From: a bacterium
Lineage (GTDB): Bacteria; Bdellovibrionota_G; JALEGL01
NCBI GenBank assembly: GCA_022763185.1
Contig: JALEGL010000007.1
Location: forward strand, 1-54,290
Reading direction: 5' to 3'
DNA: 54,290 bases
How positions within the stretch are numbered: position 1 is the first letter of the stretch; each line of letters begins with the position of its first letter. This document shows, one piece after another, positions 1 through 54,290 of this stretch. The position numbers and the translations under genes were made by a program. The notes under the pieces are model-generated. The model searched no databases and was not told where the DNA came from. It worked only from the letters and a program-made list of their open reading frames with translations.

Positions 1-476
1 GTGGACTAACTTACAGTGGTTATCCCTTAGGTTGTGCAGCGGCATTGGCTAGCATATCCGTTTATGAAGAAGAGAACCTTGTTGAAAAAGCTGCAGAGAA
101 TGGGGTATATTTAGAAAAAAAACTTCATGAATGTTTAGATGGGAACCCGTGGTTAGGGGAAATACGAGGTAAAGGGCTTTTGCAAGTTATAGAGCTGGTA
201 AGTAACACGGATACTAAAAAACCTCTTTCTCCTTGGAATGAAGAGTTAAGCAATGAAATGAAAGTTTTAAAACAAAAGCTATTAAGTCATGGTTTGTTTG
301 TATTTGTAAGGTGGAATATGCTCTTTATAACGCCACCCTTATCTGTGTCGAAAAAGCAAATAGATCATGGTGTAAATATAATTAAAACCGCTATACATGA
401 AACTCAAAGTCATTTTATGTTAGAATTATGTTTTTTAAAGATAAAGATTAAAGTTTATTTAAAAAGTTTTCAATAG
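1..476 (+). CDS. Class III aminotransferase, C-terminal part (5' end outside window)
   Basis: The frame is open from base 3 and reads GLTYSGYPLGCAAAL, the C-terminal small-domain signature of class III PLP-dependent aminotransferases (omega-amino acid/diamine type). The later stretch LGEIRGKGLLQVIEL is also typical. The catalytic lysine and most of the PLP site lie upstream of the window, so the substrate cannot be told. A TTG at 45 is internal and not a real start. The 3' end overlaps the convergent hydrolase gene (ends at 448) by about 29 bases, and the last ~25 residues look like an unconserved tail. It may or may not belong to the peptide locus to its right. Confidence 0.85.
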   Translation, partial: GLTYSGYPLGCAAALASISVYEEENLVEKAAENGVYLEKKLHECLDGNPWLGEIRGKGLLQVIELVSNTDTKKPLSPWNEELSNEMKVLKQKLLSHGLFVFVRWNMLFITPPLSVSKKQIDHGVNIIKTAIHETQSHFMLELCFLKIKIKVYLKSFQ

Positions 477-1320
477 TTTTTACATAGTTTTCGGTTTCTT
501 CATACATGGCTAAATGCGCAGATTTTTCAAAAACATGCATTTTTGACTGTGTAACTTGATTGGCATAGATTTTTACACTTTCTGGTGTTGCTTCATCGTA
601 TCTGCCGCATAAAAATAGTGAAGGGATATTGATTTTTTTCAATTGGTCAACGCGTTCATAATCTTTTAAAACACCTGTTGGGCAAAACTCACTGGGTCCC
701 CACATGTATTCATATTGCTCTAAGTTCGCATCTTGCATTGACTCAATTATTGATTTGGGCCATGGGTCTAATCTGCATGCAAATTGTTTATAATACTCCA
801 TAATGGCATTTTGATAATCTGGATGTTCAGTGGTGTTTTCTTTTTCATGTTTTTTGATTATATTTTGTATTGATTTTGGAAGTTTTTCAATTAATCTTTT
901 TGCATCTGAATGCCAGTGTTGAACACTCAAGCATGGGCTTGAGAAAATGCCAGCAATAACATTGGGTAAATGGTTAGAAATTAAATAATCTGCTAGAATC
1001 ATACTACCCCAAGAGTGGCCACATAAAGCCACTTGTTTAAAGTCAAAGTATTCAATCAATTGATTTAATTCTTTCACAAATCGTTCAATGTACCAATTTT
1101 TAATTAAGCCAGGTTTGTCAGAGCGTCCAACGTCAAGTTGATCATAGAAAATCACAGGTCTATTTTTGAAAAGAGGTGATAGAGTTTGCTCTAAATTAGA
1201 TGGTGGAAAGCCTGGGCCACCATGAATAAAAATTAATGGAATTAAAGAGCCATTACTGTATTCTGAAGCATAGATTTTTCCTCCTGGGACGGTTATTTTA
1301 TGTTGTTTTTTACTAGTCAT
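448..1320 (-). CDS. Alpha/beta hydrolase, proline iminopeptidase-like (S33 family)
   Basis: Predicted soluble serine hydrolase of the proline-specific peptidase type. Counting from the longer possible start at 1335 (295 aa), it shows the oxyanion HGGPG motif (about residues 38-42), YDQ, the nucleophile elbow GHSWGS (Ser108), Asp247 in GRYDEATPE and His274. ATG at 1318-1320 is preferred because the 1335 start runs further into the MFS gene; a weak GGA lies about 10 bases upstream. Last gene of a minus-strand series HExxH protein - 51-aa ORF - MFS - hydrolase, overlapping the MFS gene by 8 bases, so translation is probably coupled. In that setting it may trim or release a modified peptide (inference). 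S33 members also include general esterases, so peptidase activity is not proven. Confidence 0.85.
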   Translation of the reverse strand: MTSKKQHKITVPGGKIYASEYSNGSLIPLIFIHGGPGFPPSNLEQTLSPLFKNRPVIFYDQLDVGRSDKPGLIKNWYIERFVKELNQLIEYFDFKQVALCGHSWGSMILADYLISNHLPNVIAGIFSSPCLSVQHWHSDAKRLIEKLPKSIQNIIKKHEKENTTEHPDYQNAIMEYYKQFACRLDPWPKSIIESMQDANLEQYEYMWGPSEFCPTGVLKDYERVDQLKKINIPSLFLCGRYDEATPESVKIYANQVTQSKMHVFEKSAHLAMYEETENYVKTIENFLNKL

Positions 1321-2476
1321 TAAAATTTTTTCCATAGTAAAAGAAAATAAACATACTGATCAGCGGAAATCCACCAAAAACCAATGAAAAGACCCAAATA
1401 TTAAAATAATTAACAACTAGTGATACTATAGGAACAGAAATAAGAGCAGTTTTAATAATGAAGTCTCTTGTAGCAACAGATAGACCAGCTTGTTCAGGAG
1501 TGTACTTGTTTATTACTAATTCAGCAATTAAGGGGAACCCTAAAGCTTCTCCAAATGACCAAATAGCAGTGCTTATAATAATGCCAAATTTTGTTAAAAG
1601 GTAAGGAGCTATTAAATAACCTAAGGAAGAAGTTATACACACAACAAAGACACGTTTGTTTACTGACCATTGAAAATAGCTCTTAGTGTTTAAGTAAGAA
1701 ACGGTAGCAATAAGTACAGTGTTTACAAAAAATAATATGGCTAAAAATTGTTTTGCTGGTAAAGATTTTTTTAAATATAATAATGGAATTGCTGATATGT
1801 GAGAGTATATCGTAATGAAAAGAAAAACTATAAAAAAAACAATATGCGGATATTGTTTGAAAAAATGAGTAAAATTTATAATATTTACAGAATAATTTCT
1901 TTTTGTGTCACGCGGTTGGGTAGATAAAAGTTTATAAAGTAAATAAAGAAAGGTGATAAATAGCAGTGAAGTAATAATATCTGTTAATAGTAGTATGTTT
2001 TGATACTTTTCTAAATAGAAATATCCAATAATGCTAGAGGTCCCAAGGGCCAAGTTTGTAGTCATATAAGTTAGTGATGACATTTTAGAAATAGTGTTTC
2101 TTTTTGCTAAACCTTCAGTGACTCTGCTGACCATAATATTAACAGTACTTAAACCTGAGATGAAAAATATTATAGAAAGAACAATTATATGGAGAGACGT
2201 TTTTAAAATAATTGGGAAAATGCCACAAGAAACCAAAATGAATACAAAAACAAATGCTAAATAATAACGTTTTGAATCAAGTTGTTTCCCGAAAAAAGGT
2301 AATGTAAAAGCTGAAAACAACAACGAAATTGATTGTATAAAAGTAGATTGTAATGGAGATAGGCCGTAATCTTTTAATAATAATATTAGATAGGGAAAAA
2401 TAAACGAAAAACAAGAGGATGCAAAAAATAGTATAAGAGTTAAAGGTATAACCACTCTACTATTAAAAAAAAACAT
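1313..2476 (-). CDS. MFS family transporter
   Basis: A 387-residue very hydrophobic protein with about 12 predicted membrane helices and the overall pattern of the major facilitator superfamily. The loop FFGKQLDSKRYY after helix 2 corresponds to the conserved MFS loop 2-3 (G-x-x-x-D-R/K), and the second half repeats the pattern. It likely sits in the inner membrane as a proton-coupled exporter or importer; the substrate is not visible from sequence. It lies 62 bases downstream of a 51-aa ORF and overlaps the hydrolase gene, so an exporter role for the peptide product is a reasonable inference. Base composition is strongly AT-biased. Confidence 0.85.
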   Translation of the reverse strand: MFFFNSRVVIPLTLILFFASSCFSFIFPYLILLLKDYGLSPLQSTFIQSISLLFSAFTLPFFGKQLDSKRYYLAFVFVFILVSCGIFPIILKTSLHIIVLSIIFFISGLSTVNIMVSRVTEGLAKRNTISKMSSLTYMTTNLALGTSSIIGYFYLEKYQNILLLTDIITSLLFITFLYLLYKLLSTQPRDTKRNYSVNIINFTHFFKQYPHIVFFIVFLFITIYSHISAIPLLYLKKSLPAKQFLAILFFVNTVLIATVSYLNTKSYFQWSVNKRVFVVCITSSLGYLIAPYLLTKFGIIISTAIWSFGEALGFPLIAELVINKYTPEQAGLSVATRDFIIKTALISVPIVSLVVNYFNIWVFSLVFGGFPLISMFIFFYYGKNFND

Positions 2477-2538
2477 TACTATTTTAAAATCATTTAGAAA
2501 GGTTTTTTAAAAAAAATTAAAAGCAAAAAATAATATAT

Positions 2539-2694
2539 TTATGAAGCTAGGTGTTTCAAAAAAGCTTCTTTTTTCTTTTGTTCTTCTGTTTTAATTATTT
2601 TAGTAATTGGGCTTAATCTTTTTATATCATCTAGTTTGTCATATGCTGAGATATTTTTTAATAAGTTAGTATAAATTTCTTTTGTAGATTTCAT
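2539..2694 (-). CDS. Small 51-aa ORF, candidate RiPP precursor peptide
   Basis: ATG at 2692-2694 is preceded by AGGAAAGG about 7 bases upstream, and a good promoter lies at 2721-2750. The peptide starts MKSTKEIYTNLLKNISAYDK, has a charged middle (LDDIKRLSP) and a Lys/Glu-rich tail ending FLKHLAS. It has no cysteines and no signal peptide, so export would need a dedicated transporter. It sits between the HExxH hydroxylase-like gene and the MFS gene on the same strand, where a precursor would be expected. I do not recognise a leader family. It could instead be a small regulator or a non-functional ORF; the case rests on position, ribosome site and promoter. Confidence 0.55.
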   Translation of the reverse strand: MKSTKEIYTNLLKNISAYDKLDDIKRLSPITKIIKTEEQKKKEAFLKHLAS

Positions 2695-2720
2695 TTCTTA
2701 GCCTTTCCTATATGTGCTGT

Positions 2721-2750
2721 ACTGTACGGTTAAATTACAATAAATGTCAA
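2721..2750 (-). promoter_or_regulatory. Sigma70-like promoter for the 51-aa ORF/MFS/hydrolase transcript
   Basis: On the minus strand a perfect -35 box TTGACA (bases 2745-2750) is followed after 18 bases by TACAGT (2721-2726), a 4/6 match to TATAAT. The start ATG of the 51-aa ORF lies 27 bases beyond the -10 box, giving a short leader with a Shine-Dalgarno sequence. This is one of the better promoter matches in the window and supports separate expression of the small ORF from the HExxH gene upstream. Confidence 0.6.
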
Positions 2751-2808
2751 GTGAAAGGTCCAGATTTTTGAGGGAGAGAAGTGAATAAAGTGCATGTGGG
2801 AAGTAAGG

Positions 2809-3756
2809 TTAGTGTTTCATTAACGGGAACTTACTAATTTTACTGATATATAAGTCAATTTCATTAAAGATAGCGCTTCCTAATGCTGTAAATGTACAGT
2901 TTTTTTTAATTTGATCAGTTGATACGTTAATCCTAAGAATTAAAGTTTTTAGTTCTTCGAGTAAATATTCTCTTAGACAGTTGGACATAGAAAAAAAGTC
3001 TTTTTCTAAAAATCTTAAAGCTGTAGCAGATTCATATACGTGAGCCATTATTCCATGAAAGCTTCGGATAGCTTCTCTCTCTTCCCATCTTGCACCTGAA
3101 TAAACGAATTTTGATTGATTATCTAAAATTTTATCACCACTAATAAATACTTGAACGATTTGATGTGCGCATTCATGAGCAATATCAATTACAAGTCTTT
3201 CGTGTGCTATTGGGTCAGTTTTGTCTATAAGGGAAAATAAAATTAGACCTTTTGCTTGATGTGTACTTAGGCCAATTCTTTCAAAATTTATATTCCCAAC
3301 ACTTTTTATAGACATTATTTCTTTTATCAAATGGTCAAAAATTACCTTTAACCATGGATGAAGAGCAAATAAACTTTCAATGGCTTTGTTTATACGAGGA
3401 GTAAAGTTTTGTTTTTCCATTTCTTGTGTGGTGCTAAATGTTATACGAAAACTTTCTTCTGATGTAAGGTCTGTGTAACCTTCATGACTCTCAAGAACTT
3501 TCCTTAAAGATTCAATAGTTTTATGTTCATCTAAAACTTTGCCAGTATAAGGCCTTTTAAAGTGTTTTTGTAGTCTGTCAATATCTCTGTGATAGCACAT
3601 CCAAGGGGAAAAACTTTTGAAGTTTTTATTAAGATCTTGGTTGGTTTTTTCTAATATTGAAGAATGCATTTTTTGGCTAAGTTCAGGTACTTTTTCAGAC
3701 AACTTTTGCCCTAAAAGCCATTCAAACTCGTCAAAACTATAGTTATTGGAGATCAT
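2809..3756 (-). CDS. HExxH-motif protein, putative alpha-KG-dependent peptide beta-hydroxylase
   Basis: A 315-residue soluble protein. The motif HECAH (His194, Glu195, His198) is followed about 25 residues later by ARWEEREAIRSFHG (Arg223, Arg227, Arg231, His234) and a hydrophobic AHVYESATALRF. The spacing HExxH ... R-x(3)-R-x(3)-R-x(2)-HG ... F is the pattern of the HEXXH putative peptide-modification family (TIGR04267 type), members of which are iron/alpha-ketoglutarate-dependent peptide beta-hydroxylases in RiPP clusters; His234 would be the third metal ligand. The alternative is an ordinary zinc metallopeptidase, but the conserved C-terminal Arg/His block argues against it. No good Shine-Dalgarno is seen. 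It is divergent from the binding-protein gene and upstream of the 51-aa ORF. Confidence 0.7.
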   Translation of the reverse strand: MISNNYSFDEFEWLLGQKLSEKVPELSQKMHSSILEKTNQDLNKNFKSFSPWMCYHRDIDRLQKHFKRPYTGKVLDEHKTIESLRKVLESHEGYTDLTSEESFRITFSTTQEMEKQNFTPRINKAIESLFALHPWLKVIFDHLIKEIMSIKSVGNINFERIGLSTHQAKGLILFSLIDKTDPIAHERLVIDIAHECAHQIVQVFISGDKILDNQSKFVYSGARWEEREAIRSFHGIMAHVYESATALRFLEKDFFSMSNCLREYLLEELKTLILRINVSTDQIKKNCTFTALGSAIFNEIDLYISKISKFPLMKH

Positions 3757-3780
3757 TTAAACTTGACATAGCATTTATAT

Positions 3781-3794
3781 TTTGAAATTTCAAA
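3781..3794. promoter_or_regulatory. Perfect 14-bp palindrome between divergent genes (candidate operator)
   Basis: TTTGAAATTTCAAA reads the same on both strands and lies in the 50-base gap between the HExxH gene (start 3756) and the binding-protein gene (start 3807). Its position suits an operator controlling both directions, possibly of the response pathway of the neighbouring kinase. A chance AT-rich palindrome is possible. Confidence 0.3.
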
Positions 3795-3806
3795 CTAAGA
3801 AAAGAC

Positions 3807-5303
3807 GTGAAATTGAAGTTATATAGATATATTTTTTTTCTGACTATAAAAGTTTTTTTAAGTACTGCGCTTGCACATACTTATGTAAGGCCGCTTCCAA
3901 GTATGCCAAAAACAGTGATTCCTCCTTTAGCAGTTGATATATTCTCTTACTCTTTAGTAAGTAAGGTCCATGCGACATTGTTTAAGTTAGATGAAAATAA
4001 AAAACCGATACCCAACTTGGTTAAAGACTTTAAAGTCAGTCAAGATGGATTGATATATACATTTTATTTGAAAAAAGTATTTTTTCATAATGGAAGATTG
4101 TTAGAAAATGAGGATATAAAAAAATCTCTTGAGTATGCAATAACTAAAAGAGCTATAAATTATGAATACTTTAATAAGATTAAAGGCTATGATGAATTTA
4201 TTGCAAATAAAACGCATAAAATTGAAGGAATAATTCTGCCAAAATTAAAAAACCAATTAATAATTAGACTTAAAATAGCTGATTATAAATTGATACATAA
4301 ACTGTCAGATGTCACTTTTTCAATTTGGGATGCTAAGCAAGAAAAGCCAATTAATGGTTTAGGAGACTTTAAAATCTCTTCATGGAAAAACAATGTTGAA
4401 ATTAATTTAGACTACGTTGGACAGAAAACAAGTGGTTCAGTAAAAAAAATTCGTTTAGTAAAAAAGAGTAAACGTGATGCAATAGAAGGCTTTAAAAGAA
4501 ATAGTTTTGATGACTTATTTTTTTACCCTATTTTTAAAAAAAATGTAGAAATTCTTCGTGAATTTGCTCACATACAAAAAACTTATTTTCCAAGAACATA
4601 TTATTTTGCCGTAAACAGCAGAAGGATAAAAAATAAAAGAGTTAGACAATTAATTTTGCAAAGGATTAACGTAAATGATTTAGTGAAACGCTGTTTTTAT
4701 GGTGAAAAACCCACAAACACAATTATACCTCCGGGTTTTTTGGGTCACGATTCTTCTGATTACGGTGCAAAAATAAATCAACAGCAGGCTAGCAGTTCAG
4801 AACAAGACTTGTTAACTTCTATAAGTGTAAAAGTGATTATTTCAGAAGCTATTGGGTCTGAAAAATGTATCAAGTCTTACCTTAATGATTTGTCAAATAG
4901 TACAACAAAAATAATATTTAACGTGGAAATATTGCCTATAAGCAATGTTGCAAAAAGTTGGATCAATAATAGTATTGATGCTTATATAGCATATGCTGAA
5001 GGAGAAAGTGCTATGAATTATTTTGGCAACTTTTCCCCAGGGTCTAGTTTCCCTTTAGGATTAATTGAAGATGAAAAATTTAACTCTATTTTTTCTAAAT
5101 ATATGTCTGAAAAAGATGATTTTAATAAATTACAATCCGTTAAAAAATTAGAAAATCATATTAAAAGTAATATGACATTTAAGCCATTGTTTCATCCGGA
5201 TGTTTTTTTTATCTATTCAAAAAAATATAAAAAAATTAAATTCTCTTTTGAGTCGATAAGTAGTTTTGAAGTTAAAAATCTGAGTTTAGCTAATAAATTA
5301 TGA
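3807..5303 (+). CDS. ABC-type peptide/solute-binding protein, family 5 (SBP_bac_5)
   Basis: A 498-residue protein with a signal peptide (basic MKLKLYR, hydrophobic core, likely cleavage after TALA at about residue 23). The mature part follows the DppA/OppA family pattern: an early segment on the state of the cargo (LVKDFKVSQDGLIYTFYLKK), then VFFHNGRLLENEDIKKSLEYA, corresponding to the conserved F-H-D-G ... T-A-x-D-V region. Family members bind peptides in the periplasm. No permease or ATPase genes are adjacent; instead the stop codon overlaps the ATG (5300) of a histidine kinase reading frame. That pairing suggests a sensory rather than uptake role (inference). GTG start at 3807, chosen because it begins the signal peptide. 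Confidence 0.8.
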   Translation: MKLKLYRYIFFLTIKVFLSTALAHTYVRPLPSMPKTVIPPLAVDIFSYSLVSKVHATLFKLDENKKPIPNLVKDFKVSQDGLIYTFYLKKVFFHNGRLLENEDIKKSLEYAITKRAINYEYFNKIKGYDEFIANKTHKIEGIILPKLKNQLIIRLKIADYKLIHKLSDVTFSIWDAKQEKPINGLGDFKISSWKNNVEINLDYVGQKTSGSVKKIRLVKKSKRDAIEGFKRNSFDDLFFYPIFKKNVEILREFAHIQKTYFPRTYYFAVNSRRIKNKRVRQLILQRINVNDLVKRCFYGEKPTNTIIPPGFLGHDSSDYGAKINQQQASSSEQDLLTSISVKVIISEAIGSEKCIKSYLNDLSNSTTKIIFNVEILPISNVAKSWINNSIDAYIAYAEGESAMNYFGNFSPGSSFPLGLIEDEKFNSIFSKYMSEKDDFNKLQSVKKLENHIKSNMTFKPLFHPDVFFIYSKKYKKIKFSFESISSFEVKNLSLANKL

Positions 5304-5422
5304 AAACGTCTTCTAAAAAAGTAAAAAATATATTTCTTTTTAATAGTTTTATAATAACATTGCTTTTATTGGGGTCTACTTTTATTGCGTTTTCCTTTCA
5401 AAAAGATAAAAGAGTTAACTAA
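5300..5422 (+). other. Displaced N-terminal membrane segment of the histidine kinase (frameshift)
   Basis: From ATG 5300, which overlaps the stop of the binding-protein gene (ATGA), a 40-codon frame encodes MKTSSKKVKNIFLFNSF followed by a hydrophobic stretch IITLLLLGSTFIAFSF and then a stop at 5420-5422. This is a typical first membrane helix of a sensor kinase. The kinase continues in the next frame from about 5385. Reading one base fewer in the 5385-5410 region, for example in the A run after TTTC, would fuse the two frames into one protein with two membrane helices. Either a real mutation, a sequencing error, or recoding. Confidence 0.6.
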
Positions 5423-7415
5423 AGAGGTTTTGTTAACTAGTGCTCAGGATGTGGCCAAGTCATTAGATATTCATGTAAAAACTAAAAATTTTTATAGAAT
5501 AAAAGAAATTATAGAACAGTCTATTTTAAGTGAAAAAGTAGAGTTTTTATTTATTGAAGATAAAGAAAATAAATTGCCTTATATTTTTAATTATCCTCAA
5601 TATGAACGTTCGTATGTTTCGGAACATTGTTTTGGAAGCCTGGAGAAAGTAAAAATATATTATAATCAAGTTAATATTGCGGACTTAAAATATTGTTATA
5701 AACAGCAAACTGTATGGAACATTTCATATATTTTATCTAGTTTTATATTATTGTTTTTAATTCTATTTCCATTTTTATATTTTTCTCTTAAAAAATGGTT
5801 TGAATATCAGCATAAAGATATTTTTATTCTTTTAGGTGATTTGGATGAAGTAAATCCGAAGGAACCATTTTTAGATTTAAACAATAAAAAAAATATTACT
5901 TCAAGTGAGTTTTTATCAATTTATGAAAAACTTTCTCAATTGTTTGAAGATTTGAAAAGTGCACAAGGTACCTTAGAAAAAAAGAAGCTAGATTTTGAAA
6001 AATATAAAGCAGCCCAACAGATCGCCCATGATATTAGATCTCCATTAACAGCGCTTAATGTTGTTATGAAAGATCTTGCGAGTTTGCCTGAGAACTCTAG
6101 AGTTTTATTAAGGTCATCGATACAAAGAATACAGGATATTGCCAATAATCTTGTTAGTCAAAGTAGTGACATATTAAAAGATGAAGAAAATTTAGAAGAA
6201 AACAATTTAGAGTCAAGTCTTCTATTACCAATATTAGAAGAAATAGTTTCTGAAAAACGTTATCAACTAAGAAGCAAAGCAGGAGTCAGTATAACTTTAG
6301 ATGGTGAAAAAGCTTATGGTTTGTTTGCAAAAATAAATGATTCTTCATTGAAACGTATTATATCAAATTTGATTAATAATAGTGTGGAAGCGTTTGAGCA
6401 GTCTGGAGAAGTTGTTGTTACTGTCAGTGACAATGAAAAAAATAATAATGAGGTTTTGCTAAGTATAAAAGATAATGGAAAAGGTATTTCAAAAGATATC
6501 TTACCTAAACTAGCACAAAGAGGTGCTTCATTTGGTAAAGAAAATGATAAAGAATCAGGGTCAGGTTTGGGCTTATATCATGCAAGAGCTAATGTAGAGC
6601 GATGGGGTGGTAGATTTTTCATAGAATCTGAAGAAGGTAAAGGAACAGAAGTTAAGCTTTATCTTCCAAAAGCCAAAGCACCCATTTGGTTTGTGCCCAC
6701 AATTCATCTTAAAGGTATTAAAAATATTGTTATTTTAGATGATGATGAGTCGATTCATCAAGTATGGGACAGACGTTTAAGGAAATATATAGATCAGTAT
6801 GCAATTAATTTGCACCATGCCCGTAGTCCAGAGGATTTTAAAAAGTTAACAGAGGGTCAGGAAAACCTATTATGCTTATGTGATTATGAGTTGTTAGGTT
6901 TTGAAGAAACCGGTTTAGATTTAATTGAAGACAATGGTTTAGAAGGTGTATCTATCTTGGTAACCAGTAGGTATGCTGAAGAAAAAGTACAAGAGCGATG
7001 CGAAAAAATGGGTGTGAAGCTGATTCCCAAAACATCAGCGGATCTTGTACCTTTTAATATAGAGGAAGATCAAAGAAAAGCACGGTATGATGCAGTATTG
7101 ATTGATGATGATCCACTGATTCACAGTGTTTGGAACATGAGAGCAAAAGATACGGATAAATCAATTTTGACGTTTAAAGATCCTAAAGTGTTTTATCAAA
7201 AGGTTGATGAAATTTCGAAGCAAACACCTATTTATATCGACCAGAATTTAAGTGATGGTCAGTTAGGGACTGAAGTGGCAAAAACGATTGTAAGCCTTGG
7301 CTTTAAAAAATTATATTTAACTACTGGAGAAGAAAAGAGATCAATTAAAATACAATTGCAAGATGATGCGAATGTTTTTGTTGATATTGTTGGCAAAGAT
7401 GTGCCTTGGGACTGA
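5385..7415 (+). CDS. Hybrid sensor histidine kinase with two C-terminal receiver domains
   Basis: A 676-residue frame: short periplasmic part (1-110), membrane helix (about 112-134), coiled linker, HisKA domain with His215 in AHDIRSP, HATPase domain with N-box SNLINNSVEAF, G1 DNGKG (363-367) and G2 GSGLGL (392-397). Two receiver-like modules follow: one with DDD 452-454, Asp500, Thr527 and Lys549, the second with DDD 574-576, Asp619, Thr646 and Lys671. A phosphorelay His-to-Asp is expected, but no separate response regulator or output domain is adjacent. The TTG start at 5385 is probably artificial, since the first membrane helix lies in the frame beginning at 5300. Likely senses the periplasmic state of the upstream binding protein (inference). 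Confidence 0.85.
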   Translation: MRFPFKKIKELTKEVLLTSAQDVAKSLDIHVKTKNFYRIKEIIEQSILSEKVEFLFIEDKENKLPYIFNYPQYERSYVSEHCFGSLEKVKIYYNQVNIADLKYCYKQQTVWNISYILSSFILLFLILFPFLYFSLKKWFEYQHKDIFILLGDLDEVNPKEPFLDLNNKKNITSSEFLSIYEKLSQLFEDLKSAQGTLEKKKLDFEKYKAAQQIAHDIRSPLTALNVVMKDLASLPENSRVLLRSSIQRIQDIANNLVSQSSDILKDEENLEENNLESSLLLPILEEIVSEKRYQLRSKAGVSITLDGEKAYGLFAKINDSSLKRIISNLINNSVEAFEQSGEVVVTVSDNEKNNNEVLLSIKDNGKGISKDILPKLAQRGASFGKENDKESGSGLGLYHARANVERWGGRFFIESEEGKGTEVKLYLPKAKAPIWFVPTIHLKGIKNIVILDDDESIHQVWDRRLRKYIDQYAINLHHARSPEDFKKLTEGQENLLCLCDYELLGFEETGLDLIEDNGLEGVSILVTSRYAEEKVQERCEKMGVKLIPKTSADLVPFNIEEDQRKARYDAVLIDDDPLIHSVWNMRAKDTDKSILTFKDPKVFYQKVDEISKQTPIYIDQNLSDGQLGTEVAKTIVSLGFKKLYLTTGEEKRSIKIQLQDDANVFVDIVGKDVPWD

Positions 7416-7642
7416 AATGACTTGGTGTAAAACAAGCTGGTTTAGAGGTATTTGATGTATAGCTAGAAGCTGTACAAATATTAGATAATTTAATGTTCAT
7501 TTCTTGGACACAATTATTATATTCAATGCAAAAAAACTTCTTATGAGTATGTTGTGTCGTTAAAAAAACATAAGTTTAAGCTTTTATATTTATTGAGTAT
7601 CTAGGCATAAAATTTGAATAAGATATACGGTTTGGTTCAATC

Positions 7643-8458
7643 GTGAAAACAGTGAGTAAAAAAATAGAACATTTAGGGATAAAAACAGATTTGATGCTTA
7701 ATGCTTTTTCGGGTCTTGTTGAAGAAAAAGATAACTATACTGTAATAAAAACCATGAGTAACCCAGAGTCTTATTGGGGGAACTATCTGATTTTTAATCA
7801 AGCTCCTCAAAAAGGAGACTATCAGCGTTGGTGCACTATTTTTGATCAAGAATTTTTTTATTATTCTCAAAAACATCACTATGCGTTTACTTGGCTGGAT
7901 CAAAATATAATGAAGCCTAATACTGAAGAATTTGAGAGCCATGGTTTTAATTTAGAAACCAATCAAGTCATGCGTTTGGATCAGTTTAATCATGACACAA
8001 AATTCAATGATGTTATTGAGATAAAGTCATTAAAGTCTGACCAAGAATGGAACGATACCCTAGAGCTGCAAATTTTGTGTTCCGTTAGAGCGCATGCAAC
8101 GCAATCAGATAGAACATTTAAAACGGAACAGTTTAAGCAATACAGAACAATGTCTCAACAAAATAGGGGCCATTGGTACGGTGCCTATATTGGGAATAAG
8201 CTGATTGCAGATTTAGGGATATTTCACAATAACAAAATAGGACGTTATCAAGCTGTAGAAACGCATCCTGACTTTAGAAATCAAAATATATGTAAAGCAA
8301 TGATCAAAGCCTGCGGTGAAATGGCTATTGAAGAGCATAAGTTAAAGTCATTGATCATTGTTGCGGATGAACATGACTATGCTAAAAACATCTATACGTC
8401 TGTAGGCTTTAAGTGTGTGGAATACTATCAATCTTTAACATGGTGGCAAGGTAAGTAA
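7643..8458 (+). CDS. GNAT family N-acetyltransferase (two-domain)
   Basis: A 271-residue protein. The C-terminal half carries the acetyl-CoA-binding GNAT pattern: IADLGIFHNNKIGRYQAV as strands 4-5, then ETHPDFRNQNICKAMIKAC in the position of the R/Q-x-x-G/N-x-G/A loop, and NIYTSVGFKCVEYYQSL at the end. The N-terminal ~120 residues look like a degenerate first domain. Acceptor unknown. GTG start at 7643; no strong ribosome site. The MATE gene begins 7 bases after its stop, so the two are probably co-transcribed. The 227 bases upstream (7416-7642) show nothing recognisable. Confidence 0.75.
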   Translation: MKTVSKKIEHLGIKTDLMLNAFSGLVEEKDNYTVIKTMSNPESYWGNYLIFNQAPQKGDYQRWCTIFDQEFFYYSQKHHYAFTWLDQNIMKPNTEEFESHGFNLETNQVMRLDQFNHDTKFNDVIEIKSLKSDQEWNDTLELQILCSVRAHATQSDRTFKTEQFKQYRTMSQQNRGHWYGAYIGNKLIADLGIFHNNKIGRYQAVETHPDFRNQNICKAMIKACGEMAIEEHKLKSLIIVADEHDYAKNIYTSVGFKCVEYYQSLTWWQGK

Positions 8459-8465
8459 GTTTTTT

Positions 8466-9767
8466 ATGTGTTATTTAAAGAAAATTTTAAAAATATCTTT
8501 GCCCAATGTTATTGGCTTAGGCTCAAAGTTTGTCTGTGATTTGATCAATATTTTTTGGATGGCTCAGGTGAGTACGGAAGCTGTTGCTGGAGTTGTTACG
8601 GTGACCATGATTACTTGGATGGTGATTGTTTTTGATGACATGTTTAAAGCAGGAGCGGTATCGATTGTATCAAGAAATTACGGCGCTCAAAAATACTCTA
8701 AAGTAAAATCGTACATCTTTCATTTACTGGTATGGAAGACACTGTTTATTGTTTTATTTGTAGGATTTGTCTTAATTTTATTAGGGCCCATTTTGGATTT
8801 ATTTGTCATCAGCGATGTGAAAGCGGCAGCTTACAACTATGGTTTGATTCGTATTGCTACATTGCCGCTTCAGTTTTTGCTATTTTCAACAGTGTCATGT
8901 CTAAACTGTTTAGGAAAAGGAAGTTTGGCTATGTATCCTCCCCTTATTGCTAATATCATTAACTTGCTGTTGGACCCTATTTTTATATTCAAGAAATCTT
9001 ATGGTCTTAATATAGGCCTGGGCTTGAATGAAAGTGGTGCTGCCTTAGCAACAGCAGTATCTTTCTTAATATCATCTGTGATTGGATGGGTTATTTTAGC
9101 CAGACATTCACGCAGTATAGGAGCAGAGGACTATGATAAAAGTTTCAGTACTCAAAAAATGCTCAACATGCTTAAAATTGGTTATCCTGTTGGGATAAGA
9201 AACTTTATACGTCACGGAACCAACTTGTTTCTTCTTAAAATAGTGGCCTTGTACGGAACCGTTCATATTGCTGCATATGGGACCGTAGGCAGAATGATGG
9301 GTGTGTATTATGTGCCTATTTTGGCATTTATAATGGGGGGTACGGCATTGATTGGCCATGAAATAGGAAGAAAAAGTCAAGACGGTATACAGCACATATC
9401 TAAAACTATTTTTTGGTGCATGTGTTTGATTATGGGAGCCTTACTGTTGTTTAACATTGTCTATGGCATTGAACTGATTCAGTTTTTTAGTCAAAGTGCT
9501 TTGGGTGTAGAGTCATCTTATAAATTACTGGTTTTTGGTATGCTGGGATTTTTATTTATCGCCTTGAGTGCACACAAGTTGGCTCAAATAGCAGCCAGTA
9601 AAAACCTCAATAAACTGTTTCATGCTGTGGCACTGTCTAGGCTGGGAGTGCAAGTGCCCTTGGTCATTATGTTTGCATTTGTTTTGGAGTTACCCATAGG
9701 ATATATTTGGCTTAGTTTCCCCATAGCTGACTTTGCTGAGATGGGATATTTGAATTTCTTTAAGTGA
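8466..9767 (+). CDS. MATE family efflux transporter
   Basis: A 433-residue integral membrane protein with about 12 helices. The N-terminal region (LKISLPNVIGLGSKFVCDL ... VTVTMITWMV) and the segment FKAGAVSIVSRNYGAQKYSK match the multidrug and toxic compound extrusion family, where the G-A-Q/G motif follows helix 2. It likely exports a cation or small metabolite in exchange for Na+ or H+. Substrate not evident. It sits between a GNAT gene (7 bases) and the nuclease gene (10 bases), all on the same strand. Confidence 0.85.
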   Translation: MCYLKKILKISLPNVIGLGSKFVCDLINIFWMAQVSTEAVAGVVTVTMITWMVIVFDDMFKAGAVSIVSRNYGAQKYSKVKSYIFHLLVWKTLFIVLFVGFVLILLGPILDLFVISDVKAAAYNYGLIRIATLPLQFLLFSTVSCLNCLGKGSLAMYPPLIANIINLLLDPIFIFKKSYGLNIGLGLNESGAALATAVSFLISSVIGWVILARHSRSIGAEDYDKSFSTQKMLNMLKIGYPVGIRNFIRHGTNLFLLKIVALYGTVHIAAYGTVGRMMGVYYVPILAFIMGGTALIGHEIGRKSQDGIQHISKTIFWCMCLIMGALLLFNIVYGIELIQFFSQSALGVESSYKLLVFGMLGFLFIALSAHKLAQIAASKNLNKLFHAVALSRLGVQVPLVIMFAFVLELPIGYIWLSFPIADFAEMGYLNFFK

Positions 9768-9777
9768 AGGTTGTGCA

Positions 9778-10743
9778 GTGAGTAGCTTAATTTTTTTCAT
9801 TATTGCTTCGTTTATCGGCTTTAAGCTGCTTTTATATTGCTTCCGGCCAAAAGCCACACAAGAACAAATCAATCAATTGCAAGACCTTGTAGATAAAAAT
9901 AATAATTATTGGTCTTCGCCACGCTCAGTAGAGTTTTGGTGCAATGTGTTTGAATATTCTTTTGAAAGACTTACTCAATGGCAAGCTACAAATTTACTTG
10001 TGCATTTAAAAGAAGAAAATAATTGGGCGAAGATTAAAGTGGAAGAGCAGAAAAAAAAACCGGAAGAAGGAGATTATATTTCAGCCAGTGATTTTCAATC
10101 GTATCATTTTTGTAATTTTGCTCTTTACCTGAAATATCAAGGTAAAGCGTCACAAAATGTTTATGATTTGTATAGAGGAAATAGAGCTCAGGATACAAAC
10201 TATGCAAGAAGTAAAAACTACCGCAGCCGTCAAACACCTTACATGTTAAGAAAATTAAGAGAACTAGATCCCTCAATTGATTACATTGAATGGTTAGATC
10301 AAGATAAGAGTGACTTTATACAAATAAACGGTAAGTATAAACTTTATGGTAAAGCCGACGCATTGGTTTATCACGATAATGGAGACGTTTCTGTTTTAGA
10401 GTACAAATCAAAGGAAGGTTCTTTTAGAGACAAAGCCTATAAAAGTTCTATTATGCAAGTTTCTGCGTATTATAACATATATCAAAATGCCCATAATTTA
10501 TCCGATAAATTATTCATTATATATCAACGGCCCAACAACTATATCAAAGCTTATCAATATAGCTATGCATCTGTAAGCAAAGCATTTGAATGGAATGCTA
10601 AGAGAATTTTTTCTATAAAAAACAAAAGCTACAAAGTCTATGCAAAATATAAAGATAATAAATGTCCCAGCTGTGGGTATAGAAATTATTGTAATTCAAT
10701 TTTTAAAGAGGAAAATAAAGGAAATAAAAATTTTGTTCAGTGA
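9778..10743 (+). CDS. Membrane-anchored Cas4-like PD-(D/E)XK nuclease with Fe-S cysteines
   Basis: A 321-residue protein. Residues 3-22 form a hydrophobic helix, then a linker, then a nuclease domain: Cys112 (HFCNFALYL), the core GKADALVY (Asp194), VLEYKSKE (Glu208, Lys210), the RecB motif MQVSAYY (Gln227-Tyr231) and a C-terminal C-x2-C-x5-C (296, 299, 305). One early cysteine plus three late ones is the [4Fe-4S] arrangement of Cas4/AddB-type nucleases. GTG start with GAAGG 7 bases upstream. No cas1, cas2 or CRISPR array is present here. The downstream phosphatase gene overlaps its end. Function outside CRISPR is unknown; the predicted membrane anchor is unusual for this family. Confidence 0.75.
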   Translation: MSSLIFFIIASFIGFKLLLYCFRPKATQEQINQLQDLVDKNNNYWSSPRSVEFWCNVFEYSFERLTQWQATNLLVHLKEENNWAKIKVEEQKKKPEEGDYISASDFQSYHFCNFALYLKYQGKASQNVYDLYRGNRAQDTNYARSKNYRSRQTPYMLRKLRELDPSIDYIEWLDQDKSDFIQINGKYKLYGKADALVYHDNGDVSVLEYKSKEGSFRDKAYKSSIMQVSAYYNIYQNAHNLSDKLFIIYQRPNNYIKAYQYSYASVSKAFEWNAKRIFSIKNKSYKVYAKYKDNKCPSCGYRNYCNSIFKEENKGNKNFVQ

Positions 10744-11518
10744 AAGTAAATTAGATAGTCGTATAAAATTTGCATTAAGTTGGCTTGGGACAATTAAACA
10801 GTCTATTTTGGATGTTTATTATTCTCTTGAAGAATTCGACTTAAAGTCGAATTTATCTGAAGTGACAGAAGCAGATAGAAATACTGAAAAACTATTTAGA
10901 CAAACGATAAGGGACCTTTTTCCTATGGATGGAATCATTGGTGAAGAGTATCCAGAACATAATTTTGAGGGAGAGGGTTACACTTGGACAATTGATCCCA
11001 TAGACGGAACGAGAGCTTTTGTTCATGGAGTACCATTTTTTGGGACCCTGATTGGACTTTATAAAAATGGAGAGTCAATTTTTGGAGTTAGCGCATATCA
11101 TGCCTTAAATGAAGTGATTTATGGGGTGAAAGATGAAGGAACGTTCTGGAAACATGATTCAATGCCAGATTTTCAAAGAGTCAAAGCTTCAAACATGAAA
11201 CATTTAGAAGATGCAGTACTTTTGATCTCTGGAGAAGAGTATTTTAAAACTTATGGTCATAAAAAATTATTAAATTCTTTAAAAAATAAAGTGAAACTAA
11301 CAAGAACGTGGGGTGATTGTTATGGTTATTGTTTATTGGCCAGAGGAAAGGTTGATATTATGATTGACCCTGTTTTACAGCAATGGGATGTGGTGCCGCT
11401 TAAAATAATAGTTGAAGAAGCAGGTGGGATTTTTAAAAGTGTAGAGAAGGGAAAATCTAGTATTAATACCAAAAGTGCTTTTTGTTTTTCTAATAGCCTA
11501 CAAGAACTTATTATTTGA
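10733..11518 (+). CDS. Inositol monophosphatase-family phosphatase (possible histidinol-phosphatase)
   Basis: About 261 residues from TTG 10733, chosen because AAAGGAA lies 9 bases upstream and the family N-terminus follows; an ATG at 10640 in the same frame would add an unconserved tail. Motifs: VTEADRNTE, GEEYPE, the metal-binding WTIDPIDGTRAFVHGVP, and WGDCYGYCLLARG then QWDVVPLKIIVEEAGG. These are the Mg2+-dependent, Li+-sensitive phosphatase signatures shared by inositol monophosphatase, HisN-type histidinol-phosphatase and CysQ. The TRAFVHGVP loop is closest to HisN-like members, in my reading. Overlaps the nuclease gene by 11 bases. Confidence 0.8.
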   Translation: MFSESKLDSRIKFALSWLGTIKQSILDVYYSLEEFDLKSNLSEVTEADRNTEKLFRQTIRDLFPMDGIIGEEYPEHNFEGEGYTWTIDPIDGTRAFVHGVPFFGTLIGLYKNGESIFGVSAYHALNEVIYGVKDEGTFWKHDSMPDFQRVKASNMKHLEDAVLLISGEEYFKTYGHKKLLNSLKNKVKLTRTWGDCYGYCLLARGKVDIMIDPVLQQWDVVPLKIIVEEAGGIFKSVEKGKSSINTKSAFCFSNSLQELII

Positions 11519-11538
11519 AGAGAGATTCAAGGTGAAGC

Positions 11539-12063
11539 ATGAAAAATAAAAGACTTAATTTAGATGAATACTCACTAAGGAATATCAAAAAAGAGGATGT
11601 TGACGCTTATTTGAACTATTTTTATAGTTCACCCAAGGGTTACATTGAAAGCTTAGGTGTAGATCCAGATAAACGACTACCTGAAGAAACAATGAAGGCT
11701 AATTTCCTTGAACGTTGTAAAGATGCGCAAAAGGATCAAAGCACTTGCCCAGTACTAGCTATTGTAAAAGATGATCAAGCAGAGGGTATCCTTTTACTCA
11801 ATTGTTTAAATGAAAAAGATGCACATTTTCATGCGCATATTTTTGATCCAGACTTACGTAGAAAAGGCATTGTGACCAAACTAGGGCCAGAAGCATGTAC
11901 ATTATTTTTTGAACGTTTTAAGCTGGAGAAAATAATTTTTAGATTTCCTGCTAAGCATACGGGTAATATAACGATTTTAGAAAAAATGGGCTTAAAACTT
12001 ATCAGGGAAGAAAGCTCTAAAGATTACAATAGTGAAAGATGGCATTGTTCTGAAAGTATATGA
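11539..12063 (+). CDS. GNAT family N-acetyltransferase
   Basis: A 174-residue single-domain acetyltransferase. It begins with the usual strand 1 (YSLRNIKKEDVDAYLNYF), has the acetyl-CoA loop in FDPDLRRKGIVTKLGPEAC (R-R-K-G-I) and ends with NITILEKMGLKLIREES, the standard N-x-x-x-x-x-x-x-G-F/L-K motif. Similar in build to RimJ/RimL-type enzymes but the acceptor is unknown. It follows the phosphatase gene by 20 bases and is the last clear gene of the AT-rich left block. Confidence 0.75.
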   Translation: MKNKRLNLDEYSLRNIKKEDVDAYLNYFYSSPKGYIESLGVDPDKRLPEETMKANFLERCKDAQKDQSTCPVLAIVKDDQAEGILLLNCLNEKDAHFHAHIFDPDLRRKGIVTKLGPEACTLFFERFKLEKIIFRFPAKHTGNITILEKMGLKLIREESSKDYNSERWHCSESI

Positions 12064-12169
12064 ATTAGCCAAAAGTAATATAAGAGAATTTATATGAACA
12101 AAAAAATTAATGGCACAAAAGTACTTTTTAAAAAATATATTTGAAAATAGGGCATTAAAAAAATGAAAA

Positions 12170-12280
12170 GTGTCTGGTGTTTCTCTTAGGCTCAGTACAT
12201 TAAATCATTGTATTTATCTGAATAACCCGATTGGTGCCTTAAATGAGTTACTTAATCATAATGAAGGTTATTTAGCTTGA
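12170..12280 (+). pseudogene. Possible gene remnant, 36-codon frame
   Basis: A short open frame from GTG 12170 reads VSGVSLRLSTLNHCIYLNN then PIGALNELLNHNEGYLA and stops at 12278-12280. Its composition looks protein-like rather than random, and it ends within the convergent glyoxalase-fold gene. No homology is recognised and there is no clear ribosome site. It may be the tail of a decayed gene; the rest of 12064-12271 shows nothing else. Confidence 0.2.
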
Positions 12281-12679
12281 TAGACTGTCTAAAAACTCTT
12301 TGCTGGGTTCGCATTCAGTTGAAATATCCACAAGAACTTGGCTAAATTCTTCTTGAAGTAAAAGCCTTCTTTGACCATAAAACATATGTGTAGGCTCTTC
12401 AACAACATTATAGCCTAACTCTTGGGCTTTTTTAAAAACAGAATCAACATCAGCCACGGTAAAGGTCAGCATTGTTCCAGAGCATTGGCTATGCAGCTGT
12501 TGAGGTATTATTTTTGAATCTTTGGTTAAAATGCCTAATTCAAAACCATTGGCGCTTTTTAAGTGAATAAACCAATCACTGTTAAACTCAACATTAAACT
12601 CCAGGAGTTCACAAAAAAACTGTTGAGATTGAATGATATCTGTGGATAGTAGATTTGGAAAAAATCTGTCAAAGGTCAT
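12272..12679 (-). CDS. VOC (glyoxalase/bleomycin resistance fold) family protein
   Basis: A 135-residue protein with the two beta-alpha-beta-beta-beta modules of the vicinal oxygen chelate fold: FFPNLLSTDIIQSQQFFCELL and the second module TFTVADVDSVFKKAQELGYNVVEEP followed by GQRRLLLQ. Residues that would chelate metal are not all evident, so it could be an enzyme, or a binding protein of the bleomycin-resistance type. It lies alone between the left block and a bidirectional-looking terminator. Confidence 0.75.
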   Translation of the reverse strand: MTFDRFFPNLLSTDIIQSQQFFCELLEFNVEFNSDWFIHLKSANGFELGILTKDSKIIPQQLHSQCSGTMLTFTVADVDSVFKKAQELGYNVVEEPTHMFYGQRRLLLQEEFSQVLVDISTECEPSKEFLDSLSS

Positions 12680-12804
12680 GTTGGCTCCTTGATTGTGTGC
12701 AATTATTAAGACCGGCTAGATTTATGGGTGTTGTTTATGTTTTTGGTTTAGAAAACGTGGTGTATCTCTACTTTTTTTTAACAATCAACTGTGCTTTTTA
12801 AGTA

Positions 12805-12834
12805 TAAAAAAACCCGCATGAAGCGGGTTTTTTT
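12805..12834 (-). terminator. Rho-independent terminator after phaR
   Basis: AAAAACCCGC, a 5-base loop ATGAA, then GCGGGTTTTT form a 10-bp inverted repeat flanked by A and T runs. It sits 25 bases downstream of the phaR stop on the minus strand. The A/T symmetry would allow it to act on both strands. Confidence 0.85.
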
Positions 12835-12859
12835 GTGGGTTGAATTATTAGATTAAACC

Positions 12860-13438
12860 TTAAGCATTTTCGTACTTGGATAACCTTGATTCTAATTCTT
12901 TGATTTTGTCATTGAGTGTACTGATATGGCCTTCAATTTGATTGATGTGGGTCAGCTCTTTTACGGATTTTGAAACATGCTGGCTCAGATGCTCATTGAA
13001 CTCGTCTTCAATGCTGTTATGATTGGTTACATTTTTCAGTAAAGACTTGCCTTCTGTTTTGCTGAGTTCACCATTATTGACCAATTGATCAATGTATTTT
13101 TGGGCTTCTAATTTTTGTTCTTCTTCTGAATTGGTGCCTAAAACAACATAACGGTGCATAAAATCTGCAATTGAGCCTTTGCCCTTGCGGATAAGGTCTC
13201 TTAAAAGGCTTTTAGGTAGGTTGGATTGAGTATTTTTTTCTTGTTCCACCAAAATCTGGGTAAAAATAACCGAGGTGACATCATTTTTAGTTTTATTATC
13301 AATAACTTTAACGTCTTCATCTCTTTTGACCATGCTGGCAATATCATCCAAAGTGATATAGCAGCTCTCAGTTGTGTCATAGAGCTTGCGATTTTGGTAC
13401 TTTTTTATGATGCGTTGTTCTGTGTTTTCGTTTTTCAT
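12860..13438 (-). CDS. phaR: Polyhydroxyalkanoate synthesis regulator PhaR-like DNA-binding protein
   Basis: A 192-residue protein. Residues about 9-70 match the PHB/PHA accumulation regulator DNA-binding domain: KKYQNRKLYDTTESCYITL then DDIASMVKRDEDVKVIDNK. The C-terminal third is a predicted coiled coil (HINQIEGHISTLNDKIKEL ...). In PHA producers PhaR represses phasin genes and senses polymer; related proteins occur in bacteria of the Bdellovibrio type without an obvious PHA operon. No pha genes are in this window. It is a single-gene unit with a strong terminator behind it. Confidence 0.85.
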   Translation of the reverse strand: MKNENTEQRIIKKYQNRKLYDTTESCYITLDDIASMVKRDEDVKVIDNKTKNDVTSVIFTQILVEQEKNTQSNLPKSLLRDLIRKGKGSIADFMHRYVVLGTNSEEEQKLEAQKYIDQLVNNGELSKTEGKSLLKNVTNHNSIEDEFNEHLSQHVSKSVKELTHINQIEGHISTLNDKIKELESRLSKYENA

Positions 13439-13564
13439 AACTTCCTCAGTTTTTGTATTAGGGCTTATATTTCAATAACTTACTTTGCGTTTCTAACATT
13501 TTGCGTCAGTAATTGCAAGTTTTTTTTCTGTTTGAGTCATTATAGGACGGATTTTTTGAAAAGC

Positions 13565-13600
13565 AAAAAAAAGGCCTAAATTATTATTAAAATTTAAGCC
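13565..13600 (-). terminator. Terminator of the deoC-punA-hpt-ridA operon
   Basis: On the minus strand GGCTTAAATT, an A/T loop and AATTTAGGCC (one mismatch) form a stem, followed directly by a run of eight T. It lies about 20 bases past the ridA stop. Confidence 0.75.
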
Positions 13601-13620
13601 CTTATAACTAACAATTATAA

Positions 13621-14007
13621 TTAAGCTTGCTTATGAGCAATGGCTTCAATTTCTACCAAAACATTTTTGGGTAAGGTTTTAACCGCTACTGTAGAGCGGG
13701 CAGGTTTGGCTTGGCCTAAGTACTCTTCATAAACGCCATTGAGTTTTGGAAACTCAGCCATATCAGTAATGAATACAGTGGCTTTAACAATATGATCAAA
13801 CGTGCAGCCAGATTGTTCAAGCACAGCTTTGAGGTTCTTAAACACTTGATGCGCTTGTTCTTCAATGGTTTCACCCACGATTTCACCGGTTTCTGGATGA
13901 AGAGGGATTTGTCCTGAGCTAAACACCCAATCCCCCAAAGCAATGGCTTGAGAGTACGGGCCAATGGCGGCTGGGGCTTTTTCTGTGAAGATAACTTGTT
14001 TTGACAT
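13621..14007 (-). CDS. ridA: RidA family reactive intermediate/imine deaminase
   Basis: A 128-residue protein with the full YjgF/YER057c/UK114 signature: APAAIGPYSQAIALGDWVF, SGQIPLHPETGEIV, the substrate arginine region PARSTVAVKTLP and the final VEIEAIA. RidA hydrolyses reactive enamines/imines (2-aminoacrylate) made by PLP enzymes, as a homotrimer in the cytosol. Last gene of the nucleoside salvage operon, 34 bases after hpt. An internal frame at 13716-13964 is a shadow. Confidence 0.93.
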   Translation of the reverse strand: MSKQVIFTEKAPAAIGPYSQAIALGDWVFSSGQIPLHPETGEIVGETIEEQAHQVFKNLKAVLEQSGCTFDHIVKATVFITDMAEFPKLNGVYEEYLGQAKPARSTVAVKTLPKNVLVEIEAIAHKQA

Positions 14008-14041
14008 CTGTAATGTTCTCCTTTTTTAATGTAGTTTTAAG

Positions 14042-14572
14042 TTAAGTGTTAAGCTTGCCAATAAACGGCAAGTTTCTGTATTGTTCAGCAGCATCAAGGC
14101 CATAACCAACAACAAAATGGTCATCAATGGTAAAGCCTAGATAGTCAATGGTCACGTCTTTTTTTCTCCGGCTGGGTTTAGATAATAGGCTGCAAATCTT
14201 TAGGGATGCGGGATTTCTTAAACGCAGGGCATCCAATAAAGCGCTTAAGGTATTGCCGGTATCAACAATATCCTCAACAATCAAAACATGTTTGTTTCTG
14301 ATATCAAAAGACAGGTCTTGAATGATCTGTACCACCCCGGAAGACTCTAAATCATTGCCGTAGGAAGAAATGCGCATAAAATCAACCCGGATATCATCAT
14401 CAATGGCACGAATAAGATCTGAAAAAAATAAGATAGAACCTTTTAAGATACAGACGCAGAGTAACTCCTGGCCAGCATAATCCTGGGCAATTTTCTGACC
14501 CAAGTCTTTAACTTTGTCATGAATATCTGCTTGGGTGATGTAGGGCTCTACTTTGGAAAAAAATGATGTCAT
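14042..14572 (-). CDS. hpt: Hypoxanthine phosphoribosyltransferase
   Basis: A 176-residue type I phosphoribosyltransferase. The PRPP-binding loop VLIVEDIVDTGNTLSAL and the earlier CVCILKGSILFFSDLIR region are those of Hpt/HprT enzymes, which convert hypoxanthine or guanine plus PRPP to IMP/GMP. The C-terminal FVVGYGLDAAEQYRNLPF is also typical. It overlaps the punA stop by 4 bases (ATGA), so the base released by the phosphorylase is reused by the next enzyme in the operon. Confidence 0.93.
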   Translation of the reverse strand: MTSFFSKVEPYITQADIHDKVKDLGQKIAQDYAGQELLCVCILKGSILFFSDLIRAIDDDIRVDFMRISSYGNDLESSGVVQIIQDLSFDIRNKHVLIVEDIVDTGNTLSALLDALRLRNPASLKICSLLSKPSRRKKDVTIDYLGFTIDDHFVVGYGLDAAEQYRNLPFIGKLNT

Positions 14573-15402
14573 AAAGATCTCTCCTCTATCATGTTAATCA
14601 GCATTTTGGCCAACTTTGGTCCAGCATCTTGGGCTAAATCAAGCACATGCTCATGATCAATAAGGTCATTCTTTATGCCTGCACCATAGTTGGTAATCAT
14701 GGAAACACCAAAAACTTCAATGCCCATGTGTCTGGCCGCAATCACCTCACTGACGGTGGACATACCCACAGCATCTCCGCCCCATTGATGAAACATTTTG
14801 ATTTCAGCGGCGGTTTCAAAATTGGGGCCTAAAACGCCAACATACACGCCTTGATGCAAGGTTAAACCAAGTTTTTTGGCTTGTGTCAGCGCAATCTCTC
14901 CCCAAGATGAACTGTATGGGCAGGTCATATCAAAAAACCTTGGGCCTAAACTGGCTTCATTTTTACCCATGGCCGGGCTGATGCCTTGAAAGTTGATGTG
15001 ATTGTTGATCAGCATAAAATCCCCAGGTTTGTAGCTTGGGTTGAGTGAGCCGGCGGCATTGGTGACAAAAACGTGCTTAACGCCAAGACTGCCTAAAGTT
15101 CTTATGGGGAGCACCACTTCTTGGGCAGAACAGCCTTCGTACAAATGCTTTCTACCTCTTAAAAAGGCCACTTTTTTTTGACCAACTTGGCAAAAAGCAA
15201 TGATGCCTTTATGGCCTTCCACCTTGGGAGGGGTGAAGCCTGGAATTTGATCAAAGCGAATTTCTTTTTTTATTTCTAAGTCGTTTAAGGCTTCGCTCAT
15301 GCCAGAGCCTAAAATAACAGCAATGTCAGGGGTAAAGTTACCGCACAGATCTTTTAAGCTTTGCGCGGCTTGTTGAATTTGATGGCTGTCAGCATTCATC
15401 AT
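14569..15402 (-). CDS. punA: Purine-nucleoside phosphorylase (trimeric type)
   Basis: A 277-residue member of the PNP/MTAP family: VILGSGMSEAL, the phosphate-binding GRKHLYEG, VTNAAGSLNPSYKPGDFML and the purine-site segment VYVGVLGPNFETAAEI followed by MSTVSEVIAARHMG. Splits inosine, guanosine and deoxy forms with phosphate into base and (deoxy)ribose-1-phosphate. Flanked by deoC (4-base overlap) and hpt (4-base overlap), which handle the deoxyribose and base products. Confidence 0.93.
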   Translation of the reverse strand: MMNADSHQIQQAAQSLKDLCGNFTPDIAVILGSGMSEALNDLEIKKEIRFDQIPGFTPPKVEGHKGIIAFCQVGQKKVAFLRGRKHLYEGCSAQEVVLPIRTLGSLGVKHVFVTNAAGSLNPSYKPGDFMLINNHINFQGISPAMGKNEASLGPRFFDMTCPYSSSWGEIALTQAKKLGLTLHQGVYVGVLGPNFETAAEIKMFHQWGGDAVGMSTVSEVIAARHMGIEVFGVSMITNYGAGIKNDLIDHEHVLDLAQDAGPKLAKMLINMIEERSL

Positions 15403-16238
15403 GATGGTGTATTTTCCTTTTCTTGTAACTCCGTTATAAGTTTATCTGCTTTACTGGTGCCTAGACGACTTGCGCCTGCTGCAATCAATTGTTTAGCAAA
15501 GCTAAGTTTGCCAATACCACCACTGGCTTTAAGTTTTAAGTTTTTACTTGAGGATGCATACATTAAGGCAATGTTCTCGACGCTGGCGCCAGCTTGTGAG
15601 AATCCGGTAGAAGTTTTGGCGTAATCAATCTGGGCAGCATCTAAAAGTGAGCACAAGCTGATGATATGTTCAGGTTGAAGGTAGCTGGTTTCAATAATGG
15701 CTTTTAAGCATATTTCTGGTGCTGCAGCTCTGATCATGCACAACTGTTCAAAGGTGCTTTGAATATCTTGTGTTTCAATGAATTGAGAATAGTTGATGAC
15801 AAAATCAACTTCATCACAGCCTTCAGAAACCAAAGCTTGGATGCTTTGTGTTTTTAAAACTAATGAACCACTGCCAAAAGGAAAGTCAGCAACGGAACAT
15901 ACTTTGACCGAGCTGTTTTCTAGATGTTTTTTAATTTGTGGGACAAAGTAGGGAGGAATACACACACTGGCACAGCCATGCTCCAAGGCAAAGTTGCATA
16001 AGTTTTCAACTGTTTGGCTGGAAAAGGGCGGAGACAAATAAGTTGCATCAATATACGATGCTAAGCTTGGGGGGGTTAAGTCATCAAGCTTAATGGCTGT
16101 GTTGTTTCTCAAATCCGGAAGATCTATGCCTGCATGTTTAATTATATCTCTTTGTTCAGAAATAAGTTGAGAAGAAAATTTTGCAGCACTGTTTTGCATA
16201 ACTTGGTAGAATAAAGCATGTCTCATTTTCGACTGCAA
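15399..16238 (-). CDS. deoC: Deoxyribose-phosphate aldolase
   Basis: A class I aldolase cleaving 2-deoxyribose-5-phosphate to glyceraldehyde-3-phosphate and acetaldehyde. From the longest start (279 aa): YIDATYLSP at about 62-70 (family D-x-T-x-L), VINYS around 147-151, Lys179 in LKAIIET, the Schiff-base Lys208 in YAKTSTGF, and LKASGGIG. The extra ~50 N-terminal residues match the longer DeoC type. The start is uncertain: 16238, 16226 (MRHALF) or 16199; the longest overlaps the divergent FG-GAP gene, and none has a good ribosome site. First gene of the salvage operon. Confidence 0.9.
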   Translation of the reverse strand: MQSKMRHALFYQVMQNSAAKFSSQLISEQRDIIKHAGIDLPDLRNNTAIKLDDLTPPSLASYIDATYLSPPFSSQTVENLCNFALEHGCASVCIPPYFVPQIKKHLENSSVKVCSVADFPFGSGSLVLKTQSIQALVSEGCDEVDFVINYSQFIETQDIQSTFEQLCMIRAAAPEICLKAIIETSYLQPEHIISLCSLLDAAQIDYAKTSTGFSQAGASVENIALMYASSSKNLKLKASGGIGKLSFAKQLIAAGASRLGTSKADKLITELQEKENTPS

Positions 16239-17699
16239 ATCACAATGATTTTTTTCAATGTTTTTTTAATTTTTGCGGCAGCCTATGTCCAGGCACAAAG
16301 CTTTATGCCGCAAGAAAAGCCATTGTTTAAGCAGTTCAGTTACAAAGTAAATGAACGAATCAGGGCCGTTGATGTTGTAAAGACACATAATAAAGATTTT
16401 ATTCTATTGCTGGTCCGTAAGGGACAGTATCCCAATTGGCATTACACGCTAAGATTGCTTAGCTTTGAGCAGCAGCAATGGATAAAGCATTATGAATATT
16501 CTATTGCAAAAGATATTTTACATTATTCCAGTGTGGCTTTGGCCAAAGGAGAAACAGGAATTGTTTTTTGGAATGATCAAAAGCTTGTTATGCACACCAG
16601 TAGGCAAGGCGCATGGCATGATCATCAGGTGATAGAGTGGAACAATGAAGGTGAAAAAGGCAGTGCGATCAGTCGTAGAAATGAGCCGGTGTATGTGTCT
16701 GTTCTGCATGATCAACAAAGTTTAGCTTTATTCATGGATCAAGAGCTTAAACGATTCAATATGGCGCAGGATCAAATAAAATTAGATCGGGTCTATAAGC
16801 CAAAACTACCCCTGTATGTTTCAAGCAGTGAGCATGCTTTGCCTTTGGAGTTTCAATTTTCTGCCAAACAGTCTGTGTACTACCCACAGCTTGTCAAAGG
16901 TCTGTATAAAAATAAAGAGGCCTTATTTTTTTCCTGGGTTGATCAAGTCGATGTTTTTTCCTGGGATGACGGCAAACATTTAAAGCATTTTAATTTTAAT
17001 CAACTCTCTGAACATGAGAGAGACTCAGGCCAAGCCATGAGTACGCTTAAAATACTTGATCTCAACGGAGATCAGCAGATGGATTTTATTCTAAATATTT
17101 CTTTAGGAAGCCCCACTCAAATGAAGTCCAGAAGCAGTGTCCATTATGGTCAAGCCAATGGAGAAGTGAACATGAAAGGCGTAAAATTTAATGCCGATGC
17201 AGACAGAGCTTCTGGCTTGATTGCCTATGATTTAAATAAAGATCAACAATATGAGTTTGTCAGTGCCTCAGGCCAGTTTAATGTCTGGAGTATTTTAAAG
17301 GCCTTAACCAAGCGGCAAGTGGACATAACGTTCTCCATTTATGATGGCAATGTTATGCAACAATTTGGGCCGGCCATCTCGCAAAAAAAGCTCACCTTTG
17401 GTTTTAATCTGAATGATCTCAACCTTGAAGGAATTTTGCCGGATATTGACCATGATTTTAATGCCGATGGACTCAACGATGTGTTTTATGCACAAAATAA
17501 TCGTAAACTCAGTGTGATTTTACAAAAACAAAACCAACCCAAACATTTTGCCAGTCAAGGAGTGGGTGACTATGAAGTGAATATTCCAAAACATTACCGT
17601 CTGGGTGATTTTAACGGTGATCAAAAAACCGACGTCATCTTGTTCAGCACCAAGCCTAAGAAAAATAAAGTCATCACCACATTGATCAATAAGCTTTAA
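16218..17699 (+). CDS. Secreted protein with FG-GAP/VCBS-like calcium-binding repeats
   Basis: Up to 493 residues; ATG 16245 (MIFFNVFLIFAAAYVQAQS) is the likely start of the signal peptide, with cleavage after VQA. At least four D-x-N/D-x-D/N-G-type loops typical of FG-GAP/VCBS repeats are seen: LDLNGDQQMDFIL, YDLNKDQQYEFV, DHDFNADGLNDVFY and GDFNGDQKTDVILF. Such repeats form beta-propellers that bind calcium and often lie on the cell surface or in the periplasm. The function is unknown. It diverges from deoC with essentially no spacer. Confidence 0.7.
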   Translation: MSHFRLQITMIFFNVFLIFAAAYVQAQSFMPQEKPLFKQFSYKVNERIRAVDVVKTHNKDFILLLVRKGQYPNWHYTLRLLSFEQQQWIKHYEYSIAKDILHYSSVALAKGETGIVFWNDQKLVMHTSRQGAWHDHQVIEWNNEGEKGSAISRRNEPVYVSVLHDQQSLALFMDQELKRFNMAQDQIKLDRVYKPKLPLYVSSSEHALPLEFQFSAKQSVYYPQLVKGLYKNKEALFFSWVDQVDVFSWDDGKHLKHFNFNQLSEHERDSGQAMSTLKILDLNGDQQMDFILNISLGSPTQMKSRSSVHYGQANGEVNMKGVKFNADADRASGLIAYDLNKDQQYEFVSASGQFNVWSILKALTKRQVDITFSIYDGNVMQQFGPAISQKKLTFGFNLNDLNLEGILPDIDHDFNADGLNDVFYAQNNRKLSVILQKQNQPKHFASQGVGDYEVNIPKHYRLGDFNGDQKTDVILFSTKPKKNKVITTLINKL

Positions 17700-17730
17700 G
17701 CTTTTTAAAGATCATGTTATAGGCCAGCTC

Positions 17731-17967
17731 ATGGTAAGCGTAGATCAAATCAAAAAAGTTTTAGAAGACAGTTTAACCAATGCTAAAGTTACTGTGCATG
17801 ACATGACTGGCACCAGTGATCATTTTCAAGTGCAAGTCGTGTCCAGTGACTTTGAGGGTAAAAACGCGGTTCAACGGCATAGAATGGTTTATGACTTATT
17901 TGGTACAGATGTGGGCAATGCCATTCATGCGCTTTCAATAAAGGCTTTAACGCCTGACGAAGTTTGA
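17731..17967 (+). CDS. bolA: BolA family protein
   Basis: A 78-residue protein with the BolA/IbaG pattern: IKKVLEDSLTNAKVTVHDM, then SDHFQVQVVSSDFEGKN, QRHRMVYDLFG (the conserved R-H-R-x-V/M-Y) and IHALSIKALTP. BolA-type proteins pair with monothiol glutaredoxins in Fe-S cluster handling; the H in the loop region is a likely ligand. The gene stands alone after the FG-GAP gene and convergent to the nucleotidyltransferase. Confidence 0.9.
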   Translation: MVSVDQIKKVLEDSLTNAKVTVHDMTGTSDHFQVQVVSSDFEGKNAVQRHRMVYDLFGTDVGNAIHALSIKALTPDEV

Positions 17968-18011
17968 GTCATTCAAACATCAATACCTTTTAAAACCGTT
18001 TAAATTAAATG

Positions 18012-18953
18012 TTAAATGCTGTCACCTTGAGCAATAACGCCACCTTTGATGACGTTTTTAGCGCCTACGCTGTTGTGGCCAGCTAATATTGTTCCTTTCA
18101 TGAGAACACAGCCGTCTTTTAAGGTGCAATGTGGGCCAATGAAAATCTCATTCATGTCTATATTTTGACCAAGCGTGCTGCTGGGATGAATCCAGCTGTT
18201 TCCTTGATGTTGATAATCCTTAAAATAGTCAGATAGCCATGGACTCTCTTCAATCAAACGCATGCATTGTATGTGGGCTGTTGAGTAATAACGCAGCTCT
18301 CCTACATCAATCCAATGGTCTTGTTCATTGACATGGGCATAGACCGGCAGTTTTTTTTCAATCAACCGTGAATAAACATCTCTATTGATGCAGAAAAATT
18401 CTTTGTCTTTGGGCATATGATCAAAAATTTTCTGATTAAAAATGTGAATGCCCGTAAAATGGCCATAAGAGCTGGTGGCCGGATTGTTTTGATGCGGGGT
18501 GATTTCCGTAAGTCTTTTAAACTGATTGTACCCCACTTTGCCATAAGCTTTTTTAGGCGGGGTTAACACCATGGTGGCCAAGGCCTGATTTTTTTTATGC
18601 TCATTGATGGCAGCATGCAGGTCTATGGTGCTGATAAAGTCACAGTTGATGACCATAAAATCAGCATCTTTTTCTATGAAAGAGGCCATGTTTGCAATAC
18701 CTCCGCCGGTGCCCAGGATGCTTTCTTCAAAAAAAAGCTCAATGGGCAGCTTTTTGTCCAGAATAAACTTTTTCAATACATTTTGGTGATAATGGGTATT
18801 CATGGCCAGCTGTTCAATACCAAAAAAATTGAGATAAAATTTTTGGAATTCCAGTAAGGTGCTATCAAAAAAAGGAACCAAGGGTTTGGGTAGCTTATCG
18901 GTTAAGGGTTTCATGCGGGTGGACAGCCCAGCTGCTAGAATAAAAGCTTTCAT
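18012..18953 (-). CDS. Sugar-phosphate nucleotidyltransferase (MurU/GMPP-like) with C-terminal hexapeptide-repeat region
   Basis: 313 residues from ATG 18953, which overlaps the kinase stop (ATGA) and begins the family N-terminus MKAFILAAGLSTRMKPLTDK then PKPLVPF. This is the G-x-G-T/S-R-M-x(n)-K-P nucleotide-binding loop of sugar nucleotidyltransferases; VINCDF holds the catalytic aspartate. The last ~60 residues (IFIGPHCTLKDGCVLMKGT ...) look like a left-handed beta-helix. Together with the upstream kinase it resembles the AmgK-MurU pair that recycles MurNAc into UDP-MurNAc, but MurU of Pseudomonas lacks the helix; another sugar pathway is possible. Confidence 0.8.
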   Translation of the reverse strand: MKAFILAAGLSTRMKPLTDKLPKPLVPFFDSTLLEFQKFYLNFFGIEQLAMNTHYHQNVLKKFILDKKLPIELFFEESILGTGGGIANMASFIEKDADFMVINCDFISTIDLHAAINEHKKNQALATMVLTPPKKAYGKVGYNQFKRLTEITPHQNNPATSSYGHFTGIHIFNQKIFDHMPKDKEFFCINRDVYSRLIEKKLPVYAHVNEQDHWIDVGELRYYSTAHIQCMRLIEESPWLSDYFKDYQHQGNSWIHPSSTLGQNIDMNEIFIGPHCTLKDGCVLMKGTILAGHNSVGAKNVIKGGVIAQGDSI

Positions 18954-20029
18954 GTTTGATACAGCTCTTTTCTTGCCAATAATTGTGCAATGGGTTCTTC
19001 TAATAAATTTTTTAGCTGTTTTAAATCTGAATACTGCTCTAAAGTGTCTTGAATGTAGTTCAAGCATAGAGGGATATCTTTGAGGTAATTGGGATTGCCT
19101 TTGACCTGGTCAATATAAAAAAACCGTCCTGCAGCTTTGAGGTTTCTATGAGTGGCTACCAAATCAAACTGGTATTGGAATTCATCGTATGAATCATTTT
19201 TACTTAGAATGCGGCGTTCAAGCGCGCATTGGTATGCGAATTCAAGTAAAGTATAACGGGTATCTTTTGGAATTTCAAAATAAGCATCTCTTAATAATGA
19301 TGCTATATCATAGGTCAATGGCGCCATAAGGGCGTCTTGAAAATCAATGATGGCAAACTGTTGCTCTTTGGGTAAATAAATTAAGTTACGCGCATGATAA
19401 TCTCTGTGGCAGAGATGCTGTGGGTAATGCGACAGTTCTTCAGAAAGCTGTTCAAAGGTTTTGATAAGTTCCTGACGATGTGTATTTGAAAGATTGAGAT
19501 GAACGTCTAAGGCGCACTCAACAAAGTGTTCAAATTCGCCCATCCACAACTTATGATCAAAAGATCTATTTTTAATGAAGGAGGTAGGGTTAAGTTGGTT
19601 GGTGGCTAAGACCAATTCTGAAAGTTGTTCTAAGGCTTTTTGATAATAAAAAGTTAACTTGCTTGGATCTTCTGCAATAAGGTTAAACAATAAATCATCT
19701 CCCAAATCTTCCAATAAGATTAACTTTGGGCAATCATGCTGAGCCAATATTTTTGGAACTCTCAGTCCTTGCTCAAACAAAAAATTTTGGACTGCAATAA
19801 ACTGTTCTGAGGGTGAAAGGTTTTGGCTTGCAGCTGTAATCTCACCTTGAATAGGTCCTTTTTCTTCGTAAATTAGCATTAGAATGCTTTGCAATTTATT
19901 TTCAAACTCTAATCTAAAGTACTTTCTGTTAGAGGCATCTCCAGCTAGCTGCAGTTTATCTGAGCAGGGACCAAATTGTTTTGAAAGAATGTCTACAGAA
20001 GCATTGAGGTCTTGCGCTATAGGGTTCAT
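18950..20029 (-). CDS. Aminoglycoside-phosphotransferase-fold sugar kinase (AmgK-like)
   Basis: A 359-residue APH-fold kinase. The catalytic loop CHRDYHARNLIYL, the metal-binding IIDFQDALMAPLTYDIASL and the hinge LILLEDLGDDL are those of the COG3178 group containing AmgK, which phosphorylates MurNAc/GlcNAc at the anomeric carbon. The next gene, overlapping by 4 bases, encodes the matching nucleotidyltransferase, so a two-step route from sugar to NDP-sugar is likely. Not an antibiotic resistance gene by context. Confidence 0.82.
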   Translation of the reverse strand: MNPIAQDLNASVDILSKQFGPCSDKLQLAGDASNRKYFRLEFENKLQSILMLIYEEKGPIQGEITAASQNLSPSEQFIAVQNFLFEQGLRVPKILAQHDCPKLILLEDLGDDLLFNLIAEDPSKLTFYYQKALEQLSELVLATNQLNPTSFIKNRSFDHKLWMGEFEHFVECALDVHLNLSNTHRQELIKTFEQLSEELSHYPQHLCHRDYHARNLIYLPKEQQFAIIDFQDALMAPLTYDIASLLRDAYFEIPKDTRYTLLEFAYQCALERRILSKNDSYDEFQYQFDLVATHRNLKAAGRFFYIDQVKGNPNYLKDIPLCLNYIQDTLEQYSDLKQLKNLLEEPIAQLLARKELYQT

Positions 20030-20080
20030 GCTGCCCTTGGTATCATAAAGTCTAAAGACTCAAAATGTTTTTAAGTTTTT

Positions 20081-20542
20081 TTAGGGAAAGCAACTGTTGA
20101 GTGCTAGGCCTTCAAAGGGACTCCAGTCTGAGTAGCCGGCAGTGTTTTCTGATCGAATTCTATATTCAACGTAAACAGAAGCGTTGGGTAAAGCATCAAA
20201 CAGGTAACGCATATCTGAGCTTTCAATCTCTTCTTCAGAGCTATTGTAGCTTAAGTTTGTAATTTGGGGATTAATATCAAACATATTATAGACATAGCGT
20301 TCAATGGTAAAGTTTTGTTCAGTAGTAGAGTTATCTCTCCAGCGTAACCTTACGATACAATCATCATCCGTTGAGAAGTCCCACAAACGAAGGCTTGAGG
20401 GCGCTTCGGGCACAGAAACAACGGGGTTATTCAGGATAAAAGATTCACCATTTGATGCAGTGGATTGACCGCACGATGAAGTAAATATTAAAGTTAACAA
20501 TAAACAGAGGGAAGTGATGTGATTTTTTATATTTGTATGCAT
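20081..20542 (-). CDS. Small lipoprotein with FN3-like domain (paralog 1)
   Basis: 153 residues from ATG 20542; the longer open frame upstream is unlikely since the lipoprotein signal starts here (MHTNIKNHITSLCLLLTLIFTSSCG, lipobox TSSC). The mature part contains NGESFILNN and a beta-rich segment (LRWRDNSTTEQNFTIERYV ... VEYRIRSENTAGYSDWSPF) with the fibronectin type III look. It shares NGE-x-F-x-LNN and the W-x-D-x ... IE pattern with the next lipoprotein upstream, so the two are duplicates. Function unknown; outer membrane or periplasmic. Confidence 0.65.
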   Translation of the reverse strand: MHTNIKNHITSLCLLLTLIFTSSCGQSTASNGESFILNNPVVSVPEAPSSLRLWDFSTDDDCIVRLRWRDNSTTEQNFTIERYVYNMFDINPQITNLSYNSSEEEIESSDMRYLFDALPNASVYVEYRIRSENTAGYSDWSPFEGLALNSCFP

Positions 20543-20585
20543 CCTACTTATGACGCATACAAGAAAAAATGCTTTTTGTAAAGAT

Positions 20586-21368
20586 TTAGCCGCAATTAAA
20601 GCCAGATAAATGTCGCCAAGTTGACCATTCAGAAACATTTTGAGGGTTTTCAGCACGCAAGCGATAGTCAACACCAATAATAAAATCGGGTAAGGTTTCG
20701 TAAATGATTCGCTCTCCGGTTTCCATGATGTCGGTGATTTCAGGGATGACGCTACTGCTACTCGATTGACTGGTGCCATCAGCAAAGTAAACCACCTTTT
20801 CTATACTGTAAGCCGTTTCATTTTGATCAGCATCCATCCACGCTAATTCTACCACACAGTGTGTACCATAGGAGTAATCTTCAAGATTTGTGATGATGGG
20901 CTTTGTTGGTGCTTGTGCAAAAGGATCAAACAGAAGCGTGTATTCTTGCGAATATATATTGTGTTCGCCTTGAACAACTTTAATGCGATAAGTGTACTGT
21001 GTGCCGTGGGCAAGATAGTGATTGCTTGAGCTTGGATAACTACTAGAAGGCGCATAAAAAAAATCTTGTTGTGGGCCATAATAGTAGGTTTTGACATCAA
21101 CAAAATCAGGAGTAGACGCAGTTTTTCTTTGAACAATAAGCATGTCTTTCTCGGGGTTGTTATCGGACCAGTATAAATTAATGCCATAAGACCACACAAA
21201 ACTGGTGTTTTGAACGTTAAACTGCGGTATGTTGAGTACTACGACAGATTGTTGGTTATTCAGAGTGAACTTTTCACCGTTGATGCTTTGGGTGTTGCCA
21301 CAGGCCATCAGAAGTGTGAGTAAGGCTAAAAATGCGTAGCGTTTAAATTGTCTATAAAAAAAATTCAT
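20586..21368 (-). CDS. Lipoprotein with FN3-like repeats (paralog 2)
   Basis: 260 residues from ATG 21368, chosen because GGGGAAAAC precedes it and the signal MNFFYRQFKRYAFLALL plus lipobox LMAC follow. The mature part has NGEKFTLNN and two beta-rich units: one ending YTYRIKVVQGEHN and one with VELAWMDADQNETAYSIEK ... VDYRLRAENPQNVSEW, like fibronectin type III domains. The second unit aligns with the single one of the shorter neighbour. Function not recognised; possibly surface exposed. Confidence 0.65.
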   Translation of the reverse strand: MNFFYRQFKRYAFLALLTLLMACGNTQSINGEKFTLNNQQSVVVLNIPQFNVQNTSFVWSYGINLYWSDNNPEKDMLIVQRKTASTPDFVDVKTYYYGPQQDFFYAPSSSYPSSSNHYLAHGTQYTYRIKVVQGEHNIYSQEYTLLFDPFAQAPTKPIITNLEDYSYGTHCVVELAWMDADQNETAYSIEKVVYFADGTSQSSSSSVIPEITDIMETGERIIYETLPDFIIGVDYRLRAENPQNVSEWSTWRHLSGFNCG

Positions 21369-21542
21369 GTTTTCCCCAATCATTAAATTTGCCCTCAGCA
21401 CATTGCATATTTATTGTATTGAAGTAAAGCTTAAAAATAAAAAGACGATAATATCAATTGGTTGAAAAGATGTTTTTTTACGCCTTGCATTATTTTGTAA
21501 GAACTTAAGGAATAAGTTGTAAGGCTTTGTTGATCTAGGGAA

Positions 21543-21776
21543 TTGCGTGAAGACAAAAACTTATTTTTTAAGCAATTTGAAAAATACACAATAAGGTCTG
21601 TGTTGATTTATTTGATATTGCTAAAACCAGATTTGACAATAGCCAGTAAACAATACTATACCCAAGCAAGATTTTGGAAATCAAATAAACTTATTGTTGG
21701 ATCTCAAGTGTGTATAACCAATACAATTGTGAAACTAAAGTCTGATATGATTTATAAAGGTAAACACTATGTTTGA
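21543..21776 (+). pseudogene. Doubtful 77-codon frame upstream of ffh; possible lipoprotein-gene remnant
   Basis: A TTG-initiated frame without a well-placed ribosome site that overlaps the ffh start by 8 bases. Its first part (NLFFKQFEKYTIRSVLIYL) recalls the signal region of the neighbouring lipoprotein (MNFFYRQFKRYAFLALL), so it could be a decayed third copy or chance. The rest has no recognisable features. Apart from this, bases 21369-21768 hold only the promoter region for ffh and the lipoprotein gene. Confidence 0.2.
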
Positions 21777-23112
21777 AAATTTACAGGAAAAACTGTCTTC
21801 TACACTCAAATCATTGCAAGGCAAAGGCAAGATTTCAGAAAGTAATATTACAGAGGCTTTAAAAGAGGTTCGTAAAAGCCTTTTGGAAGCCGATGTTCAG
21901 TATAATGTTGTACAATCCATCATTGACTCGGTTAAAAAAGAGGTTTTAGGTGAAAAAGTTCTTTTAGCCGTTGATCCAGGTCAACAGTTTATTAAAGCCG
22001 TTTATGATGAGCTGCGTAGAGTTTTGGGACAAGATACACCGGATTTCCCAAAATTTGGTAGTAGGCCGGTCAAAATATTGATGATGGGTTTACAAGGTAC
22101 TGGTAAAACCACCACTGTTGGTAAGCTGGGTCATTACATCAGAGATGATTTAAAATCAATTCCCTACATGATTCCAGCAGACACTTCTAGACCTGCAGCG
22201 ATTGATCAACTCAAAGCTATAGGCCAAGAACATGGTTTTCATGTTTATGATCATAATCAAAGCAATGCCGTAGATGTTTGCCATGACATGGTTAAAAAAA
22301 TCAAAGGAAAAGAAGTGCCTGGTCAATACTTTATTTTTGATACAGCAGGTCGCTTGGCAGTTGATGCAGACTTAATGGATGAGCTTAAGCAAATAAAAAA
22401 TATAGTTGAGCCGGATTTGGTTTTGTATGTCCTTGACGCTATGGCTGGACAATCTGCCTTAGAAACAGCACAAGAGTTTCAATCTCATGTGGGTTTTGAT
22501 GGCGTGATTATGTCTAAGTTGGACGGCGACTCAAGAGGTGGTGCGCTTATTTCTGTCAAACAATCTCTGGATGTGCCAGTTTATTTTTTGGGAACAGGAG
22601 AGAAAGTTGAAAATATAGAACGCATGCACCCCGACCGTATGGCCTCAAGAATTTTGGGCATGGGGGATATTGTGTCTTTGGTAGAAAAGGCGCAAAAGGT
22701 CATTGACGAAAAGCAAGCGCAGGCTATGGCCAAGAAAATGCGCAAAAATCAGTTCACCATTGAAGATTTTGCCGATCAAATGCGTAATTTACAAAAAATG
22801 GGCGGAATCGATGCGCTGATGGGCATGCTGCCTGGAGCGGCTCAAATCAAGAAAAATTTGCCCGTGGGTGTAGAAGAGAAACAAATGAAAACTATCACGG
22901 CCATGATTAACTCAATGACGCCTAAAGAACGCAGAAATCATCAGCTGATCGATGGGAGTAGACGCAAACGCATTGCCAATGGAAGTGGGACGTCTGTACA
23001 AGAAGTGAATCGCTTTTTAAAGCAATTTCTGCAGGCCCGTAAAATGATGAGTAAAATGGGCAAAATGGGGGCAAAAGGCATAGCCCGCTCCAATATGTTT
23101 GGGTCACGTTAA
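21769..23112 (+). CDS. ffh: Signal recognition particle protein Ffh
   Basis: A 447-residue SRP54 GTPase: N domain, G domain with GLQGTGKTTTVGKL (P loop), DTAGRL and SKLDGDSRGG, then the methionine-rich M domain (MGGIDALMGMLPG ... MTPKERRNHQLIDGSRRKRIA) that binds signal peptides and 4.5S RNA. Normal length. AAAGG lies 8 bases before the ATG. Opens the ribosomal/tRNA operon ffh-rpsP-khpA-rimM-trmD-rplS found in many bacteria. Confidence 0.97.
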   Translation: MFENLQEKLSSTLKSLQGKGKISESNITEALKEVRKSLLEADVQYNVVQSIIDSVKKEVLGEKVLLAVDPGQQFIKAVYDELRRVLGQDTPDFPKFGSRPVKILMMGLQGTGKTTTVGKLGHYIRDDLKSIPYMIPADTSRPAAIDQLKAIGQEHGFHVYDHNQSNAVDVCHDMVKKIKGKEVPGQYFIFDTAGRLAVDADLMDELKQIKNIVEPDLVLYVLDAMAGQSALETAQEFQSHVGFDGVIMSKLDGDSRGGALISVKQSLDVPVYFLGTGEKVENIERMHPDRMASRILGMGDIVSLVEKAQKVIDEKQAQAMAKKMRKNQFTIEDFADQMRNLQKMGGIDALMGMLPGAAQIKKNLPVGVEEKQMKTITAMINSMTPKERRNHQLIDGSRRKRIANGSGTSVQEVNRFLKQFLQARKMMSKMGKMGAKGIARSNMFGSR

Positions 23113-23179
23113 AAAAAGCGTAAAAATGATTGAAAAAAATTTTAGAAAAGGGTAAGAGGAAGCGCCTTAAGGAGAAATC

Positions 23180-23410
23180 ATGGTAAAAATTAGAATGAGC
23201 CGCTACGGCCGTAAAAAAAGTCCGTTTTATAGAATTGTTGCTGTTGATGAACGCAAGCGTCGTCAGAGTGATTACATTGAGCTATTGGGTTACTACAACC
23301 CACAAAGAAAAGAAGAGTTTAAAATTGACAAAGATAGAGTGAATTACTGGATCTCTCAAGGTGCTCAAACCTCTGAAACTGTTGCTAAACTTATCAAAAC
23401 AGCGAGCTAA
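23180..23410 (+). CDS. rpsP: 30S ribosomal protein bS16
   Basis: 76 residues starting VKIRMSRYGRKKSPFYRIV, with the conserved D-E-R-K-R and the closing IDKDRVNYWISQGAQ. bS16 binds 16S rRNA early in 30S assembly. Preceded by AAGGAG. Three bases separate it from khpA. Confidence 0.97.
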   Translation: MVKIRMSRYGRKKSPFYRIVAVDERKRRQSDYIELLGYYNPQRKEEFKIDKDRVNYWISQGAQTSETVAKLIKTAS

Positions 23411-23413
23411 ATT

Positions 23414-23647
23414 ATGTTAAAAGATCTTCTAACTGAAATGATATCCAATCTTGTTGATCATCCTGATGATGTCTCTATCAATGAGATCGCAGGCGAACAT
23501 ACCCATATTTTTGAGTTGCGCGTAAATAAAGAAGATCTAGGGAAAGTGATTGGCAAGCAGGGTAGAACAGCAAAAGCGATTCGTACCATTTTGAGCGCTG
23601 CCAGTGTTAAAGATAACAAGCGTGCCATGCTTGAAATTCTTGACTGA
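23414..23647 (+). CDS. khpA: KH-domain RNA-binding protein KhpA
   Basis: 77 residues, a single KH domain with the signature VIGKQGRTAKAIRTIL. In many bacteria this gene lies between rpsP and rimM, as here. KhpA binds RNA, in some species together with KhpB, and influences cell size. Starts 3 bases after the rpsP stop. Confidence 0.93.
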   Translation: MLKDLLTEMISNLVDHPDDVSINEIAGEHTHIFELRVNKEDLGKVIGKQGRTAKAIRTILSAASVKDNKRAMLEILD

Positions 23648-23666
23648 ACTCAAGAACTGTTGATCG

Positions 23667-24185
23667 GTGTCTTCTGCCGAAGAATATATTACGCTAGGAA
23701 AAGTAGGAAAAGCCAAGGGCCTTTTGGGCCATTTTTTTGTTCAGCTTTATCATGAAAGCTCGGAGTTTTTTTCTTATGCAGACTGCATCTATATAGGAGA
23801 AAACTTTAAGCCTTATTTCATTGTGTCCGCCAAATTTGAAAAAGATCGTTGGTTGGTTGCGGTTGAAGGTGTTGATGACCGATCTAAGGCGCAAGCCCTG
23901 GTCAATCAGACCATTTTTTATCCAAGAGAAGATTTGCCTGAAATTATGGATGATGAAGTTTATGTTCACGATTTAATTGGACTGCAAGCTGTAGATCAAG
24001 ACAAGAATGTTTTAGGAGTCGTTGAAGGTGTCATTGAAAGCAAAGCCCATGAAATTTTAAATATTAAAGAGATAAAAACCGGTAAAGAGTGGTTTTGTCC
24101 TTTTCATGAGCAGTATGTTGATAGCATTGACTTGGATAAAAGAGAGATTTGCTTAAAAAACTGGGAGGAATTGCATGCAATTTGA
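23667..24185 (+). CDS. rimM: Ribosome maturation factor RimM
   Basis: 172 residues with the N-terminal beta-barrel (ITLGKVGKAKGLLGHFFVQ) and the C-terminal PRC barrel (YVHDLIGLQAVDQDKNVLG). Needed for 30S head maturation together with bS19. GTG start. The next gene, trmD, begins before its end (11-base overlap), suggesting coupled translation. Confidence 0.95.
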   Translation: MSSAEEYITLGKVGKAKGLLGHFFVQLYHESSEFFSYADCIYIGENFKPYFIVSAKFEKDRWLVAVEGVDDRSKAQALVNQTIFYPREDLPEIMDDEVYVHDLIGLQAVDQDKNVLGVVEGVIESKAHEILNIKEIKTGKEWFCPFHEQYVDSIDLDKREICLKNWEELHAI

Positions 24186-24867
24186 CGTCATTACCCTGGT
24201 TCCAGAATATATTGAATCAATTCGTATAAATACTTTATGGCGGCGAGCAGAAGAAAAATCACTGCTAGCGCTTCAGTGTCATCAACTCAGAGATTATGGA
24301 CTTGGCCCACAAAAATTGGTTGACGATACCTTGTATGGTGGTGGTCCTGGAATGCTACTAAGGGTGGATGTTTTAGTTAAAGCTTTAGATAATATCCAAA
24401 AAAAACCTAAATCTAGGGTTTTACTGGCTTCACCTCAAGGTGAACGGTTAACACAAGCAAAAGCCCAGCAATTATGTCAGGACTATGAACAGCTGATTTT
24501 GGTATCCGGACGTTATGAAGGCGTTGATGAACGTTTTATAGATGGTTGGGTTGATGAATTGTTTTCTATTGGTGACTATATCCTACCCTCAGGGGATTTG
24601 CCTTGTATGGTGATGATGGAAAGTGTATCACGCTGTATCAAAGGTGTGGTCGGGGATCATAGAAATGTTGAAGAAGATAGTTTTAGCCAGCAACGGTTAA
24701 AATACCCCCAATATACCCGTCCAGAGGTTTTCTTGGAGCGAAGGGTTCCAGATATACTGCTTAGTGGCAATCACAAAAAAATAAGTGAGTGGCGAAAAGA
24801 CATGGCTAAAAAGAATACTTTGAAAAGACGACCAGATATGTTAGAAAACTCGACTACAAAAGAATAA
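24175..24867 (+). CDS. trmD: tRNA (guanine-N1)-methyltransferase
   Basis: 230 residues of the SPOUT class. The AdoMet knot region is present: VSGRYEGVDERFID and SIGDYILPSGDLPCMVMME. The N-terminus (FDVITLVPEYIESIRINTLWRRA) and LVDDTLYGGGPGM are standard. Makes m1G37 in tRNA species reading CUN, CCN and CGG, preventing +1 frameshifts. GGAGG is placed before its ATG inside rimM. Confidence 0.97.
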   Translation: MQFDVITLVPEYIESIRINTLWRRAEEKSLLALQCHQLRDYGLGPQKLVDDTLYGGGPGMLLRVDVLVKALDNIQKKPKSRVLLASPQGERLTQAKAQQLCQDYEQLILVSGRYEGVDERFIDGWVDELFSIGDYILPSGDLPCMVMMESVSRCIKGVVGDHRNVEEDSFSQQRLKYPQYTRPEVFLERRVPDILLSGNHKKISEWRKDMAKKNTLKRRPDMLENSTTKE

Positions 24868-24920
24868 AGGACTTGCTAAAATACATGAAACAGTCTATGT
24901 AGCAGCCGCAGGAGAGAAAA

Positions 24921-25388
24921 ATGACAACAAAAGACATTATTGATAGCTTAAGAGAGAAAAAAGAGTTCCCAGAGTTTCGTGTGGGTGACACCTTGAAAGT
25001 TCACGTAAAGATTAAAGAGGGTGAAAAAGAAAGAGTTCAGGTTTTTGAAGGTGTGGTTATCAAGAAAAAAGGCCGCAATAAAAAAGAAGCCAGCTTCACC
25101 GTAAGAAAAGTATCCTATGGTATTGGTGTTGAGCGAGTGTTTCCTTTTGAAAGCGCAAGTTTAGACAAAATTGAGCTTGTAAAACAAGGTAAAGTCCGCA
25201 GAGCAAAACTTTTCTATCTACGTGACTTACAAGGTAGAGCTGCTCAAGTGAAAGAAAAAGAAATCATTAAAGAAAGAAGCGCAAACAAAATCAAAGCGCA
25301 AGAATCACGAAGCAAAGTTAAAACAAAAGCAAACAAAAAGTCTACGGCTAATAAAAATAGTGAACCTGTTGCAGCTAACGGCAACTAA
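24921..25388 (+). CDS. rplS: 50S ribosomal protein bL19 with basic C-terminal extension
   Basis: The first ~115 residues are normal bL19 ([62 protein letters not shown]). A further ~40 residues rich in Lys, Ala, Ser and Asn follow, ending AANGN, giving 155 in all. Such lysine-rich tails are seen in some bL19 lineages and are probably disordered and rRNA-bound. Last gene of the operon, closed by a terminator. CAGGAGAG precedes the ATG. Confidence 0.96.
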
Positions 25389-25414
25389 ATAATTTATTTT
25401 TTTACTGTAAATTT

Positions 25415-25453
25415 AAGGTCAAGTTCTCTTTGTTTAGAGGCTTGACCTTTTTT
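25415..25453 (+). terminator. Rho-independent terminator after rplS
   Basis: AAGGTCAAG and CTTGACCTT form the outer stem, CTCT/AGAG continue it inside, and a T run follows. It ends the ffh-rplS operon 27 bases after the stop. Confidence 0.88.
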
Positions 25454-25482
25454 ATGTGATGCATGTACAGTACGGTTCAAGT

Positions 25483-25764
25483 ATGAAAGTATCCATTTTA
25501 GGCAAACTCTATTCTATAAAATCTTCGCATGACCCAGAATTTATGCAAGAAGCAGCAGCATTGCTGGCAGAAAAAATCAACCAGTTGCAAAAAAAAATGG
25601 GACCCATGCCAGCAGAAAAAATTGCTGTTCTGGTGGGGCTTAACTTGGCGGGTGAGCTGATTGAATTAAAGAAAAGCCATAAAGATAGTGCTAAAAAAAT
25701 AAAAAAAAGAGTTGAGTATGTTTTTGAAAAACTGGATGCTTTAGAAAAAAATCAAAATCAATAA
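25483..25764 (+). CDS. zapA: Cell division protein ZapA
   Basis: 93 residues from ATG 25483, where the family N-terminus MKVSILGKLYSIKS begins; a longer start at 25456 is less likely as it touches the terminator. The middle (FMQEAAALLAEKINQLQKK) and the C-terminal helix (LVGLNLAGELIELKKSHK) match ZapA, which bundles FtsZ filaments at the septum. Its stop overlaps the start of the 5-formyl-THF cyclo-ligase gene, an arrangement common in proteobacteria, where 6S RNA often lies between; here there is no room for it. Confidence 0.88.
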   Translation: MKVSILGKLYSIKSSHDPEFMQEAAALLAEKINQLQKKMGPMPAEKIAVLVGLNLAGELIELKKSHKDSAKKIKKRVEYVFEKLDALEKNQNQ

Positions 25765-26336
25765 TGCAGCATCAATCAGATAAAAAATATTTTAGATTAC
25801 AAAGTGTTAAAAAAATAAAGGTACTCAGTGACAAACAAAAACAAGAGTGTTCAAAAAAGTTAATGCATGTGTTTTTAGACAGCGTTGATTTGACTAAAAA
25901 TATAAAGTCAGTTGCAGTTTATGCGTATGATTCTACTGAAATATCTGTAGACTTTATTGCTGAAGCTTTGTTAGAACAAGGCCTTACGGTATCTTTCCCT
26001 GTGATAGAATCAGGTGCAATGAGTTTTTATGCAGTTAAAAGTTTGAGTGATTTAAGCCTGGGTTGCTATGGCATACGCCAACCGAAGGGTATTTTAGCCA
26101 ACAAAGTTGATACGTTTGATCTTATGTTAATACCGGGTCGTGCTTTTGATACTTTGGGTAATCGTATTGGTAGAGGTGCAGGCTATTATGATAAATTTTT
26201 AGAGCTTCATTCATGCACATATAAAGTTGGGGTTGCCTTTGACTTTCAAGTTTATTCAAAAGTTTTGCCAGTTGAATCCCATGATATTGCCGTGAAAGCT
26301 GTGATGACAGAAAAAAAATTTTATAAAGCAGATTAA
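25764..26336 (+). CDS. 5-formyltetrahydrofolate cyclo-ligase
   Basis: 190 residues. The ATP/folate motif GNRIGRGAGYYDKFL and the ending VESHDIAVKAVMTEKKFY are diagnostic. It makes 5,10-methenyl-THF from 5-formyl-THF with ATP, returning a folate storage form to use. Begins with TAATG overlap on zapA and is followed 22 bases later by the YmdB gene. Confidence 0.93.
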   Translation: MQHQSDKKYFRLQSVKKIKVLSDKQKQECSKKLMHVFLDSVDLTKNIKSVAVYAYDSTEISVDFIAEALLEQGLTVSFPVIESGAMSFYAVKSLSDLSLGCYGIRQPKGILANKVDTFDLMLIPGRAFDTLGNRIGRGAGYYDKFLELHSCTYKVGVAFDFQVYSKVLPVESHDIAVKAVMTEKKFYKAD

Positions 26337-26358
26337 GAAGTATCGGAGATAATAAAAG

Positions 26359-27156
26359 ATGGAAACAAAAATTTTGGTGATTGGTGATGTCTATGGCCGC
26401 CCAGGTCGACATGCTATTAGAGAAGGTTTGAAGGATATTCAAGATGAGTATGGTGTTGACTACACCATTATCAATGGTGAAAATGCTGCTGGGGGCAAAG
26501 GAATGACAGAAGAAATTTGTTCTGATTTTTTCAATTGGGGCGCGGATGTCATTAGTTCTGGTAATCATGTCAGAGCAAAAAAAGAAATTGATCAAGTTTT
26601 AAAAACCAATCCTGCGGTGTTGCGTCCTTACAATTATCCTGAAAAAGTTCCTGGTGTGGGTATACATGTGGGAAAAGCAAGAAACCATCAAGCCGTTGCA
26701 ACCATTAATATTTTAGGACGTGTGCACATGGCTGATGTAGCCTGTCCTTTTACCAAAGCCATGGAGGCCATTAAGGAAGCAAAAAAACAAGCGAATATCG
26801 TGATGGTTGATTTTCATGCTGAAGCAACCTCAGAAAAAAGAGCCATGGGCTGGTTTCTTAATGGAAAAGTCAGTGCCGTTGTTGGTACGCATACGCATGT
26901 TCCAACAGCAGATGCAGAAATACTACCTAATAAAACAGCCTATATCACAGACTTGGGTATGACGGGACCCTATAATTCTGTAATAGGTTTAAAAACAGAG
27001 TTAGCTTTGGAACGTTTTTTAAACAATAATAGAAAAAAGTTTGAAGTGGCCAAGGGTGATGTGCGCCTATGTGGTGCCGTTATTACAGTTGAAGATAGTG
27101 GTGAAGCTATTGCGATTGAGCAAGTTATACATAAAATAGAGCTTAATGATAAATAG
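26359..27156 (+). CDS. ymdB: TIGR00282/YmdB family metallophosphoesterase
   Basis: 265 residues with the dinuclear metal site of YmdB-type calcineurin-fold enzymes: ILVIGDVYGRPGRHAI, the INGENAAGGKGMTEE segment, SSGNHVR, MVDFHAEATSEKRAMG and VVGTHTHVPTADAEIL. Bacillus YmdB hydrolyses 2',3'-cyclic AMP and affects biofilm and motility choices. The usual GNHTW/GNHI is GNHV here. Good ribosome site GGAG upstream. Confidence 0.9.
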   Translation: METKILVIGDVYGRPGRHAIREGLKDIQDEYGVDYTIINGENAAGGKGMTEEICSDFFNWGADVISSGNHVRAKKEIDQVLKTNPAVLRPYNYPEKVPGVGIHVGKARNHQAVATINILGRVHMADVACPFTKAMEAIKEAKKQANIVMVDFHAEATSEKRAMGWFLNGKVSAVVGTHTHVPTADAEILPNKTAYITDLGMTGPYNSVIGLKTELALERFLNNNRKKFEVAKGDVRLCGAVITVEDSGEAIAIEQVIHKIELNDK

Positions 27157-27172
27157 TGAAGAGTGAGCAGTA

Positions 27173-27517
27173 ATGAGAAAATATGCTTTTATAAAAGAAA
27201 ACGAAAAAACTAAGAAAATAATGATTTATGAATGCAAAGAGGGTGTATATTTATTTTTATACGATAGTTTGAAAGATGTAGCCGCGTTTGCTGATTACTG
27301 GTTTGAATCACTGGAAGAAGTCTATGAATATATAAAAGAAGATTTTATAATTTCTGATAGCAAATGGTATAATATAGATGACCCAAAGCCATACTGTCAG
27401 CATGATTTTATCAGACCCGTTCGTATAAAAGGTAGAGCCGATGGAAATCCACAGTGGGGAAAGTATGAAGAGCAAGATGAGAGCGGACATTGGGTTGATT
27501 TTAAAGAAGCTAACTAA
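27173..27517 (+). CDS. Conserved-looking hypothetical protein, 114 aa
   Basis: A small soluble acidic protein without signal peptide or membrane helix. Notable segments are CKEGVYLFLYDSLKDV, FADYWFESLEEVYEYI and, near the end, PYCQHDFIRPVRIKGRADG then NPQWGKYEE. The aromatic, well-formed composition and a ribosome site-like GAAGAG before ATG argue for a real gene. I do not know a function; it follows ymdB by 16 bases and is likely co-transcribed. Bases 27518-27674 after it show nothing recognisable. Confidence 0.6.
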   Translation: MRKYAFIKENEKTKKIMIYECKEGVYLFLYDSLKDVAAFADYWFESLEEVYEYIKEDFIISDSKWYNIDDPKPYCQHDFIRPVRIKGRADGNPQWGKYEEQDESGHWVDFKEAN

Positions 27518-27674
27518 ATATTGGTTATATACATTGATAGATTAATTTTTACCCCTGTTATCCTAAAAAATCTGAACCCTTAAAACCCTTTACTTCTTCA
27601 TACTTCACACAGAAAGTTTAACGTTCAAACTATATTTTGTATACTTTTGCCCAGTTTCGAAAGAGGTCTAATAT

Positions 27675-28205
27675 TTAAACATTAAAGGTTTTTTTGTATA
27701 AATTGATAGCGTCAAGGATACATTGTTTGGCAGCGTCTGTATCTAAAAAATTCTCTACGACAACAGTTTTATTTTCTAAACGTTTGTACTCTTCAAAAAA
27801 ATTTTTAACTTGTGATAAGCGATGTGGTGGTAACTCAGAGATAGATTCATAGTGATTGTATTCTGGATCGTCATTATGAACAGCTATGATTTTATCATCG
27901 GCTTCACCTTGATCTAACATTTTAAGTAAACCTATGGGTTTTGCCATCATTAAGGTTCTGGGATATACTAGAACTTGGCCTAAAACTAAAATATCTAAAG
28001 GGTCATTGTCTTCACAGTAGGTTTGGGGAATAAAGCCATAATTGGCTGGATAATGGACTGAACTGAATAATATACGGTCAACTTTAATTAGTCCGGTTTC
28101 TTTATCCAACTCATATTTTACTTTAGAGTCTTTAGGGATTTCAATGATTGCAGGAACACAATCAGGGATAGTGTTTCCTAGAGTTACATCATGCCATGGG
28201 TTCAT
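27675..28205 (-). CDS. ppa: Inorganic pyrophosphatase (family I)
   Basis: 176 residues: [37 protein letters not shown] then LDILVL (the D-x-D-P-x-D active site), and [19 protein letters not shown]. Hydrolyses PPi to drive biosynthesis. Last gene of gatC-gatA-gatB-mtnA-lipoprotein-ppa, 11 bases after the lipoprotein. Confidence 0.96.
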
Positions 28206-28216
28206 TGTCTGTTCCT

Positions 28217-28681
28217 TTAATGTTTAAGGGCTTCAAAAATACTTTCTTCCAAAACTTGGTCACTTCGTACGTCTTGCCACTGATTGTTTTGAAAAACTTT
28301 TTCCTGTTTATAAAGACGCAATGTGCTGGCGCCGGTTTCACGGTCTGTATGCACTGAAGCGTTAACCCTATATTTTCTTGGACCATGAATGCTTTGTTCA
28401 CGTACTTGCGATGTAGATAGGATGTATTTTTCTTGATCAATAAAATCAAAAGTAAAATTGAACTTTTTGTCCAAAACTTCTTGTAATTTTTTAAAAACAA
28501 AGTCAGGTGATTCTTTATACATACGCTCTAAAGTATTGTCCTGTGGAATATCTACACCATTAGGCTTTTTGCCAGTACAGGCAAGATTAAACATTAAAGC
28601 CAATACAAGTAAGCTCAAAAATTGAAATATACTGGTCCAGCAGTTTTGTTTACTGCGTAATTTTAGATAGTTCTTGCTCAT
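28217..28681 (-). CDS. Putative lipoprotein of unknown function
   Basis: 154 residues. The N-terminus has a long positively charged n-region ([13 protein letters not shown]), a hydrophobic core and a lipobox FNLAC at about residues 31-35. The mature ~115 residues are mixed charged and beta-rich ([30 protein letters not shown]). No homology recognised. Its start overlaps the mtnA 3' end by 32 bases, so it is translationally coupled within the operon. Confidence 0.65.
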
Positions 28682-29711
28682 AGTTTTCTTTTACCACAGC
28701 TTTTTCTGTGATGATAGCATTGATCAGTTTTGCTGGAGTGACATCAAAAGCTGGGTGAGCTACATTGACACCTTCTGGAGCTATTGAATGTGATCCAATG
28801 TGTGTGACTTCTTGCTTTGATCGTTGTTCAATGGGGATGGCTGCACCTGTTTTTGTTGCTAGGTCAATGGTAGAGCTGGGTGCTGCAACAAAAAAAGGTA
28901 TCTTATGGTAGCGGGCCAAAACAGCCAAGCCGTAGGTTCCAATTTTATTGGCTGTATCACCGTTGGCGGCAATTCTGTCTGCCCCAACGATTATGGCATC
29001 GACTTGCTGTTGTTGCATAAAGTAGCTGGCCATATTATCGGTTATTAAGGTGCAGGGAATGTTGTCTTGCATGAGCTCCCAGGCGGTTAAACGAGCACCT
29101 TGCAAATACGGGCGTGTTTCATCTACCCAAACATTGTTGATAATCTTATCTTGATGAGCACTACGAATTACGCCTAAGGCAGTGCCCCAGGCACCTGTAG
29201 CAAGAGCACCAGCATTGCAATGGGTCAGAATATTGATTTTTTTATTTTGGTTAAGTTTGTTTTTATAGCTTTCTTTTAAAAGCAAGCTGCCCAAAGCGCC
29301 TATTTTTTTACAAAACTCAATGTCTTCTTGATGAATATTTACAGCCATAGATTCTAAGGCCTCAAACCAAGCTTGGGTTGACGGGTAACTTTGTTGTGAG
29401 CAAGATTGCATTTTTTCCAAAGCCCAAAATAAATTAACTGCAGTAGGTCTGGTTTGTGCAAACTTATTAAACCAGGCATGCAGTTGAGACTGAGCTTCAT
29501 CCAAAGCCAAGGCACGTAAATTTTTTGCAGCCAGGACAATGCCATAAGCGGCAGTAATCCCAATGGCGGGTGCTCCACGCACAAGCATGTTTTTAATTGC
29601 CTGGGCAGCGTCCTGTGCTTGTTTAATTTCAAGTTCAATAAAACTTTGCGGAAGTTTTAATTGATTGATTAAATACAAGCTCTGTTGCTGCCAGCGAATG
29701 GGTTGAATCAT
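28650..29711 (-). CDS. mtnA: S-methyl-5-thioribose-1-phosphate isomerase
   Basis: 353 residues of the eIF2B-related family: VRGAPAIGITAAYGIVLA, THCNAGALATGAWGTALG (the active-site Cys), DETRPYLQGARLTAWEL and IVGADRIAANGDTANKIGT (the active-site Asp). Converts MTR-1-P to methylthioribulose-1-P in methionine salvage. No other mtn genes are in the window. Overlaps the gatB stop by 4 bases. Confidence 0.95.
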   Translation of the reverse strand: MIQPIRWQQQSLYLINQLKLPQSFIELEIKQAQDAAQAIKNMLVRGAPAIGITAAYGIVLAAKNLRALALDEAQSQLHAWFNKFAQTRPTAVNLFWALEKMQSCSQQSYPSTQAWFEALESMAVNIHQEDIEFCKKIGALGSLLLKESYKNKLNQNKKINILTHCNAGALATGAWGTALGVIRSAHQDKIINNVWVDETRPYLQGARLTAWELMQDNIPCTLITDNMASYFMQQQQVDAIIVGADRIAANGDTANKIGTYGLAVLARYHKIPFFVAAPSSTIDLATKTGAAIPIEQRSKQEVTHIGSHSIAPEGVNVAHPAFDVTPAKLINAIITEKAVVKENYEQELSKITQ

Positions 29712-31162
29712 TTTAAAGCATCTTTTAATAGCTGGTTGACCATACCAGGATTGGCTTTACCTTTAGTCTCTTTCATGGTTTGTCCAACAAAAAAACCAAA
29801 CAACTTGTCTTTGCCACTTTTGTATTGCTCAACTTGTTTAGGATTGTTTTGGATGATTTGTTCAATGATGGGTTGGATGTCTTTGGGGTCACTTAATTGT
29901 TTGAGCCCTTTACTTTCAATAATAGCCTGAGGTTTTTCACCGGTCTCTGCCATAGTATCAACTATGTCTTTGGCTATTTTACCGTTGATGGTGCCGTCAG
30001 CTACATACTTAAGAAGTTGTGCCAAGTCTTGAGCATTAAACTTTAAGTCATTGATGCTGACCGAAAGCTCTTTGCATAAGCGTAAAACCTCAGCCATGAC
30101 AAAGTTGCTTAGATTTTTAGCATTTTTCTCTGAAACGCTTAAAGCATTCAAAGCATGTTCAAAAAAAGCAGCCACATCTTTATCGCTGGTTAATACCCCT
30201 GCATCATAGCTAGGAAGACCGTAGTCATCGATGTAGCGTTGTTTCTTTGCATCTGGAAGTTCTGCTAAGTTTTCTTTAATTTCTTCAATCCATGTTTGTT
30301 CAATGTCCAGTGCTTTTAGATCAGGTTCAGGAAAGTAGCGATAATCATTGCTTTCTTCCTTACTGCGCATGGTAATGCTGATCCCTTTCTCTGGATTCCA
30401 AAGGCGAGTTTCTTGATGGATCTCTTCATTGTTATCAAGCGCCAGGCTTTGGCGTTCAATTTCATATTCTATGGCTTTTTGCACATGCTTAAAAGAGTTC
30501 ATGTTTTTGACTTCCACTTTGGTACCTAAAGTTTGAGAACCAACAGGACGTATAGAAACATTGGCATCACAACGCAAACTTCCTTCTTCCATGTTGCCAT
30601 CACAAACATCAATGTAACGAAGAATATTGCGCAGTTTTTTAAGGTAGGTGGATGCTTGTTCTGCAGAATTCATGCAGGGCGTGGTTACAATTTCTATGAG
30701 TGGAACACCGGCTCTATTTAAGTCAACCAAAGAGCCGCCTTTATTCTCAGAGCTATCGCCATGCAGTAGCTTACCAGCGTCTTCTTCCATATGAATTCTT
30801 TCTAAAACAACACCAACGGCTTCTTCATTGACTTCAATGTCTACTTGACCACCCAAGCATAGGGGTTTGTCAAATTGTGAAATTTGATAGCCTTTGGGTA
30901 AATCGGGATAAAAATAGTTTTTTCTAGAAAAAACAGAATTGAGTTGGATATTGCAGTTTAAGGCAAGACCAGCTTTAATGGCTTGTTCTATGGCAAACTG
31001 ATTGATTTTGGGCAAAGCCCCTGGAAGCCCTAAACATACAGGGCAGGTTGCACTGTTGGCTTCTTGGCCATATTCATTTTTACACCGACAAAAAAGTTTG
31101 GTTTGCGTGTTGAGTTGTGCGTGAACTTCTAGGCCGATAACGGCTTCATACTTTATGTTCAT
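29708..31162 (-). CDS. gatB: Asp-tRNA(Asn)/Glu-tRNA(Gln) amidotransferase subunit B
   Basis: 484 residues from ATG 31162, preferred because AAAGGAATAAC lies before it; a TTG 15 bases upstream also fits. Kinase-like domain with YEAVIGLEVHAQLNTQTKL, zinc-type cysteines in LFCRCKNEYG and ATCPVCLG, VDLNRAGVPLIEIVT, and the C-terminal YqeY-like tail. Activates the mischarged aminoacyl-tRNA for amidation by GatA-derived ammonia. Confidence 0.97.
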   Translation of the reverse strand: MNIKYEAVIGLEVHAQLNTQTKLFCRCKNEYGQEANSATCPVCLGLPGALPKINQFAIEQAIKAGLALNCNIQLNSVFSRKNYFYPDLPKGYQISQFDKPLCLGGQVDIEVNEEAVGVVLERIHMEEDAGKLLHGDSSENKGGSLVDLNRAGVPLIEIVTTPCMNSAEQASTYLKKLRNILRYIDVCDGNMEEGSLRCDANVSIRPVGSQTLGTKVEVKNMNSFKHVQKAIEYEIERQSLALDNNEEIHQETRLWNPEKGISITMRSKEESNDYRYFPEPDLKALDIEQTWIEEIKENLAELPDAKKQRYIDDYGLPSYDAGVLTSDKDVAAFFEHALNALSVSEKNAKNLSNFVMAEVLRLCKELSVSINDLKFNAQDLAQLLKYVADGTINGKIAKDIVDTMAETGEKPQAIIESKGLKQLSDPKDIQPIIEQIIQNNPKQVEQYKSGKDKLFGFFVGQTMKETKGKANPGMVNQLLKDALK

Positions 31163-31186
31163 GTTATTCCTTTTCAATTTTTTTAA

Positions 31187-32653
31187 TTATCCTTGTTGAT
31201 GGAATCCTATGGCTTTCTCTAATACATGAGCAGTTGTTAATAAGTCATCTTCAGTATAGTAAGATCCAATCAACTGTATGCCAAAAGGTAGGTTGTTGTC
31301 TGATCTCCCATTTGGCAATGAAATAGCCGGCAAACCAGCGATAGAAGCCGGCACTGTGTACATGTCTGCCAAGTATTTTTGTAAAGGATCGTTGTTTTGT
31401 TGATTGAGCTTAAACGCTGTTGTGGGTGAGGTAGGAGTTGCAATATAGTCTACTTTTTTAAAAGCCTCTATAAAATCTTGTTGAATTAAATTTCTAACCT
31501 TTAAGGCTTTAAGGTAGTAAGCGTCATAAAAACCTGAGCTAAGCACAAATGTACCCAATAATATTCTGCGACATACTTCATCACCAAAAAATTCTGAACG
31601 AGAAGAAGAAATCAAGTTGGCAATGCTGCTACTATCATCAGATCTTTGAGTGTAGCGTATGCCATCATAGCGAGCCAAATTGGCAGAGGCTTCAGCTGGA
31701 GCAATAACGTAATAACAAGATACCCCATAGTGTAAGTGAGCAAGATCTATGTCTTGAACATGCGCACCCAAGCTTTCAAAATGTTTAAGGCTTTGTAAAA
31801 AATTATCTTTTACTTCATCTGAAACGCCATGATTAAAAAATGCAGAACTGTAACCAATGACTTTGTCTTTGAGCGAATCTTGCTTCTCAAGTTTATCGCT
31901 TGCTTTTTTTACAGTGTGGTTCAGTGACTTAGAGTCTCTTTGATCATAGCCAGCTATGGCCTCATAAGTATAGGCAACATCTTCTACTGTTTTCCCCATT
32001 GGACCAACTTGGTCTAAAGAGGAGGCAAAGGCGATAACACCATAGCGACTGATGCGACCATACGTTGGCTTTAAAGCGGTGATTCCGCAAAAAGAAGCCG
32101 GCTGTCTTACAGAGCCTCCTGTATCTGTCCCTAAAGCAACGCAGCTTTGATTGGCTGCTACTGCGCATGCTGAGCCACCGCTACTGCCACCGGGGACATG
32201 ATCAGGGTTAATCGGGTTTTTTACCGGTCCAAAGGCTGAGTTTTTATTGGCTGAACCCATAGCAAACTCATCCATATTGGTTCTGCCTAAAATAATGGCG
32301 TGATTGTCTTGCAGTTTTTCAATTACATGTGCGCTGTACTGTGCTTTGTAAGACTTTAAAAACTGACTGGCTGCCGAACATATTTCATCTTTTTGTAGAA
32401 TGTTATCTTTAATGGCAATAGGAATTCCAGCCATGGGCGGTAAGCTATCGGCATTATCTTTGAGTTGTTGGTCAACAAACTTTGCTTTTTCTAAAGCTTG
32501 GCTTTCTTGGGTTTGTAAAAAAGCATTGTAATTTGGATTTTCTTGCTTGATCTTATCAAGGTAAGCTTGGGTGAGTTCAGTTGCACTGAACTCTTTTTTT
32601 GCATAGGCCTGTTGTATTTTTTTGATGCTCAAAGTGTTCAGCTCATTGATCAT
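31187..32653 (-). CDS. gatA: Asp-tRNA(Asn)/Glu-tRNA(Gln) amidotransferase subunit A
   Basis: 488-residue amidase. The Ser-cisSer-Lys triad is visible: Lys82 in IPIAIKDN, Ser157 in PGGSSGGSA and Ser181 in GTDTGGSVRQPA. It releases ammonia from glutamine and channels it to GatB. The 4-base overlap with gatC and a 24-base gap to gatB fit a single complex-coding operon. Confidence 0.97.
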   Translation of the reverse strand: MINELNTLSIKKIQQAYAKKEFSATELTQAYLDKIKQENPNYNAFLQTQESQALEKAKFVDQQLKDNADSLPPMAGIPIAIKDNILQKDEICSAASQFLKSYKAQYSAHVIEKLQDNHAIILGRTNMDEFAMGSANKNSAFGPVKNPINPDHVPGGSSGGSACAVAANQSCVALGTDTGGSVRQPASFCGITALKPTYGRISRYGVIAFASSLDQVGPMGKTVEDVAYTYEAIAGYDQRDSKSLNHTVKKASDKLEKQDSLKDKVIGYSSAFFNHGVSDEVKDNFLQSLKHFESLGAHVQDIDLAHLHYGVSCYYVIAPAEASANLARYDGIRYTQRSDDSSSIANLISSSRSEFFGDEVCRRILLGTFVLSSGFYDAYYLKALKVRNLIQQDFIEAFKKVDYIATPTSPTTAFKLNQQNNDPLQKYLADMYTVPASIAGLPAISLPNGRSDNNLPFGIQLIGSYYTEDDLLTTAHVLEKAIGFHQQG

Positions 32654-32967
32654 GATGCATCTCCTTGTTTCTTGCTGCTGATTACATCTGGAACCAAGAA
32701 ATAGTTGTCTTGACTGGACGGTGCATTGGATAAAGCTTCTTTTGGCGTAAAGTAAGGCTCAACGGTATCTTGATTGAGTGGCAGTGGGCCATGATCGGGC
32801 AATTTAAAGTCACCGTCAATGTTATCGGTATTGACAGAATTCAGTCTTTCTAGATGCTCTAGCAGCTGATTGCAATCATGCATCAGCTGTTCTGATTTTT
32901 CTTCATTAAACTTTAAGTGAGCCAGCTTGCAAAGCTTTTCAAAGTCAGTTGCATTAAGTTTTTTCAT
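32650..32967 (-). CDS. gatC: Asp-tRNA(Asn)/Glu-tRNA(Gln) amidotransferase subunit C
   Basis: 105 residues: FEKLCKLAHLKFNEEKSEQL, then LEHLERLNSVNTDNID and PYFTPKEALSNAPSSQDNYF then LVPDV, the standard GatC pattern. A chaperone-like belt around GatA/GatB. First gene of a six-gene minus-strand operon. Confidence 0.95.
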   Translation of the reverse strand: MKKLNATDFEKLCKLAHLKFNEEKSEQLMHDCNQLLEHLERLNSVNTDNIDGDFKLPDHGPLPLNQDTVEPYFTPKEALSNAPSSQDNYFLVPDVISSKKQGDAS

Positions 32968-33154
32968 GGATTGGCCATACCATAAGCAAGAATAATTGTG
33001 TAATATTTGTCTTTTCCATATAATTTACCTAAAGTCGTCATAGGTTGCTTTTGAACATGAGAGCCGATAAAATATGCTAAGATTTATTAAAAATGGGTAA
33101 ATGTTCAAAAAAAAGAAAAATCCCCCGGAATTAGCAAGTACATAGGAGAATGGA

Positions 33155-33733
33155 ATGAAGAAAAATATAGTATTAATGGCATTGGTTGTTTTTTTGGGGG
33201 CGTGTGTTCCCAAAACATCACGCGTTGGCGTTGCAACGGATGAACCTTTTTCGAGTACAGAAACATCCAGTAAAGATTTGTTGACGGTAACAGAAAAAAT
33301 GGCAGCTTCATTGCTAGAGTTACCGCAGATTAATAATGCAAAAAATCCGGTAAAAATTGCTTTTGTGGATGTTAAGAATGAAACCAATGAAATTATCAAT
33401 AAAAATTTATTCATTGAAAAAATGCGCACCATGCTCATGAAAAATGCCAAAGGTAAAATGGTTTTTTTGGACAGAGAAATATTGGCTGAAATCAATGCTG
33501 AAAGAGCAGATAAAAGAGCAGGAGAATATACATACTCTCAGCAAGCTAAAAAGTTGGGTGCGGACTATTTTTTAACCGGTAAGTTATCTTCCATTGATAA
33601 AGTTGGAAGTGGCAAACGCTCAACCTATACTCGCTATGCTTTTAGACTGACCAATACAGAAACAACTGCCATTGTTTGGGAAGATGACTACGAAGTGAAG
33701 AAAGTTGGCTCTTACGGCCTTTATGATCGTTAA
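33155..33733 (+). CDS. lpoB: LpoB-like penicillin-binding protein activator lipoprotein
   Basis: 192 residues; signal MKKNIVLMALVVFLG with lipobox LGAC. The mature part has the LpoB-family segments SSKDLLTVTEKMAASLLEL, IAFVDVKNETNEIINKNLF, MVFLDREILAEINAERAD and LGADYFLTGKLSSI. Enterobacterial LpoB spans the periplasm to activate PBP1b. The two following genes are the COG3014-like and YcfL-like lipoproteins that accompany lpoB in many genomes. AGGAG precedes the start. Confidence 0.85.
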   Translation: MKKNIVLMALVVFLGACVPKTSRVGVATDEPFSSTETSSKDLLTVTEKMAASLLELPQINNAKNPVKIAFVDVKNETNEIINKNLFIEKMRTMLMKNAKGKMVFLDREILAEINAERADKRAGEYTYSQQAKKLGADYFLTGKLSSIDKVGSGKRSTYTRYAFRLTNTETTAIVWEDDYEVKKVGSYGLYDR

Positions 33734-34877
33734 AAGTTACAGAATTGTTTTGTTGTGCTTGGTTGCTGTTGTCTTAAACAGCTGCTCTGTTGGCTTGCCT
33801 GTGAAAGCCGTGAATGATTATTATGCATGTTCGTATGATCAAGCTTATGATACTTTCATGGCTAAAGCGCAAACAGCAAAAAATAAAGATAAAGCCGTGT
33901 TTTATTTTGCAGCATTGAGCGCTGCTTTTTCTGCGCAGCGTTACCAAGACGTTGTCAGAATTGGTAGTCAGCTGGTTGATTTTTCATGGTCTAATCAGGT
34001 CGGTAAAAAGCAAGGTAAGGCTTCTTTATTGAGTGCACAAGCTTTACGGTACTATAAAGGTGAGCCATTTGAAAAAGCCATGGTCTCGGTTTATACAGGT
34101 ATCGCTTTATATCAACTGGGACAGTATGATAATGCCAGAGCTTCTTTTGCCAAAGCCAACTTGGCCATTGCCAACAAATATAAAAAAACGGGTGAATCAG
34201 ACTTTGCATTAAGTTTGTTTTTATTGGCTTGGATGTATGCACAGCAAGGTGAAATGGATAATGCTAGAATTCTTTTGGACAAGGCCAGAGCACGTTTTCC
34301 CGACAATCCTTATTTAAAAAACCTAAAGCAGTTGCAAGATAATAACCTATTGGTGATCCAACAAAGAGGTTTGGTGCCAAAAAAAGTGACAACAGGACCA
34401 GGCGATAGTTTGGTTGCTTGGCAACAAAGATCTGATGAACGTTTTGCTAGCCCGAGTATTCGCGTGAATAAACTTGTTAAGTATGACTTGTTTGAATTGG
34501 GAAATTTATACTATCAAGCCACCAGCAAACAGGCAACAGGACAAGAAACTGTGCAGGCGATAAAAGGAACTTTAAGAGAGGCGGCAGTTATAACTGCCGT
34601 AGCCGCTAGTCATGAAAATGCTAGTAAAGAGGCACAATGGGTTGCTCTGGGTGCCGGACTTTTTGCTGTGGCCAATCAAAGCCAAGCCGATACCCGGCAA
34701 TGGGAACTTCTACCAGAAAAGTTTTATATGGCGAATATAAAGCTTGAGCTTGGTCAATACCAAATCCAGTCCAGTATGGGGCATGAATACACAGTAAAAA
34801 TTACTGCTAAAAATCCGGCCAAAATTTTGTTTATCCAAGAAAATGCATGTAAACCAATGGGGGTAAAAACCCAGTGA
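33723..34877 (+). CDS. COG3014-like lipoprotein with TPR-like repeats
   Basis: 384 residues from ATG 33723, which begins a lipoprotein signal (MIVKSYRIVLLCLVAVVLNSC); the longer frame start at 33705 lies in lpoB. The middle contains helical repeats of tetratricopeptide type (VYTGIALYQLGQYDNARAS, AWMYAQQGEMDNARILLDK). It overlaps the lpoB end by 11 bases. Members of this group co-occur with lpoB and ycfL; a shared role in cell-wall synthesis is likely, though the biochemical function is not known. Confidence 0.75.
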   Translation: MIVKSYRIVLLCLVAVVLNSCSVGLPVKAVNDYYACSYDQAYDTFMAKAQTAKNKDKAVFYFAALSAAFSAQRYQDVVRIGSQLVDFSWSNQVGKKQGKASLLSAQALRYYKGEPFEKAMVSVYTGIALYQLGQYDNARASFAKANLAIANKYKKTGESDFALSLFLLAWMYAQQGEMDNARILLDKARARFPDNPYLKNLKQLQDNNLLVIQQRGLVPKKVTTGPGDSLVAWQQRSDERFASPSIRVNKLVKYDLFELGNLYYQATSKQATGQETVQAIKGTLREAAVITAVAASHENASKEAQWVALGAGLFAVANQSQADTRQWELLPEKFYMANIKLELGQYQIQSSMGHEYTVKITAKNPAKILFIQENACKPMGVKTQ

Positions 34878-34890
34878 TAAGGAGTAATTT

Positions 34891-35274
34891 ATGAAATATG
34901 TTGTAGGATTGGTTTTAAGTTTGTTGTTATATGCTTGTCCTCCTTATAGAGTGAATGAGGTGAATAACCCTATTCAAAATCGAGAAAAAATCACATTGAC
35001 AGACTTGGTTTTAAAAAATTTAAATTTGGTATCGTTGAGTTCTGATAAAACAGACAGTGGAAGGCTCAAAGTAATTTTGGAAATGCAAAATGAGAAAAAG
35101 AAAGATATTTGGACCGATATCCAAATTACTTTTTTAGATAGCAATAATACAGAAATTGAGCGCAGCTCTTGGGAAAGCTTTAATTGGGAGAGACGCGCTG
35201 TTAAGACCTATACCAAAACAGCACTCAATGACAAAGCTGCAGACTATAGAGTTTTTATTAGAAAAATACGTTGA
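34891..35274 (+). CDS. YcfL-like (DUF1425) lipoprotein
   Basis: 127 residues: signal MKYVVGLVLSLLLYAC with lipobox LYAC, then the beta-rich mature domain with LVLKNLNLVSLSSDKTDSG, VILEMQNEKKKDIWTDIQI and the closing TALNDKAADYRVFIRKIR. This matches the YcfL pattern that accompanies LpoB. AAGGAG is 8 bases upstream. It ends convergently with the EAL gene, 9 bases apart. Confidence 0.75.
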   Translation: MKYVVGLVLSLLLYACPPYRVNEVNNPIQNREKITLTDLVLKNLNLVSLSSDKTDSGRLKVILEMQNEKKKDIWTDIQITFLDSNNTEIERSSWESFNWERRAVKTYTKTALNDKAADYRVFIRKIR

Positions 35275-35283
35275 TTGGAAAGT

Positions 35284-36600
35284 TTACGCTTCAATCATTA
35301 AGGCATTGCATTCTTTAGGTGTTGAAAACAAAAAGCCTTGGCCAAGAATCAGGCCCATATTTTTAAGCAGTTCAAAATCTTGGGTCTGTTCAATGCCTTC
35401 AGCAATGATTTTTGCGTTAATTTTTTTGGCTAAGAGAGATAACATCTTTAGCATTTCTTGTTTGACTTTGTTTTTGTGAATGCCATTGACCATAGAAATG
35501 TCGCATTTAAGGTACTTAGGTTTTAACTCAATAATCGCTTCTAGGGCAGAGTAGCCGGTTCCGGTGTCATCAATAGCAAAAGAAAAGCCTTGTTTCATAT
35601 AATACTGAGTTGCAGCAGCAAAGGTTGCATAGTTCTCTATGGCATCGCGTTCATTGATTTCAAAAACGAATTGATCTGGCTTTTTATTTAAACTTTTTAA
35701 AAAGCTATTCATTTTTTTACCTTTAAACTCAGGGTCATAGATGGTCGTTGGCATGATATTGATAAAAACTTTATAAGGGTCAGGGATATTTTGCGCCGCT
35801 TCTATCGCCTTGAGCCGACATATCCTATCCAATTCAAACAACAAACCCACTTCTTTGGCCATAGAAAACAGGGCATGTGGACTTTCTAAGTTGGTTCCTT
35901 TAGGCCCTCGGCTTAAAGCTTCAAATCCCATAGGTTTATTGCTCTTAAAGTCCATAATAGGGTGAAAAACGGTACTTAAGTTTTGACTGATGATGATATC
36001 TTGTATGCGCTCTCGGTATTTAACTTTAATGGCAGGTAAAGAAGCCCGGGTCATGTTTTTGACATCTTCAACCATGCGCAAAATGGTCCTTCGAGGATGA
36101 GTTAGCTCATTGTACAAAGTTAGAGAACTCCCCGTGAGGATTTTAGGTATTCTTTTCATATAGGGTTGTAAAATGGGCATAAACTTTGAACTGCATTGAA
36201 AACGAATATATTTAGATAGTTGTTTGATTTGGTATCGACTCAAGTATGGGTCATCGCTAAGACTTTCATGAAAAAAAAATAAAAAAGAAGGATGTCCAAC
36301 ATCTGAGAAACAAACGCTTGTATTTTTTGGGTATAGATGGCCTCTTTGCTTTTTTATAAAGTGACATAATTTATGCAAAACTTGGGTATAGGACTCGTAG
36401 CCATTCTCATGTTCAATGATATCCAAGTCATTTAAAATCAAAATCATGAGTCCCAGAGATTTATTATCCTTCAACTTTTTTTCTAGTTTGGGTAAGATTT
36501 CAAAGTGATTGGGTAAGGCTTCAGTGAATTGAGAAGGCATCTGTTCCAGTATAGCATTAAATGACCAAGAAAAAGAAGGACAAAAGCAGATTATATTCAT
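35284..36600 (-). CDS. EAL-domain c-di-GMP phosphodiesterase-like protein with degenerate N-terminal domain
   Basis: 438 residues. The N-terminal ~190 look like a GGDEF-fold region without the GGDEF motif. The C-terminal EAL domain keeps the expected catalytic residues: GFEALSRGP (EAL), VFINIMP (Asn), FVFEINERD (Glu), FAIDDTGTGYSAL (Asp-Asp), KCDISMV (Lys-Asp) and IIAEGIEQ (Glu), then GQGF. It is therefore likely an active phosphodiesterase, predicted to be cytosolic. It precedes the Tad cluster on the same strand; a regulatory link to surface attachment is plausible but not shown. Confidence 0.85.
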   Translation of the reverse strand: MNIICFCPSFSWSFNAILEQMPSQFTEALPNHFEILPKLEKKLKDNKSLGLMILILNDLDIIEHENGYESYTQVLHKLCHFIKKQRGHLYPKNTSVCFSDVGHPSFLFFFHESLSDDPYLSRYQIKQLSKYIRFQCSSKFMPILQPYMKRIPKILTGSSLTLYNELTHPRRTILRMVEDVKNMTRASLPAIKVKYRERIQDIIISQNLSTVFHPIMDFKSNKPMGFEALSRGPKGTNLESPHALFSMAKEVGLLFELDRICRLKAIEAAQNIPDPYKVFINIMPTTIYDPEFKGKKMNSFLKSLNKKPDQFVFEINERDAIENYATFAAATQYYMKQGFSFAIDDTGTGYSALEAIIELKPKYLKCDISMVNGIHKNKVKQEMLKMLSLLAKKINAKIIAEGIEQTQDFELLKNMGLILGQGFLFSTPKECNALMIEA

Positions 36601-36670
36601 TTAAATATGTTTTATGTATCGTTTTTGAGAGTCTATGTTTTTTTAATTGTTTCTGGAGAGTGTTTAAATC

Positions 36671-37414
36671 TTATTGTTGTAAGAAAGAGAGAAGGATAGG
36701 CATAAAAATAACAATAAAAGTAACTGGAAATATACAAATCATTAGAGGTGCAAGAAGTTTTACGGGTATTTTTTGAATTTGTTGCTCTGCATACAAAAAA
36801 TGTTGATTTTCAACATCTTTTGCAAAAGATTGTATGCTGGTAATGATGGGGGTACCATATTGAATTGACTCAATAACAATATTACAAAATGTTTGAACAA
36901 GTTTACTGGGGTATTTAAGGTTTATTTTTTTTACAACAGTATCTAATGCAGGAATGGTATTAGAGTAGTGGGCAAAGTCTGTAAGCATTTTTTTTAAAGG
37001 GCCTTGCTCTAGACATAAGCTTATTTTTTCTATGGATTGATAAATACTCATTCCAGTTTGAAGTTGGCTTTGCAGCAAGTTAAGAAAAAAAGGAAAATCT
37101 AGATCTATAGTTTCTAGGGTTTGGATCTGCTTGCGACGTAGCCATATAATGTATGTCAATAAAAGTATAATTGGCCATACAATAATAAATATTGCATTCA
37201 TAGAGAAAATATAGAAAAAAAATAAACTTAATAACAGGTAAGTTAAAAGCAATTGTTTCAATAACTTAAAATGCTCTGCTGCGGATAGCTTTATGAGTAA
37301 AAATTGATTGATGAGCTTAATGGTTAATATCTGATGTTTATTCAGCCGCAATAACAGTTTATTCCACAAAAACACAAACAACCATAAACAAGTGATGTAT
37401 ATAAAGAATATCAT
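36671..37414 (-). CDS. tadC: Tad/Flp secretion inner-membrane protein TadC-like (T2SF domain)
   Basis: 247 residues with N-terminal membrane helices, a cytosolic T2SF helix bundle (LLQSQLQTGMSIYQSIEKIS ... ENQHFLYAEQQIQKIPVKL) and two C-terminal helices ending FMPILLSFLQQ. Type II secretion F fold; pairs with TadB as the platform for pilus assembly. It overlaps tadB by 4 bases. No pilin gene follows; the 70 bases to the EAL gene are empty. Confidence 0.82.
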   Translation of the reverse strand: MIFFIYITCLWLFVFLWNKLLLRLNKHQILTIKLINQFLLIKLSAAEHFKLLKQLLLTYLLLSLFFFYIFSMNAIFIIVWPIILLLTYIIWLRRKQIQTLETIDLDFPFFLNLLQSQLQTGMSIYQSIEKISLCLEQGPLKKMLTDFAHYSNTIPALDTVVKKINLKYPSKLVQTFCNIVIESIQYGTPIITSIQSFAKDVENQHFLYAEQQIQKIPVKLLAPLMICIFPVTFIVIFMPILLSFLQQ

Positions 37415-38157
37415 TGTATATAGTCCTTATTTACAAGCGCTGTAATCCAATAAGCACCCAAACCTAATAGAATAAAACATAGAGTTAATGAAACTTTGCC
37501 TAAACTTTGAGTGAATAGCGGTAAAATAAAGTTAGGTGAGATCATATAAAGCACTAAACTAAAAAATATAGGTAATGCAATGCAAACGTAGGCTTGTAGT
37601 TTGCTTTGCGAAACCAAGCTTTTAAGTTTATTTTTAAGATGGTTTGATTGGCGGACTTTTCTTAGTAGAAACTCCATTTGCTTTAACAAAGATTGTCCAC
37701 TTTCAATGGAACTATGAATAGATATTAAATACTGTTTTAAGCTTTTGTGACATATAGTTGCTGCAGAGTTAAACAATAGTGCTGAAAAGTCTTTGCCTGT
37801 ATGTATACCTTTAACAATAGATGTTAGCTGGTTTTTTAAAAAAACATGAGAAGCTTTATAGCTTAAAATAAAGGCTTGTTCTCGGCTAGTCCCTGCTTTC
37901 AAATGACGAATAAAAGTATCGAAAAAATCAATACAATAGCTATCCATTCGTCTGCAGTGGTAGTGTTCAATAAAAACTGGATACAACTTGTGTATACACA
38001 AAGCAGTCATTATCGTTACAAGAAATAATAAATGAATTGAAAAGTGTAATGAGATTAAGAGTAAGATAAAGCTTACTGTGAGTACATTACTGATTTTGTA
38101 GAAGCTCATAAGTGAGTAAAAAGAAAATAGAAGGGTTAAAAAAACAAATACCATCAT
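37411..38157 (-). CDS. tadB: Tad/Flp secretion inner-membrane protein TadB-like (T2SF domain)
   Basis: 248 residues, T2SF fold: two N-terminal helices, cytosolic bundle (FFDTFIRHLKAGTSREQAF, SSIESGQSLLKQMEFLLRK) and two C-terminal helices. Located between CpaF and TadC, the usual order cpaF-tadB-tadC. The small size and strong AT bias are in line with its neighbours. Confidence 0.82.
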   Translation of the reverse strand: MMVFVFLTLLFSFYSLMSFYKISNVLTVSFILLLISLHFSIHLLFLVTIMTALCIHKLYPVFIEHYHCRRMDSYCIDFFDTFIRHLKAGTSREQAFILSYKASHVFLKNQLTSIVKGIHTGKDFSALLFNSAATICHKSLKQYLISIHSSIESGQSLLKQMEFLLRKVRQSNHLKNKLKSLVSQSKLQAYVCIALPIFFSLVLYMISPNFILPLFTQSLGKVSLTLCFILLGLGAYWITALVNKDYIQ

Positions 38158-38158
38158 T

Positions 38159-39403
38159 TTAAGCCACTTTGGTTTGAGTTAAAATACTTCTCAGTTGATT
38201 TTTTTGGTGTTCAGGTAATTTTTGTAAAAAGCTAGGGTAATGCTTACTCCATTTTAAAGTATTTTGCTCTTGGGTAAAAATATCCAACAAAGAAATAAGC
38301 TCTGTTTCCATATGTGAAACTTCAGTTATATGAGTTATACTTCTTTGACCATTTTGGCTTCTTTGAACGTATACAATAAGATCTATCGAAGAGACGATTT
38401 GTTCTCGCAATGCAGAAGTTGGATAAGTGTAACCTGATAATAAAACTAGATTTTCAATCCTTTTAAGGGCATCTCTTGGGCTATTGGCATGCAAGGTTGT
38501 CATGGACCCACTATGACCTGTATTCATAGCTTGTAGCATATCCATAGTTTCTTCACTCCTGCACTCACCCACAATAATTCGATCTGGACGCATACGCAGT
38601 GAGTTTTTGAGTAAATCTCTAATGGATACCTCGCCTAAATTTTCTGTATTTTTAGTTCTTGTTTCAAGTTGTATGACATGGGGCTGTTTTAATTTAAGTT
38701 CAGCAGAGTCTTCAATACTAATGATGCGTTCAGATGGGGGTATAAATTGTGACAAAATATTGAGCAGTGTTGTTTTTCCGCTGCCAGTACCACCTGCAAT
38801 TAAGATATTTTTTTTATGTTGGACACAAAATTTTAAAAAATTTGCGCTGGATGCGGATAAAGATTTTTGGTGAACCAATTTATCTAAGGTTATTGTTTTA
38901 TGCATAAATCGACGTATGGTCACTGTTGTGCCATTGAGAACAAGGGGGTGAATGATAGCATTTAAACGCGAGCCATCTGGTAGACGGGCGTCAATCATTG
39001 GAGAGCTCTGATCAAGACGCCTATTAACCAGACTTGCAATTTTATTAATGATATTGCGTAAAATTTTTTCAGAAGAAAAAAATAAAGGGCTTAGGTGCAA
39101 TTGGCCATTTTGCTCATAATAAATAGTATTGGCCCCATTGATCATGATTTCACTTACCTCGGGTGCACAGAGCAAAGTATCGATGGCGCCCAAACCAGTG
39201 TTTTCACTGATAATGAATCCAAGCAACTGCTTATGTTCAGCTAAATTTTTATATTGGGGGTTCTTGTAACAAAAGTCATAATAGTTTTGAGTGATTAAGG
39301 TTTTTATTTGCTGGGTATTGTGATTTTCAAGCTTGGTTTTTACAAAGACTTGATCGTTTAAGTGTTGGTGGAAGGTCTGGATAAATTTTATGTATTCACG
39401 CAT
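38159..39403 (-). CDS. cpaF: Tad/Flp secretion ATPase CpaF/TadA
   Basis: 414 residues of the type II/IV secretion ATPase family. N-terminal domain, then the Walker A NILIAGGTGSGKTTLLNIL, IISIEDSAELKL, the Walker B/His box LRMRPDRIIVGECRSEET then GHSGSMTTLHAN (Arg and His boxes). The N-terminal segment APEVSEIMINGANTIYYEQ is the CpaF signature. Powers pilus assembly and, in some systems, retraction. It is one base from tadB. Confidence 0.93.
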   Translation of the reverse strand: MREYIKFIQTFHQHLNDQVFVKTKLENHNTQQIKTLITQNYYDFCYKNPQYKNLAEHKQLLGFIISENTGLGAIDTLLCAPEVSEIMINGANTIYYEQNGQLHLSPLFFSSEKILRNIINKIASLVNRRLDQSSPMIDARLPDGSRLNAIIHPLVLNGTTVTIRRFMHKTITLDKLVHQKSLSASSANFLKFCVQHKKNILIAGGTGSGKTTLLNILSQFIPPSERIISIEDSAELKLKQPHVIQLETRTKNTENLGEVSIRDLLKNSLRMRPDRIIVGECRSEETMDMLQAMNTGHSGSMTTLHANSPRDALKRIENLVLLSGYTYPTSALREQIVSSIDLIVYVQRSQNGQRSITHITEVSHMETELISLLDIFTQEQNTLKWSKHYPSFLQKLPEHQKNQLRSILTQTKVA

Positions 39404-39414
39404 TGTATGGGTCC

Positions 39415-40809
39415 TTAATCAAAAAGTGAAAAATGATAATCTTTGGTGTTAATGTTTAGGGTTTTAGAATGTTTAAGAAGCTTTTGATGGTATTTTTCTT
39501 TGACACTGTTGGAATAGGCCGTAAGCAAAATAAAAAATTGGCTTTGCTTTTTTTGAAAACTTCTGCTTTTGAATAATTCACCCAAAATAGGAACGGTTCC
39601 TAAGACTGGAAAACGTTTTATGTTTTTCCGCATTCTATCTTGAAAGAAGCCGCCTAAAACAATGGTTTGATTAAGTTGGGTTTGTGCTGAGGTTTGCAAG
39701 TGGTGTTCAATAATACCGGGAATACCTTCTATAGAAACAGAGCTGTCCAAGTCGCTGATTTTAATTTTTAAATCTAAGAGAATATTATTGCTGGCATGGA
39801 TATGGGGTTTAATTTTAAGTGAAACGCCATAGGGTTTAAACATAACGTTTGCAACACGTTCTGATATTAACCGGATGGGGATTTCTCCACCGGCAAGAAA
39901 AGAAGATACAAAGCCATCTCGACATAATATTTTAGGGTTGGATAAAACCTTGGCTTTCCCATTTTCAGATAGGGCTTGAACAATAAGATTTAAGTCGCTA
40001 CCGGTAGAGATTGTGCGTTGCAATAAAGTGTTGTTCAAAGCAAGGTTCGCTTGGGCTGAAATTGTATCTGGCCATTGAATGCCTATGTTCTTGATGGCAG
40101 AGTTGTGAACTTCTAAAAACTTAACATCAATGAAAACAGAACTTTTTTTAGAGCTATGAATATGGATACCATCATCAATTAAAGGGTAAAGGCTTTTAGC
40201 AATTAGCAATACCTTTTTTTTGTCCTGAAGGTGATTTACATAACCTTTTAATCTAAAGTACTTGCCTTGAGGTTCAACAAATATATTTTTGTAATGATAT
40301 TGGTGGATTTTGGTTTGCAAAAGTTTATGTAAAAAAACGAACTTTTTTTGATTAAAGTGAGTGAGGTCAATAATATTATTATTTTGCTGTTTTATTGCTT
40401 CCAGTAGAGCCAAATCTTTAGGCTTAAAGAGAGTCCCCTTAATGAGGTATTGATTGGATTGCTTTTGTATATAAAGGGTTTTTATTTTTTGTAGTTGTTT
40501 GATTTGCTTTATGAGAGATGCATCGTTGCTTTTGTTTCCTACTATAACAATGTATTTGTACTTTTGTTGATTTTTTCGCCAAATGACTAAAGATGTAGAA
40601 CCAGTTTTAATACCGGTTAAAATAATTTCTTTGTTATTTTCTATGATGGTAACATCTGCAATTTTAGGGTTGCCTATAGATACACGTATTATATTGTCAC
40701 CGGGTATAACTTTTTGATGGCCAAGGTCTAAAAAAATATTTTTTTGTGCATACAAAGAAGGTAAGGCTAACAGTATTATTATGAGTGATATAGCCAGAGT
40801 GATGCGCAT
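39415..40809 (-). CDS. cpaC: Tad/Flp secretin CpaC/RcpA
   Basis: 464 residues: signal peptide ending SLYAQ, an N-terminal pilus-assembly domain (QKVIPGDNIIRVSIGNPKI, then TGIKTGSTSLVIW), and the secretin domain with SVFIDVKFLEVHNSAIKNIG, VLSNPKILCRDG, FLAGGEIPI and the C-terminal VLGTVPILGELFKSRSFQK. It forms the outer-membrane ring. The central BON-like part differs from the usual layout. First of the four-gene cluster. Confidence 0.9.
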   Translation of the reverse strand: MRITLAISLIIILLALPSLYAQKNIFLDLGHQKVIPGDNIIRVSIGNPKIADVTIIENNKEIILTGIKTGSTSLVIWRKNQQKYKYIVIVGNKSNDASLIKQIKQLQKIKTLYIQKQSNQYLIKGTLFKPKDLALLEAIKQQNNNIIDLTHFNQKKFVFLHKLLQTKIHQYHYKNIFVEPQGKYFRLKGYVNHLQDKKKVLLIAKSLYPLIDDGIHIHSSKKSSVFIDVKFLEVHNSAIKNIGIQWPDTISAQANLALNNTLLQRTISTGSDLNLIVQALSENGKAKVLSNPKILCRDGFVSSFLAGGEIPIRLISERVANVMFKPYGVSLKIKPHIHASNNILLDLKIKISDLDSSVSIEGIPGIIEHHLQTSAQTQLNQTIVLGGFFQDRMRKNIKRFPVLGTVPILGELFKSRSFQKKQSQFFILLTAYSNSVKEKYHQKLLKHSKTLNINTKDYHFSLFD

Positions 40810-40970
40810 GTTTTAAGCTTAAAGCAATATAAATGCCAGCATACAGTGTGAATAAATACGCTTAAATTAACATTTAAAGATGCGCAAAGCTAAAAGCGAT
40901 CGATTTTCTTACACTAGCAGTTTGAATTTAGATGTATCAATAGGTAAAAGAAAGTTACAAAAGATAAAAT

Positions 40971-41678
40971 TTATTCAGTCAAAGTGAGTCTGATGGGTAA
41001 CTTTACAGTTTTTAAATGCCATCGGTTTTTATTGGATCGGTTTTTTTCCATGTATTTGACTTGAATAGATATATGAGCAGGGTTTCCTTTGTTCCGAATG
41101 ATGTCAGTATGAATATAGCCTCCTTGCCAACAGTCTTGTTTTGGCTTGAAGTAATATTGAAAAATTGGAATACCTTTGATGGATTGAAAAGGAATTGTTT
41201 TTGTTTGAATTTGCGTTAAGTCGGTATGAGCTTCCTCCCAAAGCTGAATAACTCGACCAAAATTGATAGGTTTTGCATCGCTAGAGGTGTTGTTTTCTGA
41301 AAAATTTGCATTTAAACGCCATTGAAACTTTCGATTGTCAGCCAGTTGATGTCTTCTTTTGCTGATGTGTCTTCGGCTTTTTGATTTACTTTCAAAGTTT
41401 TCATACATGTTTTTCAAGTTCATAGCGCAGTAATTTTTATCACGTCTGTGTGAGAGCGCATGAAAAACTTTTATGTTGAGGTTCCCGTTTTCATCATAGG
41501 ATTCAATTAATGTGTTGGCACTAAGATCAATTTTATCTAAAAAACTATCATTGGCTAGCTGGCTGGAGTCTATGTCAATAGAATAGAAATAGCTTTCTAT
41601 GGCCTTGGCCTTAGAGCTTATGACGCAGTTGATTGATAACAGTATAATAAGTAAGTTTTTTATTTTAATATTCGCCAT
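40971..41678 (-). CDS. Secreted protein of unknown function, ~235 aa
   Basis: From ATG 41678, which begins MANIKIKNLLIILLSINCVI, a signal peptide; a longer start at 41708 overlaps the upstream gene further. The mature region is charged, with a Lys/Arg/His-rich part (SRRHISKRRHQLADNRK) and YYFKPKQDCWQGGYIHTDI. No family recognised. It overlaps the preceding secreted protein by 14 bases, so the two are co-translated. Proximity to the Tad genes (161 bases) hints at a link, unproven. Confidence 0.55.
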   Translation of the reverse strand: MANIKIKNLLIILLSINCVISSKAKAIESYFYSIDIDSSQLANDSFLDKIDLSANTLIESYDENGNLNIKVFHALSHRRDKNYCAMNLKNMYENFESKSKSRRHISKRRHQLADNRKFQWRLNANFSENNTSSDAKPINFGRVIQLWEEAHTDLTQIQTKTIPFQSIKGIPIFQYYFKPKQDCWQGGYIHTDIIRNKGNPAHISIQVKYMEKNRSNKNRWHLKTVKLPIRLTLTE

Positions 41679-42456
41679 TGTTGCCATAAGCATAGCCAAC
41701 TCTCTCAATCAATTGCTCTGATCTATTTTTTAAGTTTATCCAGCGTTGGTGAGGAGAGTTATTATTTTTATAATCACTAAAATTAGAAATCTTTTCTAAC
41801 AAAGGTGTTAGACCGCTCATGATATTTCTCTTAATGGTTTGGTTAAATGGACGACCAAGCATACATGCTCTAACTGAAAGATAGCGATCCTTAATTTTTT
41901 TATAGCTAACTCTATTAGCAATATTAAGGTTTTGTTGTATAAAATTGAATGCTTCATTTGTCAGTTGGTAAGCATGGTAGGGATTGTAACTTTTTAAAGC
42001 CTCAAAGTTAAATTGATCTTCTTTTAGTGAGTGAAAAAAGCCTTGATATTGCTGAGCATCGTATACAATTTCAGTACATTCAGAGTTTATTTTTTCTGGA
42101 TTACTTTCTGGAATTGCATTGATCTTTGCTACCGTTTGTTGAATGTTATCCAAGTTAAGATTTAGGTCCTCAATGCAAGTATCAGGCAAAATTTCATGCA
42201 ATGAACTGATGTATGTGCTTTGATCAAGGTACCTGAAATAAGCTTTTCGACTATATTTGGGACTATAAACATCTGGAGCAAGAGCATCAACAATCAGTAA
42301 AAACACGCCACCACTTTCCTGCCACGGAAACTTAACATACTTTTGTTGAATAATGGTAGAGGCTTGTACTTTTAAAGTTTCAGACTCTTGAGCATGAACA
42401 GATATAAAGCCGCAAAATAAAACACTACATAAGACTATTTTTTTAATTTTCCCCAT
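41665..42456 (-). CDS. Secreted protein of unknown function, ~263 aa
   Basis: ATG 42456 (MGKIKKIVLCSVLFCGFISVHAQ) begins a signal peptide with cleavage after HAQ. Open frame continues upstream to 42717 but that part translates the hairpin-rich spacer next to tRNA-Leu and is not protein-like. The mature part contains several Tyr and Asn-rich segments (YNPYHAYQLTNEAFNFIQ) and two Cys pairs at most. No family recognised. Coupled to the following secreted protein gene. Confidence 0.55.
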   Translation of the reverse strand: MGKIKKIVLCSVLFCGFISVHAQESETLKVQASTIIQQKYVKFPWQESGGVFLLIVDALAPDVYSPKYSRKAYFRYLDQSTYISSLHEILPDTCIEDLNLNLDNIQQTVAKINAIPESNPEKINSECTEIVYDAQQYQGFFHSLKEDQFNFEALKSYNPYHAYQLTNEAFNFIQQNLNIANRVSYKKIKDRYLSVRACMLGRPFNQTIKRNIMSGLTPLLEKISNFSDYKNNNSPHQRWINLKNRSEQLIERVGYAYGNNGEY

Positions 42457-42563
42457 AACAGCAATTAACCTAGCAAAAATTATACAAAGCGTCAAATCAA
42501 GAATGAGAGTGGTCTTCATTGAGTATGTTTGAAGAGCATAGTGGGTTATACTTTTAAAAAAAG

Positions 42564-42582
42564 TGGTACCGGAGCCCGGAAT
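42564..42582 (-). repeat. Partial copy of the tRNA-Leu 3' end
   Basis: TGGTACCGGAGCCCGGAAT matches bases 42727-42745, the 3' end of tRNA-Leu including CCA, at 18 of 19 positions, in the same orientation 163 bases away. The next bases GGCAC also match the T-arm after a short deletion. It is either a decayed tRNA copy or an attachment-site duplicate. Confidence 0.75.
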
Positions 42583-42626
42583 GGCACTGTCTCGGCTTGC
42601 TGAGGCAAGCTTCCCAGTATTCCGTC
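42577..42626. repeat. Imperfect long hairpin in the tRNA-Leu spacer
   Basis: Nested inverted repeats: CGGAAT ... ATTCCG outside, ACTG ... CAGT inside and GCTTGC-TGAG-GCAAGC at the core. The whole forms a ~50-base stem-loop with bulges. Further hairpins follow (AAAAAGC/GCTTTTT and TTTTGTTCTTC/GAAGAACAAAA). It may be a processing element, or a small mobile palindrome. Confidence 0.5.
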
Positions 42627-42689
42627 TCAAAAAGCAGTGCTTTTTGTTCTTCCTAACCGGGCCAAATGTTGAATTGCAAAACTTGAAGA

Positions 42690-42724
42690 ACAAAATAATT
42701 TCTGCCCTAAAGGGCAAAAATTAT
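42690..42724 (-). terminator. Terminator of tRNA-Leu
   Basis: On the minus strand AAAATAATTTTTGCCC and GGGCAGAAATTATTTT pair around TTTA with one mismatch, just beyond the tRNA 3' end, and are followed by further T-rich sequence. Confidence 0.7.
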
Positions 42725-42726
42725 TT

Positions 42727-42814
42727 TGGTACCGGAGGCCGGAATCGAACCGGCACAGCTTAATAAGCCGCAGGATTTTAAGTCCTGTGTGTCTACCAGT
42801 TCCACCACTCCGGC
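42727..42814 (-). tRNA. tRNA-Leu(UAA)
   Basis: Minus strand GCCGGAG ... CTCCGGTACCA: 7-bp acceptor with encoded CCA, D-arm GGTGGAACTGGTAGAC, anticodon stem-loop CAGGACTTAAAATCCTG with UAA, a long class II variable arm and T-arm GGTTCGATTCC. Length 88 with CCA. Confidence 0.95.
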
Positions 42815-42917
42815 ACAGAATTAGGTTAAGAACCTAGTAGAATAAGCTCAATACAGACTTTAAACTTATTTTGCGAGGATTTTTTATTTTTTTCAAAAAA
42901 TGTATTTTTTTTAGATT

Positions 42918-42936
42918 GATATTGATTATCAATATC
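42918..42936 (+). promoter_or_regulatory. Fur box upstream of feoA
   Basis: GATATTGATTATCAATATC is a perfect 9-1-9 inverted repeat and matches the 19-bp Fur consensus closely. It lies 20 bases before the feoA start, so iron-loaded Fur should repress feoAB. Confidence 0.88.
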
Positions 42937-42956
42937 CAAAAAGGTATGGGCATAGG

Positions 42957-43199
42957 GTGAAATTATCCGAAGTGCCAAATAAAAATATGCGAGTCAAAGT
43001 TTCAACATTCAATCAAGGCTACAGTCAAAAAATTATTGAACGCCTAAGAAATTTGGGGATTGTAGAAAACAAAACAATCTCAATATTGCACAGCTTACCT
43101 TTTGGGGGCCCCGTGGTTGTACATGTGGGGTGCTGTGTTTTTTCTTTATCAAGAGAAGTGGCACAGTGGGTAGAAATTGAACCCGAAGCAAGTCATTAA
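42957..43199 (+). CDS. feoA: Ferrous iron transport protein A
   Basis: 80 residues of the SH3-like FeoA fold: KLSEVPNKNMRVKVSTF, ERLRNLGIVENKTISIL, VVHVGCCVFSLSREVAQWV. Small cytosolic partner of FeoB. GTG start at 42957, the position at which the family N-terminus begins; ribosome site weak (AAAGG 13 bases upstream). Directly behind the Fur box and followed by feoB. Confidence 0.9.
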   Translation: MKLSEVPNKNMRVKVSTFNQGYSQKIIERLRNLGIVENKTISILHSLPFGGPVVVHVGCCVFSLSREVAQWVEIEPEASH

Positions 43200-43207
43200 A
43201 GGTGTGC

Positions 43208-45034
43208 ATGTCTAAGCAAAAACATAAAAAAATTCTTTTGGTAGGAAAACCGAACTCAGGAAAATCTTTATTATTTTCAAAACTCACAGGAGTTAGACAA
43301 AAAGTGTCCAACTTTCCCGGCGTGACGGTTGAAATTAAGCAAGCCCAGTATAAAGAGTTCCATTTGGTTGATTACCCGGGTATTTATTCCTTGGATAGCA
43401 TTTCTATTGATGAAGAAATAGCCATTAACTCTCTCCAAAGCGCTTTGGAGAATGAAAAAGATGAACTTACAGCCGTTGTTTGCGTGGTGGATGCCACGCG
43501 TTTTGATATGAGTATGTCTCTTGCTTTGGATATACGCCAAGAATGTTTAAAACACAGTGTTCCCATGATTCTAGCATTGAATATGATGGATGAGTTGGAA
43601 AAGAATAATCTTCACGTCAACCTCAAAGGGATAGAAGAAGCATTGAATGTACCGGTAATAGGGATGTCAGCTAAAACCAAACAAGGTTTTACTGAGCTGT
43701 ACAATGAAATTAGCCGTGTAGGCTTTAAAGACATGCCTTTGCCTAGCTTTAATAAAACTAAACAAGAGCTCTTAGAAGAGCTGAATCAAAAATTTGCTCC
43801 AAAGTCAGATGTGTTGATTGCCAAACAAAATTACTTAGATCGAGTATTTTTATCCCCTTGGCTGGGCGGTGTTTTGTTTGCTTTGGTCATGTTGTTGGTG
43901 TTTCAATCTATTTTTACCTGGGCAGAACCCTTAATGGTGGCGGTAGAAAATATCTTTGCCTTTTTAGGGTCTTTGGCTTTGTCTACGCTCTCTGAGGGTG
44001 TGGCTAGAGATTTTATCATTGAAGCTTTAATTGAAGGTGTAGGTGCGTTTGTTATTTTTGTGCCGCAAATTTTTGTTTTAACCTTTATCATTGGCATTTT
44101 AGAAGACAGTGGTTATCTGGCCAGGTCAGCTATTATTTGTCATAGAATTTTAAGCTTTTTTGGGTTTTCTGGAAAAAGTTTTGTGCCACTGCTTACCGGT
44201 CATGCCTGTGCGATTCCAGCTATTTTGGCGGCTAGGACCATTGATTCTCCCAAACGCAGATGGATTACCATGCTGACTGTGCCTTTGACGGCGTGTTCTG
44301 CGCGTTTACCCGTATACAGTTTGTTGATTGTGACCTTAATTCCAGCGAACGCTATTGTTGCAGGCTTTTTGGGTTTAAGAGGCTTATTGTTTTTTGCATT
44401 GTATGCCTTTGGTATTGCGATGGCTCTGTTGGTGGGAGTTTTGATTGATCGCTTCTCAACCAATAAAGATGACAATGACTATCCGTTTATTTTGGAGTTA
44501 CCGCCTTATAGAGTACCTGGAATAAAACCCTTGTTGCAAAAATCATTTAGAGCGGCTTGGTCTTTTTTATCAGGGGCAGGTCCCATGATTTTTGTGGTCA
44601 CGGTTATTGTTTGGGCCTTGGGTTATTTTCCTAATTATGGTGAGTCTTTGGAGCAATCTTATTTGGCCAAGTTGGGTCATTTCTTTGAACCGGTTTTTGC
44701 ACCCTTAGGCATTGATTGGAAATATGGTGTAGCCATTTTGGTGTCATTCCTGGCCAGAGAGGTCTTTGTGGGTACTTTAGGAACCATGTTTGGTATTGAG
44801 TCTGCGGATGAAAATCTGTCGAGCTTGAGTGAAAAGATTCAAAACAGTGGCTTTTCTCTGGCTTCAGGTATAGCGCTTTTGGTATTTTATGCTGTTGCCT
44901 TACAGTGTGTATCCACTGTAGCCGTATTGGCCAAAGAATTAAAAAACAAATGGCAAGCATGGGGTGTGTTTGTGGCCTACGGAGTTTTAGCCTATATTAT
45001 GGCTTTGATCACCTATATGTTTTTTAATGGATAA
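43208..45034 (+). CDS. feoB: Ferrous iron transporter FeoB
   Basis: 608 residues from ATG 43208 (AAAGG 7 bases upstream; a GTG at 43202 is also open). N-terminal G domain: LLVGKPNSGKSLLFSKLTG (G1), VSNFPGVTVE (G2), DYPGIYSL (G3), LNMMDE (G4). Then the transmembrane part with Gate motifs SFVPLLTGHACAIPAILAAR and YGVAILVSFLAREVFVGTLG. Shorter than the enterobacterial protein (about 770). GTP-driven Fe2+ uptake across the inner membrane. Confidence 0.95.
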   Translation: MSKQKHKKILLVGKPNSGKSLLFSKLTGVRQKVSNFPGVTVEIKQAQYKEFHLVDYPGIYSLDSISIDEEIAINSLQSALENEKDELTAVVCVVDATRFDMSMSLALDIRQECLKHSVPMILALNMMDELEKNNLHVNLKGIEEALNVPVIGMSAKTKQGFTELYNEISRVGFKDMPLPSFNKTKQELLEELNQKFAPKSDVLIAKQNYLDRVFLSPWLGGVLFALVMLLVFQSIFTWAEPLMVAVENIFAFLGSLALSTLSEGVARDFIIEALIEGVGAFVIFVPQIFVLTFIIGILEDSGYLARSAIICHRILSFFGFSGKSFVPLLTGHACAIPAILAARTIDSPKRRWITMLTVPLTACSARLPVYSLLIVTLIPANAIVAGFLGLRGLLFFALYAFGIAMALLVGVLIDRFSTNKDDNDYPFILELPPYRVPGIKPLLQKSFRAAWSFLSGAGPMIFVVTVIVWALGYFPNYGESLEQSYLAKLGHFFEPVFAPLGIDWKYGVAILVSFLAREVFVGTLGTMFGIESADENLSSLSEKIQNSGFSLASGIALLVFYAVALQCVSTVAVLAKELKNKWQAWGVFVAYGVLAYIMALITYMFFNG

Positions 45035-45069
45035 TTTTGCTTATCTAATTTTTTTAGAAAGTTTGATGA

Positions 45070-45525
45070 TTAATGTTGGTGACAATGACCTTCCCAACAC
45101 TTGTATTTTCTAATGGTCATGATGTGGCCAATAAAGAGCATTAAACCGCCTATGATAAAACATGCTTCTTCCCAAATATGATTATGAGGGTGGCTATGCT
45201 GGTGTTGATGTGTTGGAGAAAAACCTTCTGGTGGTAGAAAACCTAAAGCGGTAACTGCAATACCAAGAATGAGTAAGGCAAAAATAGTTTTGGATTGATG
45301 CATTTTATAGTGACGCAAAATAGTCCATAAGGCCAATGCTGTCATAGCAGCAAAGAAGCTGATATGAACCCACTGATTTTCAAAATACTTTCCTAAGGAA
45401 GGTAAAGAAACCAATAAGATGGGGGTCAGTAAACAGTGAATAGCGCATAAGCTAGAGCAACAGATACCAATAAGATCAATGTTTAGCTTTTTGTTTTTTT
45501 TATGACCCTGCTTAACCACTGGCAC
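45070..45525 (-). CDS. MerC-domain membrane protein
   Basis: 151 residues, four predicted helices. IGICCSSLCAIHCLLTPILL contains the Cys-Cys and Cys-x-x-H-Cys pattern of MerC-type mercury transporters. A His-rich loop (HQHQHSHPHNH) and tail (CWEGHCHQH) suggest metal handling. No merA, merP or merR nearby, so it is probably a general metal-related family member. GTG start, no clear ribosome site. Convergent to feoB. Confidence 0.82.
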   Translation of the reverse strand: MPVVKQGHKKNKKLNIDLIGICCSSLCAIHCLLTPILLVSLPSLGKYFENQWVHISFFAAMTALALWTILRHYKMHQSKTIFALLILGIAVTALGFLPPEGFSPTHQHQHSHPHNHIWEEACFIIGGLMLFIGHIMTIRKYKCWEGHCHQH

Positions 45526-45570
45526 AAACTATATAAAAGTTAAATTAAAAGCAAGCGCTTGTTGATAATT

Positions 45571-46875
45571 TTATCCACCCCTATATTGTACTTTTGTATG
45601 TTGGTATGCGAGCCATGCTCTTTGATGCAAAGGGGCTTGGTGAACCCTGAAAATATCAACAGCATGCTGAGATAAGGCCATGGATATGCCAATGCTTTCA
45701 TAATCTCTGGCATGGGCATCCAGATTACAAAATAGCTTCATAAAAGATTTTCTGGAGTGACCGATAAGAAGCCTACATGGAATATCATTGAACTGATCAA
45801 GGTTTTGTAAAATTTTTAGAGATTGAGAGGCCGTTTTGCCAAAGCCTATGCCGGGATCAAAAATTACTCTTGAAACATCAATGTTGTTTTTATCCAGCAA
45901 CGTTAGTTTTTGATCAAGCCATTGTTTTAAAAATACAATGGGATCCGTATCGTGTGCCATAACATTTCTAGGGTCTACCGGAGCATTTAAACTGTGCATT
46001 AAAACGTAATCGCAGTTTGTTTGTTGCAAAGTAGAAAACATTTCAGGATCTTTAAGTCCACTAACATCATTAATGGTGTGAAGTTCAGTTTGCTCATGAA
46101 CAAACTGAGCAACTGAAGCATGCATTGTATCAAGACTTAAACGCGGTTTAAGTAAAGTTTGTTGATTAAAGTATGTATTCCATAACTGTAAAAAAGGTTT
46201 GATACGTTTTATTTCTTCTTTAGGAGAAACAATGTCAGCATTGGGTCGTGTTGAAGCCGCGCCAATATCAAGGTATTGAATGGTATGCTTTTGAATGGTG
46301 TCCAATTGTTTTAAACACGTTTCATCATTGAAAGCTTTGCCATCTGAAAAAGAATCTGGGCTAAGATTTAAAATATGCATCCATGCTGGCATGTGTATAG
46401 ATTTAGATTTTTTTAAAATTTTAAGGGCATCGTTTTTAGGGATATCGCTTGGATTAACAATGTCCAACAAAGGCTTTAAAACAAAGTCCCGTTCAAGCAG
46501 TCTTGGATGCGGGATGGACAGGCTTTCTGTATCAACAAGGGTCTGTCCATAAAATAAAATATCTAAATCAATGGGTCTAGGTCCCCATTTTAGGTTTAAG
46601 TCACGTCCTAGTTTAAGTTCAATGCTTTTGATTTTATTAAGCAAACTTTGCGCTGAAAGCTCTGTACTCAATCTAAGAACAGTATTTAAATAGGGTTTAT
46701 TCCAGTGGTCAGGTGCATCAAGAGGCAGCATGGCCGGGGTCTGATAAATGGGAGCAACTTCAATGGGGCCAAGGCTATGTTTTTCAAGTAAAGTCAAGGC
46801 TTGAGTAAAATACTGCTGTCTTGGTTCCATGTTGGAACCCATGGCTATATAACAGTTAGTCAATCCAATCTCCAC
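45571..46875 (-). CDS. folKP: Fused HPPK-DHPS (FolK-FolP) folate enzyme
   Basis: 434 residues. Residues 1-~150 are HPPK: CYIAMGSNMEPRQQYFTQAL and KWGPRPIDLDILFYG. Residues ~158-434 are dihydropteroate synthase: MHILNLSPDSFSDGKAF, IDIGAASTRPNADIV (reads YLDIGAASTRPN), RLSLDTMHASVA, NDVSGLKDPE, VIFDPGIGFGKT and LIGHSRKSFM. It adds pyrophosphate to hydroxymethyldihydropterin and couples it to pABA. Such fusions are known from Chlamydiae and eukaryotes. Overlaps folB by 20 bases; a TTG at 46863 could be the real start. Confidence 0.93.
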   Translation of the reverse strand: MEIGLTNCYIAMGSNMEPRQQYFTQALTLLEKHSLGPIEVAPIYQTPAMLPLDAPDHWNKPYLNTVLRLSTELSAQSLLNKIKSIELKLGRDLNLKWGPRPIDLDILFYGQTLVDTESLSIPHPRLLERDFVLKPLLDIVNPSDIPKNDALKILKKSKSIHMPAWMHILNLSPDSFSDGKAFNDETCLKQLDTIQKHTIQYLDIGAASTRPNADIVSPKEEIKRIKPFLQLWNTYFNQQTLLKPRLSLDTMHASVAQFVHEQTELHTINDVSGLKDPEMFSTLQQTNCDYVLMHSLNAPVDPRNVMAHDTDPIVFLKQWLDQKLTLLDKNNIDVSRVIFDPGIGFGKTASQSLKILQNLDQFNDIPCRLLIGHSRKSFMKLFCNLDAHARDYESIGISMALSQHAVDIFRVHQAPLHQRAWLAYQHTKVQYRGG

Positions 46876-47239
46876 AGGTATAGCTTACGCCATTGTTATA
46901 GCTGTCTTTAATAGGAGGGGTTAATTTCAAGAGCTTTACTTGGGCTTTGCAATTTTGTGGAATATGTTGTGAAACAATATCAAAAAACTGACGACAAAGT
47001 TTTTCAATGAGTTCGTATTGATTTTTTTTTACATCATCCTGTAAAGCCTGAGATAATTTTAAATAGCATACTGTATCGTTAAGCTTGTCGGTTTTTTCCG
47101 CTTGGGGATTGTCTGCAAAGGCTATTTTTATGGTGGCGCTTACTTTTTGCGCATGGTAGCGCTCTTGTTCAGAATCGCCGAGGTGCACCCAAAAATGAAA
47201 ATCATGCAAGGTTAAGCATGAAGAAGACTGGCTTAGCAT
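46856..47239 (-). CDS. folB: Dihydroneopterin aldolase
   Basis: 127 residues: LHDFHFWVHLGDSEQERYHAQ (catalytic Glu), NDTVCYLKLSQALQ and YELIEKLCRQFFDIV, then KLLKLTPPIKD. FolB splits dihydroneopterin to 6-hydroxymethyldihydropterin, the substrate for the FolK part of the next gene. Overlaps the CADD gene by 7 bases. Confidence 0.9.
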   Translation of the reverse strand: MLSQSSSCLTLHDFHFWVHLGDSEQERYHAQKVSATIKIAFADNPQAEKTDKLNDTVCYLKLSQALQDDVKKNQYELIEKLCRQFFDIVSQHIPQNCKAQVKLLKLTPPIKDSYNNGVSYTCGDWID

Positions 47240-47901
47240 GCCAGCTTCTCATCATAGTCATTCATTTCTGTTAGAAAATTCCAAAGAGATTGAGCTGAGT
47301 GCTTTGCTGCATCTAAAGCATGTGATTGTTCATCCTCAGAAAGTTGATCAAGAAGGTCTTCACACGCTTCTCTGTGAATAACATCTGCACTTTGGTGAAC
47401 TTTAAAAAAGGCCAGGCTTTGTTCATCGTTAATAGCATAAAACTTTTTTAAACCGTCAATTTTGGTTTTTGCAACTTCTGGCACTTGATATTCATAAGCA
47501 TAGAGAGATGCTAGACCTTCACTGTAAGAGCTGCGAGCATATTTAAAAAAAGTATCAATAACGGTGTTAATGGCTTGTCCACCTGTGTGCTGATCTAAAC
47601 GTTCTGCATTAGCGCCAACACCGTTTGCAAAGTCTGCCCATAGTTGTGGATGGTCTTTTCCCATAGAGCCTTCTTCTTCATTTAGATTTTCAAGTAAGAT
47701 TTTTCTTTTTGTGATGTCTTCACATAAAGAATGGGTAGCGCTGATATAGCGGGGAAAAGCTTTAACATGCTGGTAATATTCTTTGGCGTAGTGCTGTAAA
47801 GTTTCAGCTTTCAGTTTGCCTTCGTTCCATTTTTGATAAAATGGATGCTCAAGTAAATGATAATCTGCAATGCTTTGCTTTAGCTTTTCTGAAAATGACA
47901 T
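47233..47901 (-). CDS. CADD-like (PqqC/TenA fold) putative p-aminobenzoate synthase
   Basis: 222 residues resembling the CADD/fol_rel family of Chlamydia (TIGR04305 type). The di-metal ligand pattern is present: Glu76, His84, Glu137 (YAYEYQVP), His169, Asp173 and His176 (FKVHQSADVIH). Tyr22 (HPFYQKW) and Lys147 (AKTKIDG) line up with Tyr27 and Lys152 of chlamydial CADD, residues linked to its self-sacrificing pABA synthesis. First gene of an operon with folB and folKP, supporting a role in folate. AAGGAG before ATG. Confidence 0.82.
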   Translation of the reverse strand: MSFSEKLKQSIADYHLLEHPFYQKWNEGKLKAETLQHYAKEYYQHVKAFPRYISATHSLCEDITKRKILLENLNEEEGSMGKDHPQLWADFANGVGANAERLDQHTGGQAINTVIDTFFKYARSSYSEGLASLYAYEYQVPEVAKTKIDGLKKFYAINDEQSLAFFKVHQSADVIHREACEDLLDQLSEDEQSHALDAAKHSAQSLWNFLTEMNDYDEKLAC

Positions 47902-47977
47902 GGGCTCTCCTTGGTTAAATTTTTATTAGATTAAGCGGTGACGCTTGATTTGAAAAGCTAAACATATTAAACATTTT

Positions 47978-47994
47978 GTTAAGTTATGCTTAAC
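47978..47994 (+). promoter_or_regulatory. LysR-type inverted repeat over the regulator start
   Basis: GTTAAG-TTATG-CTTAAC is a perfect 6-5-6 palindrome of the T-N11-A kind that overlaps the ATG (47986) of the LysR gene and lies in the gap to the divergent CADD gene. Position fits autorepression and control of the folate operon. Confidence 0.45.
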
Positions 47995-48894
47995 AAGATA
48001 GATTTGAACAAATTGAATGTTTTTTTTGTGGTGATGGAAAGTAATTCATTCAGTGATGCAGCAGAAAAACTTAACGTTTCAAGATCTGCCATTAGTCAGT
48101 CCATGACGATCTTGGAGGGGCAACTGGGTTATGGTTTGTTTTTAAGAAAGTCACAAAAAATATACCCAACTCAAAAAGCACAAAGGATTTTTGAAAACTT
48201 AAAAGAATATCAGCATAGTTTAGCGCTTAGTTTAGTGCATGAAAGTAAGCGTGAAGAAGACATTGGTGGTATTGTTAAAGTTGGTGCCTATGAGGATTTT
48301 GCCAAAACCCACTTAAGTTTGGCTGTAAAAAAATTTCACGAGCTTTATCCCAATGTCATACTGCAATTTAATTTTGCTGCCCCAAGTCAGCTACAGAGCA
48401 TGTTGGAGGATAATCGTTTAGATCTATGTTTTTCTATTTTTCCCAGTCAAGGAGTGAAATCCATAACAACAAAGAAAATATACACTGAAGACTTGATTTT
48501 ATTGACCCCTGAAAACTATTTAAATGAATGCAAACAACTAGAAACATTGATTGAATTACCCATTGTGGATTATTTTCCCAAGCATATTCTGTTTAAGCGT
48601 TGGGTGTATCAGCATTATAAAAAAAGACGTTCTAAGTTTAATATCAAGCTTTATGCCGCTTCTTCAGAAATGGTTTTGCAATGTATTGCCGATGGTCTCG
48701 GTATTGGAGTGGTCCCCAGTTATGTCTATGAAAAAAGACGTCTGGCCTTGCCAGATGTTTTTAAGGTTAGCCCCAGTAAAAAAAGTCTAAAGGATTATAT
48801 CTGGCTTAATCAGCATAAAAATCAATACAGTAGCCAGGCGCATCAGGTTTTTTACCAATATATCGTGCACTATTTTGATTCCTATATTGAATAG
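47986..48894 (+). CDS. LysR family transcriptional regulator
   Basis: 302 residues. Helix-turn-helix at about 20-45 (FSDAAEKLNVSRSAISQSMT), the linker, and a LysR substrate-binding domain (GGIVKVGAYEDFAKTHLSLA, CIADGLGIGVVPSYV). Divergent from the CADD-folB-folKP operon, its likely target. No ribosome site before the ATG, which lies within the inverted repeat described separately. Confidence 0.85.
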   Translation: MLNKIDLNKLNVFFVVMESNSFSDAAEKLNVSRSAISQSMTILEGQLGYGLFLRKSQKIYPTQKAQRIFENLKEYQHSLALSLVHESKREEDIGGIVKVGAYEDFAKTHLSLAVKKFHELYPNVILQFNFAAPSQLQSMLEDNRLDLCFSIFPSQGVKSITTKKIYTEDLILLTPENYLNECKQLETLIELPIVDYFPKHILFKRWVYQHYKKRRSKFNIKLYAASSEMVLQCIADGLGIGVVPSYVYEKRRLALPDVFKVSPSKKSLKDYIWLNQHKNQYSSQAHQVFYQYIVHYFDSYIE

Positions 48895-48907
48895 TATTTA
48901 ATTAATG

Positions 48908-48927
48908 ATAATATAATATAATATAAT
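48908..48927. repeat. Four tandem copies of ATAAT
   Basis: ATAAT repeated exactly four times ends two bases before the ATG of the second LysR gene, and is bracketed by copies of TAATTAATGAT. It lies where the ribosome site and promoter would be, so copy-number change could alter expression. Confidence 0.7.
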
Positions 48928-48929
48928 TA

Positions 48930-49748
48930 ATGATTGAGCATGTTCAAACCCTAAAAGCCTTGTCAGACTTTAAAACCATGCATAAAGCAGCAACGGCTTT
49001 GCGCGTTAGCCAACCCACAGTAAGTAAGCGTATTGCTCAGTTAGAGCATCAGCTGAATAAAAAGCTTATTCAAAAAAATGGCCGCAATGTTGAGTTAACA
49101 GCTGAAGCATTGAAGATTCTTGAGCAAGTCTTGCCCCATTTAAGTGCTGTAAAATCTATTTTGAATGAACAGCCCAATCATAGCTTGAAGGCTATGCATG
49201 TGGGTTTTTCTGAGTCTGTATTGATTGCTCGTGGTGATTTTTTATTTAAAAAACTTGAACAACAAAAACCAAGTGTACAACTTATTCCGCATGCGCACAG
49301 AAGTCCTGTGGTTTTAGATAGGGTAATGTCTGGAGAGTATCTGTTTGGTGTATGTGCGGGTAATGCCAATAAGGTAGGAAGCATGACGGTTAAAAAATTG
49401 TGTGATGAAGCCATGGTTCTTGTTAATCCTGAGTTGGATAGAAAGCTTATGGGAATTGAACAATCTTCTGAAACTATGCAGTCTATTGCACGGCAATTGC
49501 AAAAACAAAATTTAAGGCCAGACTATTTTTTGGAATCTTATGCCGCTATAACCCGTTTAGCACAAAAGAAGCTGTTTAGAGCTATTGTTCCAATGAGTTT
49601 ATGTGAAGCGTTTAAACTGCCAGAAAAGCAGTATAAAGTCTTAAATATAAAACGACCATTGATTTTTGTAGCACGACAAAGCATTTTTCAGCGTAACGAC
49701 GTTCAAACAATGTATCAAATACTAAAATGTGTTTATCGCATAGTTTAG
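48930..49748 (+). CDS. LysR family transcriptional regulator (second, short)
   Basis: 272 residues: N-terminal helix-turn-helix (MHKAATALRVSQPTVSKRIA, then QLEHQLNKKLIQKNGRNVEL) and a shortened effector domain (MHVGFSESVLIARGDFLF, FLESYAAITRLAQKKLF). Follows the first LysR by 35 bases, with a five-base tandem repeat in between. The targets are unknown. Convergent to the ACT gene, overlapping at the end by 4 bases. Confidence 0.82.
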   Translation: MIEHVQTLKALSDFKTMHKAATALRVSQPTVSKRIAQLEHQLNKKLIQKNGRNVELTAEALKILEQVLPHLSAVKSILNEQPNHSLKAMHVGFSESVLIARGDFLFKKLEQQKPSVQLIPHAHRSPVVLDRVMSGEYLFGVCAGNANKVGSMTVKKLCDEAMVLVNPELDRKLMGIEQSSETMQSIARQLQKQNLRPDYFLESYAAITRLAQKKLFRAIVPMSLCEAFKLPEKQYKVLNIKRPLIFVARQSIFQRNDVQTMYQILKCVYRIV

Positions 49749-50125
49749 AAATCAATTGCAACGGTAAAGCCTGTCTCAGAAAGTGCTTTACAAGCCTGGG
49801 TAAAGTCATTTGACTTCACTAAGATATAATCTGTATCAAAAGTAGATATGGCAAATAAGCTGATTTTCTGTTCAGCCAAAGGTTTGGTCAGTGAATACAG
49901 AATGCCAGTTAATGAAAAGTCCAATGGCCCTTCAACTTTAAGCGCGCGCCAATCTTTTTCATGTTGAATATCTTTAGGTACATTGTTTTGTGAGCAGACA
50001 ATGGAGAGTTCATCTTGGGTTTTGTTGATGGAGAAAAACTCAGAATGATGTGCCCATTCAGGTATAGGGTCAGATGGGTTAAGTCTTGCTATAGCAAAGG
50101 TTTCATTTAAAGCAGTAAGTTTCAT
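49745..50125 (-). CDS. ACT-domain protein (CASTOR/ACT_7-like)
   Basis: 126 residues with two ACT-like halves: N-terminal FAIARLNPSDPIPEWAHHSE then LSIVCSQNNVP, and C-terminal VEGPLDFSLTGILYSLTKPL then ISLFAISTFDTDYILVKSND. The pattern (FSLTGIL ... ISTFDTDYILV) is that of the COG3603 group, which binds amino acids. Role unknown. Followed by no other gene on its strand; 12 bases separate it from the upstream 4-TM gene. Confidence 0.8.
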   Translation of the reverse strand: MKLTALNETFAIARLNPSDPIPEWAHHSEFFSINKTQDELSIVCSQNNVPKDIQHEKDWRALKVEGPLDFSLTGILYSLTKPLAEQKISLFAISTFDTDYILVKSNDFTQACKALSETGFTVAIDF

Positions 50126-50137
50126 GTCAAATACAGC

Positions 50138-50548
50138 TTATCGAAAATAGCCCACATGCATGTTTTTAGGCTCATTTTTCTGTAGCATAGCATTGATGAG
50201 CATAGAAAACAGACTCATTAATAATGCACCTACGATGGCTGAAAAAATATTGGTGATATAGTAGCCTTTGACAAGACCAGCTACCAGCCAAAAACTTAAG
50301 CCGTTGATGACCAAGAGAAAAATACCAAAGGTAAACAGAGTCAAAGGTAAGGTTAGGATGATCAACAAAGGTTTGATAAAACTGTTGATCAGACCAAAAA
50401 CAGCACCCGCTGCAATGGCGGCCAAGATACCATTAAGCTCAATGCCCGGAATGATTGAAGAAATAACAACAATAGCCAATGAGTGCAGAGCCAAACGGCT
50501 CCAAAATGTAGATTGAATCATAATGCTTGCAATATATACACTCAACAA
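50138..50548 (-). CDS. Phage holin family 4-TM membrane protein (PF04020-like)
   Basis: Up to 136 residues with four membrane helices; the pattern AIAAGAVFGLINSFIKPLL and LPLTLFTFGIFLLVINGLSF matches the Mycobacterial phage holin IV / YvlD family found on many chromosomes, unrelated to an active prophage. Start either 50548 or ATG 50521 (MIQSTF); neither has a good ribosome site. Small membrane protein of unknown role. Confidence 0.8.
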   Translation of the reverse strand: MLSVYIASIMIQSTFWSRLALHSLAIVVISSIIPGIELNGILAAIAAGAVFGLINSFIKPLLIILTLPLTLFTFGIFLLVINGLSFWLVAGLVKGYYITNIFSAIVGALLMSLFSMLINAMLQKNEPKNMHVGYFR

Positions 50549-50602
50549 AGTTTGGCCAGTGAAAAATTATAAAATTTTTAAGATTGCCTATCAGTAACCA
50601 TA

Positions 50603-50693
50603 GGCCCGGAGCCGCTGAAAAAGAAAACAGACGAACGCCCGACCCCCACCCAGATTCGTAGTCTGGTGCTCTATCCAGCTGAGCTACGTGTGC
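50603..50693 (-). pseudogene. Broken tRNA-Arg copy
   Basis: Bases 50652-50688 are identical to 51952-51988 of tRNA-Arg (37 of 37), covering the D-arm and the anticodon arm. The copy has a 4-base insertion in the variable loop, about 18 extra bases in the T-loop, a lost 3' acceptor strand and a changed acceptor 5' base. It cannot form a normal tRNA. Confidence 0.88.
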
Positions 50694-50710
50694 AATTGAA
50701 TCACCTTGCT

Positions 50711-50748
50711 ACAAAAAAAAGCCTAACTATTGAGAGTTTACAATAGTT
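50711..50748 (-). terminator. Terminator after the secreted protein gene
   Basis: Minus strand AACTATTG, eight-base loop, CAATAGTT then AGGC and a run of eight T. The stem includes the stop codon of the gene ending at 50727. Confidence 0.75.
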
Positions 50749-51731
50749 ATCATGGCTTTAAGCGCATATATTGTATCCCATATGCTGTTACGAGCTTTTG
50801 TGAAGTCTTTTGCAGTGTTATGATAAACGTCCTGTTGAATGCCTTTATGATAGGCAAACAGCATTGCAGGGTCTTTGGCTATGACATAAGGAGGGTTTGG
50901 ACTGGAAGACAGAGATAAGATTGCTGTAAGTACAACCGGATTAAATTCTACAACGCTTATAACCGCAGGTGCAACCTCTCTTAAGTTCTGTACAAAGCGC
51001 GTTTCCGCTAAGTTCATTGAGAAATACTTTGGTTTTAATTCAGCCAAAAGATCACGAAATTGCAGCGCTTCTGGATAAGGAACCAAGCCCTTTTCTACCC
51101 CTTCTTGAAAAACATCTTGACCTTTTTGGCTGAGGCGAAATGTTGCATAATCCTCAACTTTAACCCATTCAATGAGACCATTTTTTTGTGAGTTATAAAG
51201 CGTAAGTGCCAATTCTTTTGAAAATGCTGTTTGTGCTTTATTTGAAAAGAAATCAAGAAAATCCTTGGTATCATCCCACTCAGATTTAGAAATAGTAACC
51301 GTTTTATAACCTTCTTGGAGCCTACTGTCGTCTTTCCATTCGCAACCCAATAGCAAAAATGTATAATCGTTAATGATTAGCTTTTCAGCATTAGTCATGT
51401 TCGCTTCCAAAGTGAGAGAATATTTTGAACATGCTTCCCAACAAATAGGGTTCAGCTCATCGAGGACCAGGGCATTTGGATGTGAGAGTAAGTAGGGTGC
51501 TGATGGTACAAAAATGCGTGCATTCACTTCTTTGTGCGACAAATCAATGTTTTTTCGATTGAGAATATAATCCCAGGTTAATTCTGTTCCAGGTTGTCTG
51601 GGATTCATAAATTGAGATTTAGGATTTGGATTAAAAGAACACGTAGCTTCCCAGCCAGAAATAGCAAAGCTAGGTTCAATACCAAAACAAACAATTAATC
51701 CTCCAACGGCTTTTAACAAAAATGATTTCAT
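50727..51731 (-). CDS. Secreted protein of unknown function between two tRNA-Arg copies
   Basis: 334 residues, signal peptide MKSFLLKAVGGLIVCFGI ... SFA with cleavage after about residue 23. The mature protein has four to five cysteines (ATCSFNP, ICWEACSK, LLGCEWK) that may form disulfides, and a C-terminal helical region. I do not recognise a family. It is the only gene between tRNA-Arg and its broken copy, with its own terminator. Possible cargo of an integration event, or simply an old chromosomal gene. Confidence 0.6.
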   Translation of the reverse strand: MKSFLLKAVGGLIVCFGIEPSFAISGWEATCSFNPNPKSQFMNPRQPGTELTWDYILNRKNIDLSHKEVNARIFVPSAPYLLSHPNALVLDELNPICWEACSKYSLTLEANMTNAEKLIINDYTFLLLGCEWKDDSRLQEGYKTVTISKSEWDDTKDFLDFFSNKAQTAFSKELALTLYNSQKNGLIEWVKVEDYATFRLSQKGQDVFQEGVEKGLVPYPEALQFRDLLAELKPKYFSMNLAETRFVQNLREVAPAVISVVEFNPVVLTAILSLSSSPNPPYVIAKDPAMLFAYHKGIQQDVYHNTAKDFTKARNSIWDTIYALKAMITIVNSQ

Positions 51732-51916
51732 AGTTATTTTCCCCTAAAAAGTTGTGTAAAAATACAATATAATGCAATGCAAAAAAAATCAAGCTGTGTT
51801 TTACATGATGAATTAGAAATACCAGTATTTCTACAAAAGTAACCGGCTACCTTTTGATAGAGCGAGATTGATTGAATTAAAATATGGATGTAGATAGGTC
51901 GATGAGCTTCAAATAA

Positions 51917-51993
51917 TGGCGCACCCGGAGCGATTCGAACGCCCGACCCCCAGATTCGTAGTCTGGTGCTCTATCCAGCTGAGCTACGGGTGC
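51917..51993 (-). tRNA. tRNA-Arg(ACG)
   Basis: Minus strand GCACCCG ... CGGGTGCGCCA: 7-bp acceptor, encoded CCA, D-arm GCTCAGCTGGATAGAGC, anticodon loop CTACGAA (ACG, read as ICG), T-arm GTTCGAATC. Length 77. TTTACA, 17 bases, TACCTA upstream could be its promoter. The rest of 51732-52135 shows nothing but two copies of GGCTACCTTTT (51845 and 52070) around the tRNA. Confidence 0.96.
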
Positions 51994-52135
51994 ATGTGAG
52001 AGGCATAGGTACAAATAAACCGATCATTTGTAAAGATAATTTCCTAAGATTGGTCAATAAAAGACAATAGGCTACCTTTTAGATTGAATTACTGAAAAAA
52101 GTTGATCTGTGCCCCCCTTGAGTTACAAGAGCTCT

Positions 52136-52849
52136 ATGCCACAGAGAAAAACAAACGAACTGCGTTCAATAGAAATTACTCCAAATTATATTCATAACCC
52201 CATGGGCTCTTGTTTGATTAAAATGGGGCAGACTTGGGTGCTGTGTACGGCTTCAGTAGAAGAAAAAGTGCCACCATTTATGGAAAGAAAAGGCAAAGGT
52301 TGGGTGACTGCTGAGTACTGTATGTTGCCAGCATCTACACACACCAGGTCTAAACGTGAAGCTAAGTCAGGCAAGCAAAGTGGCAGAACGCAAGAAATTC
52401 AACGTTTAATTGGTCGTTCTTTAAGGGCTTGTATTGATGAGCGTTTGTTGGGTGAAAGAACCATCACCGTGGATTGTGATGTCTTGCAAGCCGATGGCGG
52501 AACACGGATTGCTTCTATTAACGGTGGTTTTGTGGCCATGTCTATTGCTATTAAAAAACTGATGCAAAAAGGTAAAGTTGAGCATAATCCCATTCGCTCA
52601 CATGTTGCCGGAATCAGTATGGGGCTTAAAGATGATAAAGTCTATACAGATTTGGATTATGATTTAGATTCCACCTGTGATGTTGATATGAACCTGGTTT
52701 TCTTGGGCAATGGCTCATTGGTGGAAATCCAGGGGACTGCAGAAAGAGGAACTTTTAGTTTTGAGCAAACCCAAGCCATGTTGGGACAAGGTTTTGAAGC
52801 GGTAAAAGAAATTGTTAATAAACAAAGCCATGCCATAGAAACAGCATGA
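52136..52849 (+). CDS. rph: Ribonuclease PH
   Basis: 237 residues from ATG 52136, where the family N-terminus begins (MPQRKTNELRSIEITPNYI) and AAGAG is upstream; a GTG at 52109 would add nine residues. Conserved VLCTASVEEKVPPF, GWVTAEYCMLPASTHTR, GRTQEIQRLIGRSLRACID, TVDCDVLQADGGTRIASING. Phosphorolytic 3' trimming of tRNA precursors. Overlaps rdgB by 4 bases. Confidence 0.96.
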   Translation: MPQRKTNELRSIEITPNYIHNPMGSCLIKMGQTWVLCTASVEEKVPPFMERKGKGWVTAEYCMLPASTHTRSKREAKSGKQSGRTQEIQRLIGRSLRACIDERLLGERTITVDCDVLQADGGTRIASINGGFVAMSIAIKKLMQKGKVEHNPIRSHVAGISMGLKDDKVYTDLDYDLDSTCDVDMNLVFLGNGSLVEIQGTAERGTFSFEQTQAMLGQGFEAVKEIVNKQSHAIETA

Positions 52850-53451
52850 ATATTTGCATCGCCACACAAAATCAAGGAAAACTCAAAGAGTTTCAGTATT
52901 TGGCTGAGCAGTTTTGCCCGCAAGTTTCTTTTTATTCCATTAAAGAATCCAGACAAGATAATGCTCCAGAGGTGGTAGAAAATGGCAGTACTTTTTTAGA
53001 GAATGCGAGCATTAAAGCCAAGGCCTATGCCCGCTGGTTAAAGAAACCCTGTCTCTCAGATGATTCAGGTTTGGTGGTAGATGCTCTAGCAGGTGAGCCG
53101 GGTTTGTATTCAGCCCGTTATGCAGGGCCGGATGCCACGGATGCAGATAATAATGCAAAGTTATTGCATGAGATCAAAGTCAAACAACTAGTAGATCCTA
53201 AAGCCAAGTTTGTTTGCGTTTTGGCCTATTACAATCCTTTGACCGAGCAGATGCTAACAGCAGAGGGTGAGTTGCATGGTTGTATTGTTTCTCAAACAAG
53301 AGGAAATCAAGGCTTTGGCTACAACCCTTTGTTTTATGTTGAAGAACGCAAGAAAACCTTGGCAGAGATGGATATGAAAGAAAAGCTCAGTTTGGATCAC
53401 CGTTCCCTAGCGTTTCAGGCTATCAGTCAAAAATTACAAAGTATCCTGTGA
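52846..53451 (+). CDS. rdgB: XTP/dITP pyrophosphatase (RdgB/HAM1)
   Basis: 201 residues: ICIATQNQGKLKEFQYLA, LSDDSGLVVDALAGEPGLYS then ARYAG, and GNQGFGYNPLFYV, then EMDMKEKLSLDHRSLAF. Removes dITP, dXTP and ITP from the nucleotide pool. The rph-rdgB pair with ATGA overlap is widespread. Confidence 0.96.
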   Translation: MNICIATQNQGKLKEFQYLAEQFCPQVSFYSIKESRQDNAPEVVENGSTFLENASIKAKAYARWLKKPCLSDDSGLVVDALAGEPGLYSARYAGPDATDADNNAKLLHEIKVKQLVDPKAKFVCVLAYYNPLTEQMLTAEGELHGCIVSQTRGNQGFGYNPLFYVEERKKTLAEMDMKEKLSLDHRSLAFQAISQKLQSIL

Positions 53452-53467
53452 TAATAGCGATATTAGG

Positions 53468-53496
53468 TTGACTTTTTTTCTCAGGCACTCTAAATA
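53468..53496 (+). promoter_or_regulatory. Promoter of tRNA-Pro
   Basis: TTGACT (53468-53473), 17-base spacer, TAAATA (53491-53496); the tRNA begins 39 bases past the -10 box. Confidence 0.55.
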
Positions 53497-53534
53497 ATGT
53501 GCTCTTTATCAGTCAGCAAGACTGTCTAAAATGT

Positions 53535-53611
53535 CGGGGCGTAGCGCAGCCTGGTAGCGCACCTGCTTTGGGAGCAGGGGGTCGTTGGTTCAAATCCAAT
53601 CGCCCCGACCA
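53535..53611 (+). tRNA. tRNA-Pro(UGG)
   Basis: CGGGGCG ... CGCCCCGACCA: 7-bp acceptor with encoded CCA, D-arm GCGCAGCCTGGTAGCGC, anticodon stem-loop CCTGCTTTGGGAGCAGG with UGG and T-arm TTGGTTCAAATCCAA. Length 77. Its 3' end faces an integrase gene and is a likely attachment site. Confidence 0.97.
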
Positions 53612-53743
53612 CTTATTTTCTAACTATCTAAAATCATTTGATAAATTTTAAAAATAGTCCTTTTGGGAAAGAAATGGGAAAGATAAAAAAATTTCATTGC
53701 TGACGGTTTTATTGTTTTGAACAAACAGCTCTAGAAATTAATA

Positions 53744-54290
53744 TTATCCAGCGCTGTTAGCTCTTTTTGAATTTAGAGAAATTACATTATCAGATCCTCC
53801 ATTATCAGGAGAAGGGTTGGATTTTTTAATTTTACCAAATTCAAAATCAACAATGGCATCACGTTGAGTTTGCTCAGTGACTTTTGCATAATGCTGAGTG
53901 ATACGAAGATCCTGATGTCCTAAAGCTGCTTGAGCACCACGAATATTTCTTGTCTGGTTTGCATAGATTGATGCAAAAGAATGTCTTAAAACGTGTGTAG
54001 AGCGGTCAGGAAGGCCTAATTTTTTAAAGGCACCTTTGTATGCACGTTGGATAGCATTATACTTAATCAATTCACCTTTTCTGTGAAATACCAATTGTTG
54101 TCCTGGGTTGAGCGCTTTCCATTCAGTCAACAGTTGAACCAATTTTTCGGGCATGACAATTTTCCTAAAAACACCTGTTTTGGTGTTTTCTCTGATCTTG
54201 GGTTGTTTGGTCCAAAGATCCCAATTGCATACTCTTTTGATTTCTACTGTTTGACTTTGAAAGTTCACGCAGTCCCACATTAAACCACAA
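53744..54290 (-). CDS. Tyrosine recombinase/integrase, C-terminal part (5' end outside window)
   Basis: The frame is open to the right window edge (CGLMWDCVNF precedes ATG 54280), so the gene starts outside. Catalytic residues seen: Lys in TKTGVFRKI, HVLRHSFASIYA (His-x-x-Arg), GHQDLRITQHYAKV (His and the Tyr nucleophile). The first Arg is beyond the edge. The C-terminal tail (NPSPDNGGSDNVISLN) is low complexity. It points at tRNA-Pro, 132 bases away, the normal layout of an element integrated at the 3' end of the tRNA gene. Confidence 0.93.
   Translation of the reverse strand, partial: CGLMWDCVNFQSQTVEIKRVCNWDLWTKQPKIRENTKTGVFRKIVMPEKLVQLLTEWKALNPGQQLVFHRKGELIKYNAIQRAYKGAFKKLGLPDRSTHVLRHSFASIYANQTRNIRGAQAALGHQDLRITQHYAKVTEQTQRDAIVDFEFGKIKKSNPSPDNGGSDNVISLNSKRANSAG

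Follow-up and report, generated by a model that had tools for sequence, protein, structure and literature searches.

At the left end of the window (the whole 54,290-nucleotide stretch of DNA analysed) lies a locus that could well be a polymorphic, autocrine cassette for sensing a modified peptide, a reading we hold at about even confidence, in which a logic like that of comQXPA and agr would be combined with a LuxPQ-like receptor (Table 1). A sequence-only reading had described four minus-strand genes here, encoding an HExxH protein, a 51-aa ORF, an MFS transporter and an S33 hydrolase, as a RiPP-type locus providing modification, substrate, export and trimming. Their tight order was confirmed, with gaps of 114 nt and 62 nt in the series and a 23-nt overlap between the MFS and S33 genes. 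A peptide-modification locus is plausible, because Shine-Dalgarno short ORFs precede other HExxH homologues, with one pair conserved. An MFS gene also recurs beside HExxH genes; that the four genes form a complete unit is not supported. The earlier description ends 50 bp short of a divergent plus-strand operon, which is the rest of the unit and in which genes for a solute-binding protein (SBP) and a sensor kinase start across from the HExxH gene. Since the SBP and kinase on the opposite strand are consistent partners, the arrangement points to peptide sensing rather than to a stand-alone cluster that modifies, exports and trims.

Table 1 Features of the candidate sensing cassette and its flanks, in window coordinates
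Feature	Position	Strand	Evidence
HExxH protein gene (putative αKG-HExxH-type peptide oxygenase, 315 aa)	2809..3756	-	TIGR04267, leave-one-out family profile, AF2 model
51-aa ORF, candidate precursor peptide MKSTKEIYTNLLKNISAYDKLDDIKRLSPITKIIKTEEQKKKEAFLKHLAS	2539..2694	-	Codon score, Shine-Dalgarno statistics
Promoter-like TTGACA-18-TACAGT, 5' of the 51-aa ORF	2721..2750	-	Consensus scan only; total site number at chance level
MFS transporter, candidate peptide exporter	1313..2476	-	Pfam MFS_1 1.3e-16; several hydrophobic segments
S33 hydrolase, proline-iminopeptidase family, candidate trimming enzyme	448..1335	-	TIGR01250 over cut-off
Family-5 SBP, permease genes absent, candidate peptide receptor	3807..5303	+	SBP_bac_5 7.3e-22
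Sensor kinase TM1, in another frame than the remaining kinase (apparent frameshift)	5300..5422	+	
Sensor histidine kinase with receiver-like C-terminal domains	5385..7415	+	HATPase_c 3e-23, Response_reg 1.7e-5
Variable cassette	407..6023		blastn: conserved flanks on both sides, nothing similar to the paralogous locus in between
Conserved left flank, 3' part of a class-III aminotransferase gene	1..406		97% identity to contig C14 1-406
Conserved right flank: kinase core, GNAT and MATE	6024..9763		

Sequence comparison and modelling place the HExxH protein among the αKG-HExxH peptide hydroxylases, as a divergent member with Fe(II)/αKG-dependent peptide oxidation as its putative activity. The proposed search with TIGR04267 gave a match at E 1.6e-6 but at 28.3 bits, under the curated cut-off of 40 bits; the paralogues on C14 and C3 of the same genome reach 65 and 60 bits, both over it. 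A profile from seven relatives, with the HExxH protein itself left out, recovered it at E 7.9e-10 among 1125 ORFs, with no non-family match at E<=1. The HExxH ... R-x3-R-x3-R-x2-HG pattern is present as claimed (H194-E195-x-x-H198, then R223-x3-R227-x3-R231-x2-H234-G); H194, E195, H198, R227 and H234 are invariant (R227 and H234 checked across five homologues), and R231 is unique to this protein, homologues mostly having Gly there (RPxxGxxH). An AF2 model built from an 8-sequence alignment (a single-sequence model, at pLDDT 38, was discarded) has pLDDT 80-92 in the catalytic half and is poor in the N-terminal half. Its best PDB match is ChlB-HExxH (8s5f; prob 1.00, rmsd 2.0 Å over 124 columns), which takes the top four fold matches, yet with a TM-score of 0.36 and a Foldseek E of 0.015, and which shares the HExxH motif and the downstream Arg/His pattern. 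Like the described αKG-HExxH hydroxylases (TIGR04267/IPR026337: ChlB-HExxH, PflC/PosC, PesO, BpmH), the protein has the HExxH and RxxxxxxH signature and the domain fold, and is associated with short peptides and transporters; unlike them, it scores under the family cut-off (28 bits) and has a third Arg in place of Gly, its locus is without a radical SAM, MNIO or nitroreductase partner, and SBP-kinase neighbours such as those seen here are not described in PMC12636437 or PMC13060819.

The 51-aa ORF looks coding, and is probably the precursor and candidate substrate of this enzyme. Its codon score, 0.194, is close to the median of 51-codon pieces from real genes (0.185) and above the highest value among 40 spurious ORFs (0.119). 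When gaps were shuffled, 3.5% of them contained an ATG ORF of 51 codons or more, and 0.2% one that also had a Shine-Dalgarno sequence. Both expression signals claimed for it, the Shine-Dalgarno sequence AGGAAAGG and TTGACA-18-TACAGT, were found, but promoter-like sites in the region occur at chance level (22 observed vs 18.2 +/- 4.5 expected). The ORF lies behind the HExxH gene, not in front of it. No homologue was detected in its own genome or in 288 genomes (weak matches, at E 0.005-0.05, fall within longer frames), and a conserved precursor family was rejected on this ground; the missing conservation beside HExxH homologues, which the sequence-only reading had named as evidence that would count against it, concerns this ORF alone. 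At other HExxH loci the sister peptides are 21-34 aa long: Shine-Dalgarno short ORFs lie immediately 5' of the HExxH genes of C3, G003, G004 (two) and G046, and four sister peptides carry an FN-x-I/F-like motif that is absent from the 51-aa ORF. The peptides of C3 MKKFNLKIHKVKVYGAARVLPVCKKK and G003 MIKFNINIHSDATYGAARVHV have KFN..IH....YGAARV in common, with synonymous changes in 4/6 of the YGAARV codons; at 21-26 aa, these peptides precede two orthologous HExxH genes and would rank among the smallest RiPP precursors. No common precursor was seen for the two YcaO loci (G001, G004).

On the receptor side, an SBP without a permease adjoins a kinase with a periplasmic loop. Of the five SBP_5 proteins encoded in the genome, two are in permease operons; the other three, with no permease hit nearby, are the very ones that adjoin this kinase family. 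No ABC permease was found beside the SBP in any SBP-kinase locus examined. The window SBP gives weak matches to NikA, CntA and Opp4A models, and a search of eight genomes at E<=1e-8 returned only itself and two weak matches; between loci, SBP identity falls to 20%. Kinase relatives are present in just 4/288 genomes, and no dedicated response regulator was identified. Because an apparent frameshift parts TM1 from the remaining window kinase, this copy may be inactive, or else the assembly may be wrong.

The polymorphism is seen in a second copy of the locus, on contig C14 of the same genome. There the flanks are kept (97% and 87%) and the kinase core is 87% identical at the amino-acid level; at the nucleotide level, the right flank is 89% identical over the kinase core (6024-7632) and 87% over the MATE transporter gene (8465-9763), with a GNAT gene between them in the window and TrmO in C14. 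The peptide, enzyme, exporter, SBP and sensor domain are unalignable between the two copies, the sensor part of the kinase being about 20% identical. The break in similarity is sharp and falls at the boundary between kinase sensor and core, in the same place as in a third locus. Joint variation of signal, enzyme and sensor between kept flanks was thus found for two loci of one genome, and not between strains. Block exchange against a kept kinase core would give each version a signal specificity of its own. At C14b, the third SBP-kinase locus, BioF-like and uncharacterised biosynthetic genes stand in place of a recognisable RiPP enzyme, so that at some loci the ligand may be something other than a peptide.

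In this genome and its relatives, SBP-kinase pairs adjoin HExxH genes (window, C14, and G004 twice), YcaO (G001, G004), a LanM-dehydratase-like DUF4135 enzyme (G004) and a radical SAM enzyme (G046); no such pair adjoins HExxH in C3, G003 or G046. The probability of HExxH-kinase proximity by chance is 9e-4 in the window's own genome and 4e-4 in G004. In the survey of relatives that had been proposed, the MFS exporter recurs, adjoining HExxH also in C14, G003 and G004, but the 51-aa ORF and the S33 hydrolase do not. The latter, assigned by TIGR01250 (255.5 bits vs a cut-off of 167.65) and by its HGGPG and GHSWG motifs, is missing from all other HExxH loci examined, and was rejected as a constant part and taken as specific to the window copy. 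The claim that the locus is without any YcaO holds for the window, yet HExxH occurs together with two YcaO proteins at a sister locus of this phylum.

We infer a working scheme from these data. The αKG-HExxH enzyme would oxidise the 51-aa peptide, most likely to a β-hydroxylated side chain, with oxidative backbone cleavage possible; the peptide would leave through the MFS protein and may be shortened at its N-terminus by the S33 hydrolase. The SBP, lacking a permease, would catch the mature peptide and pass it on to the adjoining hybrid kinase at its periplasmic loop, setting off a phosphorelay. Exchange between paralogous loci would take signal, enzyme, exporter, SBP and sensor domain together as one block, the kinase core staying constant.

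Known systems resemble parts of this scheme. In agr, the precursor, modifying enzyme and kinase sensor region co-vary while the kinase core is constant, and a histidine kinase reads the modified peptide. The same holds for the small precursor, enzyme and kinase of comQXPA (PMC4008528, PMC4408185). The joint variation against a constant core is shared with both, whereas here an oxygenase, YcaO, DUF4135 or radical SAM enzyme replaces the isoprenyl transferase or AgrB, a separate SBP and an MFS exporter are present, and the versions are paralogues within one genome of a Gram-negative-type lineage. LuxPQ and TorTS pair a periplasmic binding protein with a hybrid kinase (PMC8534201); as there, a permease-less binding protein adjoins a two-TM kinase with a periplasmic loop, but here it belongs to the SBP_5 (oligopeptide) family and is linked to peptide-modifying enzymes. 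In nisin and subtilin autoinduction, a kinase encoded beside the maturation genes (NisK/SpaK) senses the RiPP (PMC5266694), as is proposed here for a candidate RiPP, although those systems have direct kinase sensing, LanBC chemistry and immunity genes.

Alternatively, the modified peptide might be a toxin or bacteriocin, sensed by the SBP-kinase pair to induce production or immunity, as nisin is through NisRK. MFS and MATE exporters lie close by, antimicrobial RiPPs typically involve enzymes of the YcaO, DUF4135 and radical-SAM kinds, and bacteriocin allele diversity would also fit block exchange; we nevertheless think an antimicrobial cluster rather unlikely, as no immunity gene was recognised, no partners recur more regularly than the SBP and kinase, which fill most of the cassette, and sister peptides of 21-34 aa leave scant room for leader and toxin. 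It is likewise unlikely, and slightly more so, that the SBP-kinase pair senses nutrients or, opportunistically, peptides other than the HExxH product, and regulates a secondary-metabolite cluster that lies beside it but is unrelated. SBP_5 proteins do bind many peptides, nickel and opines, which suits the weak NikA, CntA and Opp4A matches, and at C14b a receptor of this type is paired with other chemistry; but the co-variation of enzyme, exporter, SBP and sensor domain between kept flanks is hard to explain without a shared ligand.

The NikA and CntA similarities, together with the MFS exporter, could also suggest a metallophore-like system, in which a hydroxylated peptide or opine-like product leaves via the MFS protein and the SBP binds its metal complex, as with staphylopine and CntA/CntE. 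With a kinase where an ABC permease would be expected in every locus examined, this seems very improbable. Hardly credible at all is a zinc peptidase in a small peptide-degradation operon, despite the HExxH motif, the S33 peptidase neighbour and the ability of the family member PflC to hydrolyse peptides too (PMC12636437). Pfam gave no family for the HExxH protein at E<=1, peptidases included, the PDB fold search returned no peptidase among good matches, and the Arg/His pair downstream of HExxH is kept in the oxygenase family; with sequence and fold alike indicating ChlB-HExxH, the zinc-peptidase assignment was dropped and the kinship with peptide hydroxylases upheld.

Returning to the modified-peptide sensing cassette, a limited literature search turned up no account of SBP-kinase receptors in combination with RiPP enzymes. 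We tentatively suggest, as a possibility short of probable, that the locus represents an undescribed signalling class in a little-known phylum, in which short peptides, interchangeable RiPP enzymes (αKG-HExxH, YcaO, DUF4135 dehydratase, radical SAM) and MFS export would be matched by cognate permease-less SBP-kinase readers, and in which new private signals would arise by replacing the whole specificity block, enzyme class included, while the kinase core stays constant. If so, oxidised ribosomal peptides would be pheromones, read via a binding-protein/kinase receptor, and the co-diversification of signal and receptor could extend to a switch of enzyme chemistry. The αKG-HExxH enzymes have so far been described in pathways to oxidised RiPPs, few of which have a known function; a receptor gene next door would offer a direct handle on product and function, and the paralogous loci of one genome a natural specificity-swap experiment.

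The four minus-strand genes of the sequence-only reading (HExxH enzyme, 51-aa ORF, MFS transporter and S33 hydrolase) are all present, and its outline of a peptide-modifying HExxH enzyme with a small substrate stood, but as a minimal RiPP locus it was incomplete, missing the probable sensing half of a cassette that continues into a family-5 (oligopeptide-type) solute-binding protein (SBP) and a histidine kinase. Our 2.25 Mb genome comprises 15 contigs, and the window is the whole of C7; the relatives compared include, among those listed, three of the same order and one more of the same phylum.

Coordinates and content of the loci discussed (C3, C14, other contigs of the genome; C14b, second SBP-kinase locus on C14; G001, G003, G004, G046, relatives, with suffixes for separate loci)
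Feature	Location	Strand	Remarks
Class-III aminotransferase, 3' end	window 1-406		left contig edge
S33 hydrolase	window 448-1335	minus	
MFS	window 1313-2476	minus	
51-aa ORF	window 2539-2694	minus	
aKG-HExxH protein	window 2809-3756	minus	
Family-5 SBP	window 3807-5303	plus	begins 50 bp from HExxH start
Histidine kinase with receiver domains	window 5385-7415	plus	first TM segment in ORF 5300-5422
GNAT	window 7643-8458	plus	
MATE	window 8466-9767	plus	
Block 1, aminotransferase	window 1-406		97% identity to C14
Block 2, kinase core	window 6024-7632		89% identity to C14
Block 3, MATE	window 8465-9763		87% identity to C14
C3 two-gene unit	L010:9546-9626, 9699-10571		26-aa YGAARV peptide, hairpin, aKG-HExxH gene; minimal unit, after ftsZ
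G003 counterpart	L013:3366-3431, 3441-4334		MFS gene behind
SBP_5-kinase locus, window			HExxH
SBP_5-kinase locus, C14			HExxH
SBP_5-kinase locus, C14b			BioF-like and uncharacterised biosynthetic genes
SBP_5-kinase locus, G004a	L014:1179-10049		HExxH directly then YcaO; second YcaO between kinase and SBP
SBP_5-kinase locus, G004b			operon order HExxH-MFS-SBP-kinase
SBP_5-kinase locus, G004c	L023:14100-18572		short stand-alone DUF4135 (LanM-dehydratase-like); 27-aa ORF in front (L023:18617-18700)
SBP_5-kinase locus, G001			YcaO
SBP_5-kinase locus, G046			radical SAM

The HExxH protein matches TIGR04267 (aKG-HExxH-type peptide beta-hydroxylase) at E 1.6e-6, with a score under the model cut-off, and a leave-one-out profile of seven relatives recovers it at 7.9e-10, retrieving no ORF from outside the family among 1125 searched. 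The family profile matches ChlB-HExxH (PDB 8s5f) at 9.6e-16, and four 8s5f chains, followed by SjiH, were the best PDB matches (prob 1.00, rmsd ~2 Å, 124 columns) of an AF2 model built from an eight-sequence alignment (pLDDT 80-92 in the catalytic half). Poor modelling of the N-terminal half keeps the TM-score modest (0.36). In known members the hydroxylated residue is Asp, His, Phe, Gln or Pro, and oxidative backbone cleavage is a further activity of PflC/PosC (PMC12636437, PMC13060819).

The 51-aa ORF is probably a gene, judging by its codon score, which is on a par with real genes and higher than that of any of 40 spurious ORFs of comparable length, and by the ~0.2% chance of an ORF this long with a Shine-Dalgarno; no relative was found in its own genome or in 288 genomes. 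Short ORFs with a Shine-Dalgarno also lie immediately upstream of the enzyme gene at other HExxH loci, the strongest case being the orthologous pair on C3 (MKKFNLKIHKVKVYGAARVLPVCKKK) and in the same-order MAG 'Deltaproteobacteria bacterium isolate HKST-UBA01' (G003; MIKFNINIHSDATYGAARVHV). The two enzymes have 44% identity, KFN..IH....YGAARV is common to both peptides, and the YGAARV codons differ at 4/6 positions, synonymously only; the C3 hairpin reads AAAGCACAG...CTGTGCTTT. By eye, a loosely similar aromatic/Ile-Asn-hydrophobic stretch occurs in C14 (MKINLDIFDNEIFSELRQDFN) and G004b (...VSFNFSFQSHRVLGAKLASIPTGS).

Two of the genome's five SBP_5 proteins (C3, C15) sit in canonical permease operons; the other three (one on C7, two on C14) each adjoin the same kinase family, with no permease nearby. 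Close relatives of the window kinase occur in only 4/288 genomes, mostly beside a periplasmic binding protein, and we inspected eight SBP_5-kinase loci (table). HExxH-kinase proximity has a chance probability of 9e-4 in our genome and 4e-4 in G004. Two hydrophobic segments around ~100-120 residues mark 7/8 kinases, with the two frames of the window copy taken together; in the C14b exception the second falls under the threshold applied. The window kinase's TM1 lies in a different frame from the remainder, an apparent frameshift reflecting either an assembly error or a damaged copy. Also at C14b, upstream of the BioF-like enzyme, MFS, SBP and kinase, a 219-aa lipoprotein-like protein (L044:2375-3034) carries five GIGDELP repeats, mostly Arg-preceded (RGIGDELP), and looks like a multi-copy peptide precursor; a minus-strand natural-product-like cluster adjoining this locus (L044:11293-19300) encodes alanine-racemase-like, aminotransferase, MFS and ATP-grasp-like proteins.

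Window and C14 DNA align in only three collinear blocks, and window 407-6023 has no nucleotide match in C14. Their SBPs are 20% identical, their MFS proteins gave no BLAST alignment, and kinase identity rises abruptly from ~20% to 80-97% near residue ~202, just N-terminal of the phospho-accepting AHDIRSPLTALN motif, where C14b breaks too. Signal-side genes and sensor domain have thus changed together between constant flanks, by divergence or by replacement, a pattern shared with comQXPA pherotypes (PMC4008528, PMC4408185); the SBP and kinase resemble the two-part receptor LuxPQ (PMC8534201). Both contigs start within near-identical aminotransferase copies (window 1-406, L009:1-406), so the assembly broke at a repeat. 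Elsewhere, judging by sequence alone, the window carries a gene set resembling Tad/Flp pilus or type II secretion genes (36671-40809; secretin, ATPase, two TadB/C-like) and, at the contig end, what appears to be the C-terminal part of a tyrosine recombinase/integrase (53744-54280).

HExxH genes are rare (6/288 genomes), and the loci on C3, in G003 and on G046:C80 have no SBP-kinase neighbours; the enzyme family is thus not confined to signalling. The genome's fourth copy, on C10, is a truncated remnant with an in-frame TAA (L011:231-713); it abuts an antisense class-III aminotransferase fragment, making this the genome's third place where HExxH and aminotransferase sequences are neighbours. 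The G046 HExxH contig also carries a Bufferin-type MNIO cluster (L024:3132-5011; MNIO_BufB above cut-off).

In the scheme we propose, a short peptide is likely translated, would be oxidised by the HExxH enzyme, as its family suggests, and would leave via the MFS transporter; S33, peculiar to the window copy, might conceivably trim its N-terminus, for example at Pro29, the 51-mer's sole proline. From gene pairing and co-variation, the SBP would then capture the peptide and the kinase signal. The parts and logic each have precedents; we read the locus as a divergent αKG-HExxH enzyme within a swappable cassette that would sense a modified peptide.
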